A stretch of 64,000 nucleotides of DNA from Tetrahymena thermophila SB210. Lineage: Eukaryota; Ciliophora; Oligohymenophorea; Hymenostomatida; Tetrahymenidae. The notes under the pieces were generated by a model that had not been told where the DNA came from, did not search any database, and saw nothing but the letters and a program-made list of their open reading frames with translations. The translations under genes were made by a program, and so were the position numbers. Below are positions 1 to 64,000 of this stretch, piece after piece. The stretch lies in the NCBI RefSeq assembly GCF_000189635.1, contig NW_002476291.1, positions 6,907 to 70,906 on the forward strand. The letters are read 5' to 3'. Numbering within the stretch: position 1 is the first letter of the stretch; each line of letters starts with the position of its first letter.

Positions 1-245
1 TGAATATAAAAACGTGTAAAAATGAAAAAATGGTGAACTATATTTTTGAGTTCGCATTGCCAATATCCTTTATATACAGTCTAATTTAAATTAATTGAAA
101 ATGTATAACTCCAAAAAAAAATTGGCTTTAAAAAATTTAGGATTAAATAAAATAATTATTTTCATTTAAAGAATTATTATTGAAAAAGACAAACATAATA
201 ATTAAATTAAAGAAAACAAGCTTTACATTTAAATAGTATAATAAT
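1..245. other. 3' flank of first receptor gene
   Basis: No gene is seen. The part nearest the gene (about 90-245) is alignable with 6990-7139, the 3' flank of the second receptor copy, so the tandem duplication includes downstream DNA. The first 90 bases are AT-rich with no recognised feature. Confidence 0.6.
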
Positions 246-3200
246 TCAAAAATGCTATATAAAAGAAAAATAAGCTTATCTATCAAATTAATCTCTTTTG
301 TAAACTAAGTACTAAATTATTTTTTCTGCAGAATAAAATACTTTGATTATTTCTTAATCATTCCATATAAATGTTTCGTTTGCACATTCCTCAATAAAGT
401 TGCTTCCTCTTCTATTAGAAAAAATAATAACTTATATATTAAATGCTGATAATAAATTGCACAAACTGAGAAATAAATTATTTTTAGATATTTAAATATT
501 TTCAGTTTAATATAAAATTAGTTTTATGCTTAAATTATTATCTTGGTATTACCCATGTTATTAAAAATAATTATTTTTTTTAGAGGAAAGAAATTTTCTC
601 TCTACTAATTTGTACCCTATTTATTTGGATATGAGTTAGCTCAGAGCCTATCTCATAAAATAATGAAAAGTTTAATTTTTTTAATTGGAATATTAATCCT
701 GCTCTTAATCATTTATGATATCTCTGTGATGATCTTGGATTATTTAATTATTTTCATTATTGTTTTCTTAGTCATTTAGCTAGAATTTAAAATCTTATTG
801 GCTTTAAAAATTTTTAATTGGATTATTATTACACTTTATTAGAGAGTTCTATTGTGTTTTAATTTATTAAGATTCAATATGTTAATCTTACTAAGTAATT
901 ATTTCAGGATTATTCTCAAAATTATTTTGCTAATTTTCTTCATAAATATCAATAGAAGAATAAAATTTATGTTTTTCATTTGAAGGAAAAAGTTAGCTTT
1001 TCTATTAAATGAAATAAAAGCTATCAAAGTATTTAGTTGAATTTCGTTTTGGATTTTCTTCTTAATTATTTTACTATCCTGTAAACTCGGCACTTGAATC
1101 TGATTCAAACAACTCTATAGAATTGTTTTGCATTAAAATATTAGTTAGTTATGTATTTGATCTATAACTCAATTTATAATATTGAAGCTACTAGTTTAGA
1201 TTTAAATTAAATGATTCATTTTAAAAAAACATTTTATTTAAATCATTTACAAATTATTATTTTTACAATTTAAGCTAACTAGTCCTTATCAAAGGCATAT
1301 ATTATTAGACAGAGTTCGTTTATAAATCATTTAAAGAAATAGAGACACTATCATCTTTTTTCACTAAAGCTTCTTCAATAAGTTTTATAAATAGTTATAA
1401 TTGATCAAAGGAAAAATTTTAATTATCATTTTCTTCATAATAATAATTATTTTATTTATTTAATGATAATTTATGTATATTTTGTAGTGGTTGGTTAATT
1501 TCAAATGAAATCACTATTTTAATATTTTTATTTTTATTAAATCTTTGTTGTTGCTCTTTGATAGATTTATCTTGGATCTTAAATAAATCAAATATTTATT
1601 ACAATTTAAAAATAATTCTGTAGGGCATATTTGACATTAAGCATTTGCTTTTCTCGAGAATAGATGTCAGAATATAAGCAGCCTTTTTATATTACTTTGT
1701 AAATATTAGATATTCAGCATAATTAAACTAAATATAAACATATAAATTATTTGTAGGCATATTTAAAAGTGAGAGTACATTCTTTTGACTAGAAATAACT
1801 TTTCCTCTATGATTCAATTCATTTGATTAATCTTATTTCTTATATTTCTTACTTTAAAGTATACTTGTTTTTTTTTGTGGTTAGTTTTTTGAATTAAAGA
1901 TATTTTATGAATTTTCTAAAATCATGTGCTATGACATTAATATATTATTATTGCTTTCATGATTGAAAATCTTAGGAGAATTTACATATTTTTTAGGAGA
2001 ATCAAAAAATTCATGTGTATTTTAATTTACAATACTGCTAAATTTTAGACCTGTTTTTTCAGAAATTCTTTCTTTTGTAATTTTTTTTTTTGGAGTGTTG
2101 CTTTCAATTATTTTTTTTTGGAATTGCTCATGCTAATTTTTAACTATTTTTTTAGATTGCTAAATTCTTTAATAAGCCTTTTTAAGTTTATTCATATTAT
2201 AATAGCATTTAGATAATATACATTCACAAATTACTTTTATTTTTTCTTAGCATGGTAAAATAGACTATAGAGGTATTAATTCTTTAGTGAGTTGCTTAAT
2301 TTGTTCCCAAAAGCTATAAAGGAATTTCTATTATTAATCATTACTGAAGTCTTATTATTAAATAATCAAAGCGATTAAATAATTAAGTTTTCTAAATATT
2401 AAATTAGAAATAAGTACTTATAATTCTTGATATTATTCATCTTCTTTGTTAAGATCTTCTATTTAAAATATATTATTAGTAAAAATGCCATTGCCATTGC
2501 CAGATTTATTTTTTTAATTAAAATTATTTATAATAGAGGACTCTATTAGGCCGATGCGGGAATTATTTTTTGGCTATTTTAATTTACTTTAATTTATTTA
2601 GATATTAAATAGACTTAAATGATTGATATTTGATATATTAATACATTAATCTTTCATTTTATTTTGTAAATTTGTCATATTGTTATCTATATTTTAGTCA
2701 CTAAAAGAATATGGCTGCAGGATATTAAGGAATTTAATGTTTTCTGTTTTATCACAAAACTCTTGAATTTCATACTTAGCGCAGATAATTGAAGATTAAA
2801 AATGCTCCATAGACTGAAAGTAGTGTTTCTGATTTAACAAAATACATCCAATATTATTATGTGCTATTCCTAGTGCATAGTAATTATTAAATTTTTAAAA
2901 AAATTTAACTTTTTTATTGAGATCAATTAATGTTTTTCCTTCGTTTTCTATGAAAAAATGCTCACTCAAATATTAAAGCTACTAAAATAGATTATAAAAA
3001 CTATTATAAAGCATCCTAGTTTCTTTAGAAAGAAATATTTCATCTGCATTTTATTAAAATTCAATAATAATTTCATTTATATCGCATTGCTTTTAAAGTA
3101 AATTAATTCTTTGCAGTATCTAAGTCAATTTATCAATAGGTTTATAAACCTAATTTTTGACAAGACGTAAATATTAAAATATTGCGCAAAATAACAACAA

Positions 3201-5102
3201 ACCAAGGATTGAAATACAAATAGAAGATATAATTAAGATAATCGTAGACAGTTAAATTAATTATTAAGTTTGTGCTCTTAAATCTTCATCTGAAATCATG
3301 TTAATTTATAAATAAACATATTCAAGTTATTGACCTTAAATTCCTAAATAGCTAGCTATGTGATTGGGGATATCATCGAAACCAATGATTGGATTTATAA
3401 TTACTTTGTAAATAGATTAATTTCTCTTGTAATCAAAAATCACTTAATATTAACTTTAATTCATCATTTATATTAAAGTGGTTTTAGTGTTATTTGAGGT
3501 ATTAAAAATCCATTTTTTATAGTTATTACTGATCAAATTTTGAAAATACTAAGATTACTACTAATCCTCCAAAAATTCAAGCTCAATGTTATAAAAATTA
3601 TCTATTTATTTAATTTAAGAAAATTTGTACTCATTGATAGAGTTATAAACTATTTAAAGTGTCCTTGGGTCAATTACATAATACTATTTTGATGATTGGA
3701 TAACATTTTAGAAATAGTTTGACAAATTAGAAAGCATAGCATCTAAGCATTAGACATGATGGATTTCTATCTTTTTAGTTTATGGATTTAAATATAAGGA
3801 TTTCTAGCATCCAAACTATGATAAATATGGAACATTACTTCCAAATGATAAACTTGGCTAATTCATGTAAAATGAAGTTTAATTAAGGCTATTTTAATAC
3901 CAAAACCTAGTTCTAGGATCATATTAATGTATTGCATTTATATTTTATTTATCAATCGCATTAGATAGTGTCGTATTAGAGAAAGTAGAAAAAAAAAATC
4001 CATCACCATACGCTTAAAAAATAGCCTTATAAGGAATTGCTTCAAATTCCTAATCCGCAAGGTAGACTCTGCTTTGATACCCAATAGATCTTATGATTGG
4101 ACTTATTTATGTATAGTTTTAAACAATTATTTTTTTTTGATTATCTAAGTTATTCATATACACTTCATCCTAAATATACCTATATAATCAAATTACAAAA
4201 TAAATTTTAGCAAAATCAATATTAAATTCGTAATTAATGTTAGGGGGATGAAAATTAATTTCAAAATACTATTCTAGAGTTAAATCCCTTTTTAAAATTA
4301 ATTGGCTCAACGTAATCAAAAAAAAAAAAGATTTTGTATCTCTGGTTGTAGAAAAGCATAAATATAGATTATATTACTTTAATTTGTTAGGATTTTAAAT
4401 TATAACTAACCAATAAAAAAGACTTTGATCAATATATTATTTGTTATATTTACTAAACAATAATATTAATGTATAAAGCCAAAGTAAATTAAGAAATATA
4501 TTTGTATTATTTTAAGAACTATTTTTTTAAATAAGGTAGTAAAAATGCATTTTTAATGCGTCTATTTTAAAATAGCATTCTAACTGTTAGATATTTAAAA
4601 AAATCTTTTAAATATAATATAAAAATATATTGTTTAATTGATTAAAAGTGAATGTTTAGTAATTCTACTCCATTAAATTTTAATCTTGAATATTTATTAT
4701 AAAAATTTAATTTAAGATGATTTACCAAGCATCTACTAAAAAGGAGTTTTTTAAAGCTAATTTTGTAAGAGCTTAGTCCTCAAGGTTTACATATGCAAGG
4801 ATATTGTTCAAGAAAGATTTATGATGCGTTGGATTATATATTACCTTTCCTCTAACAACTTTATCAGAAAATGAGTTCATGATGTTTAGGAAATAAGGGA
4901 ATTTATAGATTTCTTTGCTCAAGCGATATGAGATGAATTGAGTATGAGAAGAGCTAAATTTTACTTTATCATTGAATAAATTATCACAATACTCTTATAT
5001 ATAAATATTATTTTAATGAAGGGCTATCAACAAACTCCCAATCGCGCTTAAAAAAGCTAGAGTTATAGGAACTATTATTATGGTAAATAGACTAATAAGC
5101 AT
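246..5102 (-). CDS. dCache-TPR-vWA-like receptor, copy 1
   Basis: Two exons, 4726-5102 and 246-4179, with one GT..AG intron (4180-4725, phase 2). Read with TAA/TAG as Gln they give exactly 1437 codons (1436 residues) ending at TGA. Residues about 5-28 are a hydrophobic signal-anchor. Residues about 30-430 form an extracytoplasmic dCache region with YDPRTRFWY (Y212, R217, W219, Y220), the spacing of the amino-acid-binding dCache signature. D272 in CLDAML is a candidate further ligand residue. A second membrane helix lies at about 437-463, followed by a HAMP-like KPIDKL stretch. TPR-like helices are at about 556-590 (GIAHNNIG), 775-810 and 945-980. The C-terminus (about 1005-1436) has the strand/helix order of a vWA domain without its metal-binding DxSxS, interrupted by a Gln/Asn-rich insert. 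A plasma-membrane sensor is inferred; the output partner is unknown. Confidence 0.88.
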
Positions 5103-5309
5103 ATCAATACAATTTTCTTATTTTTTGTTTTCAGAAATTATATTTTTATATTTTAGATGAAAAATATCAAATTTCATTTATAAATTTACTTTCTGAATTT
5201 ATATGTCATTATTGATTGACTATTCGAAAAGCTTATTCTGATTTTAAAATTCAATAAACATTTTCAATATTCATATGATAGGTTTTAATTTCAATAAGGG
5301 TTACTAGTA

Positions 5310-5420
5310 AATTCACTATTGGTCCTTACCTTAAAAAGACTAGAGTAATTTATTAGAATTACTATTAAGGTAAATAATTTAATAAGTAATTAAAAAAATT
5401 AACTTATTTTTGTTTTCAAT
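5310..5420 (-). pseudogene. Decayed duplicate of receptor exon 1 start
   Basis: This stretch resembles 4995-5135, the start of the copy 1 receptor gene and its 5' flank: aaaaagactagag against aaaagctagag, then attactattaaggtaaat against actattattatggtaaat, then a shared run into ttttgttttca. It has no usable ATG or frame. Upstream of copy 2 the neighbouring sequence (about 12235-12280) continues as if this piece were absent, so it was lost there or gained here. It is probably an old local duplication of the gene start. Confidence 0.5.
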
Positions 5421-5950
5421 AATACATTTAAACTAATTTTTTGCATATTAAATTAAGATAGCCAAATTTTATTCTACTTAAAGCTAGCTTACTTTTTTTC
5501 TCATTGTATTGTGCAATCAAATTTTTTTTAATCTTTTGAATAAATTACAACAAAAGCAATTAATTAATGATTCTTTACTTAATTATCATTGATTTTAATG
5601 ATATATGTAATTAAAGCTATATAAACACTCACATTTCTTTACATTTCAAATTATTATTTTAAAATATAAATAATAATATTTTTTTTATTGTTTGTTGAGC
5701 TTTTGTAAATTTAAACTAAATAGAGTATTAAGAAAAGTGAGTTATTTCTTTAAATATGTTCAATTTTGTGTATTAATAATATCAAACATGTGGTTATTAA
5801 ATTAAATTTTACTAACATATCAATAAATTAATATAATTATTTGTTTCCTTATCTTTTTTAAGACAAAATATTTTTCTAAATGTTAAAAAAATATTTTTTT
5901 AATTTAAAAATAAATTTAAACCTGATTTTTTATATTATTTATAAATTATT

Positions 5951-6502
5951 AAAAATAATAAAAAAACAATTTTATTTTTTCATTTTTAATTACAAAAATA
6001 TCTTTTAAAATAATGTTACATATTTATATTTTTTGAAATCCATTTTATCTAAGAAACTCTTTAATTAAATGGATGAAGAGAAATTAGAGGATAGAACTAA
6101 TTAATTATTTTTTCATTTTTAATTTCAAAAATATCTTTTAAAATAATGTTACATATTTATATTTTGCGAAATCCAATTTATTTAAGAAACTCTTTAACTA
6201 AATTGATGAAGAAAAATTAGAGGATAGAACTAATTAATAAATATTGAATTTTTATTTATACTTGATTAATATTAACTGTATCAATTTTTTTATTTAGTTT
6301 ATAATATTGCAAACTACTATTTTAATACTATTTATGAATTATTAAAAATAATTATAAAAACTAATTTTATTTTTTTATTTTTAATTACAAAAATATATTT
6401 TAAAATAATGTTACATATTTATATTTTGTGAAATCTAATTTATTTAAGAAACTCTTTAAATAAATTGATGAAGATAAATTAGAGGATATAAACATTAATA
6501 AA
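5951..6502. repeat. Three degenerate tandem repeats, about 140-160 nt each
   Basis: Three copies (about 5951-6107, 6108-6240 and 6333-6502) share tttttaattacaaaaatat, aaataatgttacatattta and the block taagaaactctttaa..gatgaag..aaattagagga. Degraded relatives occur near 12775-12895 and 19060-19180, also next to receptor genes. No coding potential is seen. The sharp conservation of the taagaaactc block could reflect recent copying or a structured element. Confidence 0.65.
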
Positions 6503-7139
6503 TTTTTTATTTTTATTTATTCTTGCTGCTCAATTTTTTGATTTATTTTTTAATATTGCAAAATGCTTTAATATTTAAATTAAGATATTATTCCAATAAA
6601 TGTTATATTCTATTCCATTTTAAATTCAAAATACTGTAAATGCTCATTAATTAAGGCATTTTTTTCTTAAATTTTTTTTTTTTCGATTATGGTTTACCAT
6701 TTGGTACTCAATTAATTTGGGGGAGGGGCTTGGTGAGAATTAATGAGGATTAACAATATTTTATTTTTATAAAATTATGTATGCCTATTTTCATATATAT
6801 ATTCCTTAATAACCATTTTAAATTTAAAAAAACATGTCAAATAAAACAAAACAATTAAATCAATTAAGAAGAAAATTATTCTTGTAGTAGTATTTCCACA
6901 ATAACTTTAATCCTTGAAGTGCTATTTAATTTAAAGTAATATAATTTTTAAAGAAAAGAGAACCTTCAAAACAATCTAATTTGATTTAATTCAAAATGTT
7001 TTATTACAAAAAAAAATTAATTGTTAATTTTTCCTTAAATAAATAAAATAATTTTCATAAGAAAGAATTATTATTGAAAGAGACAAACATAAAAAGTAAA
7101 TTAAAGAAAACAAGCTTTTCATTTAAATAGTATAATAAT

Positions 7140-10100
7140 TCAAAAATGCTATATAAAAGAAAAATAAGCTTATCTATCAAATTAATCTCTTTTGTAAACT
7201 AAGTATTAAACTATTTTTTCTGCAGAATAAAATACTTTGATTAATTCTTAATCATTCCATATAAATGTTTCGTTTGCACATTCCTCAATAAAGTTGCTTC
7301 CTCTTCTATTAGAAAAAATAATAACTTATATATTAAATGCTGATAATAAATTGCACAAACTGAGAAATAAATTATTTTTAGATATTTAAATATTTTCAGT
7401 TTAATATAAAATTAGTTTTATGCTTAAATTATTTTCTGAGAATTACTCATCTTGTTATTAAAAATAATTATTTTTTTTAGAGGAACGAAATTTTCTTTCA
7501 ACTAATTTGTATCCTATTTATTCAGATATGAGTTAGCTCAGAGCTTATCTCATAAAATAATGAAAAGTTTAATTTTTTTAATTGAAATATTAATTCTGCT
7601 CTTTTTCATTTATGCTACTATCTCTGTGATTATCTTGGATCATTTAATTATTCTCACTATTGTTTTCTAAGTCAAATATATTTTTAAGCTAGAATTTAAT
7701 ATCTTATTGGCTTAAAAAATTTTTAATTGGGTTATTATTACACTATATTTGAGAATTCTATTGTGTTTTAATTTATTAAGATTCAATATGTTAATTTAAC
7801 TAATTAATTATTTCAGGATTCTTATCAATATTTTTTTGCTAATTTTCTTCATAAATACCAACAGAAGAATAAAATTTATGTTTTTCATTTGAAGAAAAAA
7901 GTTAATTTTTCTATTTAATGAAATAAAAGCTTTCAAAGTATTTAGTTTTATTTCGTTTTGGATTTTCTTATAAATTATTTTACTAACCAGTAAACTCGGC
8001 ACTTAAGTCTGATTCGAATAACTCTAAAGAATTCATTTGCATTTAAATATTAGTTATTTATGAATTTGATCTAAAACTCAATTTATAATGTTGAAGTTAC
8101 TAGTTTTGATTTAAATCAAATGATTCATTCTAAATAAAAATTTTATTTAAATCATTTTCAATTTATTATTTTTAAAATTTAAGCTAACTAGTTTTTATTA
8201 ATGGCATATATTATTAGACAGAGTTCCTTTATAAATCATTTAAAGAAATAGACACACTATCATCTTTTTTCACTAAAGCTTCTTCAATAATTTGTTTAAA
8301 TAGTTTTAGTTGATCAAAGGAAAAATTTTAATTATCATTTTCTTGATAATAATAATTATTTTATTTATTTAATGATATTTAAAGTATATCTTGCTATGGT
8401 TGGTTAATCTCAAATGAAATCACTATTTTAATATTTTTATTTTTATTAAATCTTTGTTATTGCTCTTTGAAAGATTTATCTTGGATCTTAAATTAATCAA
8501 ATATTTACTATAATTTAAAAATAATTCTGTAGGGCATATTTGACATTAAGCATTTGCTTTTTTCGAGAATAGATGTTAGAATATAAGCAGCCTTTTTATA
8601 TTACTTTGTAAATATTAGATATTCTGCATAATTAAACTATATAAATTCATATAAATTATTCGTAGGCACATTTAAAAGTGAGAGTTCATTGATTTGACTA
8701 GAAATCCCTTTTCCTCTATAATTGAATTGATTTGATTAATCTTATTTCTTAAATTTCTTACTTTAAAGAATACTCGATTTTTTTTATGATTAGTTTTTTG
8801 AATTAAAAATATTTTGAGAATATTCTAAAATCATTTGCTATGACATTATTGTAATATTATTGCTTTCATTATTGAAAAACTTAGGAGAATTTACATATTT
8901 TTTAGGAGAATCAATAACGTCGTAATTTCCAAAATTGCTATATTTGAGACCTGTCTTTTCAAAAATTCGTTCTTTTGTAATTTTTTTTTTTGGAGTACTG
9001 CATTCAATTATTTTTTTTTGGAATTGCTCATGCTAATTTTTAACTATTTTTTTAGATTGTTAAATTCTTTAATAAGCCTTTTTAAACTTATTCATATTAT
9101 AATAGCATTTAGACAATATACATTCACAAATTGCTTTTATATTTTCTTAGCATGGTAACATAGAATATAGCGGTAGTAATTCTTTTGTTAATTGTTTAAT
9201 TTCTTACCAGAAATTATAAAGGAATTTCTGTTATTAATCATTACTCAAGTCTTATTATTAAACAATCAAAGCGAAAATATAATTTATTTTTCTAAATATC
9301 AAATTTGAAATAAGTTCTTACAATTCTTGATATTACTCATCTTCTTTGTTAAGATGTTCTAATTAAATTATATTTTTAGTAAAAGTGCCATTACCAGATT
9401 TATTTTTTTAATTATTATTATTTAAAATTGAGGACTCAGTTAAGCCGATACGAGAATTTTTTTTTGGCTATTTTAATTTACTTTAATTTATTTATATGAT
9501 ATTAAATTGGCTTAACTGATTGGTATTTGATATATTAATACATTTATCTTTTGTTTTATTTTGATGTTCAAATGAAAATGTTTATCTATTTAAATTTGGC
9601 ATATTCTTATTTATATTTTAGTCGCTAAAAGAATATGGCTGCATAATATTTAGGAATTTAATATTTTCTGTTTTAGCACAAAACTCTTAAATTTCATACT
9701 TAGCACAGATAATTGAAGATTAAAAATGCTCCATAGACTGAAAGTAGTGTTTCTGATTTAACAAAATACATCCAATATTATTATGTGCTATTCCTAGTGC
9801 ATATTAATTATTAAATTTTTTAAAAAAGTTAACTTTTTTATTGAGATCAATTAGTGTTTTTCCTTCGTTTTCTATGAAAAAATGCTCACTCAAATATTAA
9901 AGCTATTAAAATAGATCATAAAAACTATTATAAAGCATCCTAGTTTCTTTCGAAAGAAATATTTCATCAGCATTTTATTAAAATTCAACAATAATTTCAT
10001 TTATATCACATAGCTTTTAAAGCAAGTTAATCCTTTACAGTATCTAAGTTAATTTATCAATAGGCTATTTAACCTAATTTTTGACAAGAAGTAAGTATTA

Positions 10101-12049
10101 AAATATTGCATAAAATAACAACAAACCAAGGATTGAAATACAAATAGAAGATATAATTAAGATAATGGTAGACAGTTAAATTAATTATTTAGTTTCTGCT
10201 CTTAAATTTTCATCTGAAATCATGCTAATTTATAAATAAACATATTCAAGTTATTGACCTTCATTTTCTAAGTAGCGAGTTATGTGCTAGGGGATATCAT
10301 CATATCCAATGATGGGACTAATAATTACTTTGTAAACTGACTAATTCCTCTTGTAATCAAAAATCACTTAATATTAGCTCTAATTCATCATTTATTTTAA
10401 AGTGGTTTTAGTGTTATTTGAGGTATTAAAAATCCATTTATTGTAGTTATTGCTGATCAAATTTTGAAAATACTATGATTACTATTAGTCCTCCAAAAAT
10501 TGAAGCTCAACGTTATAAAAATTATCTATTTATGTAATTGAAGAAAAATTGTACTCATCCATAGAGTTATAAACTATTTAAAGCGTCCTTGGGTCAATTA
10601 CATAATACTCTTCTGATGATTCGATAACATTTTAGAAATAGTTTGACAAATTAGAAAGCATAGCATCTAAGCATTAGATATGATGGATTTCTACTTTTTT
10701 AGTTTATGGATTTAAATATAATGATTTCTAGCATCCAAACTATGATAAATATGGTTCATGGCTTCCAAATGATAAATTAGGCGAATTCATGTAAAATGAA
10801 GTTTAATTAAGGCTATTTTAATACCAAAACCTAGTTCTAGGATCATATTAATGTTTTGCATTTATACTTTATTTATCAATCACATTAGATAGTGTCGTAT
10901 TAGAGAAAGTAGAAAAAAAAAACCCATCACCATACGCTTAAAAAATTGCCTTATAAGGAATTGCTTCAAATTCCTAATCCGCAAGGTAGACTCTGCTTTG
11001 ATACCCAATAGATCTTATGATGGGACTTACTTATGTATAGTTTTTAACAACTATTTTCTTTTGATGATCTAAGTTACTCATATACACTTCATCCTAAGTA
11101 TACCTATAAAATCAAATTAAATAATAAATTTTAGTGAAATCAGTTTTAAATTTGTAATCAATAAATGTTTTTATTAATTAAGTAATATTAAGGGGGATCA
11201 AAATTGTTCTAAATTTCAAAATACTATTGTATTAAGAAATCAATATAAAAGTTCATTGGCTCAATCTAATTAAAAAAAAAAATTTTGCATCTCTGGTTAT
11301 ATATAAGTATAAATATACATTGTACCGCTTTAATTTTTTAGGAGTTTAAATTAGAACTAATCAATAAAAAAGACTTAACTTGTTACATTATTTTTTATAT
11401 TCACTAAACAATTATATTTTATTATTAAGTCAATGTAAATAAATAACTTCGAGTTATTTTAAGAGCTCTATTTTTAGAATAAGGTAGTAAAAATACATAT
11501 TAAGGTTCTAATTTTTAAAATAATATTCTAACAGTTAGATATTTTAAAATTTTAAAAATATTTTATAAAAATAGATTGTTTGTTATATTGATTAAATGTA
11601 AGTTTCATAATTCTGCTTCATTAAATAAATATTGGATTTGTATAATTAAAATTTAATTTTATGATGGTTTACCAAGCATCTACTAAAAAGGAGTTTTTTA
11701 AAGCTAAATTTGTAAGAGCTTAGTCCTCAAAGTTAGCATATGCAAGGATATTGTTCAATAAAGATTTATGATGCATAGGATTATATATTACCTTTCCTCT
11801 AACCACTTTATCAGAAAATGAGTTAATGATGTTTAGGAAATAAGGGAATTTATAAATTTCTTTGCTCAAACGATATGATATGAATTGAGTATGAGAAGAG
11901 CTAAATTTTACTTTATCATTAAATAAATTATCACAATACTCTTATATATAAAGATTATTTTAATGAAGGGATATCAACAAACTCACAATCGCACTTAAAA
12001 AAGCTAGAGTTATAGGAACTATTATTAAGATAAATAACCTAATGAGCAT
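7140..12049 (-). CDS. dCache-TPR-vWA-like receptor, copy 2
   Basis: Exons 11673-12049 and 7140-11103 with a phase-2 intron at 11104-11672; total 1447 codons (1446 residues) ending at TGA. The first exon is 377 nt in all three copies. The order of parts matches copy 1: signal-anchor, dCache with the same YDPRTRFWY motif, second membrane helix, HAMP-like linker, TPR-like helices and degenerate vWA-like C-terminus. It is clearly the closest relative of copy 1; differences include small in-frame indels (for example an added LKNIF-containing segment near 7680 and a longer linker near 9560-9600). Spot checks at the indels kept the frame. Introns and flanks also align, so the duplication is recent relative to copy 3. 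Confidence 0.87.
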
Positions 12050-13125
12050 TTTAATACAATTTTCTACTTTTTTTTTTCAGTATATGAATTTATATTGTTA
12101 TATTTTAGATAAAAATTATCAAATTTCATTTATAAATTTTCTTTATGAGAATACCTATGTCATTTGTTGAGTATTATAAAAGCTTTCTCTAACTTTAAAA
12201 TTCAATAAACTTTTAAAAATATTCATATAATAATTTTTACTTTCAATTAAGGGAAATTACTAATTTTAGTTTTCAATAATGAGTTTAAACTAATCTTTTG
12301 CATATAAAACTAAGACTACAAAATTTTATTCTAATTAAGAGCTTACTTTTTTTCTCATTGAATTATGCAATCAAATTTTTTTATTTATTTTTTGAGTAGA
12401 TTACGATAATTGTAATGACTATTTATTTAAATATCATTGACTTCTTTAAGATGTGTAATCTTTGCTTTTTGAAAATGCACATTTATTTACAGTTTCAAAT
12501 TATTGTTTTAGAATATAAATGAAAATCATTTCTTTTTTTAGTTTTTTCTAATTATTTGTTGAGTTTTTGTAAATTTAAACATATACAGTATTAAGAAAAG
12601 TGAGCTATCCATTTTTTTTTGTGTTAATGATAAAAAAAAGTGATTATTATTATCTATTTTTAAGACTAAATATTTTTCTAAATGTTAAAAAATTATTTTT
12701 GTAACTTAAAAATAAATTTAGACTTGGTTTTAATATTATTTATAAATCATTTAAAATAAATAAATAATTAATTATAAAAAAAATTTTATTTTTTCATTTT
12801 TAATTTAAAAATGTATTTTAATATAATAAATGCCACATAGTTATATTTTTGAAACCTAATTTATTTAAGAAACTCGATATAAATAATTAAATTATTTTTT
12901 ATTTTTATTTATGCATCAATTTTTTGATGTATTTTTTAATAATTCAAAGTGATTTTATATACTATAAATCCTCATAAATTCTCACCATCAAACATAAATT
13001 TTCACCATATTTTCTGAATATTTATTTTAATTATTTTAAGTATAAATAATTAAAAAATTATATATATGAGAAATATATAAATTACAATTAATAAGGAGGG
13101 ACCTTAATATATACCAATTAAATAT
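12050..13125. other. Intergenic spacer between receptor copies 2 and 3
   Basis: No gene is seen. The first 700 nt align with the 5' flank of copy 1. A degraded copy of the 5951-6502 repeat lies near 12775-12895. The rest is simple A/T sequence leading to the stop of copy 3. Confidence 0.55.
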
Positions 13126-16100
13126 TCAAAAATGTTGGATGAAAGAAAAATGAGCATATCTGTCAAATTAATCTCTTTTGTATAATAAGTAGTGAATGAT
13201 TTTTTCAGTTGAATAAAATACTTTGATAATTTCTTAGCCATTAAATAGATATGTTTAATTTTCACATTACTCAATGAAGTTGTTTCCTCTTTTATGAGAA
13301 AAAATAATAACTTATACATTAAAGACTGAAAGTAAATTGCAAAACCTTTTAAATAAACTATTTTCTGAAATTTAAATCTACTTAGTTTAATAAAGAATTA
13401 ATTTTATGCTTAATTTATCATCTTGGAAAAATGAATTTTCTTATTAAAAAGAATTTTATTTTTTTGAAAATTTTTATTTACTTTCAACAAATTTAATTCC
13501 TACTTATTCAGATATGAGTTAGTTGAGAGCCTATCTCATAAAATAATAAAATGATTAATATCTTTAATTGTAATACTATTTTTGTTATTCTTCATAAAAA
13601 TCATTATCTTGTATTATGTTATTATTTTAGTTTTTATTTTCTTCTTCTATTACATTTATAAATTATAGCGTCAAAGGTTCTAGGCTTTGAAATGGTTTAA
13701 TAGAATTTTTATTAAAGTTGGTTCCATAATTAAATGGCATTGTAATTTATTTTTTATATTCAATATTTTAATCATTTAAAGTAGATTTTATTGGACTATT
13801 CTGAATTATTTTTTACTTGATTTCTTAAAAATTATCATTGGAAGAAAGATGATTTTTTTCACTAGCTGGATTAAGATATTTGTTGTTTTAAAAAAAACAA
13901 AAGTATGAAATTCTTTCAGTTGTATTTAATTGTATATTTTCTTATAAAGTATTCTACCATTCTATAAATTCGAAACTAGAATCAGATTCTAATTAATCAG
14001 AAGATTTTTATTGCATTAAAATATTAGTTGTTTATGTATTTGATCTATTACTAAATATTTAATATTGATTCAAGTAGATTTAATCAAATTTTAACTATTC
14101 ATTTTAAATAAAAATATTTTTTAATTAATTTAAAACTTTTTATTTTTATGATTTAAACTAACTAATCTTTATCAAAGGCATATATTATTCGACATAATTA
14201 ATTTGTAGATCATTTAATGAAATGGATACTCTATCATCTTATTTCATTAAAACTTCATCAAGAAGTTTTTAAAGGAGTAATAATTAGTGCAATGAAAAAT
14301 TTTTATTATCGATTTCATCATTTTTATTATGATTATTTTATTTATCTACAAATAGATTAAATTCATTTAGCTGTGGCTAATTTATTTCAAATGCTATTAC
14401 TATTTGAATATTCTTATTTTTATTAAACCTTTGCTATTGTTCTACGATAGATTTATCTTAAATTTTAAATGAATTAAATATTTATTACAATTTAAAAATG
14501 ATTCTATAAGGCATATTTGACATCAAGCTTCTGCTTTTCTCCAAAAGAAATGTCAGAACATAAGCAGCCTTTTTATATTATTTTCTAAATATTAAATACT
14601 CAGCATAATTAAGTTAAACAATTTCATATAAACTACTGATAGGGATATTTGAAAGTGAGAGTATATTTTTTTGGCTAGTAAACCTGTTTTCCCTTGGACT
14701 AAATTTATTTACTTTAGAATCTTATTTTTAAATTTTTTTATATTAAAATATATTTTTATTTTTTTGAGAATTCTTTTTTGGATTAAAATCAAAATACGAA
14801 TATTCTAAATTCATTTATTAAGATACATTTAAATTATTAAAACTTTAATTATTACTTTAAATCCTAGGAGAAAGCACATAGGTTTTATGAGTTTCTAAAA
14901 TATCAAATGTATTGTATTTCGTAAAACTATTGCTATTGATATTATTATTATTATTTTAGTTTTCGTTTGCAAAATTAATTTATTTTATGTTTAGTTTTTC
15001 ATCGCATGATCTTTGTTTTGTAATGTTTTTTTGCAAATTAGTCCTTTCAATGATACTTTTTTGTAATTACTCGTACTAATTTTTAACAATATTTTTAGAT
15101 TATTAAATTCTTTTTTGAGCCTTTTAGAATTTATTCATGTTATAATAGCATTTAGAAAATATGCATTCGCATACAGCTTTTATATTTTCTTAGCAATGCA
15201 ATATATTTACAAGAGGTATTAATTCTTTAGTTAGCTGCTTAATCTATCCCCAGAAGTTATATAGGGATTTTTGGTTTTAGTCATCATTCAAATCTTATTA
15301 TAATATAATCAAAGTTGTTATATAATTAAGTTTTCTAAAAACCAGATTTGAAATAAGTTCTTATAATTCCTGATATTATTCATCTTCTTTGCTGAGATAA
15401 TCTATTTAAATAGTATTTTTAGCTACAAAGCTATTTCTAAGTCTGTTTTTTTAACTACAATTAATTTCATTGATAATTTGGGACTCTCCCATGCCCATGC
15501 GAGGAATCATTTTTTATTATTTAATTTTACTCTAACTTGTTTAATTATTGTATATGCTTAATTGTTTGATTCTTGAAATACTTGCACATTTCTCTTTACT
15601 TCTATTTCGATAGGTAAAAGAATATTGTTTGATACTTGAATTTGCTATGTTATTTTATATATTTTATTCACTAAAAGAATATGGTTGTAGAATTTTTATG
15701 AAATGAATATTATCTGTTTGATCACAAAATTCTTAAATTTCATACTTAGCACAGATAATTGAAGATTCAAAATGCTCTAAAGATTAAAAGTAATGCTTCT
15801 AGTTTAATAAAATGCATCCAATATTATTATGCGCTATTCCTACAGCATAATAATTTTTAAATTTTTTAAAAAAGGAAACTTTTTTATTGAGATCAACTAA
15901 TGTTTTTCCTTCATTTTCAATAAAAAAATGCTCACTCAAATATTAGAGCTACTAAAATAATTCATAGAAACTGTTATAAAGCATTTTGGTTTCTTTTGAG
16001 AGAAATAAATCATCCGCATTCAATTAAAATTCAACAATAATTTCATTTATATCACATTATTTTTTAAGCAAATCAATTTTTTACAATATCTAAGTCAATT

Positions 16101-18109
16101 TATTTATAGGATTATAAACCTAATTTTTGACTAGAAGTAAATACTAATATATTGCGCAAACTAATAATAAACCATTTAATGAAATAAATATTGAAGCTAC
16201 AATTAATAGTATAGTAGAGAGTTTAATCAGTTAGTTAGTTTCTGCTCTTAAATCCTCATCTGAAATCATGTTAATTTATAAATAAACATATTCGAGTTAT
16301 TAACCTTTATTTCCTAAGTAGCGAGTTATATATTTTGGGATATCATCAAAACCAATGATGGGATTAATAATTACTTTGTAAACTGACTAATTTCTCTAAT
16401 AATCAAAAATCATTTAATATTAGCTCTAATTCACCATTTATTGTAAATTTGTTTTTGTGTCGTTTGAAGTATCAAAAATCCATTTATTATAGTTATTATT
16501 TATTAAATTTTTAAAATAGTTAGATTACTATTAATCTTCCAAAAATTAAAGCTCAACGTTATAAAAATTATCTATTTTTGTAATTGAAGAAAAATCATAT
16601 ACTTTCTTAGAATTAAAAACTATTTAAAATGTCCTTGGATCAATTACATAATACTACTTTGACGACTCAATGACAGTTTAGAAGTAAGTTGATAAATTAG
16701 AAATCATAGCATCCAAGCACTAGATATGATGTATTTCTACTTTCCTAGTATTTGGATTTAAATAAAATAATTTCTAGCATCCAAATTATGATAAATAAGG
16801 AGTTTCATTTCCAAGTGATAAATTTGGGGAATTCATATAAAATGAAGTTTAATTAAGATTATTTTAATACCACAATCTCTTTCTGGGATCATATTCATGT
16901 TTCGCATTTATATTTTTTTTATCAACTACTTAAGAAAATGATGTATTTGAGAATGTAGAAAAAAGAAACCCCTCATTATCTGATGCATAAAAAATTGTCT
17001 TAAACGGTATACCCTGAAATTAATTATTATTAAGAAACACTCTGCTTTGATATCCAATAGATCTTATTATGGGACTTATTTACGTATAATTTTAAATTAC
17101 TGTTTTTCTTAGATTGTCTAAGTTATTGATGTAAACTTCATCTGGTAAATACCTATTTTATTAAATTAAAGTATTTTTAATTAGATCAACAATAGATTTA
17201 TAATTCTTCAAATTTATAAGTTATAAGGGGGGTTATAAATAATTCTAGTTTTTTAAAATTTTCTATTTTAAATAAAGATATTTTGAAAAAATTTTCTAAA
17301 ACAAAAATTGAATTAACTAACACCTCTTCTAACATTAATTTAAAAGTCTTTAAAAGAAAGAAAGATTGAATATTAACTATTTGTCAAATAAAAACCATAA
17401 ATTTTGATTTCGTCACTTTAATTAATTAATTATGATTCTAAGTTTTTCTCAATTTTTAGTAAAAAAGATCTCCAATTATTTATTGCTATTAATTAGCACA
17501 AATAATTGTATTTAGATAAATAAAGTATTTTGATTCTTTTTTCTCTCGAACAATTTTTTGGGAGAAAGTAATAAAAATGAATTTAGTTTATTTTAAAAAA
17601 TGATAATCTAAATGTCATGAAAACTTTAAATATATTTTGCAAAATAATGCTTGTTTAGTCAAAAAAATGATAAAATTTATTTAATAATTCTTCTTTTATA
17701 AATTATTCTTAATTATAATCTTAATAATTTACCAACCATCTACTAAGAAGGTGTTTTTTAATACTAACCTTGTAAGATATTCATCCTCAAGATTAACAAA
17801 TGCAAGAATATTATTATAAAAAGATTTATGATGCCTTGGATTATATTTTACTTATCCTTGAATTACTTTATCTACAAATGAGTTAATAATATTTAAGAAA
17901 TAAGGGAATTTGTAAATTTCTTTGCTCAAGCGATATGAAATGTATTGAGTGTGAGAAGAGCTGAATTTAATTTTATCATTGAATAAATTATCAGAGTATT
18001 CCTATATATAAATATTATTGTAATAAAGGGCTATCAACAAACTAGCTATCGAGCTTAAAAAAGCTAGAGTTATAGGAACTATTATTAAGACAAACAATTT
18101 AATACGCAT
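13126..18109 (-). CDS. dCache-TPR-vWA-like receptor, copy 3 (divergent)
   Basis: Exons 17733-18109 and 13126-17152 with a phase-2 intron (17153-17732); 1468 codons (1467 residues). I translated it through and met no internal TGA. It is the most diverged of the three but keeps the first-exon length, intron position, two membrane helices, dCache motif YDPRKRLWY, TPR-like NNYYA-type helix (here KNYYAVGIAHNNIG) and C-terminal core. The vWA-like region shows strand IQIVIAFEINQP where MIDAS proteins have DxSxS, helix plus DDRVSISLND, then SIKLILYQ and VQVIIFS strands. Loss of the metal site is shared by all three copies, so it predates their split. Gln- and Asn-rich low-complexity stretches separate the vWA-like blocks. 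Confidence 0.88.
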
Positions 18110-19640
18110 AATAATCTAATTACCTATTTTCTTATTAATTATTTCAATTTATTTTTTTAATATTTGTAATTCAGAATATCAAATTTCACTTTAAATTTCT
18201 TTGCTCAAAATTAATATTTAAGATCTATTAAGTATGAATTTGAATATATCTTTAAAATATCGCAAAAGCATATTCAAATAAATAAAAATTGTTGTTCTGT
18301 AAGCTTTCAAAAAACTTACTACTTCACTTTAAAAACAAAGAATTATTTATATAAACATATTTGTTAAGCATATCAATCTAATTTCCTACTCGTGAGTTTT
18401 TAATGCTGAATCTAAATTATTATATACTAAGTTAATATTATCTAATTCATTCATCCTAATTAAAGCTTGTTTACTATATTTTTTATTGGATTTGACAAGA
18501 TTAGATTTTTATTAATATTTGTTTTCAGGTTACATCAATATTAATTAGTAAATTATTATTTTTTATTAACTCATCAGAAATCTTAGGAATATATAAATAT
18601 CTATTTGAACATACATTTATTAAGAATATTCAATTGAAAAATATTCATTTCAATTAACAAAAGTGACTAGTAATAAATCTTAATTATATGATACATTTTT
18701 TAATCTTTTAAGGCATAGATTTAATTTTTTTTAAGATGATTTTTTTTATAATATAAAAAATACAAATTAAGCTCATTTTAAGCTTACTAAAATTATCATT
18801 GCTTTTTTAAATGTTAAAATTTTTAAAGATATTATTTAATTGTTTTTTATATGTATATTAACTTAAATGAGAAATAGGATTTTAAAAATGAGCAATTTCT
18901 TAAAATCAATTTAATTGAATCTTGTAATAATATAATGATAGCAATAATTAAATCAAAATATTTATTTATTTTTTTAAATAAATGAGTTAGTTTTTTATAT
19001 TATTTGTAATATTAAAAATTTGTACTTTAATTTTAATAATATTTTTGAATTATTTAAAATAATTTAAGAAAATATTTTTATTTTTTTAATTACAAAAATA
19101 ATTTTTACAGTCATTTTAAGTATTTATATTTTATATACGAAATGAAATTTGTTTAATCAACTCAGATTGAATTTATAGATATTAAAGAATTTAATTTTTA
19201 ATATCATTGTTCTATTTATCTATTTATTTTATCTTTAAATTATTTCAATATCGCTTTCTATATTAAAATCTCTTAAGAAGAAAATTTAAAGAATTTTCAA
19301 ATTTAATAAAAATTAATTGTCCATATTTTGTATCAATTGATAATATATTAAATCAAATTTATAAATACTTTTATATGCATTTTAAAATTAATATTTATAT
19401 GATTTTAATCAGTTTTAGCTATTTTGTTATATTATAAATTTATATATTCGAATTAAACCTAATTTTCATATTTGTAGTATTGTTAATATTAGCACAAATT
19501 TCCTAAACAAAAAATGATTAATTAAAATTAAATGAAATACTATAGTTTGAATATTAAAAGAGTAAAATTGATCTTTAAACGAGAAAAGAGCTTGAAACAT
19601 ATCATAATAACCAATTAAATCATAAATTTAATATAAATAA
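18110..19640. other. AT-rich 5' flank of receptor copy 3
   Basis: No gene is seen. Parts of 18180-18700 are weakly alignable with the 5' flanks of copies 1 and 2, including a possible decayed start-like piece near 18340-18400 (ttaagcatatcaatctaattt resembles the copy 1 start region). A degraded 5951-type repeat lies near 19060-19180. The remainder is simple A/T sequence. Confidence 0.5.
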
Positions 19641-21600
19641 TAAAGATGAGTTTTGGGAATAAGTGAAATATATGTTAATCAATAAATATATTCACATTAA
19701 GAGAAAGAGTAGATGCTTAGAAGTATACGAGAGTAGCTTGAAGCAATAAACTCCTCAATCTATATAAATTAGATGGAAGGCAGAAGAAGCAAAATATTTT
19801 ATAATAATAACTATAAAATTTAAATATTAATTTAATTAACTTATTAGAAAAGGAATTATTTGAAATAGTTTTTGAATTTATTTAATTATAATAACTGTAA
19901 TCTTCTTTAACTATGAATTAAAACTCATAATCAAATAATATACTTATTTTACATTATTTGAAAACACTTCTTACATATTTCATGAATAAAGTATTTTTAA
20001 TGATTAAAAATTTACTAAATAGAACTTTAAAAAAACTAAAACAAAGATTTTTTTTTGAGAAAATATATAAAAATTATGAAGAAATCTAAGGTATTCTTAT
20101 TTTATTTATTTAATATATAGTATGATAAAATAATATTTTTATAAATATTTTCAATTTTAAAGTTTAGTAAATATTTTTTCTAATTTTAATAGAAATTTTA
20201 TATTTTTTTAATATCCTTTTTTATCAAAAACAATATCAAATTGTAAATCAAAATAAATTAATTAAAATACAATAATCTCTATATTTTTTATCACAAATTA
20301 TAAGATTGTTACTCATGTGATTTTAATTAATATTAGCTATTATTTACTTAAGTGATAAATTCGACATAAATCTAATGTCTATATTTGTAATATTGTTAAT
20401 CAACAGATATATTCATATTAAAAGAAAGGGTAAATGCTTAGAATGGTACAAGAGTTAGCTTGAAGTAGGAGTTTCTCAATCAATCAATCTATATAAATTA
20501 GATAGAAAGCAATAGAAGCTAAATTTTTTATCATGATTGCTATCAAATTTAAATATTAATTTGGTTAATTTATTAGAAAAGGAATAATTATAAATAATTT
20601 TGAATTTATTTAGTTATGTAAACTGTAAACTACTTTAACTATTAATTATTTATTACTTATAATCAAATAGTATACTTATTATTCATTGTTTGAAAACATT
20701 TCTAATATTTTTAAGTAAAAAAATATTTTTAATATTTACTAAATATAACTTTTAAAAAAAACTAAAATAAGGATCTTATTGTATGATAAAATAATATTTT
20801 TGTCTGTATTTTCAATTTTAAAGTTTAGTAAATATTTTTTCTAATTTTCATAGAAATTTTATATTTTTTTTATATCCTTTTTATCAAAAAAGATTTCAAA
20901 TTATAAATCAAAATAAATTTATCACAAATTATAAGATTATTACTTATGTGATTTTAATCAATATTAGCTATTATTTTCTAAAGTGATAAAGTCGATATAA
21001 ATTTAATGTCCGTATTTGTAATATAGTTAATCAACAAATATATTCATATTAAAAGAAAGGGTAGATGTTTAGAATGGTTCAAGAGTTAGCTTCTAGCAAG
21101 TAATTTCTCCCTCTATCTATATAAATTAGATTGAAGACAATAAAAGCTAACATGATAATTAGTATCAAATTTAAATATTAATTTAGTTAATTTATCAGAA
21201 AAGGAATAATTAGAAATAATTTTCAATTTATTTAGCTATGTAAACTGTAAACTACTTTAACTATGAATTATTTATTACTTATAATCAAATATTTGAAAAC
21301 ATTTCTAATATATTTAAGTAAAAAAAATATTTTTAAACTTTAAGAATTTACTAAATAGAACTTTTAAAAAAAACTAAAATAAGGATCTTATTGTATGAGA
21401 AAATAATATTTTTGTCAATATTTTGAATTTTAAAGTTTCGTTAATACTTTTTCTAATTTTCATAGAAATTTGGTATATTTTTAATATCCTTTTTTATCAA
21501 AAAATATTTCATTTTGTAAGTAAACATAAATTAATTAAAATAGAATAATCTCTTTATTTTTTATCACAATTTATAAAATTGTTACTCATGAATTTAATAA
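19640..21600. repeat. Three tandem repeats of about 0.6-0.7 kb upstream of the galactosidase
   Basis: Units begin at about 19640, 20375 and 21008. Each opens with gttaatcaa.a.atattca.atta, followed by a GC-richer core (aagggtaaatgcttagaatgg in unit 2), then ctatataaattaga, aaatttaaatattaattt and tttactaaat..aactttta, in the same order. In unit 2 the core is open in the ciliate code for roughly 35 codons (..KCLEWYKSQLEVG..), but units 1 and 3 do not keep that frame convincingly. It may be a decayed exon or an untranslated element amplified in tandem. Confidence 0.65.
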
Positions 21601-21721
21601 ATATACTTAAGGAAGTGTTTAAAATATATTGAGTTAATGATTTAAATAAAATCCACTCAACATCATACAGTTATTATAATAATTAATAACAAATAAATAT
21701 ATATAAATCAAAGAAGTGCAA

Positions 21722-23311
21722 ATGAGATAGACATTGTAAGTCTTTTTAGTTTTATTTTCAACTTTTGCAATTATTAATTGTCTTAATAATGGCCTCGCTT
21801 TAACACCTGCTATGGGTTGGAATTCATGGAACCACTTTCATTGTGATATTAATGAAGACTTGATCAAATAGACAGCAGATGCTATTGTTAGCTCAGGATT
21901 AGCTGATGCAGGATATAAATATGTCAATCTTGATGATTGCTGGCAAATTTCAAGAGATTCTGAAGGATACATTCAAGAAGATAAAGCTAAAGTAAATTAA
22001 TAAACCTATTTTTATAATTGTCAAATGAACTTTTTTTCTTTTTATTCAATTCTTTTGAGTTTGTTCGACATATTTAAATTACTAAATAATCTTATTAATT
22101 ATTCATCATAATATTTTGTAGTTCCCTTCAGGAATAAAGGCATTGGCTGATTATGTTCATAGCAAAGGCTTGAAATTCGGTCTTTATAGTGATGCTGGTG
22201 ACTTCACTTGTGAACACAGACCTGGCTCTCTTGGCTACGAAGTGAAAGATGCTGAGAGATATGCAGAATGGGGAGTTGACTACTTGAAGTACGATAATTG
22301 CTACAATAATAATATTCCTCCTCAAGTCAGATATCCTCCTATGAGAGATGCCCTTAATTCTACTGGTCATCCTATTTATTTCTCTATGTGTGAATGGGGA
22401 GAATAAGATCCCGCAACTTGGGCCCCTGAAGTTGGAAATTCATGGAGAACAACTGGAGATATCTCAGATAACTATGATTCCTTCCTAAGCATTCTTGAAT
22501 AACAAGTAATATACTAACCTTGTATTTAGATTACACAAAATTCTTAATGTTTGCCTACTATTTATTTACTTAATTAGCAAATAAAGTAATGAATAAAATA
22601 GTAATAAATTAATCTAAATAGAAAAATAAAGATTTCTTTAATTAAATTAACTTTTTGAAAATAATTGCCATCAAAAAGTGTAAATATGTTGTCATCAAAT
22701 TTAATAAAAGAAAATATCTTACATTTATACAAAATATAATCAAATTGAAAGCATTTACTTTCTATCAAATTTGGTGATAATTAATTCGTGCTTATTTGTT
22801 TTTTATTTTACTAAAGGTTGGTTTAGAGAAGTATGCCCATCGCGGTGCTTGGAATGATCCAGATATGCTTGAAGTTGGTAATGGAGGTATGACTACTTAA
22901 GAATATGAAGCTCATTTTGCTCTTTGGGCTTTATTAAAAGCTCCTCTTTTGATTGGATGTGATGTAAATAACATGTCCCCTGATACCTTTAGAATTCTTT
23001 CTAATTAAGAAATAATCGCAATTAACTAAGATCCTCTAGGAATTTAAGGAAGAAGAGTTTTGAAGACAGATTAATATTAACTCTGGATTGGCACAATAGT
23101 AGATGGTATAGCAGTTATCCTCTTCAACACTTCTTCCTAAGATAGTGACTTATCCTTTACCTTCGAGCAAATTGGTATTACAGGATAAGCTATCATCAGA
23201 GATTTATACAAGCACTAAGACTTAGGAAAGTTTTCAAATTCTTTCTCAACAAATGTACCCACTCATGGAGTTGCTGTACTTAAAGTTGTCCCTCTTTCAT
23301 TTGCTTATTGA
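21722..23311 (+). CDS. Alpha-galactosidase, glycoside hydrolase family 27
   Basis: Three exons, 21722-21991, 22122-22505 and 22817-23311 (270, 384 and 495 nt, all phase 0), give 382 residues ending at TGA; introns are 130 and 311 nt. Residues 1 to about 22 form a signal peptide, so the enzyme is secreted or lysosomal and should hydrolyse terminal alpha-linked galactose. The mature part opens with [12 protein letters not shown] (residues 28-39), a GH27 hallmark. NLDDCWQ follows; YLKYDNC carries the nucleophile D148, and SWRTTGDI the acid/base D203 by homology to family members. [16 protein letters not shown] and KAPLLIGCD are also family landmarks. The C-terminal beta domain follows to the end. 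Length is normal for the family. It is the least AT-rich gene here and has no relative in the window. Confidence 0.97.
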
Positions 23312-24151
23312 TATAATTATTCAATAATATATATATACATATTTTATATTAATCATAAAGAGAAAAATTACGATTATAAATAAACCACAAAATTAATTGT
23401 TGTCAATTATCTAATTAAAGAATAAGTTTTCATCAGTATTTTCAGGCTTATATTTTCATCATACATAAATAATGTAAATTTTAAAATAAAATAAAAGTTC
23501 TAAAAAATAGATTTTATAAATTAAACATGTTTAAATATTACTAATAATACATTAAATTTAAATATTACTTATAGTACATTAAATTTAAAATATAAATAAA
23601 AGAGTTTTGCAATATTAAAAATAATAATTACTATTTATTATTGATGGTTTAAATTAGAGCTAAGCATAATTAAATTAAAAATTATGTATAAATATTAAAT
23701 TAATTGACTGATATATTGTGACATATTAATAAAAATAGTGTGTCATCAAAATATTTTTAATTTGTGTAAATTTGTCAAAAAAAGTAGGGAGGAAGTGTAT
23801 GATGTGGTGAATTTGGGTCCGAGATATAACAAATTAGGGTATATATAAATAAAAAATATAGTTAAGATTTTTAGATCTTTAATTAATAGAATTGTATCAA
23901 CATATGAATCCCATCTTTGATTCTTGCTATCTTTATGTGAAAAAATTTTGAACAATATTCAATAATTAATTAATTATTGCGACACAAATTGTGACATATT
24001 TCTCTTCCTAAAAGCAAATTTTTTAATTTGTATTTGATAATTATTAAGATTTATTTCTTTTTTTTTTCTAAATTAATTTGAAATAAAATTTAAATAATTT
24101 ATGAATATTCTTATAATTAATTAAATATCCATAAATTAGTATTCAATATTT
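23312..24151. other. Intergenic, galactosidase to LRR gene
   Basis: No gene is supported. A GC-richer stretch at about 23780-23850 has no frame conserved elsewhere in the window. The sequence attgtgacatatt occurs twice in direct orientation (about 23715 and 23990). The rest is A/T-rich. Confidence 0.5.
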
Positions 24152-27100
24152 ATGTAAATAAAATACACTATTTAAGAGAAAAGATATTTTTACAATCTAA
24201 AAAAAGTAAATATTTACTTTTTTACTATTAAGTTATTTTAATTAATAAAATAAGTTATTAGAATCTCCACTTTAATTGTTTTAGATTCTCCATGTTGATC
24301 TGAAAAATTGGTATATTATTATTATAAAAAGGGTTTTAAAATTATACTTATAAAATTATAAATCATTTAATAATTTTATTTTTAATTTAAATCGTATAAA
24401 ATCCTATTAAAAAAAGATGTTTATATACATTTTATAGGGATTGAGTCACCCATCATTGGGTTTATCCTATCGTATTATATTTAATTTTCATATGATTCAA
24501 AATATTATTTTTCTTATTAAAATTATCATATTATTTTTTTCACTTTTATAAACACACATATTTTTTAATTATTTTAACTAAATTTTTTTTATATTTTATA
24601 TTTTTCTTTGATTTTTACTTCTAACAAACTAATTATCTATAAGTTTTCTTCAATATTTATAAAGGTCTAATTAAATTGATTAATTTGGTGCATTAAGCTT
24701 AGGTGCTGGGTTAGGATATTGTACTAATCTCTCAAATTTGACACTTAATCTTTCGTAAAAACAATTTATTTGTTTTGAATTGTGAAATTTATTTTAGAAT
24801 ATAAATATGAATTTATAGCAATATAAATAATTATTTTAATTTATTTATTTATTAGGTTTTTAATTTGATTAATTTTTTTTTATTAACTTGTGTTAGTTAG
24901 TTTGTTTGTTTGTTGTTTTTTTTTGCTTTTGTTAAAATTACTCATTTCTTTATTTTCAACTTTTACTTTTTTTATCAATTAATTAATTCATTTTATATTT
25001 TTCTTCATTTTTTCCTTTTAACTAACTAATTAAATATATTTTTTCTTTAATATTTAAAAAGTTAAAATTAAATTGGTGCAATTGGTGCTTCAGGCTTAGG
25101 TTTAGGTTTAGGAAATTGTTATAATCTCTCAATTTTGACACTTTATCTAAAGTAAAAATAGTTTAATTGTTTTGGATTTTGATATTTTTGAATATAAATT
25201 TGAATTTAAAATAATATAAATAACACTTTTAATTTACTTACTTACTTATTATCTTTTTATTTGATATATTTTTCTTTTTTTTGTTAATTTAACTCATATT
25301 TTCATTTTCAACTTTCGCTTTTATTATTATTATTTTATTTATTTCATATTACTTCACATTTTTTCTACATTTCTTCCTTCTAACTAACAAATTAACTAAT
25401 ATTTTTTTCTTCAATACTTAAAAAGTGGAAATTAAATTGGTGATGAAGGTATATCAGGTTTAGGTTTTGGTTTAAGAAATTGCATTAATCTCTCAAATTT
25501 GACACTTTATCTATGGTAAAAACAGTTTATTTGTTTGGTTTGTGATATTTTTGAGTATAAAAATGAATTAAAAGAATTTAATTAACACTTTTAATTTATT
25601 TTTTTATTACTTAATTTTTTCTATTTATTTAATTTTGTGTTTGTTTGTTAATTTAGCTTATTATTTCATTTTCAGCTTTTACTTTTATTATTAATTTATT
25701 AATTCATTTCATATTAATTAATATTTTGTCTTCATTTTTTTCTTCTAACTAAGTATCTTATTAATTATATATTTTTTCTTCAATATTTAAAAAGTGATAA
25801 TAAAATTGCTGACGCAGGAGCATCAAATTTAGGTTCCGTCTTAGAAAATTGCACTAATCTCTCAAATTTGGCACTTTATCTAAGGTAAAAACAGTTTATT
25901 TGTTTTGGATTGTGATATTTTTCAATATAAATATTAATTTAAAACACAAAAACAAACTAATTTTTTAATTAATTTATTAGTAGCTTTTTATTTGATAGTG
26001 ATATTTTTGTATTCTCCTTGTGTTATTTCTTTCTTTCTTTCTTTCTTTGTTTTTTTGTTAATTTAACTCATTCTTTTATTTAGATTTTTTCTTTTATTAT
26101 CAATTAATAGTTCATTTCTTATTAATTAATATTTTTCTGCATATTTTCCTTCTAAATAACTAATAACTAAATATTTTTTCTCAATATTTAAAAAGATAGA
26201 ATAATATATATAGTACTGGCGCATAAGGCTTAGGTTTTGGTTTAGGAAAGTGCACTAATATCTCAAATTTTACACTTAATCTAAGGTAAAAATAATTTAT
26301 TTGTTTTGCATTGTGATATTTTTGAATATAAAAATGAATTTAAAACATAATAACTAAATAACTCTTTTAATTAATTTACTGAATAACTTTTTATATATTT
26401 ATTTTTCTTTTTTTTTTTATTCTGTTTGAGTTTTTATTTATTTATTTATTTCTTTTTTTGTTAATTTATCCATATTTAAATTTTTCAACTTTTGATTTTA
26501 TTACCAACTAATTCATTTTTTATTATTTCAAATTTTTTTTTCATTTTTTCCTTCTAACTAATAAATTAACTATATGTTATTTCTTCAATATTTAAAAAGT
26601 AAGAATTATATTGGTAATGGAGGTGCATTTGGCTTAAGTTCTGGTTTAGGAAAGTGCACTAATCTTTCAAATTTGACACTTGATCTAGGGTAAAAACAGT
26701 TTATTTGTTTTAGATAGTATAATTTTTAAATACAAAAATGAATTTAAAACAATTTAAATAACTCTTTTAATTTATTTATTAATTTTTATTAAATTATTTT
26801 TCTTTATTTTTTATTCTTCTTGTGTTTATTTAGTTATTTTGTTAATTTAATTCATTTTTTCATTTTCAAATTTTGCTTTTATTTTTAATTAATTAATTCA
26901 TTCTTATTATTTCATCTTTTTTCTTAACTTTTTTCTCTTAACTAATTAACAAATTAATTATACATTTTTTTTTCAATATTTAAAAAGCCAAAATAAAATT
27001 GATGAAGTAGGCGCATAACGCTTATATTTTTGTTTAGTAAATAGCACTAATCTCTCAAATTTGGCACTTGATTTAGGGTAAAAACTGTTTATTTGTTTTG

Positions 27101-29227
27101 GTTTGTGATATATTTGAATATATAAAAGAATTTAAAACAAAATTATCAACTCTTTTAATTTATTAATTAGCTTTTTATTTGATTTATTTTTCTTTATTTA
27201 TTTATTTATTTATTTCTTTGTTTTTTAATTAAACTCATTTTTTGGTTTACCTATATATTTTTTCTTCAATATTTAAAAAGGTGGAATAAAATTGGTGTAT
27301 TAGGCTTAAGTTCTGGTTTAGTAATGTGCAATAATATCTCAAATTTGAAACTTTATCTTAAGTAAAAACAGTTTATTTGTTTTGGATTGAGATATTTTTG
27401 AAATTAAAATGAATTTAAAACAAAATAAATAAATCTTTTAATTTATTTATTTATTTGTTTTTTATTTGATTTATTTTTCTTTTTTTATTCTGTTTGTTAT
27501 TTATTTATTTATTAATTTTAATTTTTAATTTTTAACTTTTGCTTTATTATTTATTAATTAACTTTTTACTATTTCATATTATTTCTTCATTTTTTCCTTT
27601 TAAAATAACTTATAAAATATATTATTTCTTCAATAATTAAAAAGTTTCAGTAAAATTAGCAATGAATGTGCATCAAGCTTAGGTTCAGATTTAGTAAATT
27701 GCAATAATCTCTCAAATTTGACACTTGATTTAAGGTAAAAAAGTTTATTATTTTGGAATGTGATAGTTTTGAATATAAAAATGAATTTAAAACAAACTAA
27801 ACTAACTCTTTTAATTAATTTATTTATTTATTTATTAGTTTTTATTTTTGATTTATTTTACTTGTGTTTCTTTATTTGTTTACTAATTTAACTCATTTTT
27901 TCATTTTCAATTTTCTTTTTCATATTTTATCTTAATTTTTTCCTTCTAACTAAATTAGCTCTTTATATTTTTTTCGAAATTTAAAAAGGGGAAATAAAAT
28001 TGGTGATGAAGGAGCTTCAGGTTTAGGTTCTGGTTTGGGAAATCTCACTAATCTTTCAAGTTTGATACTTCATCTCTAGTAAAAACAGTTTATTTGTTTG
28101 TTTTTTTTCAATAGTGATAGTGATATTTTTGAAAATAAAAATGAATTTAAAACATAACAAACTCTTTTAATTTATTTATTTATTAGTTTTTATTTGATTT
28201 ATTTTTCTTTTTTTTATTCTACTTGTGTTTCATTCTTTTTTATTTATTTATTTTTTGCTTGTTTGCTAATTTAACTCATTTATTTTTTCATTTTCAACTT
28301 TTGCTATTATTATTGTTAATGAATTAATTTCTTAATATTTCATACTCTTTCATTCTAATTCGCTTATTAACTATATATTATGTCTTTACTATTTAAAAAG
28401 GGGTAATTAAATTGGAGAAATCGGTGCATCAAAATTAGGTTCTGATTTAGGAAAGTGCACTAATCTCTAAAATTTGATACTTGATCTAAGGTAAAAACAT
28501 ATTATTTGTTTTGTTTTGGATTGTGATAATATAAAAATGAATTTTAAAACAATTTAATTGACTCTTTTAATTAATTTATTAGCTTTTTATTTGATTTATT
28601 TTTCTTTTTTATTTTCCTTTTGTTTTTTCTATTTATTTATTTCTTTATTGTTTGTTAATTTAAATCATGTATTCATTTTCAACTTTTGCTTTTATTATTT
28701 ATTAATTAATTTCTTGCTATTTCATATTTTTCATTCTTTTTTTCCTTCTCACTAACTAGTTAATTAAATTATTTCTTAAACATTTAAAAAGTTGCAATAA
28801 AACTGGTGTAATTGGTACATCAGGCTAAAGTTCAGGTTTAGCAAATTGCACTAATCTGTCAAATTTGACACTTTATTTAAGGTAAAAACAGTTTATTTGC
28901 TTTGGTTTGCTATATTTTTAGCTTTAAAAATGAATTTAAAACAATATAATTAATTCTTTTAATTTGTTTATTAGCTTTTTATTTGATTTATTTTTCTTTT
29001 TCTTTGTCATTCTGTAAATATTTTTTATTTATAATTTTTAAATATAATTTTAGTTTAAAAATTTTATTCTAATTAATTGTTTTTGGTAATTTATTCTAAT
29101 TGATAATAAAAGTTTAGGCTATATGAACCAATCAGAATAATTGAAAATTTAAAGCAAATGTCTTAAATTAAAAAAATTAGTTTTCTTTCAAACAAATTTA
29201 TCAAAGTAATAGACAGAAAAGTGGTGA
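24152..29227 (+). CDS. LRR gene 1: twelve one-repeat exons
   Basis: Fifteen exons: 24152-24205, 24255-24310, then 24665-24754, 25062-25151, 25426-25515, 25795-25884, 26196-26285, 26600-26689, 26988-27077, 27281-27361 (81 nt), 27645-27734, 27989-28078, 28401-28490, 28792-28881, and terminal 29113-29227. All junctions are GT..AG and the total is 1296 nt, 431 residues. Each internal exon is one leucine-rich repeat of about 30 residues, of the type xNxIGDEGASGLGSGL, then NCTNLSNLTLxL, and enters and leaves in phase 2. The first two exons form a short N-terminal cap, matched in the three other LRR genes here; the last encodes a basic tail with SKCLKLKKLVFFQ. No signal peptide or kinase domain is seen. 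A cytoplasmic binding scaffold is inferred; the ligand is unknown. The first exon is the least certain part. Confidence 0.82.
24665..28881 (+). repeat. Exon-plus-intron tandem array of LRR gene 1
   Basis: The array repeats about every 200-400 nt: a conserved exon, then an intron with recognisable shared blocks (gtaaaaacagtttatttgtt at the donor, aatgaatttaaaac, a T-rich run with tttatttgattt, then ttctaacta and ttcaatatttaaaaag at the acceptor). Introns align between units as well as exons do, so the duplicating unit is exon plus intron, not the coding repeat alone. Confidence 0.8.
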
Positions 29228-29735
29228 AAAAGGATGAATAAATAAATATAAAGTATTTGAATAATAGAAAATAAAAATATATGTTTTATTACATTATTAT
29301 TTCTAATTGCAGATTTATTTTTTTAATAGAAATTAATTTGATATTAAATAAATTTATTTTTTTAATTTCATAATTACTTATTTAATTTGTATAAAATTTA
29401 AAATAATATAATTAAATTTTAAAATTTTTACTTTATATAAAACTTTTAAATTTTATTACATTTTTGTTTTATAAAAATTATTTGAAAATAAAATTCTATC
29501 TTAATTAAGCTTACTTAATTAATGAGGATTTAAAGTATTTTTCTTTGTAAATATTTTTTTAAACAAATTTAGTATAAGCTATTTATTTAATGTAAAACCA
29601 TGAATAAATTATTAAAGTTTTTTTTATTTTTAATCATTAACAAAAAATAAAAGAATTAGACTGATATTTAATTTAAATTTTAAAAATATTTAAATAACAT
29701 TTTATGAAACATAAATAATTTACACAATAATAATA
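29228..29735. other. Spacer between convergent LRR genes
   Basis: This 508-nt A/T-rich stretch lies between the stop codons of two LRR genes that face each other. It must contain both 3' ends. No further feature is seen. Confidence 0.6.
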
Positions 29736-32700
29736 TCAAAATTGTAAACTATATTTTGCTAATTTCTTTATTTTGAGAAGCTTTTAAATTAATTTTAGTT
29801 TCTCTGGCTTCTAAAGTATTGAATAGCTATTAATATTAAATAAATAAAATTTATTATTTTAAAAATATTATATACTTTTTTAAGAATAATTTTTAATTAG
29901 AATTTGATTTTAAAGTTTCATAGTAAATTTAAATTAAATAGCTTCTTTTTACACCTGAAATAAATGAAAGCATAATTTTAATTGCATAGCATTTATAATT
30001 TAGTCTAAAAAGGATTGTTAGAAAAAAAAATATTACAAATCAAAGAAAGCTAAACTAAATAGACTGTAGTTTTCTATACTAGAAAAGAAGTCTATCACAT
30101 CCTAACATTTGATTTCATTCCTACTTTTAATATATTTTACTTTATAATTTATGCATCAATTTTAATCCTTAAATGTAAATTATTAATATAAAATTTTTAA
30201 TGTCATTTAATAAATTAATCAATTTCATTTTACCTAAAATTAAGTGCTAAATGTTTAATTTTATTATTTTTCTTTAATAAAAAGCCGAATTAAGAAAGCT
30301 AAGGATCTTTTATTTAACATTAACTATTTTTAATATTTTTGATGTGATTATTTGAATTTTTTTTTCAGTTTAATAATACTAAATATTAAAAAAAGTAGAT
30401 TTTGTTAAAATAATAATATGTATTGGATAATTTTTTTTAAAATAAATTTTTTATACAATAAATCTAGGTGTAATGCAAAGAGTTTACAACCAGCTGTTAA
30501 TGCTAATAAAATTGCTGATGCACCACTATCTCCAATTTAGTTAAAACTTTTTAAATTATATTTAAAATATATTAAAAAGTAATTTGGAGGTAATCGAAAA
30601 TAATATATTTATTTTTGGTAATCAATTTATTATTTTTATGAAATTTTGGACTTAAAGAAATATATAGATTTTGATTAACTTTTATTGAGTTTTTAGTTTT
30701 ATATTTATAGATTATAATATGAAACTTAAATAAATAAGTTTGAATTTTAATTTACTTAGAAAGTTCAATAAATAATAAAAATCATTGAATTAAAATGGCT
30801 AAATATTATCATTTGTAAATTTTCTTTTTAAAAAAAATTTTCACTTTTTTTTTGCAAATTATTCATAAATTTTTAAGGTATTAAAACAATAAAAATAAAT
30901 AGCATTTTTTAAAAATCATATAAAGGAGAATATATAGTAAATAAATTGATTTATTCAATATTTATTTTTAAGAAATATATTTATCATTTTTATCTTATCC
31001 TCCTCTTCTATCAAAATTTTAAAAATTAACAATAAAAAACAAAATTGTAAATTATTTACTTCAAATTAAGCTTTAAGGATAAAAGATTTTAGTAATTTTA
31101 GAAAATCTTTCCTAAGTTTTATGGGCCTTTTTCTGTAATATTGTTATTTCTTTTTAATTAACAAAATAAAATTTTAAAAATACACTAGCATGAAATAAAT
31201 TTTTTGATTATAATAGATTAATTTGGTAATAAATTAATGTATGAAAATAAATAATATATTTACGAAAATTTTAGATTAAGATTTTAGAGATTTTTGCAAT
31301 TTGCTAGTTCGAAAATTATGCCTGAAAAACCTTCATCACCAATTTAATTATTACTTAAAATTTTATAAATATGTTAAAGTTAATATAAATTTATTAATGA
31401 ATTTTATGTAAAATAAGCGTTTTTATTTTATAATTTCAATTTAAATTTTATAAAATTATCTGAATTAAACTAAAATGTATGTTAATCTTTTTTATATTTA
31501 TAATTTCATTCATTTTTAAAAATAGATTGAATGAAATTATAATAATATTTTTTAAGAATCAAATTAATTTGTTTGATAGACAGACATAAAATTAGATCTT
31601 TATTTTTAACTTTATTATACTTTTATCTTAGACAAATTTTTAATAAAATTAATGATAGAAAAATAAATTAAAATTAGTTTATATTTTTACTAGAAATCAA
31701 TTTTCACATTTTAAAGGACTTTGCATTTTGATAAACCAGAGCATAAACCTTTAGCACCATCATTATCAATTTTATTCTAACTTTAAATTTTTAAATATAT
31801 TATTAAAAATACAATAATAAATAATAACTTAAAACATTTATTTATTAAATTTAAACTATTTAAGTTAAGGTTTTAAAATTAAAAATATGAATTTTTTACG
31901 AAAAATCGACTTAGAAATTTAAAAGATTATCACAATTTCCTATGTTTTAGCCTAAGTGCATAACACCTATACCTACAAAACTGCCTTTGCTTTTTTATAT
32001 TAATCAATATAATTAAAAAGAGAAAAATTAATTTTGTATACCGAAGCTAGAGTTTCAAGTTTTAAAGATTTACAATATTCTAAATCATAATAGAACCTAA
32101 AGTTACACCTTAATCATAAGGACTTATATAAATAAAAGTATTTAAATTGAAATTAAAAAGAAAAACTCTTAAATAATTTTGATTGCTCATACTAATAAAA
32201 ATTAAAACCGTCAATCCTTATTAATTAAGGCTTATTTATTTTAAAGCCTCTAGCTAAGATTTTCTAGTACATTTAATTCTCACTCATCATTTTTTTATAT
32301 AAATTTAGACTGAAAATATGAGGTATTATAAGATTTATTTAATAGATATTTAGATCAAATAAAATATTTTGGTGTTAGTTAAATAAAACATTAAGGATTG
32401 AAGATTTAATTTCAAAAAATAAAGTTGTTTTTATTGTTTAGATTATTTTTAAAACTATGAATAATATTAATAAAATTTATTTACGTCAATTTCAAAGTAA
32501 ATGTTGTTAGATTGGAGCAATTTACTAGAGAAGGACAAAAAATCTATGTATCTAAATAATCTATAGGATTCGATCTTTATGAAAAAAATAGTAAATGAAT
32601 TAAAATTTGAATTATTTTTCTTATATTTTTTACTTTAAGTTCATATTTAAATTCTAAATACTTTTGCATTTGAATAAAGGAGTAACTAAATTTGAAAAAC

Positions 32701-35700
32701 CTTAGGCGTTTAGATGGTTAATCCTTTTGATATAAAATAAATTATCATACTAAATAAAAAAAGAAATATATTTTTTAATAAAAAAATGTATATATTTATC
32801 CAAAAGCTTGTATAAAATAATAGAATATTATTTTACCTAAGATTAAGCACATAATTTTTGAGATTAGTTAGATTTTCGAAGATTTAGCCTAAACCTATTG
32901 CACCCTTTTCTTTAATACGATTACACCTTATTTTTTAGAAAGATTACGTTTTTTTTTTTTTGAATTATTATTTTAGTATTTTATATTTTTGTTGATTTCT
33001 TTATTGCTTTCAAAAATTTAATAAATTCTTAAAAATGAAAAAATGATACATTTTTTAAATTTAATGAAATAGTTATGTTAAATTTTAATCTTTATTTACT
33101 AAAATTAGTAATAAATTTATATAATAAACTGATCAAAAATAAATTGTTAGAAAATATTTTTACTCTAGCATGAGTTTCAAATTTTAAACCATGGAGCACT
33201 TTGATATAGCTTGACCTAAACTATATGCACCATCATCACCAATTTCATTAGAACTAATTTAATTATTTAATAATCATTCATTATTATTTTATTATTTAAA
33301 TTAAAAGCTGGATAAATTTATTTTCTGATAATTTTTAGAGAATGATATACTTTTTTTTAACAGTTAGAAAAATAATAAATAAATAATTAATTAAATATTT
33401 TACTCCATTTATAGTGTTAAATCTGAAAGAAATTTACAATTTGGCCAATTAGAGCATAAGTCTTATGTTCCTTTTGGACCAATTTTGTTGTAGCTTTACA
33501 TATTTTAAGAAAAAATTAATTATTTTTTATTTTTTTAGAAAAGCATTTAAAATAAAGAATTAAATAAAATTAAAAATTAAAACTAAAAAATTAAGAAAAA
33601 AACTGATATTATTTATATATTTAATCATTTAAATAAATTTAAATTCAAAAAATAAAATTAAATTCTAATTATTTTACTAAAGAAACAATTCTAAAATACT
33701 AATATTCCTGCAAGATGAAAAAGCAAGTCCTAAAGCTGAAGCTCCCTAAGCACCTATTTCATTGGCTCTATAAATAATCGCCAATTTTTAGAGTAGTTAA
33801 TTTCTCAATAAATAATAAAAAGCAAATGTAATTTTTACCGTAGGCTAATTTTCAACTCAGAGATATTGGTTAAATTTGCTAAAGCAGTAGCTAAACTTTA
33901 TGCTCCTTTTTATTCAATTTTATTCCTCCTTTATGTAATTAATTTTTTAATTTTATGAGATATTGGTTAAATAAATATTAAAAAATTAAATAATTTCTTA
34001 CATAAGTATGAGTTTTAAAGACTATAGATTTTTACAAGATTCTAAGCTTGAACTTAAGGTTTATATACCGTTATCACTAATCTCATTTGAACTTTAAAAA
34101 TATATTGATTTTTTTTTAAATTTTTATTGAGAATTTCAAAAATATTTTGTTTTTTTAAAATATATAATCAATCCGAAATGAGGAATTTATACAATAAATA
34201 AAAAAATAAAATAAGCAATAATATTAAACAAATAATATAATTTAACCTTAACAATAATTTCAAAACTTGAAGATTTTTACAGCTTGCTAATCCTAATCCC
34301 AAATATTTTGCACCTTCATCTCCTATTTAACTTTATTAAGAAAAAATTAATAATTATTATTGAGATAGTAAAATAGCATTATAAATTATCTACCTAAGTG
34401 TTAATTTTAAATTAGTTAGATTATCACAATTTGTGAGTATAGAACTCAAATGTAGAGCACCCAATACTCCAATTTTTGTATGACTATTTTAATATTATAA
34501 TCGATATTAATTAATAAAAATAATTTGTAGATTTGATATAGAAGTCAAAGAAAATAAACATTTATTTAAATTAAAAGTCAATTAATAAAAATTAAGTTTA
34601 AATAAATTAAATTGAAAGAATTATAAAAATTTTAAATTTAAAAAAAAACAAAATAAATAAATAATTAAATTATTTTACTCTAAATTTAATTTCAAAGTTT
34701 TCAAAGATTTGTTATCCTTAAGAATAGATGTTAATTCAAGAATATCTTCACTATAAATTTCAGTTTCTCTAATTAATTTATATAAAAATTAATTATTTTC
34801 TTCTACTTGTAAAAAAGCAAGGAATAAAAATATATAAAAAGGGGGGTTAAATATGAAATTTTTCATAAAATAGTTTTCATATTTATTTATTGCATATTTA
34901 AAATATTTTATTTTCCTACATTAATTCCCTTTTCCTCTCTACCCTTCCATACATAAAGACAAATAATAGAAAATATTTAATTTCATGATACTATATTAAC
35001 AATAAAAAAGTGGATAAAAATAAATTATACTGCATGTTAAGATTCAAAGTATGTAAAAGAGAGCAAAATTTTAAAGCAGAACATAATTGTTATAATCCTT
35101 CTTTTCTTATATCAGTAAATCTTTAATTTATAAATAATATATTAATTATTATTAAAATATTAGTATTAAATTAAAATATAAAATTAATAATTTAATTTTT
35201 TCTATTTTAATAAAAAAGTTAAACAATTAAAAATAATTTTTTACTATAATTCAATCTTTAATATTTCAAGGTTAGTGAATTATGCTAATTTATGACCTAA
35301 ATTTCAAAACCCATCATTACCAATTGTTTATGCCCTTTTATATTAATAATTTAATACAAATATTTTTAAATAAGAAAAAATTAATTTAAAATGCATTAAA
35401 GACTAATTTGAATAAATAATTTATTATTTTTAAAAAATAAAATATTTCTATCTTTAAATACAATCAACAAATAGATAGTATTTAAATAATTTTAATTTTT
35501 TATCAAGGCGTTTTAAATCAGATTTTTATTAATATTTTCCTCAAAAAAATTGATTATTTATTTATTTCAAATTTTAAATAATTATTTTGTAATAATTTGA
35601 TTAAATAATCAATCTATGATAACTATTTATTATTTTACTTTAAGTCAATTTAAAAAATTGATAAGGCCTAATTTTCAAAGTTTGTAAACTTTTTTTGAAA

Positions 35701-35781
35701 TAAAAAACATTTTAATATTAGATTTGTATCAAATCAAATTACATTTTCTAAATTAGTAAATTTATATTTCTATTATAGCAT
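29736..35781 (-). CDS. LRR gene 2: about 21 one-repeat exons, one with UGA
   Basis: Exons in order: 35743-35781 (MLQQKYKFTNLEN), 35639-35688, then repeats 35245-35334, 35031-35120, 34679-34768, 34394-34483, 34247-34330, 34002-34091, 33839-33928, 33678-33767, 33404-33493, 33164-33253, 32837-32926, 32634-32723, 32485-32574, 32042-32122, 31900-31989, 31691-31780, 31264-31353, 31060-31149, 30457-30546, 30234-30323, 30037-30123, and terminal 29736-29826. The sum is 2052 nt, 684 codons. Repeats are 81-90 nt, all phase 2, and far more diverged than in the other LRR genes; introns no longer align. The tail contains KPEKLKLIQKLLKIKKLAKY. The third exon holds an in-frame TGA (after NDGF); skipping that 90-nt exon keeps the frame. 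It is otherwise open, so selection on coding seems likely. Role: LRR scaffold, ligand unknown. Confidence 0.8.
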
Positions 35782-36340
35782 TTTTCTTTTTCTTTTATTT
35801 GTATTCAAATTATTAATCTCAGATTAATTAAAACAAAATCTTAATTAAAACAATTATGATTAAATTACTCATTTTATTTGCAAAAAAGTCAAAAAAATTA
35901 TGTTTTATTTAATAGCAAGAAATTGTGATTAAAAACAAAATATAAAAATAATTGGATTGTTTTTAATTTTTACCCTAAATTCTCTTAAGATTGGTGAAGA
36001 AGTAAGTTGAAAAATTATATTTTTTATAAAATCAATTAAGGTATTTATTTATTTATATAAAATTTATTAGAATAAAATGCAATAGAAAAATTTATAATAA
36101 ATAATTAGAATTATAATTTTAATTTAGGCTTCTAAGTAATTATTATCATTAATAAAATTTGATAAAATGAAATTCAAGGTTTGTTTAATAAAATAAAAAG
36201 CAAAGAATTTATTCAATTAAATAAAATATTAATGATAAGTATTTTAAATTTAAATATCTAAGACATTTCTATAAAAAATAAAAGAAAATACTTATTTATA
36301 TTTATATATTTATTGTATTTTTAAGCTTAAGCTGATTTTC
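35782..36340. other. Spacer with possible LRR relic
   Basis: No intact gene is seen. Near 35955-36000 the minus strand reads a short CACCAATCTTAAGAGAATTT stretch ahead of GGTAAAAAT that looks like the end of an LRR exon, but its phase does not fit and no acceptor supports it. The rest is A/T sequence including the likely 5' flank of LRR gene 2. Confidence 0.4.
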
Positions 36341-36685
36341 TCAGCATTTAGTTTATTAAATAAGAGATGTTTAATAAACACCGAATTCACTATCTGCTAA
36401 ATCTAATTCAAATTATTAAGTATGCTATGGCAAAAGGCAATCTGTGTCAAAATCAAAGGTTTCAGGTTTTTTTTCATATTAAGTAGATTTGAATTAGAAT
36501 TTAAAAGCCATATTTTTTTTACAAACATTTCTTATCCATAATTTGTTTGTGTCCAAATTTAAAGTAGATTAGAAGCATTCATCATCATCAGCAGCAGATC
36601 TTAGGCTCACATTATTTTTCAATGTACTAAGAGTGAAAATACTTAACAGAGATATTAAGGAAATAATTACCAAAGCAAGTTTCAT
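36341..36685 (-). CDS. Small secreted four-cysteine protein, divergent member
   Basis: A single exon of 115 codons (114 residues), ATG to TGA. It starts MKLALVIISLISLLSIFTLS, a clear signal peptide, followed by a short LRS-containing segment and a compact domain with Cys37, Cys55, one Cys in TDCLL and a C-terminal Cys114. The pattern matches the family at 40264-40599, 53924-54256 and 56506-56838: C, then xxNxCxxxxxFKF, then CLxxxxxQxFELD, then a final Cys just before the stop. It is the most diverged member. Two disulfides and an extracellular or secretory-granule location are inferred. I recognise no known family and assign no function. Confidence 0.85.
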
Positions 36686-39600
36686 TTTTTTAAATCTTTT
36701 TTTTAGTTTCTATTTGATTTGAATATAAATTAATTATTGTATTTTTATGAACACTTAAAATATTTAAATAATATCTATTACTATTGAATAAAGACAAAAT
36801 CAAAATTAAAAATCTATGTTCAATAGTAAAAGATTTATTTTTTAGTAATTACAATATTTTATATTTAAGCAAAGTTAATTATATTTTATTTCTGATATAA
36901 AAAATGTATTTCTTATATTAGCAATATATTTCTTATCACATGGAGATTAATTATGCCTTCTTTTTTATTTATAAATATGTCAAAATAATATTTTTACTTT
37001 CTATCTCTTTATTAAAAATCACATGAACTTAAAAAAAAAGTTATCATATCATAATAGTTTCATTTAAAATGGATACAATTGCATTTTTATTAACTAATAT
37101 AGAGCCTTAAAACTAACTATTTGAGAGGTTATAAAAATTATTAAGATTTTATATCTTATCAGGTGCTATTACAAATTTGATGAGGAAAATTAATTAATTA
37201 ATAACTATCTGATCAAAAAACAAAATATTTCTTAAATTAGCAATATATTTCTAATCACATGGATATTAATTGTGCCTTCTTTTTTCTACAGAAATATGTC
37301 AAAATAATACTTTTACTTTGTATCTCTTTATTAAAAATCACATGAACTTTAAAAAAAAGTTATCATATCATAATAGTTTCATTTAAAATGGATACAATTG
37401 CATTTTTATTAACTAATATAGAGCCTAAAAACTAACTATTTGAGAGGTTATAAAAATTATTAAGATTTTATTTCTTATCAGGTGCTATTACTTATTTGAT
37501 GAGGAAAATTAAATTAATAACTATCTGATCAAAAACATTTACAAAACATTTCTGATTAGTTTAAGAATAATTAAATCTTCTTTTTTCTTATCAGAATAAG
37601 TCAAAATAATTAATTTTCTTACATTTTACCTCTTTAGTAAAAATTATATGAACAAACTATTAAGTTTTTTACCCTAAATCATAATAAAATATCTAATCTA
37701 CCCAAATGAAGTCAAAGTAATAATTCTACATTTGTTTCTAATAAGCTAAGCGAGGAATTTGTTTTGATTTTATATCAAAACAATTAATTGAAAGGAAAGT
37801 ATAGTTTTACTTTTGCTTTTTAATGCATAGAAATCAAACATTTTGATAATTAAAAAAATTAATATGAAAATAAAGTTGATTCAATTAACTAACCATCCTT
37901 TAATTTTATTATTTGAAATATCTCAAAACACAAATTTTTAACTATTTATTATAAATTTTATACTTAATAAAATTAGTTAGTTAGTTAGTTGAGGAGATAT
38001 TGATTTTTTTTTAATTGATAAAAGCTCATATTTGAATAATAAATATTAAAGTATATATAGAAATTATCTGTATAGAAAAATTAAATTTTAGTTAATCAAT
38101 TTTTTCTTACCAGATATTAAAGTCTAAAGTTATTTGATAATAATTATTATTAAAATTGTCTACAATATAAATACAAAAGTATCTGTCTGACCAGAGGTAT
38201 TAATGTAACTATATCAGAAATTATAAGCTTAAAATTACCACAAACTAATTAGATTTTTAATTATATTCGATGAGCACCTAAATAAGTCCTTTTTAAAAAT
38301 GTTTAATGAATTAAAATAAATTCGTGTGAAATCTTTTAAAAATCCTACACAAATAAACAAAATATTTTATAACTTATAAATATCTCTCATGTCTCTTTTT
38401 ATAAATGCATAAAACTTAACAAAATATAGAATCTTCTGTTTTTATAAGATATCAATTAATAAGCGAATTTTATTTCTTCTTTGATATAGATAGTTTGTTT
38501 GCATACCAAATAAATAATATTAAAAAAATAAATTGACTTACTATTTATTATAAACTCTTCTTTCTAATTTTTATTGTGAAAATAAATAAGGCATAAGGAT
38601 GAACTTTTAAACTTTTTTATATAAAAATATTTAATTAATTTAAAACCTTCAAATTAAGTGTATCTTTTTATTTATTTATTTATTAATTACCTTCTTTGAG
38701 ATATCTTAATTAATATATTTATTTCTAATATTTATTGATATTCATTTCCATGATTAAATTGTCTTTTATCAGCTGCAAAATTTTTTTTTGAAGCTTTCCT
38801 TCTTTTTTCTTACTTTCTTCTGATACATACAATTAAGTTGATAATATAATCTAAATAATAAAATTAATGTTGTTAAGGAACTAATTAAGCTCCTAATTTA
38901 GTTAAAGATAAAGTTGACATTTATTTTCTTTCAACTCCTGTTTCTTATAAAATCTTAACTTTTGGTGAGATGAGAGAGGAAAAATATATATAATTGTTAA
39001 AATCCAAAAATAATATTTTAGGTTGTTAACTTTTAATAAATTAATACAATAATATATTATTTATGCTTGAAAAAGGAAAATTAAGAGTCATATTTATTAA
39101 AAAGTAAGTAATACAAAAATATCTAAAATAATATAATTTTAAGTTAATAATTTTAAAAAGACTTGTATATTTTTTAATTATTATACAAAAGAAACGAATA
39201 GTATATTAACAATTTTTAAAATTTACTACTTATATTAACAATTTTTTATAAAATTAAATGTATCTTATAAACTTAAATCTTCTACATTTTTTACAAGCCC
39301 AGCCATTAAATACTTTAGGATATTAAATGAAAAAATAAAAACATTTAATTGATTAAAAATATTCTGGAACTGTTTGTTTGTTTTATTAATCAAAAAAATA
39401 AAAAAGGAAGCTTGGTTTTTTTATTTGATAGATCAAAAATAAAAATTATTTTTGAGGTTAATTTGAAAAGGGAGGTTTGTTTCCCTTTAAAATTTTGTAA
39501 AAAACTTATATTCTTTCAAATATTGAATTTTTGAAAAAAATATTTTAGTTTGAAAAAGAATTCAATTTACCCACCTACCTATATGAACTCAATTTTAATG

Positions 39601-40263
39601 CCAGCTAATGCAATTTCAAAAAATCACTCCACCATGCAGATTTCATAGACTTGACTTCTTTAAAATGCTTTCAGTTTTCTTTTCATACAACTAATTCCTA
39701 CAGATTAGTATATTTTATGTGTTTTGTTATTATTATTTTTTTAATGCTTAATAAATAAATACAAATAACTCATTTAATTTTTAAAAATTTGATCATATTT
39801 ACACTATCTCAAAATTTCTCTTTTATCTAATTTAATAAATTAACATAATGAATAATTAACAAAAGCTAAAAACTAAAGAAGGTAAATATAAAGTAATTAA
39901 AGTATAATTATCCAAAAATAAATAGGTAATGTTTTCTTACTGTGAGAGCTTCATATGTCTATTGATAAAGTTACTCTTTACTGATATATTTAATTAAAAC
40001 TTACAAATTTATTAGAATATGTCTTGATATGATATATCATTTGAAAATTTATAAAGACAGAATCCAGAAGAGTAATTTTAATTTTCATAATATTAAATAA
40101 AAATTTTGATCAAACAAAAATATTAATTGATTTATTTGAAAAAAATGGTGGAAAACTTTTTAATTAAATTTAAAAAAATTTATATTTTTAATACTTTTTA
40201 TATATAATATATATTGATATGAATAATATGCAACAAAGATATTATTAAGTCGAAATCAATTAA
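36686..40263. other. Flank of secreted-protein gene, 3.6 kb without gene
   Basis: No coding region is supported. The part 37640-38610 aligns with the 5' flanks of the other secreted-protein genes, so it belongs to the same ancestral duplication unit. The part 39280-40240 aligns with 53100-53900 and partly with 55660-56480, the 3' flanks of neighbouring copies. An internal tandem duplication lies at 36890-37545. Confidence 0.6.
36890..37545. repeat. Local tandem duplication of about 315 nt
   Basis: Units at about 36890-37205 and 37206-37545 are nearly the same: tagcaatatatttct.atcacatgga, then aaaaatcacatgaactt, ttatcatatcataatagttt, catttaaaatggatacaatt, ctaactatttgagaggttat and tatcaggtgctattac in both. 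A shorter third start follows near 37550. High identity suggests a recent event. Confidence 0.8.
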
Positions 40264-40599
40264 TCAACAATCATTTTATTCTTTAACACTTTGAGTGAAA
40301 GTAGTGTAGCTCCTTGGGAAATCTAGCTCGAATCTTTATGTTTCTTTTTGCTTTAGGCATATAGTTTCAAAATCTAATTTTTTAGTTTCATTTTAGTCTG
40401 AAGCAGAAACTGAGAATTTAAAAGTCACATTTTTTTGGCATGCATTAGTTACAGTTATGTATAAGTTGCCCATATCCAGAGTAGAGCTTAAACAAGTAAT
40501 ATCATCAGAAGATCTTAGATTTTAATATTTATTTAATGAGTTAACAGTTAAAATGCTCACTAAGGAAATTATAGAAATTAGTATTAAAGCAGTTTTCAT
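40264..40599 (-). CDS. Small secreted four-cysteine protein, copy A
   Basis: A single exon of 112 codons (111 residues). The signal peptide is MKTALILISIISLVSILTVN. The mature protein is about 90 residues with Cys36, Cys54, Cys81 and Cys111, the last residue before TGA. Motifs are ITCLSSTLDMG, VTNACQKNVTFKFSVS and ETICLK, then RFELDFP. Two internal TAA codons read as Gln, which is why the standard code sees only a fragment. It is closest to the copy at 53924-54256, with which it shares long flanks on both sides. The alternating hydrophobic pattern suggests a small beta-sandwich held by two disulfides. Function is not recognised. Confidence 0.88.
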
Positions 40600-42413
40600 T
40601 GTGCTCAAGTTTTTTATTTTAATTGATTTATTTTATTTAAAATTAATTAATTATCTTCCTATTTAGGATGAGCACTTACTTATATATAAAAAATTATTGT
40701 GTAAAGAAAAGGTAAATACTTAATAAAAACGATGATTACAAAGAATAGGCAACGAGAGATAGAATTAATATTTAGAAGTTTTTGTTTCAAGTATTAAATC
40801 TTTTACAATCTAAATTGAATGAAATGAACTAGAGGTTATTATTAAAGTAATTAAGAATTAGTCAGAAATTGGTAGCTATTGATATTTTTATATAATGATA
40901 ATTCTTTTACTAATATTTAATTAAAAAATAGACATTTAACTTTATAAATATGTCTTACTTAAAGCTATAAAGTTTATTCAAAGAGTTTGTTTGCTATCAA
41001 GTATTTTTACCTTAAATCTTAAAAAAATACCTAATCTACTCAAATAAAGTCAAAGTAATAATTTAACATTTTTTCTATTAAGCTAAGATAGGAGTTTGTT
41101 TTGATTTTATATCAAAAAAATTAATTAATTGATAAGATAGATATGCTTTTGTTTTTTAATGCATTGAAATCAATAATTTTGATAATTAAATAAAAGAAAT
41201 TAATATGAAAGTAACGTTGGTTCAATTAACCATCCATGAATTTTATTATTTGAAATATTTAAAAATGCAAATTGAAAGCGATTTATTATAAATTTCACTT
41301 ATCAGTTAATAAAATTATAAATTAGTTAGTTAGTTGAGGAGATATAGATTTTTTAAAATTGATAAAAGCGCATTTGTGCATAACCAATATTAAAGTATAG
41401 ATGTTATCTAAATAAAAAAATCAAATTTTAGTTAATCAATTTTTTTCTAACCAGATATTAAAATCTAAAATTATTTGATAATTAATTTTATTAAAAGGGT
41501 CTGCAATATAAATACAAAAGGATCTATCTGACCAGAGATACTAATGTAAATATATCAGCAATTATTAGCTAAAATTTACCATAAACTAATTAGATTATTA
41601 ATTTTTTAATTATATTCAATTAACATATAAATAAGTCCTTTTTAAATATGTTTAATAGATTAAGATAAATTCATGTAACATCTTTTTAAAATCCTAAACA
41701 AATAAACAAAATATTTTATAACTTTTAAATATCTCTCATGTCTCTTTTTATAAATGCGTAAAACTTAACTAAAAATAATTATTCAATCTTCATTTTTATG
41801 AGTGATTGATTTATCAACGAATTTTATTTCATCTCCAATTATAGACAGTTTGCTTACCAAATATATAATATTAAAAAAATAAATTGATTTACTATTATAA
41901 ACTCTTCTTTCTAATTTTTATTGTGAAAATAGCGCATAAGGATAAACTTTCAAACTTTTTTATATAAAATAATAAAAAAGCCAATTCATAAATTTTAATA
42001 TTCGATTACTGTATTACCTCTTAACTCGATTCTCGCAAATAAAAATTTTTGGTTTCGAATAGTAAGGATAATCTTCATCAAAAACAAGATCTTTGACAAT
42101 TTTTTCTTAGCCATCTTATTTAGAATATATTAATATTTAGTTTAACTTATAAAATTATTATAAAATATCTGTTATAAATTATAAAAATATATTCCATAAG
42201 AGCAATAATAGCTTTTTTACTATCAAAATTAAATTTTGATAAAAGAAAAATTTTATTTGATTTATTTGAAAAAAATGATGGAAATAATTTTAATTATATT
42301 TAAAAAAAGAAATATTTGAATATTATTTAATTTATAAGTTTAATACTATTTTATATAATAATATATATTAATAGAAATAATATCTAAAATATTATTAAGT
42401 AGATATCAATTTA
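40600..42413. other. Shared 5' flank of secreted gene copy A
   Basis: No gene is seen. About 40600-41960 aligns almost throughout with 42841-44180, 54257-55600 and 56839-58020. Best conserved are the accagatattaaa.tctaaa block, tacaaaaggatct..ccagag, aacaaaatattttata.ctt and ataaattga.t.actat. No frame is conserved across copies, so this is candidate regulatory or untranscribed DNA. The end is 3' flank of the pseudogene. Confidence 0.55.
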
Positions 42414-42840
42414 TCAGCATTCACTTTATTCTCCCAATGCCTTTTAAATCGCTTAGGAAATCTAGCCTGTATATATCATTTTAGTCTAGGTTAAAATATT
42501 TAATTTTACNNNNNNNNNNNNNNNNNNNNNNNNNNNNNNNNNNNNNNNNNNNNNNNNNNNNNNNNNNNNNNNNNNNNNNNNNNNNNNNNNNNNNNNNNNN
42601 NNNNNNNNNATTTAAGTGTTTAGCCGAACGAAACAAACTGAGGATTTAAAAATCCTGTTTTGTTGATATATATGTATTAATTAGTTATCAGCACCTCTTA
42701 GTAGCCCATATTTAGAATAATTTTAGACTAATTATTGTCATTAGATATTAGGCTTTGATATTTATTTAATGAGCTAAAAGTTAAAATGTATGTTCACTAA
42801 GGTAATCATAGAGATTAGTATTAAAACAACCAATTTTCAT
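42414..42840 (-). pseudogene. Broken copy of the secreted four-cysteine gene
   Basis: It runs from an ATG (42838-42840) to the family's terminal TGC TGA (42414-42419). The start MKIGC.. is out of frame with the family: the signal-peptide coding sequence tttaatactaatctctatga is present but shifted relative to the ATG, and downstream pieces (an NSLNK-like part and the CQQN-like core) lie in different frames. The middle is hidden by the 100-N gap. The 3' part still encodes the LGEQSEC-type tail. At least two frame changes are visible, so it is not expressed as the family protein unless the assembly is wrong here. Confidence 0.75.
42510..42609. other. Assembly gap, 100 N
   Basis: Exactly 100 N, a common placeholder for a gap of unknown size. 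It falls inside a repeated gene family, where collapse or misjoining is likely. Confidence 0.98.
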
Positions 42841-44247
42841 AGCATTAAATTTTTTATTTTAATTGATTCATTTAAATAAAAATCAATTATCTTCCAATTA
42901 AGGAAGGGTACTTTTAAATTTTAAAAACTATTACTTTAAGAAAGGTTAATAGTTAATAAAATGGTGATTACTTACAAGTATTAGTTAGTATCAAGAGATG
43001 AAATTTATATTTAGAAATTTTTGTGTAAAATATTAAATCTTTCTTTTAAAATCTAATTGGATTAAAGAAACTAAAGGTTCTCTTAAAAGTAATTAAAAAT
43101 TTGTCAAAAATTTGTGGCTTGTATACTTTTATATGATGATAATACTTTATTAATCTTAAATTATAGACATTTAACTTTGATGTAAAATCTTACTTATAGT
43201 AAAAAAATTTTTTATTGTTTTATTCATAGATTTTGGTATTAAGTTTTTCCACCATAAATCATAACAAATAACAAGATATCTAATCTAATTGTGTAAAGTT
43301 AAAGAAATAATTTAATATATCTTTCTATAATCTAGTTATGGTTTATATCAATACAAATTTACTGATAAGAAAGAGATGCTTGCTTTTGTTTTTTAATGAA
43401 TTGAAATCAAAAATATTGATAATTAAATAGAAAAAATTTAATTTGAAAATAAAGTTGATTCAATCAATCATTTTTGAGTATAATTATTTTAAATATTTCA
43501 AAATACAAAATTTTAGCTAATTATTATAAACTTCACTTACTTATTAATAAATTTATAAATTTTGTTAGCTGAGGTGATATAGATTTTCTTTTTTTAAATA
43601 GATAATAAATAGCTCATTTTTACATAACCAATTTTATAGTTTAGAAGTTATCTTAAATTTTAATTATTCTATTTTATTCTTATCAGATATTAAAATCTAA
43701 CAACTTTTATTAAAAGGTTCCACAATCTCAATAGAAAAAGGATCTGATCAGAGATACTAATTCATCTATATCAGCAATAATAAACAATAATTTGCCATAA
43801 ACCAAATATATTAAATTAATTTTTTAATTATTATCAACGAGTTCATTAATTAGGCCTTCTTAAAAATGCATAATGAATTAAAATAAATTAATGTAACATA
43901 ATTTAAAAATTATACGCAATTAAACAAAATATTTTATAAATTGTAATTATCTCTCAAATCTATTTTTATAAATGTATAATATTAAACTAAAAATAATTAA
44001 CAAATCAATCATCCATTTTTGTGATGGATCAATTAATTAGCGAATTTTATTTCATCTTAGAGTATAAATAATTTGCCTACTAAATATATTAGATTAAAAA
44101 ATAAATTGATTCACTATAGCAAAAATTATTAACTCTTCCTTCAAATTTTAGGCATAAAGATAAACTTTCAAATTTTTTTATTGCAAATGAATGTATAAAT
44201 AAAATAAGAAATATCTCTACTAAACCAATAAATGAATTTTTAATATA
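42841..44247. other. Shared 5' flank of the secreted pseudogene
   Basis: It aligns with the 5' flanks of the intact copies but is the most decayed of them. No gene is seen. It ends at the palindromic element. Confidence 0.55.
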
Positions 44248-44644
44248 GCTAAATGCCATTCAAAAATTTAATGAATTGAGATCACTATTTTTTTGAATGG
44301 CTGATATATTTGAATATTATTTATATAAAAATAAATTAATAATTTATAATAGAATTTAATTCATAATATTTATTATTTTAATTAATATCAATTTTTATGA
44401 TTTTTCTATTAATTTTTAATTTTAGCTTTTTTTAAAAATTTTTCTTCAAAAAAAATTTTTAAAAAAGGCTAAATTTAAAAATTGAATAGAAAAATCATAA
44501 AGATTGAAAAAAATTAAAATTATTAATATTATTAATTAAATTCTATTATAAAATTATTTATTTTTATATAAATCATATTCAAAGGCATCAACCATTCAAA
44601 AAAATAGTGATCTCAATTCACCAAATTTTTGAATGGCATTTTGC
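44248..44644. mobile_element. Palindromic MITE-like foldback element with TATA target duplication
   Basis: About 397 nt forming one long imperfect inverted repeat. The left end GCTAAATGCCATTCAAAAAT pairs with the right end ..TTTTTGAATGGCATTTTGC, and the arms continue through gaattgagatcactattttt / aaaaatagtgatctcaattc, gaatttaatt / aattaaattc and gatttttctatt / aatagaaaaatc to a centre near 44445-44455. It is flanked on both sides by TATA (44244-44247 and 44645-44648), consistent with a TA or TATA target duplication as in Tc1/mariner-type elements. It has no coding capacity. It could instead be a hairpin made by local inversion, but the flanking duplication favours a transposon. No second copy is in the window. 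Confidence 0.8.
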
Positions 44645-44815
44645 TATATATAAAGCCAATAATAAAATCTATCTATCTATGTATGTATGTATCAATATTT
44701 TAGGTTAAAAAAACTTTTTCAAAATATTATATAATAAAACATATAATTAATATTCAATTATTCAAACATTCATATAATATTTATTCATCCTTTTTTTGCC
44801 ACTTGTTTATTATCA

Positions 44816-47723
44816 TCATAATTTTTTTTCAAATACAACTAATCTTTTTGATTTAAGACACTTGCTTATTACTTTGAATTTATATGATTCATTGATTTAG
44901 TTAAAACTTTTATAAAAAATTTGTATATATTTAAATAAATATTTAATAAAATAAAATTTTAAATTATTTCTTAAATTAATAAATAAATAAAATAAAATTA
45001 GTGGAAAAAAAGGATAAAAAAAAAATCAAATAAAATCTATCAAATAAATTCAAAGAGCTTTTTTGTTTAATATTCATTTTTATAGCTAAAAATATCAATC
45101 TTAAATAAATAAACTGCTTTTACCAAAGATAAATTGTCAAATTTGAGAGATTAACGCAATTAGCTAAAGCAGAACTTAAGCCTGATCCACCTTAGTCTCC
45201 AATTTAATTTTCGCTTTTTAAATATTGAAGAAAAAAATATCATTAAATAGTTGATTAGAATGAAAAAATGAAGAAAAAACATGAAATAATAAGATTAATT
45301 AAATAATAATAAAAGCAAAAGTTGAAAATAAAATAATTAGTTAAATTAACAATGAAAGAATAAAAAAAACAAGTAAGATAAAATGAAAAAGAAAAAAGAG
45401 CTATTATTGTTTTAAATTAGTTTTTATTATTAAAAATATCACAATACAAAACAAATAAACTATTTTTACTCAAGGTTAAGTGTCAAATTTGAGAGCTTAA
45501 TGCATTTTGCTAAAGCAGTACCTAAGCCTGATACACCTTTGTCACCAATTTAATTGTCACTTTTTAAATTTTGAAGAAAAAATATATTAAATAGTTAATT
45601 AGAATGAAAAAATGAAGAAAAAATATGAAATGATAAGATTAATTAATAATAAAAGTAAAAGTTGAAAATAAAATAATTAGTTAAATTAACAATGAAAGAA
45701 AAAAAAAACAAGTAAGATAAAATGAAAAAGAAAAAAGAGCTTTTATTGTTTTAAATTAGTTTTGTAATTAAAAATATCACAATCCAAAACAAATAAACTA
45801 TTTTTACTCAAGGTTAAGTATCAAATTTAAGAGATTAATGCATTTTGATAAAGCAGAACTTAAGCCTTATACACCTTCATCACCAATTTAAAAAAAACTT
45901 TCCAAAAAATCATAAACAGTGTCTAAAATAAGGGGGGTTTTCGAGAAAACTATCAAACCAAAAACCAATTTTAAACACTTATTATAAATTATAATTACTT
46001 TTAAGATGTATTTCTGAGTGCATTTATGTGTGCGAGTTTATCTTATCTTATCTTATCACCAATTTAATTGCGACTTTTTAAATATTGAAGAATAAATATA
46101 TAATTAAATAGTTAATTAGAACGAAAAAATGAAGAAAAATATGAAATAATAAGATTAATTCATTAATAATAAAAGCAAAAATTGAAAATAAAATAAATGA
46201 TAATTTAATTTAGCAATGAAAGAAGAAAAAAAACAAGAACAATAAAAAGAAAAAGAAAAAAGAGCTTTAATTGTTTTAAATTAGTTTTTATAATTCAAAA
46301 TATCGCAATCCAAAACAAATAAACTGTTATTACTAAAGATGAAGTGTTAAATTTGAGAGATTAATGCAATTTGCTATACCAGAACCTAAGCCCGACGCAC
46401 CTTAGTAACCAATTTTATTGTAACTTTTTTAATATTGAATAAAAAATAAATAATTAAATAGTTAATTAGAAGGAAAAAATGAAGAAAAAATGTGAAATAA
46501 TAAGATTAATAATAAAAGTAAAAGTAGAAAATAAAATGATGAGCTAAATTAACAAAAAAGAAAGAACAAAAAAGCAAGCACAATAAAAAGAAAAAGAAAA
46601 AAGAGCTTTATTGTTTTAAATTAGTTTTTATAATTAAAAATATCAACAATCCAAATCTATTAAACTGTTTTTACATAAGGTTAAGCCTCAAATTTGAGAG
46701 ATTAATGCAATTTGCTAAAGCAGAACCTAAGCCTGATATAGCTTAGTCACCAATTTAATTGTAACTTTTTAAATATTGAAGAAAAAATATATAATTAAAT
46801 AGTTAATTAGAAGCAAAAATGAAGAAAAAATATGAAATAACAATAAAAGTAAAAGTAGAAAATAAAATGATGAATTAAATTAACAAAGAAAGAACAAAAA
46901 AAAGCAAGCACAATAAAAAGAAAAAGAAAAAAGAACTTTATTGTTCATAATTAGTTTATATAACTAAAATTATCAGAATCCAAAACAAATAAATTGTTTT
47001 TACTCAAGTTTAAGTGTCAAATTTGAGAGATTAATGCACTTTGCTAAAGAAGAAACTAAGCCTGATGCACCTATTGAATCAATTTAATTGTAACTTTTAA
47101 ATATTGAAGAAAAAATATATAATTAAATAGTTAATTAGAAGGGAAATATGAAGAAAAGTTGGACGTAAAATGATGAGTTCAATTAATAAAGAAAAAACAA
47201 AAAAAATCAAGCAAAATAAAAAGAAAAGGAAAATAAATCAAATAAATTAAAAGAGCTTTAATATTTTAGATAAACTTTGATAATTAAAAATATTACAATC
47301 CAAAATAAATCAACTATTTTTATTTAGTGTAAATGTTAATAGCAAAAAATGAAGAAAAAATATCTAATAATAAAAAATGAATAATAAATAAATAATTAAA
47401 AATTTAAATGAAAATTAAGTCGAAATAGCTAAAAATTTTTGCTTTAATAAAAATCAATGAATAATGAATGATGAGAGTTTCTAATATAAAAATTATTTTT
47501 TGAAATAAATTGAAAATTAAATATAAAAAAAATATTAATAATAATAAAAATAATATTTATAAATTAAATATACATCAGATCAATATGGAGAACCTAATGA
47601 GATAAAAGTTAAGAGTTTAAAAACTTTTTTTATAAAAATATATAAATTTAAAAGATATTAATAAATAAATAAATAAATAATTACTTCTTCTAATTTTTTA
47701 TAATATTTAATCTATTACATCAT
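44816..47723 (-). CDS. LRR gene 3: six repeat exons, one hit by a LINE end
   Basis: Exons in order: 47685-47723 (MMQQIKYYKKLEE), 47574-47623 (50 nt), repeats 47004-47093, 46675-46764, 46334-46423, an interrupted repeat 45808-46073, 45470-45559, 45124-45213, and terminal 44816-44906. Leaving out the interrupted exon, the sum is 630 nt, 209 residues, with all junctions phase-compatible and no internal TGA. Repeats follow NxIGDxGASGLGSALANC, then INLSNLTLxL. The tail holds SKCLKSKRLVVF. The insertion brings a TGA if read through, so the exon must be skipped or the protein ends early. A splice-donor-like relic near 47310 marks a lost repeat. Paralogue of the gene at 48550-52525; function as an LRR scaffold is inferred. 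Confidence 0.78.
45892..46054 (+). mobile_element. LINE-like 3' end, 163 nt, with 13-nt target duplication
   Basis: Foreign sequence sits inside an LRR exon between two copies of ATCACCAATTTAA (45879-45891 and 46055-46067). It ends with gagtgcatttatgtgtgcga, then gttt and the short tandem tail atcttatcttatctt. The same gagtgcat..tgtgcgag end followed by a different simple repeat is found at 49254-49514, so both are 3' ends of one element family inserted by target-primed reverse transcription. This copy is strongly 5'-truncated and non-coding. It lies antisense to the host gene. Confidence 0.78.
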
Positions 47724-48549
47724 TTATTTTTTTTTACTTTTAAAAATATTGAATAGCAATTTATGGAATTTAATTAATTATAAATGGATAAAAAGAACAT
47801 AAAACATAATAAGTAATTATCAAATATTAATTTAGAAAATTTGGTTTTATGAAGAGATATCACAGAAAAATAAAATTAACATTCAATATTTAATTTTGAT
47901 ATTGGTCTTTAAAATATATACTCAAAAATATAGTAAGTATGAGAGATGGGTAGATCGTTCGTCATATTTGAAAAAATTTTAGTAATTAATAAATGTTATT
48001 AAATTTTATAAAAATAATTTTTATAAGTAGATTCTTATGTTTTAGAGTAATTAATTATAGGAATATTTATAATATCTCATATTATTCTCTAATCCGATTA
48101 GTTTTTTTTTTTACAAGCACGTGTTATTTAGGTAAATATATATATTGTATCCACCAAATAAGTAGATTTACACTTACTTAAATAATTTTTTAATAAATAG
48201 AATAGTACAATTTGATTTCTCCCTAAATTTGTAACCCCTTAAATTCCTTAATATGATTGATGGATACTATTTAAGATTAAAATCTAATTGTAATATAAAA
48301 TCTTGCATTTATATTATTTAATAAGTTATAATATAACATTAAAAATTTCAAATGATTTGATCCTTTTTTATTAATTATAAGTTATTTATTAACTTACAAA
48401 AATATGAATGATATTTATAAATATAAAAACAGTAATAAAATCTATCTATCTATGTATCTATATTTTAGTTTAAAAAAACTTTTTCAAAAAATTATGTAAT
48501 AATTCAAATATTTAATATTTATTCATCCTTTTTTGCCACTTATTTATCA
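47724..48549. other. Spacer between LRR genes 3 and 4
   Basis: No gene is seen. 47724-47990 aligns with 52526-52790 (5' flanks of the two LRR genes), including a gatgggtag..tcatattt block that may hold promoter elements. 48430-48549 aligns with 44660-44815 (3' flanks), including a tctatctatctatgta tract. Confidence 0.55.
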
Positions 48550-51500
48550 TCAGAAATATTTTCCAAAGACAACTAATCTTTTTGATTTAAGACACTTGCT
48601 TAAAACTTTGAATTTTTGTTATTTATTCATTTAGTTACCACTTTTATTATAAATTTGTGTAAATTTTTAAAAAATATTAAATAAAATAAACTCTTAAATT
48701 AAAAATTATTTCTTAAATTATTAAATAAATAAATAAAATAACATTACTGTAATAAAAAAAATAAATCAAAGAAATTCAAGGAGCTTTTTTGTTAAATATT
48801 CATTTTATAGTTAAAAATATCACAATCTTAAACAAATAAACTGTTTTTACTTAAGATCAAGTGTCAAATTTGAGAGATTAATGCACTTTGCTAAAGTAGA
48901 ACCTAAGCCTGATGCACCCATTCCACCAATTTAATTGTATCTTTTTAAATATTAAAGAAAAAATAAATAATTAAATAGTTTATTAGAATGAAAAAATATA
49001 AAATAATAGGATTAATTAATTAATAATAAAAGCCTATTTTAACAAAGAAAGAACAAAAATAAGCAAGCAAGCAAGCACAATAAAAAGAAAAAGAAAAAAT
49101 AGCTTTTTTTGTTTTAAATTAGCTTTATAATTAAAAATATCACAATCCAAAACAAATAAACTGTTTTTACTCAAGTTAAAGATTCAAATTTGAGAGATTA
49201 ATGCAATTTGCTAAACCAGTACCTAAGCTTGATGCACCTCCATCACCAATATTCCAAATCTGATAGGTGGTAAAGAGGAGGCCCCATTCTGAACAGAAGA
49301 TCTGGAATACAAATGGGAAGCGAGCATAATGCGTAGTCAAATCATGGAAGATTAGTAGAAATGCCATTAGGGTGTAGGTGACCCTTCCCTTCTAATATAT
49401 TACCCACAATTATATATAAATAAATTGGTATACGTATAATAATAATGTATAAGTAATTATATATAGGGCCCCTATCCCGAGTGCATGTCACCATGTGCGA
49501 GTATGTATGTATGTATCACCAATATTATTTCCACTTTTTAAATATTGAAGAAAAAATATATAATTAAATAGTTAATTAGAAGGAAAAAATGAAGAAAATA
49601 TGAAATAATAAGATAGATTAATTAATAATAAAAGCAAAAGTTGAAAATTGAATGATGAGTTAAATTAACAAACAAAGAATGAACAAAAAAAGCAAGCAAG
49701 CAATCACAATAAAAAGAAAATGAAAAAAGAGCTTTTATTTTTTTAAATTAGTTTTATAATAAAAATATCACAATCCAAAACAAATACACTGTTTTTACCC
49801 AAGTTTAAGTGTCAAATTTGAGAGATTAATGCACTTAGCTAAAGCATAACCTAAGCCTAATGAACCTTCATCACCAATATAATTGCCACTTTTTAAATAT
49901 TGAAGAAAAAATATATAATTAAATAGTTAATAAGAAGTAAAAAATGAAGAAAAAATATGAAATAATAAGATTGATTAATTATAAAAGCAAAAGTTGAAAA
50001 TAAAATGATGAGTTAAATTAACAAAAAAAAACAAAAAAAGCAAGCAAGCAAAAAGAAAAATGAGCTTTAATTGTTTTAAAATAAATTTTATAATTAAAAA
50101 TATCACAATCCAAAACAAATAAACTGTTTTTACTAAAGGTCAAGTGTCAAATTTGAGAGATTAATGCACTTAGCTAAAGCAGAACCTAAGTCTGATGCAC
50201 CCATTGCACTAATTTAATTGCCTCTTTTTAAATATTGAAGAAACAATATATAATTAAATAGTTAATTAGAAGGAAAAAATGAAGAAAAAATATGAAATAA
50301 TAAGATTAATTAATTTATAATAAAAATAAAATTTGAAAATTAAATGATGAGTTAAATTAACAAAGAAAGAAAGAACAAAAAAAAGCAAGCGAGCACAATA
50401 AAAAGAAAAAGAAAAAAGAGCTTTAATTTTTTTAAATTAGTTTTATAATTAAAAATATCACAATCCAAAACTAATAAACTGTTTTTACTAAAGATAAAGT
50501 GTCAAATTTGAGAGATTAATGCAATTTGCTAAACCAGTACCTAAGCCTGATACACCTTTGTCACCAATTAAATTGTAACTTTTTAAATATTGAAGAAAAA
50601 ATATGAAATAATAAGATTAATTAATTAATAATAAAAGCAAAAGTTGAAAATTTAATGATGAGTTAAATTAACAAAGAAAGAAAGAATAAAAAAAAGCAAG
50701 CAAGCGCAATAAAAAGAAAAAGAAAAAAGAGCTTTAATTGTTTTAAATTAGTTTTATAATTAAAAATATCACAATCCAAAACTAATAAACTGTTTTTACT
50801 AAAGATAAAGTGTAAAATTTGAGAGATTAATGCAATTTGCTAAACCAGTACCTAAGCCTGATACACCTTCGTCACCAATTAAATTGCCTCTTTTTAAATA
50901 TTGAAGAAAAAATATATAATTAAATGGCTAATTAGAAGGAAAAAATGAAGAAAAAATATGAAATAATAAGATTAATTAATTAATATAAAAAGCAAAAGTT
51001 GAAAATTTAATGATGAGTTAAATTAACAAAGAAAGAAAGAACAAAAAAAAGCAAGCGAGCACAATAAAAAGAAAAAGAAAAAAGAGCTTTTATTGTTTTA
51101 AATTAGTTTAATAATTAAAAATACCACAATCCAAAACAAATAAACTATTTTTACTAAAGGTTAAGATTCAAATTTGAGAGATTAGTTAGAAGGAAAATAT
51201 GAAGAAAAAATATGAAATAATAAAATTAATTAATTAATAATAAAAGCAAGAGTTTAAAATTAAATGATGAGTTAAATTATCAAAGAAGAAACAAAAAAAA
51301 GCAAGCAAGCACAATAAAAAGAAAAAGAAAAAAGAGCTTTTATTGTTTTAAATTAGTTTTATAATTAAAAATATCACAATCCAAAACAAATAAACTGTTT
51401 TTACTAAAGGTAAAGTGTCAAATTTGAGAGATTAATGCAATTAGCTAAAGCAGAACCTAAGCCTGAAGCACCTTCGTCACCAATTTAATTGTCACTTTTT

Positions 51501-52001
51501 AAATATTGAAGAAAAAATAAATAATTAAATAGTTAATTAGAAGGAAAAAATGAAGAAAAAATATTAAATAATAAGATTAATAAATAATAAAAGCAAAAAT
51601 TGTAAATTGAATAATGAGTTAAATTAACAAAGTATGAAAGAACAAAAAAAAGTTAGCAAGCAAGCACACTAAAAAGAAAAAGAGAAAAGAGCTTTTATTG
51701 TTTTAAATTAATTTTTTTAATTAAAAATATCACAATCCAAAACAAATAAACTGTTTTTACTAAAGATAAAGTGTCAAATTTGAGAGATTAATGCACTTAA
51801 CTAAAACAGAACCTAAGCCTGATGCACCTTCGTCACCAATTTCATTGTCACTTTTTAAATATTGAAGAAAAAATTTTAATTAAATATTTCATTAGAAGGA
51901 AAAAATGATGAAAAAATATGAAATAATAAGATTAATTAATAATATAACCAAAAGTTGAAAATAAAGTGATGAGTTAAATTAATAAATAAAAAAAAAAAAG
52001 C

Positions 52002-52061
<60 letters not shown>

Positions 52062-52525
52062 AGGATAAAAAGAAAGCAAAAAAAAGAGCTTTTATTGTTT
52101 TAAATAAGTTTTATAATTAAAAATATCACAATCCAAAACAAATAAACTGTTTTTAAGAAGTGTAAATGTTAATAGAGAAAAAAAATATCAAATAATAAAA
52201 ATGAATAATAAATAATTAAAAATTTAAAAATGAAATGAAAATTAAGTTAAAATAGCTAAACAATTTTTGTTTTAATTAAAATCACTGATTAATGTAATGA
52301 TGAGAATTTATATTATAAAAATTATTTTTTTAAATATATTGAAAATGTTAATAATAATAATAATAAAAATTAAATATACCTCAGATCAATATGGAGAACT
52401 TAATGAGATTAAAGTGAAGAGTTTAAAAACTATTTTTATTAATATTTATAAATTTAAAGGATATTAATAAATAAATAAATAATTACTTCTTCTAATCTGT
52501 TGTAATATGTAATCTATTATATCAT
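48550..52525 (-). CDS. LRR gene 4: seven intact repeat exons plus two damaged
   Basis: Exons in order: 52487-52525 (MIQQITYYNRLEE), 52380-52429, repeats 51761-51850, 51405-51494, 50800-50889, 50489-50578, 50134-50223, 49799-49888, 48851-48940, and terminal 48550-48640. The sum is 810 nt, 269 residues, no internal TGA. Two further repeats are damaged: 49171-49533 carries a LINE 3' end, and at 51155-51184 only the last part of an exon remains because a deletion fused it to intron. Because every repeat exon is phase 2 at both ends, leaving these out keeps the frame. Units at 50489 and 50800 are almost identical, a fresh duplication of about 311 nt. The N-terminal cap and the tail SKCLKSKRLVVF match LRR gene 3. 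Confidence 0.8.
49254..49514 (+). mobile_element. LINE-like 3' end, 261 nt, with 12-nt target duplication
   Basis: Bounded by ATCACCAATATT on both sides (49242-49253 and 49515-49526), inside an LRR exon that would otherwise be continuous. It is much richer in G and C than its surroundings. On the plus strand a frame open for about 42 codons (containing SDRWQRGGPILNRRSG) ends at TGA near 49379-49381; I read this as the possible C-terminus of a longer element protein, followed by a 3' untranslated region. The end is gagtgcatgtcaccatgtgc, gag, then atgt repeats. A polymerase domain is not present, so the LINE assignment rests on target duplication, truncation and tail. A SINE is the alternative; I saw no convincing A and B boxes. 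Confidence 0.75.
52003..52063. repeat. (AAAG)n microsatellite
   Basis: About fifteen perfect tandem AAAG units in an intron of LRR gene 4. Shorter related runs of the aaagaaag type occur in sister introns, so this is an expansion of a sequence already present in the intron unit. Confidence 0.95.
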
Positions 52526-53923
52526 TTATTTTTTTTTTCAATAATATTGAATAGAAATTTATGGAATTTAATTAATTAATTATTAATAGATAAAAAGAAC
52601 AAATATAATAATTAATGATCAAATATTAATTTATGAATTTGATTTTAAAAAGTGATATCATAGAAAAATTAATTTAAGATTAATTATATAATCTCAATAT
52701 TTCTATTTTTAAAAAATACTTAAAAATATATTAGGAATTAGATATGGGTAGTTAGTCATATTTTTTAAAATTTTAGTAATTAATTAATTAAAAAAGCGAA
52801 TGAAAACTAAAAAATATTAAAATCTAAATAAGGGGTAATTTTATGAGATTTAATACAATAAAAATATTTATTTTAGTAAAAGTTAGTATGTGAATTTTTC
52901 TAATACTTTTATAAGATAAAAATATTTAAAAGTATTAATTAATTATAATAATTCAAGCTCAAAGAGGAACCAACTGGGTGGGGTTATGGTTAAAGTTAAG
53001 AAAAACTATTAGCAGAATTCTTGTTAATATATTTGCTAAATAATATTTTATTTAAGTGTTATTCATAAAATAAAAATTTTATTAATGAATTTTCCAATAA
53101 AAACAAACATAATTTAAAGAATATATTTAAAGAATATATTTTACTTTAAATATTGAACTTTCTTTTGAAAAAAAAAATTTTAATTTGAAAAATAATTCAA
53201 TTTTCTTCTTGTGAACTCACTTTTCAGTGCCTGCTAATGTAATCTTAAAAACACCCCATCATTTAAATTGCATATACAAGACTTACTTATTTACAATATG
53301 TTCAGTTCTCTCTTCATACAACTAATTCATTCAGATGAATATATTTTATTACACTTTTACTGTTTCTTTTTTAAATTCTTAATAAAAATTATTAATTTAT
53401 TTGATTTTACAAAACTTGATCACATAAACTAACTAAAAATTCCTCTTTTATCTAATTTAATCAATTCACATAATAAATTATTAACAAATCCAACTCGTAT
53501 CAAATAAATATTGATTTAAAAAACTATATAAAGGAAATATCAAGTAATTAAAATATTACTATCCAAAAAATAAATGGGTAAGGTTTTTTTTTGTGAAAGC
53601 TTTATATTTTTGTTGATAAAGTAAATTTTACTGATATTTTTATATTTAAATAATACTTACAAATAAATTAGAAAATGTCTGTATGAAATATCATTTGAAA
53701 ATTTATAATAATATAATTCAGAAGAGTAAATATAGTTTTTATCATATTACAATAAAATTTTGATAAAATAAAAATATTTTTTTATTTATTTGAAAAAAAT
53801 GGTGGAAAACTTTTTAATTAAATTCAAAAAAAGAATATTTATTATTAATACTTTTATATATAATATATATTATTAGAAATAATATGCAAAAAACATATTA
53901 TTAATTAAGTAGAAATCAATTAA
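52526..53923. other. 5' flank of LRR gene 4, then 3' flank of secreted gene
   Basis: No gene is seen. 52526-52790 aligns with the 5' flank of LRR gene 3. From about 53100 the sequence aligns with 39500-40260. A GC-richer patch at about 52960-53000 (gaggaaccaactgggtgggg) is of unknown meaning. Confidence 0.5.
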
Positions 53924-54256
53924 TCAACAATCATTTTATTCTTTAATAATTTGACTGAAAATAGTGTAGCTCTTTGGGAAATCTAGTTCGAATCTTTATG
54001 TTTCTTATTGCTTAAGGCATATAGTTTCAAAATCTAATTGTTTAGTTTCATTTGAGTCTGAACCAGAAACTGAGAATTTAAAAGTCACACTTTTTTGGCA
54101 TGCGTTAGTTACAGCAATGTATAAGTCGCCCATATCCAGAGTAGAGTTCAAACAAGTAATATCATCAGATCTTAGATTTTGGTGTTTATTTAATGAGTTA
54201 ACAGTTAAAATGCTCACTAAGGAAATTATAGAAATTAATATTAAAGCAGTTTTCAT
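53924..54256 (-). CDS. Small secreted four-cysteine protein, copy B
   Basis: 111 codons (110 residues), one exon, ending TGT TGA. It starts MKTALILISIISLVSILTVN; an upstream TTG-initiated extension is not needed because the ATG at 54254-54256 matches all sister copies. Four cysteines lie in ITCLNST, VTNACQKS, ETICLK and at the last residue. It differs from copy A by few substitutions and one codon, so the pair is recent. An internal TAA after ICLKQ reads as Gln. Confidence 0.9.
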
Positions 54257-56505
54257 TACGTTCAAGTTTTTTATTTTAATTTATTTATTTTAATAAAAAT
54301 TAATTAATTATCTTCCTATTAAGGATGGGTCCTTGTTTATAGTATTTAATATGTTAAGAAAAGGTAAATAGATAATAAAAATGATGATTACAAGGAATAG
54401 ACAAAGAGAGATAAAATTAATTTTTAGATGTTTTTGTGTCATATATTGAATCTTTTACTATGTAAATTGAATGAAATAAACTATAATTTCTCATAAACTA
54501 ATTAAGAATTAGTCAGAAATTGGTAGTTAATGATATTTTTATTTAATGATAATTCTTTTACTATTCATAAATAAAAAACTAGACATTTAACTTTATATTC
54601 ATGTCTGACTTAGAGTTAAAAAGTTTATAGTTATTTTAATAATAATGTTTTTTATTAAGTTTTTTTACTCTAAATCATTATCAAGTATCTAATGTAATCA
54701 TGTAAAGTCAAAAAAATAAAAAAACATTTCATTCTAATAAGTTAAGCTAGAAATTTGCTTTGATTTTACATTATAAAAATTAATTGATAAGATAGATATG
54801 CTTTTGTTATTTAATATATTGAAATCAAAAATTTTGATAAATAAAATAAATGAAAGTTAATATGAAAATAACATTTATTGAATCAACCATCCTTGAATTT
54901 TATTATTTCAAATATTTAAAAATACAAATTTTTAGCTATTTATTATAATTTCACTTACCAATTAATAAAATTATAAATATGTTAGTTGAGGAGAAAAAGA
55001 TTTATTTTTAAATTGATAAAAGCGCATTTTTGCATTAAAGTATAGAAGTTATCTGAATAGAAAAATCAAATTTTAGTTAATCAATTTTTTTCTTACCAGA
55101 TATTAAAGTCTAAAATTAAATGATAATAACTTTTATTAAAAGGGTCTGCAATCTAAATACAAAAGGATCTGATCAGAGGTACTAATATATATACATCAGC
55201 AATTATAAATTATAATTTACCACAAATCAATTAGATTATTCATTTCTTAATAATATTCAATGAATTCATAAATCAGTCCTTTTTAAAATAAATCATGCAA
55301 CATTTTTTAAAAATGATTGACTAATAAACAAAATATTTTATAATTTGTAACTATCTCTCAAGTCTATTTTTATAAATGGGTAAAATTTAACTAAAGATAA
55401 TTATTTAATCATCCATTTTTATGAGAGGTCAATTAGTCAACCAATTTTATATCATCATAGTTTGCCTAACAAATATAAAATATTAAAAAATAAATTGATT
55501 TACTATTATAAACTCTTCCTTCAAATTTTTATAGTGAATACAAGGCATAAAAATAAACTTTCAAGCTTTTTTACATAAAATAAGAAAGATCTTTGCAAAA
55601 CTAAATCATTAATTTTTAATATTTGATTTTATATAAAAGTGACTATACTTAAATCCAACTCTTTTTTTACAAGCCTGGCCATTTAATACTTTAATCATAA
55701 AAAATATAAAAAATGGAAAAATAAAAATATTTAATTGATTAAAAAATATTCTGGAATTGTTCAATTAATCAAAAAGAAAAAAAAAGGAGCTTCGCTTTTT
55801 TAATAGAACAAAAATAAAAATTAAGAGATTAATTTGAAAAGGGAGGTTTCCCTTTCAAATTTTGCAAAAAATTAAAATTCTTAGATTTTACATTGTGAGC
55901 TCAACTTTCAGAGTTTTTTAACCCAATTTCAAAAAATAACCCCATCATGCAAATTACAAAGCCAATACTCATTTTCAATACTTTTATTTGATTTAAAAAA
56001 ACTTGATCTAATTTATACTATCTCAAAAAGCTTCTTTCTTATCTAATTTAATGAATTGAAAGAATGAATTCTTAAGAGCAGCTAAAAAAATAAAATAAAT
56101 ATTAGTTTTAAAAAAACTATTTAAACTAAATATTAAGTAATTATAATATTACTATTCAAATAATAAATGGGAAAGGAAAGGCTTTTTTTTGATAGACCTT
56201 CCTAAAAAATCACTCTATAATAATATATTTATTGAATTAATACATATAAAATTCTTTGAAAATGAATGGTATAATTTATAAAAACATAATCCATAAAATC
56301 AATTATTCTTTTTCCTACAATAAAAAATTTAATTTCTATTAAACATATTTATGTATTGATTTATTTGAAAAAAATGGTGAAAAACTTAAAAAAAGTTATA
56401 TTTTAAAATAGATTATTTAGTTTATAATTTTAATATTTTATATATAATAATAATATATATTAATAGAAATAATATGCAAGATATTATTATGTAGAAATCA
56501 ATTTA
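54257..56505. other. Shared 5' flank of copy B and 3' flank of copy C
   Basis: No gene is seen. 54257-55620 aligns with 40600-41960. From about 55660, acaagcctggccatttaata repeats the 39295 region, so the 3' flank is duplicated too. The aligned conservation without a shared frame suggests recent copying or regulatory sequence. Confidence 0.55.
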
Positions 56506-56838
56506 TCAACATTCACTTTATTCTCCAAGACTTTGTGAGAAAATTTGGAAGTCGCTTGGGAAATCTAGCCTATATGATTCAGTTTCGTCTTGCTTAAGAC
56601 AATCAGTTTAAACATTTATTGTTTGAATCTGATTTTAGTATTTAGCAGAAACTGAGTATTTAAAAGTCATGTTTTGTTGACATGTATTGGTTACAAGTAT
56701 CTCTTCGTATCCTATTTATAGAATAGTTTTAGAACAATCAGCGCCATTTTATCTTAGACTTTGATGCTTATTTAATGAGTTAACTGTTAAAATGCTCACT
56801 AAGGAAATTATAGAGATAAGTATTAAAGCAGTTTTCAT
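56506..56838 (-). CDS. Small secreted four-cysteine protein, copy C
   Basis: 111 codons (110 residues). The signal peptide is identical to copies A and B through MKTALILISIISLVSILTVN, while the mature part is clearly more diverged: ADCSKTILQIG, VTNTCQQNMTFKYSVS, TDCLKQDE and a final SEC before TGA. The four cysteines and the RLDFP motif are kept. The contrast between an invariant leader and a variable mature domain is the pattern expected for secreted products under diversifying pressure, though gene conversion of the 5' part would give the same picture. Confidence 0.88.
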
Positions 56839-58246
56839 ATCGTTATTATTTTTTATTTTAATTGATTATTTTAAATAAAAATTAATTATCTTCCTATTAA
56901 AGATGAGTACTTTTAAAACTAATTTGTTATGTTAAGAAAGGTTAATATAAAGGTGATTGATTAACAAGTATTAACATCAAGAGAAAGAATTAATATTTAT
57001 AAATTTTTGGTAAAATATTAAATCTTTTTTATCTAAATTGGATGAAAGAAACTATAGGTTATCTTAAACGTAATTAAGAATTATTCAGAAATTGATCTAG
57101 TGATATTTTGTTATAATAATAATTCTTTTACAGATTTTAATTAAAAAATAGACATTAATTTATATTTACGTCTTACTTAAAGTTAAAAAGCATATAATTG
57201 CTTTACACTTTTTATTAATCAATCATAACCAGATTTCTAATCTAATCAATCATGTAAAGTCAAAATAAGAATTTAATATTTTTTTCTATTAAGGTAAGTT
57301 AAGAACTTTTTTGATTTTATATAAATAAAAATTTACTGATAAGAGAGAAATAAATGTTTTTGTTTTTAATATATTGAAATCAAAAATTTTGATAATTAAA
57401 TAGAAAAAAGTTAATATGAAAACAAATTTTGTTTATCTAATCAACCATCTTTGGATTTTATTATTTTAAATATTTGAAAATATAAATTTTATCTAATTAT
57501 TATCAATTTCATTTAGCAATTTATAAAATTATAATCATATTAGTTGAGAAGATTAGATTTTTTTAATAAAAAATTGATTAAAGCACATTTTTGCATAACC
57601 AACTTTATATTTTAGAATTTATCTTAAGACAAAAATTAAATTTTCGTTATTGTATTTTTGTCTTATTAGGTATTAAAAATTATTTAATAATAATTGTTAT
57701 TAAAAGGTCAGAAATACTAATGTAAATTTATCAGCAATTACAAACTATATTTTACCACAAATCAATTGCATTAAATTAATTTTGTAATTATATTCTATGA
57801 ACGCGTAAATTAATACTTATTAAAGGCTTAATGAATCAAAATAAATTAATGTAACATTTTTTAGACAAATAAACAAAATATTTTATAATTTATAATTATC
57901 TCTCATGTTATTTTTTAAAATGCATAAAATTAAAATAAAAAGAATTAATCAAACATCCATTTTTAAGAGGGATCAATTAATCAACAAATTTTATTTCTTC
58001 CTTCAAATTTTAATGTGAAATATGTAAGATTTAAATATAACATATATTCAAATATAACTTTTAACCCTTATTTTCAAATTAAATATCAATCAAAATTTAA
58101 AATAACATTATTTTAACAAATATTATTAATGATAAATCAACTTCAGAAATAAGCTAAATTTAACTCAATAATTTTATTTTTAGCAAATTGAATTATTAAA
58201 ATTTTAGAATAAGAAAATAAATACATAATTATTAAAAATTTATATT
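56839..58246. other. Shared 5' flank of copy C, then TRIM-like 3' flank
   Basis: No gene is seen. Most of 56839-58020 aligns with the 5' flanks of the other secreted genes. The remainder is A/T sequence before the stop codon of the first TRIM-like gene. Confidence 0.55.
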
Positions 58247-60076
58247 TCAGTTTATAAAATCATTCACTATTTTTACATCCATTAAAATATATTTGCTTCC
58301 TTAACTGCAAATTCCAAGATACAATCTTAGATCATCAAATTATGTTAGTTTCTGTTTATATTAATCCTGTAATCCTAGCTTACACTCGTAATTAGGATAA
58401 TCTAACACTTCTAAAATCTATTCTTTCAAACACAATCTGAGTTCTATCATATTCTCTCCACTTGTTTTAAATTCTGCTCCCTTTAATTATTTATCAATAC
58501 CATAATTATAAAATTTAATTACAGATTAATTATTTTTCTTTAAGCCACAGCTTAATAACTCTTAAAATCCACAATTAAAATTAGCGTTTGAATTTCTCAT
58601 TAGACCTATCATAAAATCATGGCCTTCATTTAGACTTTCAACCTTTATCCTAAAAATATATTTCTAATCTTTTTATAAATTTGAATTTGATATACAATTC
58701 ACATAATAATCACTATTATTTAATTTTTCAATTTCATAATAACCACTTTCTTTTTTATTTACCACACAATCTCTCTACCCATTATTTCGCTAAGTCACAA
58801 AGAATTTTAAATCTAAATTGGGTAAACTTTCCTCATATAAAGCATAATAAAACCTTTTATCATTCAAATTTCTGTAGAAATCAAATTTATTTTTGTCAAT
58901 AAAACTATTAGTGAAATTAATCTATTTTAAGAAAGGTTTTACATCAACTAAGAACTTTTCAAACTATTAAATGAACTCTTACCTCAAGAAAATCATTTTA
59001 GAATCTACAATTTATGTCATTTATTTTATTTCTAAACTATCCTTTAATTCCTATACAAATTACTATTCCCCTCTCGACAAAGCTATTGAATGCTTAACAT
59101 ATTCTTCTATCAAATTTATTTTTTCCTCGCTAATTTAGGAAAAGTCAATTTATTCTTTATTCTCCTTGAAAACGGCTGCTTTGAAAGTAAACTACTTAAG
59201 TAGAGGGTTTATACTTTAAAGATTCTCACTTAGCTTACTTAAGAATTAATCAGAACAAAAGTTTGATTTATTAGAAACAAGCTTCATGATTAAGTCAGAT
59301 GTTAGTTTTAAATCTACATTATAATTATTTTGGTTTGTAATATTAGCTTCGATATGATTTCTAGTATTATTATGATTTGTGCTATTAACTTCAGGAATAT
59401 CTAAATTGAAGAAAGAAATTTGGTCAATAAAAGTAAGTAATTACTATTTAATGATTTGAGGATATTCCATATTGAAATTAGTTCTCAATTAATTTGCTTA
59501 GGTAAGGAGATTTTACAATAATTCAGTATTTTTATCTTTTTGAGACTCCATTTGTGAGATAAATTGTTTACAGAGAGTTGAATGATCTTGGAGGTTATTT
59601 GATTATTCGTTATTAAGAAGCTACTTAAACTAAAGAATATTTGAAATTTCTTAATATCTTTTGATGATTTGCTATGTATCAATAGGATATTTCAAGGCTT
59701 CATTGATCATCTTTTTTTAGATGACATCTATTTTATTTAAAAATTCTTCTTTGAATTGATGAAAGAAATCTGTAATTTGCTTGACATAGTCAAGTGAAGA
59801 TTAATTTGATGTAAGATCGATGAGATCTTAGATGATTTGATAGTTGTTGACTGGCGGCCATTTTGGGGTGATGTTAGTGTCTGCTTCTTAAAAAATCTAG
59901 TCAATCATAAGATAGTTGATAGATTTAAATTGAAGATCGTGATTAAAACAGGAAGAGCAGTAAAAGAGAGGTTTAGTTGAAATAGGTTGTGTTAGAACAT
60001 CATTTACTTAAATAAATTGAAGGTTTTTATTTGGATGCTTATTGCATTTAAGATTTTAAATGGTAATTTTATCCAT
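58247..60076 (-). CDS. B-box-like/coiled-coil protein with SPRY-like C-terminus, copy 1
   Basis: An intronless frame of 610 codons (609 residues) in the ciliate code, ATG to TGA. The N-terminus has C11-x2-H14, then YCSSCFNH with C40, C43 and H46, a B-box-like zinc site. Residues about 100-400 are helical and rich in charged and Gln residues (QITDFFHQFKEEFLNKIDV, QLLTFIDQISFFN, ENKEQIDFSQISEEK), predicted coiled coil. The last 170 residues look like a beta-rich domain with GYYEIEKL, YIFRIKVES, FMIGLMRNSN and LRLYLGICSQGSKYI, reminiscent of SPRY/B30.2. Together this is a TRIM-like order without an N-terminal RING. Cytoplasmic assembly or ubiquitin-linked recognition is only inferred; without a RING it may not be a ligase. 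Confidence 0.85.
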
Positions 60077-60436
60077 TTATAAGATTAGAGTAAGAAGATA
60101 TATTTTGAATGTTTTTTTAATGATTTATTTTGATAATTAATTTGAGTTTTAGATTCGCTTTTTAGAAAAAAGCAATGATACTTATTTGAGTATCTTATAA
60201 AAAAATGTTAAAATTCTAACAGATAATAAAACATGGCTTAATACTTACATAATATAATTTTGTTTTTAATTATAATATCATAAAATTAAAATTAATATTA
60301 AAAAAATTTAAAAAAAAATTCTAAATTTTTTTACATTTTCTAAAAATGGGTCTTAATTAATGAGAGTATACAATATATTACTTTACTTCTTTATTTCTGG
60401 TTTAAGTGCATACATAAAATATTTATAAAATTTAAT
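60077..60436. other. Spacer between TRIM-like copies 1 and 2
   Basis: 360 nt of A/T-rich sequence with long A runs. No gene is seen; it must carry the 5' flank of copy 1 and the 3' end of copy 2. Confidence 0.6.
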
Positions 60437-62251
60437 TCAATTTATAAACTCATTCACTATTTTTACATCCATTAAAACTAATTTGCTTCCTTTGCTAAAA
60501 ATGTCAAGATAAAATCTTAGATCATCAAATTATATAAGCTTCTCTTTATATTTATCTTCTAATCCTAGCTTATACTCATAATTAGGAAAGTCTAACACTT
60601 CTAGAATCTACTCTTACAAACACAATCTGAGTTCTATCATATTCTCTCCACTTGTCTTAAATCCTACTCCCTTTAATTATTTATCAATACCATAATTATT
60701 AAATTTAACTACAGATTGATTTAAGTGACAGCTTAAATATTCTTTATATCCTCCAGTTTAATCAGCATTTGAACTTCTCATTAGTCCAATCAAAAAAGAA
60801 TTACCTTCATTTTGAAGTTCAGCTTTTATCCTAAAAATATACTTCTAATCTTTTTATAAATTTGTATTTGATATACAATTCACATCAGAATCATTATTTA
60901 ATTTTTCAATTTCATAATAACCATTTTCTTTTTTATTTACTACTTAATCTCTCTACCCATTATTATACTAAGTTGCAAACAATTTTAGATCTAAATTGGG
61001 TAAACTTTCCTAAAATAAAATATTCAATTTGTTATCTTTCAAATTTCTGAAGAAATCAAATTTATTTTTGTCAGTGAAAGTATTAGTGAAATTAATCTAT
61101 TTTAAGAAGGGTTTTACATCAACTAAGAACTTTTCAAACTATTAAATGAACTCTTACCTCAAGAAAATCATTTTAGAATCTACAATTTAAGTCATTTATT
61201 TGATTTCTAAACTATCTTTTACTTCCTATTCATATTACTATTCCCCTCTTGACAAAGCTAATGAATGCTTAACATATTCTTCTATCAAATGTATTCTTTC
61301 CTCACTTATCTTGGAAAAGTCAATTTATTCTTTATTCTCCTTGAAAACTGCTGTGTTCAAAGTAAACTATTTAAGTAGAGGATTTATACTTTAAAGACTC
61401 TCGCTTAGCTTGCTTAAGAATTAGTCAGAGCAAAAGTTTGATTTGTTAGAAACAAGCTTCATGATCAAGTCAGATGTTAATTTTAAACCTCCAATTTAAT
61501 TGTTTTGATTTGTAATATTAGTTTCCAAATAATTTCTAGCATTATTATAATCTGTACTATTAACTTCAGGAATATCTAAATTGAAGAAAGAAATTTGGTC
61601 AATAAAAGTAAGTAATTACTATTTAATGATGTGAGGATATTCCATATTGAAATTTGTTTGCAATTAGTTTGCTTAAGTAAGGATATTTTACAACAATTCG
61701 GTGTTTTTATCTTTTTGAGACTCCATTTGTGATATAAATTGTTTACAGAGAGTTGAATGGTCTTGCAAGTTATTTGATTATTCGTTATTGAGAATTTACT
61801 TAAACTAAAGAATGTTTGAAATTTCTTAATATCTTTTGAGGATTTGCTATGTATCAATAGGATATTTCAATGTTTCATTGATCATCTTTTTTTAGATAAC
61901 ATCTATTTTATTTAAAAACTCTTCTTTGAATTGATGAAAGAAGTCTGTAATTTGCTTGACATAGTCAAGTGAAGATTAATTTGATGTTAGATCAATGAGA
62001 TCTGAGATGATTTGATAATTGTTGACTGGCGGCCATTTTGGGATGATATTAGTGTCTGCTTCTTACAAAATCTGGTCGATCATAAGATAGTTGATAGATT
62101 TAAGGTGAAGATCATGATTAAAACAGGAAGAGCAGTAAAAGAGAGGTTTAGTAGAAGTAGGTTGTGTTAGTACATCATTTACTTAAATAAATTGAAGGCT
62201 TTTATTTGGATGCTTATTGCATTTAAGATTTTAGATGGTAATTTTATCCAT
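60437..62251 (-). CDS. B-box-like/coiled-coil protein with SPRY-like C-terminus, copy 2
   Basis: 605 codons (604 residues), intronless. I read most of the frame and found no internal TGA. It keeps the zinc motif CNKHP..YCSSCFNH, the coiled-coil region and the C-terminal FMIGL-equivalent domain (here SFLIGLMRSSN). It is very close to copy 1 across its whole length; the N-terminal 250 residues are the most similar part, including the run VQQITDFF-like segment. Differences cluster in the C-terminal domain, the expected recognition surface. Confidence 0.85.
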
Positions 62252-62575
62252 ATATTAAAATTAGTGTGAGAAAAGATACTATATATGTATTGTTGATAAT
62301 TTATTTTGGTAAGAAATGTTATTTTTATTATTTATTATGGTTTGTCTGCAATTAAAAAAAAGAAAGATATTAATTTCAATATTTGATAAAAAAAAATGAA
62401 TATTCTAATAAATAAGGCAATAAGAATATAAATGTATATGTAGAGTATTTGAACAATTTTAATTAAAAATAATCAATAGAAATTTACTAAATATCAAATA
62501 GTTTTTAAAATTTTTAAATATCAAAAATAAATATATCTATCGGACAACATATTTTTATTATATATAAAATTTAAT
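62252..62575. other. Spacer between TRIM-like copies 2 and 3
   Basis: 324 nt of A/T-rich sequence with no feature recognised. It is not clearly alignable with the first spacer, so the duplicated unit is little more than the gene. Confidence 0.55.
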
Positions 62576-64000
62576 TCAATTTATAAACTTATTCACTATT
62601 TTAACTTCCATTAAAATTAATTTGCTTCCTTAATAACGAGTACCAAGATAAAATCTTAGATCATCGAATTATGTAAGCTTCTCTTTATATTAATCTTCTA
62701 ATCCTAGCTTATACTCATAATTAGGATAATCTAACACTTCTAAAATCTACTCTTTCAAACATATTCTTAGTTCTATCATATTATCTCCACTTGTCTTAAA
62801 TCCTACTCCCTTTAATTATTTGCCAATTCCAAAACTTCCATTTTTAATTACTAATTTATTATGTTTCTTTAATAAACAGCTTAAATACTCACTGTATCCA
62901 TAATTTTTTTCAGCATTTGAATTTCTCATTAGACCTATCATAAAAGGATAACCTTCATTTAGACTTTCAACTTTTATCCTAAAAATATACTTCTAATCTT
63001 TTTATAAATTTGTATTTGAAATACAATTCACCCACCAATCACAATTATTTAATTTTTATATTTCATAATAGCCATTTTCTTTTTTATTTATCACACAATC
63101 TATCTACCCATCATTCCACTAAGTTGCAAACAATTTTAGATCTGAATTGAATTAAATTTCCTCAAATAAAGAATTCCATTTTTTATCTTTTAAATTTCTG
63201 AAGAATTCAAATTTATTTTTGTCAGTAAAACTATGAGTGAAATTAATCTATTTTAAGAAAGGTTTTACATCAATTAAGAACTTTTCAAACTATTATATGA
63301 ATTCTTCTCTCAAGAAACTCATTTTAGAATCTACAATTTGAGTCATTTACTTTATTTCTAAACTATCCTTTACTTCCTTTTCAAATTATTATTCCCCTCT
63401 TGACAAAGTTATTTAATGCTTAACATATTCTTCTATTAAATTTATTTTTTCATTGCTTATCTTGGAAAAATCAATTTATTCTTTATTCTCTTTGAAAACT
63501 GCTGTATTGAAAGTAAACTATTTAAGTAGAGGGTTTATGCATTAAAGACTCTCACTTAGTTTGTTTAAAAATTAGTCAGAGCAAAAGTTTGATTTATTAG
63601 AAACAAGCTTCATGATTAAGTCAGATGTTAGTTTTAATTCTCCAACTTAATTATTTTGATTTGTAATATTAGTTTATAAATGATTTTTAGTGTTATTATG
63701 ATTTGTACTTGCTTCAGGAAGATCTAAATTGAAGAAAGAAATTTGGTCAATAAAAGTAAATAATTACTATTTAATGATGTGAGGATATTCCATGTTGAGA
63801 TTTGTTTTCAATTAATTTGCTTAGGAAAGTAGACTTTACAACAATTCAGTGTTTTTATCTTTTTGAGACTCCATTTTTGAGATAAATTCTCTACAGAGAG
63901 TTGAATGATCTTGAAGGTTATTTGGTTTTTCGTTGTTAAGAAGCTACTTAAACTAAATAATGTTTGAAATTTCTTAATATCTTTTGATGATTTGCTATCT
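62576..64000 (-). CDS. B-box-like/coiled-coil protein with SPRY-like C-terminus, copy 3 (5' end outside window)
   Basis: The last 475 codons of a third paralogue, open throughout with no internal TGA and ending at TGA 62576-62578. The start and zinc motif lie beyond position 64000. It matches copies 1 and 2 with in-frame indels, for example a shorter PEASTNHN segment near 63705. The cluster may continue past the window. Confidence 0.85.

Follow-up and report, generated by a model that had tools for sequence, protein, structure and literature searches.

A non-LTR retroelement family, with a SINE among its members, very probably targets the start of a 90-bp LRR exon in Tetrahymena thermophila

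A site-specific family of non-LTR retroelements very probably targets the start of a 90-bp LRR exon in T. thermophila, and one of its member families is a SINE. Two insertions lie in the window, by which we mean the whole stretch of 64,000 nucleotides that was analysed. Both are at the same exon base and both are flanked by duplications of that site (13 bp around element 1 and 12 bp around element 2), which confirms what an earlier note on this DNA had read from the letters.

Element 1 (45892-46054, forward strand) looks like a member of a LINE-type family, present as a short remnant or in truncated form. It begins with AAAAAACTTTCC, carries the conserved 3′ hairpin GAGTGCAT-TTATG-TGTGCGAG at 46016-46036 and ends in a simple-repeat tail of ATCTT units (46037-46054). 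Its left and right target-site duplications on the forward strand, at 45879-45891 and 46055-46067, have the same letters, ATCACCAATTTAA. The LRR exon that it hits is on the reverse strand and is divided into a 71-nt donor-side part (45808-45878) and the first 19 nt (46055-46073); its native acceptor AG is at 46074-46075. Element 2 (49254-49514, forward strand) has the hairpin GAGTGCAT-GTCACCA-TGTGCGAG at 49479-49501, a tail of ATGT units at 49502-49514, and forward-strand duplications of identical letters, ATCACCAATATT, at 49242-49253 and 49515-49526. Its exon, again on the reverse strand, is split into 71 nt on the donor side (49171-49241) and the first 19 nt (49515-49533); its native acceptor AG is at 49534-49535. 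Each duplication pair has the spelling of its own unit (ATTTAA vs ATATT), as is expected of true target-site duplications. Independent insertion, also claimed in the earlier note, is supported. The two elements lie in different units, and the two LRR arrays are 82-87% alike, consistent with duplicate genes.

The uninterrupted matches to the site between 45 and 52 kb all have an AG 19 nt upstream and a GT 71 nt downstream (9/9), so the exon is exactly 90 bp long; across the whole window this spacing is seen in 13 of the 24 site matches, the remainder of which include chance matches and interrupted units. The first nick would fall on the gene-sense strand after ATT-GGT-GAT, that is, after base 19 of the exon. 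The target is abundant, as had been proposed: exact ATCACCAATTTAATT occurs 1,011 times genome-wide and its reversed control 3 times. It had also been suggested to be safe, and the 90-bp exon length is frame-neutral; exon skipping may make the target safe. The insertion of element 1 rebuilds a 90-nt exon bounded by AG and GT (45808-45878 plus 45879-45897), with the AG supplied by the element (CT at 45898-45899), and that of element 2 fails to do so by one base. Among the 32 full-length SINE copies described below, 12 have an AG, supplied by the antisense 5′ end, that precedes the end of GAT by exactly 19 nt, and 15 leave an in-frame replacement acceptor, against about 10.7 expected from phase alone. 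Selection for frame-preserving splice rescue is therefore not claimed, since 15 in-frame distances out of 32 barely exceed one in three.

The shared end GAGTGCAT-N(3-12)-TGTGCGAG was found 169 times in the 101-Mb genome, and the reversed pattern was not found. Exact CCAATTT lies 8-38 nt downstream of 115 of the 169 ends (reversed control, 0); this count demands the exact letters and so overlooks variant sites and ends whose tails are long. We read 91 distinct 3′ junctions out of these 169 ends, and 83 of them adjoin CACCAATTTAAT with at most 2 mismatches, compared with 882 of 20,000 windows drawn at random from these LRR-rich loci. By eye, seven of the other eight junctions are variant LRR sites and one, the second copy in locus L006, is off site, so that a single copy among 91 sits at an unrelated sequence. 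The elements have five different tail units (ATGT, ATTCT, ATTCC, ATCTT and ATTCA) and nine loop spellings besides that of the SINE, and share a short 3′ hairpin, one site and one orientation. The stability of the hairpin is unremarkable in the five ends folded (z from -0.97 to -1.68). Where both ends are clear, target duplications are present and in most cases 12-13 bp long; many non-SINE copies have no clean left duplication, and among LINE-type copies the duplication is clear in some only.

A looser preference would be another explanation of the association. Xiong et al. 2019 (PMC6564038) associate the Tetrahymena non-LTR retrotransposon Tt.REP with LRR units and take LRR introns to be its favoured targets, so REP might prefer LRR introns, or their pericentromeric and subtelomeric chromatin, in general, with the site reflecting a loose AT-rich preference. 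This is very unlikely given that the junction falls within the exon, at one place, and that variants of the site are carried in both duplications.

Element 2 is not a LINE end; it belongs to a SINE family with a tRNA-like head (SINE-A), 390 bp when complete, and is truncated at its 5′ end. The earlier description of two LINE ends thus holds for element 1, which looks like a LINE remnant, and fails for element 2. We considered whether element 2 could be just the 3′ end of a longer LINE that forms a separate family, as it is 5′-truncated in the window with a LINE-like 3′ hairpin, and as the head also occurs in five further copies (L096-L100) that run into other sequence. We regard this as very improbable, because 30 of the 32 full-length copies span 390 bp, beginning with GGGCTAAG and closing with GCGAG, and have one and the same tRNA-like head beside the left duplication. 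Exact SINE heads number 42 genome-wide, and 5′-truncated copies are seen in the window, in L010 and in L065. The head contains an exact GGTTCGAATCC, a candidate B box, and an A-box-like GGCTAAGCGG, as judged by eye against the consensus; ARAGORN and Rfam do not call it as a tRNA. Internal TTTT is absent from all 32 SINE bodies; when one body was shuffled by mononucleotides 5,000 times, 1,192 of the products lacked it too, so the absence is weak evidence that an internal Pol III terminator is missing. The overlap of the SINE with the LINE-type families is confined to the hairpin region of about 20 nt. One locus, L098, has a SINE head with an ATTCT tail and may represent a second SINE type; a single base distinguishes the two copies that flank it, which makes two insertions with loss between them possible.

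The site specificity of the SINE is evident at its 5′ end as well. Of 38 distinct SINE-head junctions, 36 match the core with at most 2 mismatches, against 512 of 20,000 at random, and the remaining 2 have 3 mismatches. The left and right 11-mers are identical in 32/32 full-length copies, compared with a mean of 9.6 and a maximum of 17 under shuffled pairing, and variants private to one copy, for example ATCCCGAATTT and ATCATTAATTT, are present in both flanks. A script assigned a duplication of 12-13 bp to 22 of the 33 heads and left the other 11 unscored, mostly because of extra A's. The junctions at both ends and the matching duplications strongly support the earlier proposal of a retroelement whose nick site coincides with a sequence in a repeated exon of the host.

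A site inherited rather than targeted might produce a similar picture, if one or a few insertions had been copied along with their LRR units through unequal crossing-over or gene conversion. Xiong et al. 2019 (PMC6564038) describe heavy recombination in LRR arrays, at least one tandem pair of copies, L012/L070 on contig C50, has identical flanks over the stretch read, and L071 and L072 have one flank in common. Such spread is very unlikely and is largely refuted by the 32 duplications, which match within a copy and differ between copies. In addition, the flanking units diverge more than the SINE bodies do, although 45 right-flank pairs are at least 94% alike, and the variety of loop spellings and tail units at one site also speaks against inheritance. 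The SINE bodies are 98.7-100% identical (mean 99.4%, 435 equal-length pairs), on which measure the copies are young. Near-identical bodies, yet with tail lengths and 5′ A-runs that vary among copies, argue for many recent separate insertions.

Among the 54 non-SINE copies, the LINE-like 5′ end AAAAAACTTT is found at the site in four (L001, which is the copy in the window, L008, L079 and L084); a fifth regular-expression match to it, in L080, lies away from the site. The nearest relative of element 1, L002, has the site at its left and a different 5′ end. A full-length LINE copy and its endonuclease class, the search for which the earlier note had advised, did not emerge: no autonomous copy of these families was seen in the genome, and the partner endonuclease and the pairing of LINE with SINE are putative. 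The only RVT_1 match in the genome is on contig C134, where a single 942-aa frame combines an APE-like endonuclease (23.8 bits, below the cut-off of 24.5) with a reverse transcriptase. In the 3.7 kb of C134 that were read, both strands lack the hairpin halves as well as ACCAATTTAATT, and over this stretch the match does not lie at an LRR site; as far as seen, C134 is not the partner LINE. The genome is somatic by its structure, and autonomous copies are probably germline-limited.

We propose that the endonuclease of a partner LINE would nick the gene-sense strand directly after ATT-GGT-GAT, and that the nicked 3′ end would serve as primer for copying an RNA that the machinery recognises through the 3′ hairpin, as in target-primed reverse transcription. 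A cut of the opposite strand about 13 bp away would give the duplication. The SINE would borrow the machinery of the partner LINE via the common hairpin, and the LRR arrays would provide about a thousand exact targets. A further reading, possible but doubtful, is that the SINE is strictly specific for one coding-exon base with an RNA 3′ end that guides itself to the nicked strand. A Pol III transcript would then pass through the tail and the copied target and end at the T-run of the LRR acceptor, leaving an RNA 3′ end complementary to the nicked exon strand, where pairing would prime insertion. Just downstream of the element 2 site, CTTTTT at 49534-49539 on the forward strand, the antisense of the exon acceptor tract, is a candidate Pol III terminator, and 31 of the 32 full-length copies have CTTTT at position +17 relative to the core of the site. 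Against self-guiding, an earlier TTTT lies inside the site, at +6 or +11, in 14 of the 32.

With a symmetric, phase-preserving exon and about a thousand exact sites, the mobile element and the fast-evolving gene family may each drive the evolution of the other. The defined site, hairpin and tail also make a small system for tests of non-LTR site choice and SINE recruitment.

Tt.REP is said to go back to Fillingham et al. in 2004. For the MAC of T. thermophila, PMC6564038 counts 169 copies of a 54-bp REP tail, and it finds that 76% of REP copies adjoin LRR units. Its elements resemble ours as LINE 3′ tails kept in the somatic genome beside 90-bp LRR exon units, but PMC6564038 puts the target in introns, whereas here it is one place within the exon with a 12-13 bp duplication. 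The main text of PMC6564038 names no target site and has no words starting with "SINE" or "tRNA". The 169 ends counted here come from a different pattern with the SINE included, and their equality with the published number may be coincidence. Our results take the reported ciliate LINE-LRR association to a nearly base-exact target rule, with a SINE obeying the same rule.

Ordinary SINEs are dispersed, whereas SINE-A is at one site (38/38 distinct 5′ junctions, core with at most 3 mismatches). As described in PMC3747384, tRNA-derived SINEs consist of a tRNA-like promoter head, an unrelated body, a 3′ end shared with a LINE and a simple-repeat tail; SINE-A is like them in its tRNA-like head, its unrelated body, its LINE-shared 3′ end and its tail. 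The putative SINEs of the Paramecium germline are short non-coding repeats annotated as putative non-autonomous class I elements (PMC5405496), and differ in that the available text of that article mentions neither "tRNA" nor "target site". Our findings point to a gene family that serves as the landing pad of a site-specific retroelement system.

Site-specific LINEs are already known; no report of a SINE fixed on one coding-exon base was found in the literature searched. Sequence-specific non-LTR retrotransposons include R1, R2, R4, Tx1, SLACS/CRE, NeSL and TRAS/SART, with RNA genes, spliced-leader exons, telomeres and microsatellites as targets and a target duplication of 13-14 bp in R4 and R1. 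Multicopy RNA genes and microsatellites are reportedly the targets named in the title of a 2004 paper by Kojima and Fujiwara. The family described here is like the R1/R2/R4 type in its single insertion point in a multicopy host sequence, its simple 3′ tails and its short duplication, but differs in that the target is a protein-coding exon family. R2 SIDEs are short non-autonomous derivatives of R2 in rDNA. SINE-A resembles them in being non-autonomous with the site specificity of a partner; in contrast to these R2-derived elements of the rDNA, it has a tRNA-like head and resides in coding exons.

The genome that contains the window comprises 101 Mb in 445 contigs. Long frames in the window are open once TAA and TAG are read as Q, its LRR exons are exactly 90 bp long, and the insertion sites that these exons carry mostly lie 311-356 bp from their neighbours; together these features identify the genome as Tetrahymena-like and somatic. 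The window also holds three minus-strand open frames that lie in tandem and look alike (246-4187, 7140-11111 and 13126-17412; 1,313, 1,323 and 1,428 aa), plus-strand frames at about 21641-23311 that by eye resemble alpha-galactosidase, a run of unknown bases within 42320-42666 (X in the translations), and two long minus-strand frames of 676 and 712 aa, again in tandem and closely similar to each other (58247-60277 and 60437-62575).

In the gene sense the site reads ATT-GGT-GAT. It ends at exon base 19 in all nine uninterrupted matches at 45-52 kb, each having an AG 19 nt upstream and a GT 71 nt downstream, and exact ATCACCAATTTAATT occurs 1,011 times genome-wide (reversed control, 3). The earlier note had proposed two LINE ends inserted at this base, one with an ATCTT tail at 45892-46054 and one with an ATGT tail at 49254-49514, and both insertions are borne out, each being flanked on both sides by copies of the site; of the two, only the first looks like a LINE remnant. 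The symmetric 90-bp exon fits a putative "safe" target; a potential splice rescue in frame is present in 15 of 32 full-length copies of the SINE described below, which is no clear enrichment.

A genome-wide query with the shared 3′ end, as the earlier note had suggested, was run as a gapped pattern and returned 169 places (81 + 88; reversed control, 0), which split by loop length into 115, 6 and 48. Common to all five folded ends is an RNA hairpin of 6-7 bp (GUGCAU/AUGUGC) with a variable loop, which is conserved and not of unusual stability. We enumerated 154 of the 169 places, and reading the loci yielded 91 distinct 3′ junctions, which differ from CACCAATTTAAT by 0, 1, 2, 3, 4 and 5 mismatches in 41, 27, 15, 6, 1 and 1 cases, respectively. 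Of 20,000 stretches of 48 bases drawn at random from these loci, themselves rich in LRR units, 882 have two or fewer mismatches. Seven of the eight junctions with more than two mismatches resemble diverged LRR starts by eye; the eighth, the second copy in L006 (C311:4439), is the only 3′ end among the 91 that by eye has no LRR site after it. CCAATTT lies 8-38 nt beyond the hairpin in 115 of 169 ends (exact pattern, whole genome; control, 0), and the antisense reading of the site is IGD in 58 of 91 junctions under a lax alignment.

The element at 49254-49514 recurs in at least 38 further places at 98-100% over almost its full length, plus one partial match, among the best 40 of 46 candidates. 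Upstream, these copies share a head that contains a perfect B-box match and a stretch resembling an A box; the copy in the window is a SINE that has lost this head by 5′ truncation. In the 32 full-length copies compared, which have both ends, the length is 390 bp in 30, mean pairwise identity is 99.4% (435 equal-length pairs), and left and right site 11-mers are equal in all 32, a count that reaches at most 17 in 10,000 shuffles. The ATGT units span 15 to 85 nt between hairpin and site core (37 copies); tail units in other families are ATTCT, ATTCC, ATCTT or ATTCA. Exact SINE heads number 42 in the genome. The 38 distinct 5′ junctions read all match the site core with at most three mismatches, and 36 with at most two (against 512 of 20,000 random stretches). 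Of 33 heads, 22 have duplications of 12-13 bp by scripted scoring; the remaining 11 lie beyond its reach, mostly with extra A's at the 5′ join. Five heads (L096-L100) are followed by different sequence. One of these loci, L098 (C129:114000-114600), joins the head to an ATTCT-type LINE tail and may represent either another type of SINE or two adjacent insertions.

Judged from the junctions, the gene-sense strand would be nicked after GAT, the nick would prime reverse transcription of an RNA held by its hairpin, and a second cut would fall about 13 bp from the first. The two bases just before the core differ among copies yet match on both flanks (AC, GT and TG besides AT), which locates the nick to within a base or two; in some copies they could also derive from the tail. 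It is speculation that a Pol III transcript of the SINE runs past the tail through the site and stops at a T-run. Being the antisense of the LRR acceptor, CTTTT does lie at +17 past the core start in 31 of 32 copies, but 14 of 32 already have a TTTT at +6 or +11, which counts against this step. TTTT is absent from all 32 SINE bodies, an argument weakened by its absence from 1,192 of 5,000 shuffled bodies.

Many LINE-type copies lack the left duplication; somatic copies may be remnants left by germline DNA excision, which could explain this. No autonomous copy of these families was seen in this somatic genome. Its single reverse-transcriptase match (L075, G000:C134:182753-183433 plus flanks) is a single frame of 942 aa in the ciliate code that carries both RT and an APE-like endonuclease. 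The 3.7 kb read there contains no LRR site, and the match raises the question of a retained or domesticated LINE ORF2.

According to Xiong et al. 2019 (PMC6564038), 76% of the copies of the Tetrahymena LINE REP adjoin LRR units, 169 REP tails of 54 bp are retained, and introns are the favoured targets; 'target site', 'SINE' and 'tRNA' have no matches in its main text. Non-LTR elements are few according to Hamilton et al. 2016 (PMC5182062), where no word begins with 'SINE'. For Paramecium, a report of putative SINEs (PMC5405496) mentions neither a tRNA head nor a target site. Among the papers listed by searches of a largely open-access literature, no title or abstract opening describes a Tetrahymena SINE, a site-specific SINE or a non-LTR element whose target is a coding exon, LRR or otherwise. 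Thus, the link between LINE and LRR is already known; what appears to be new is the site in the exon, together with the SINE.
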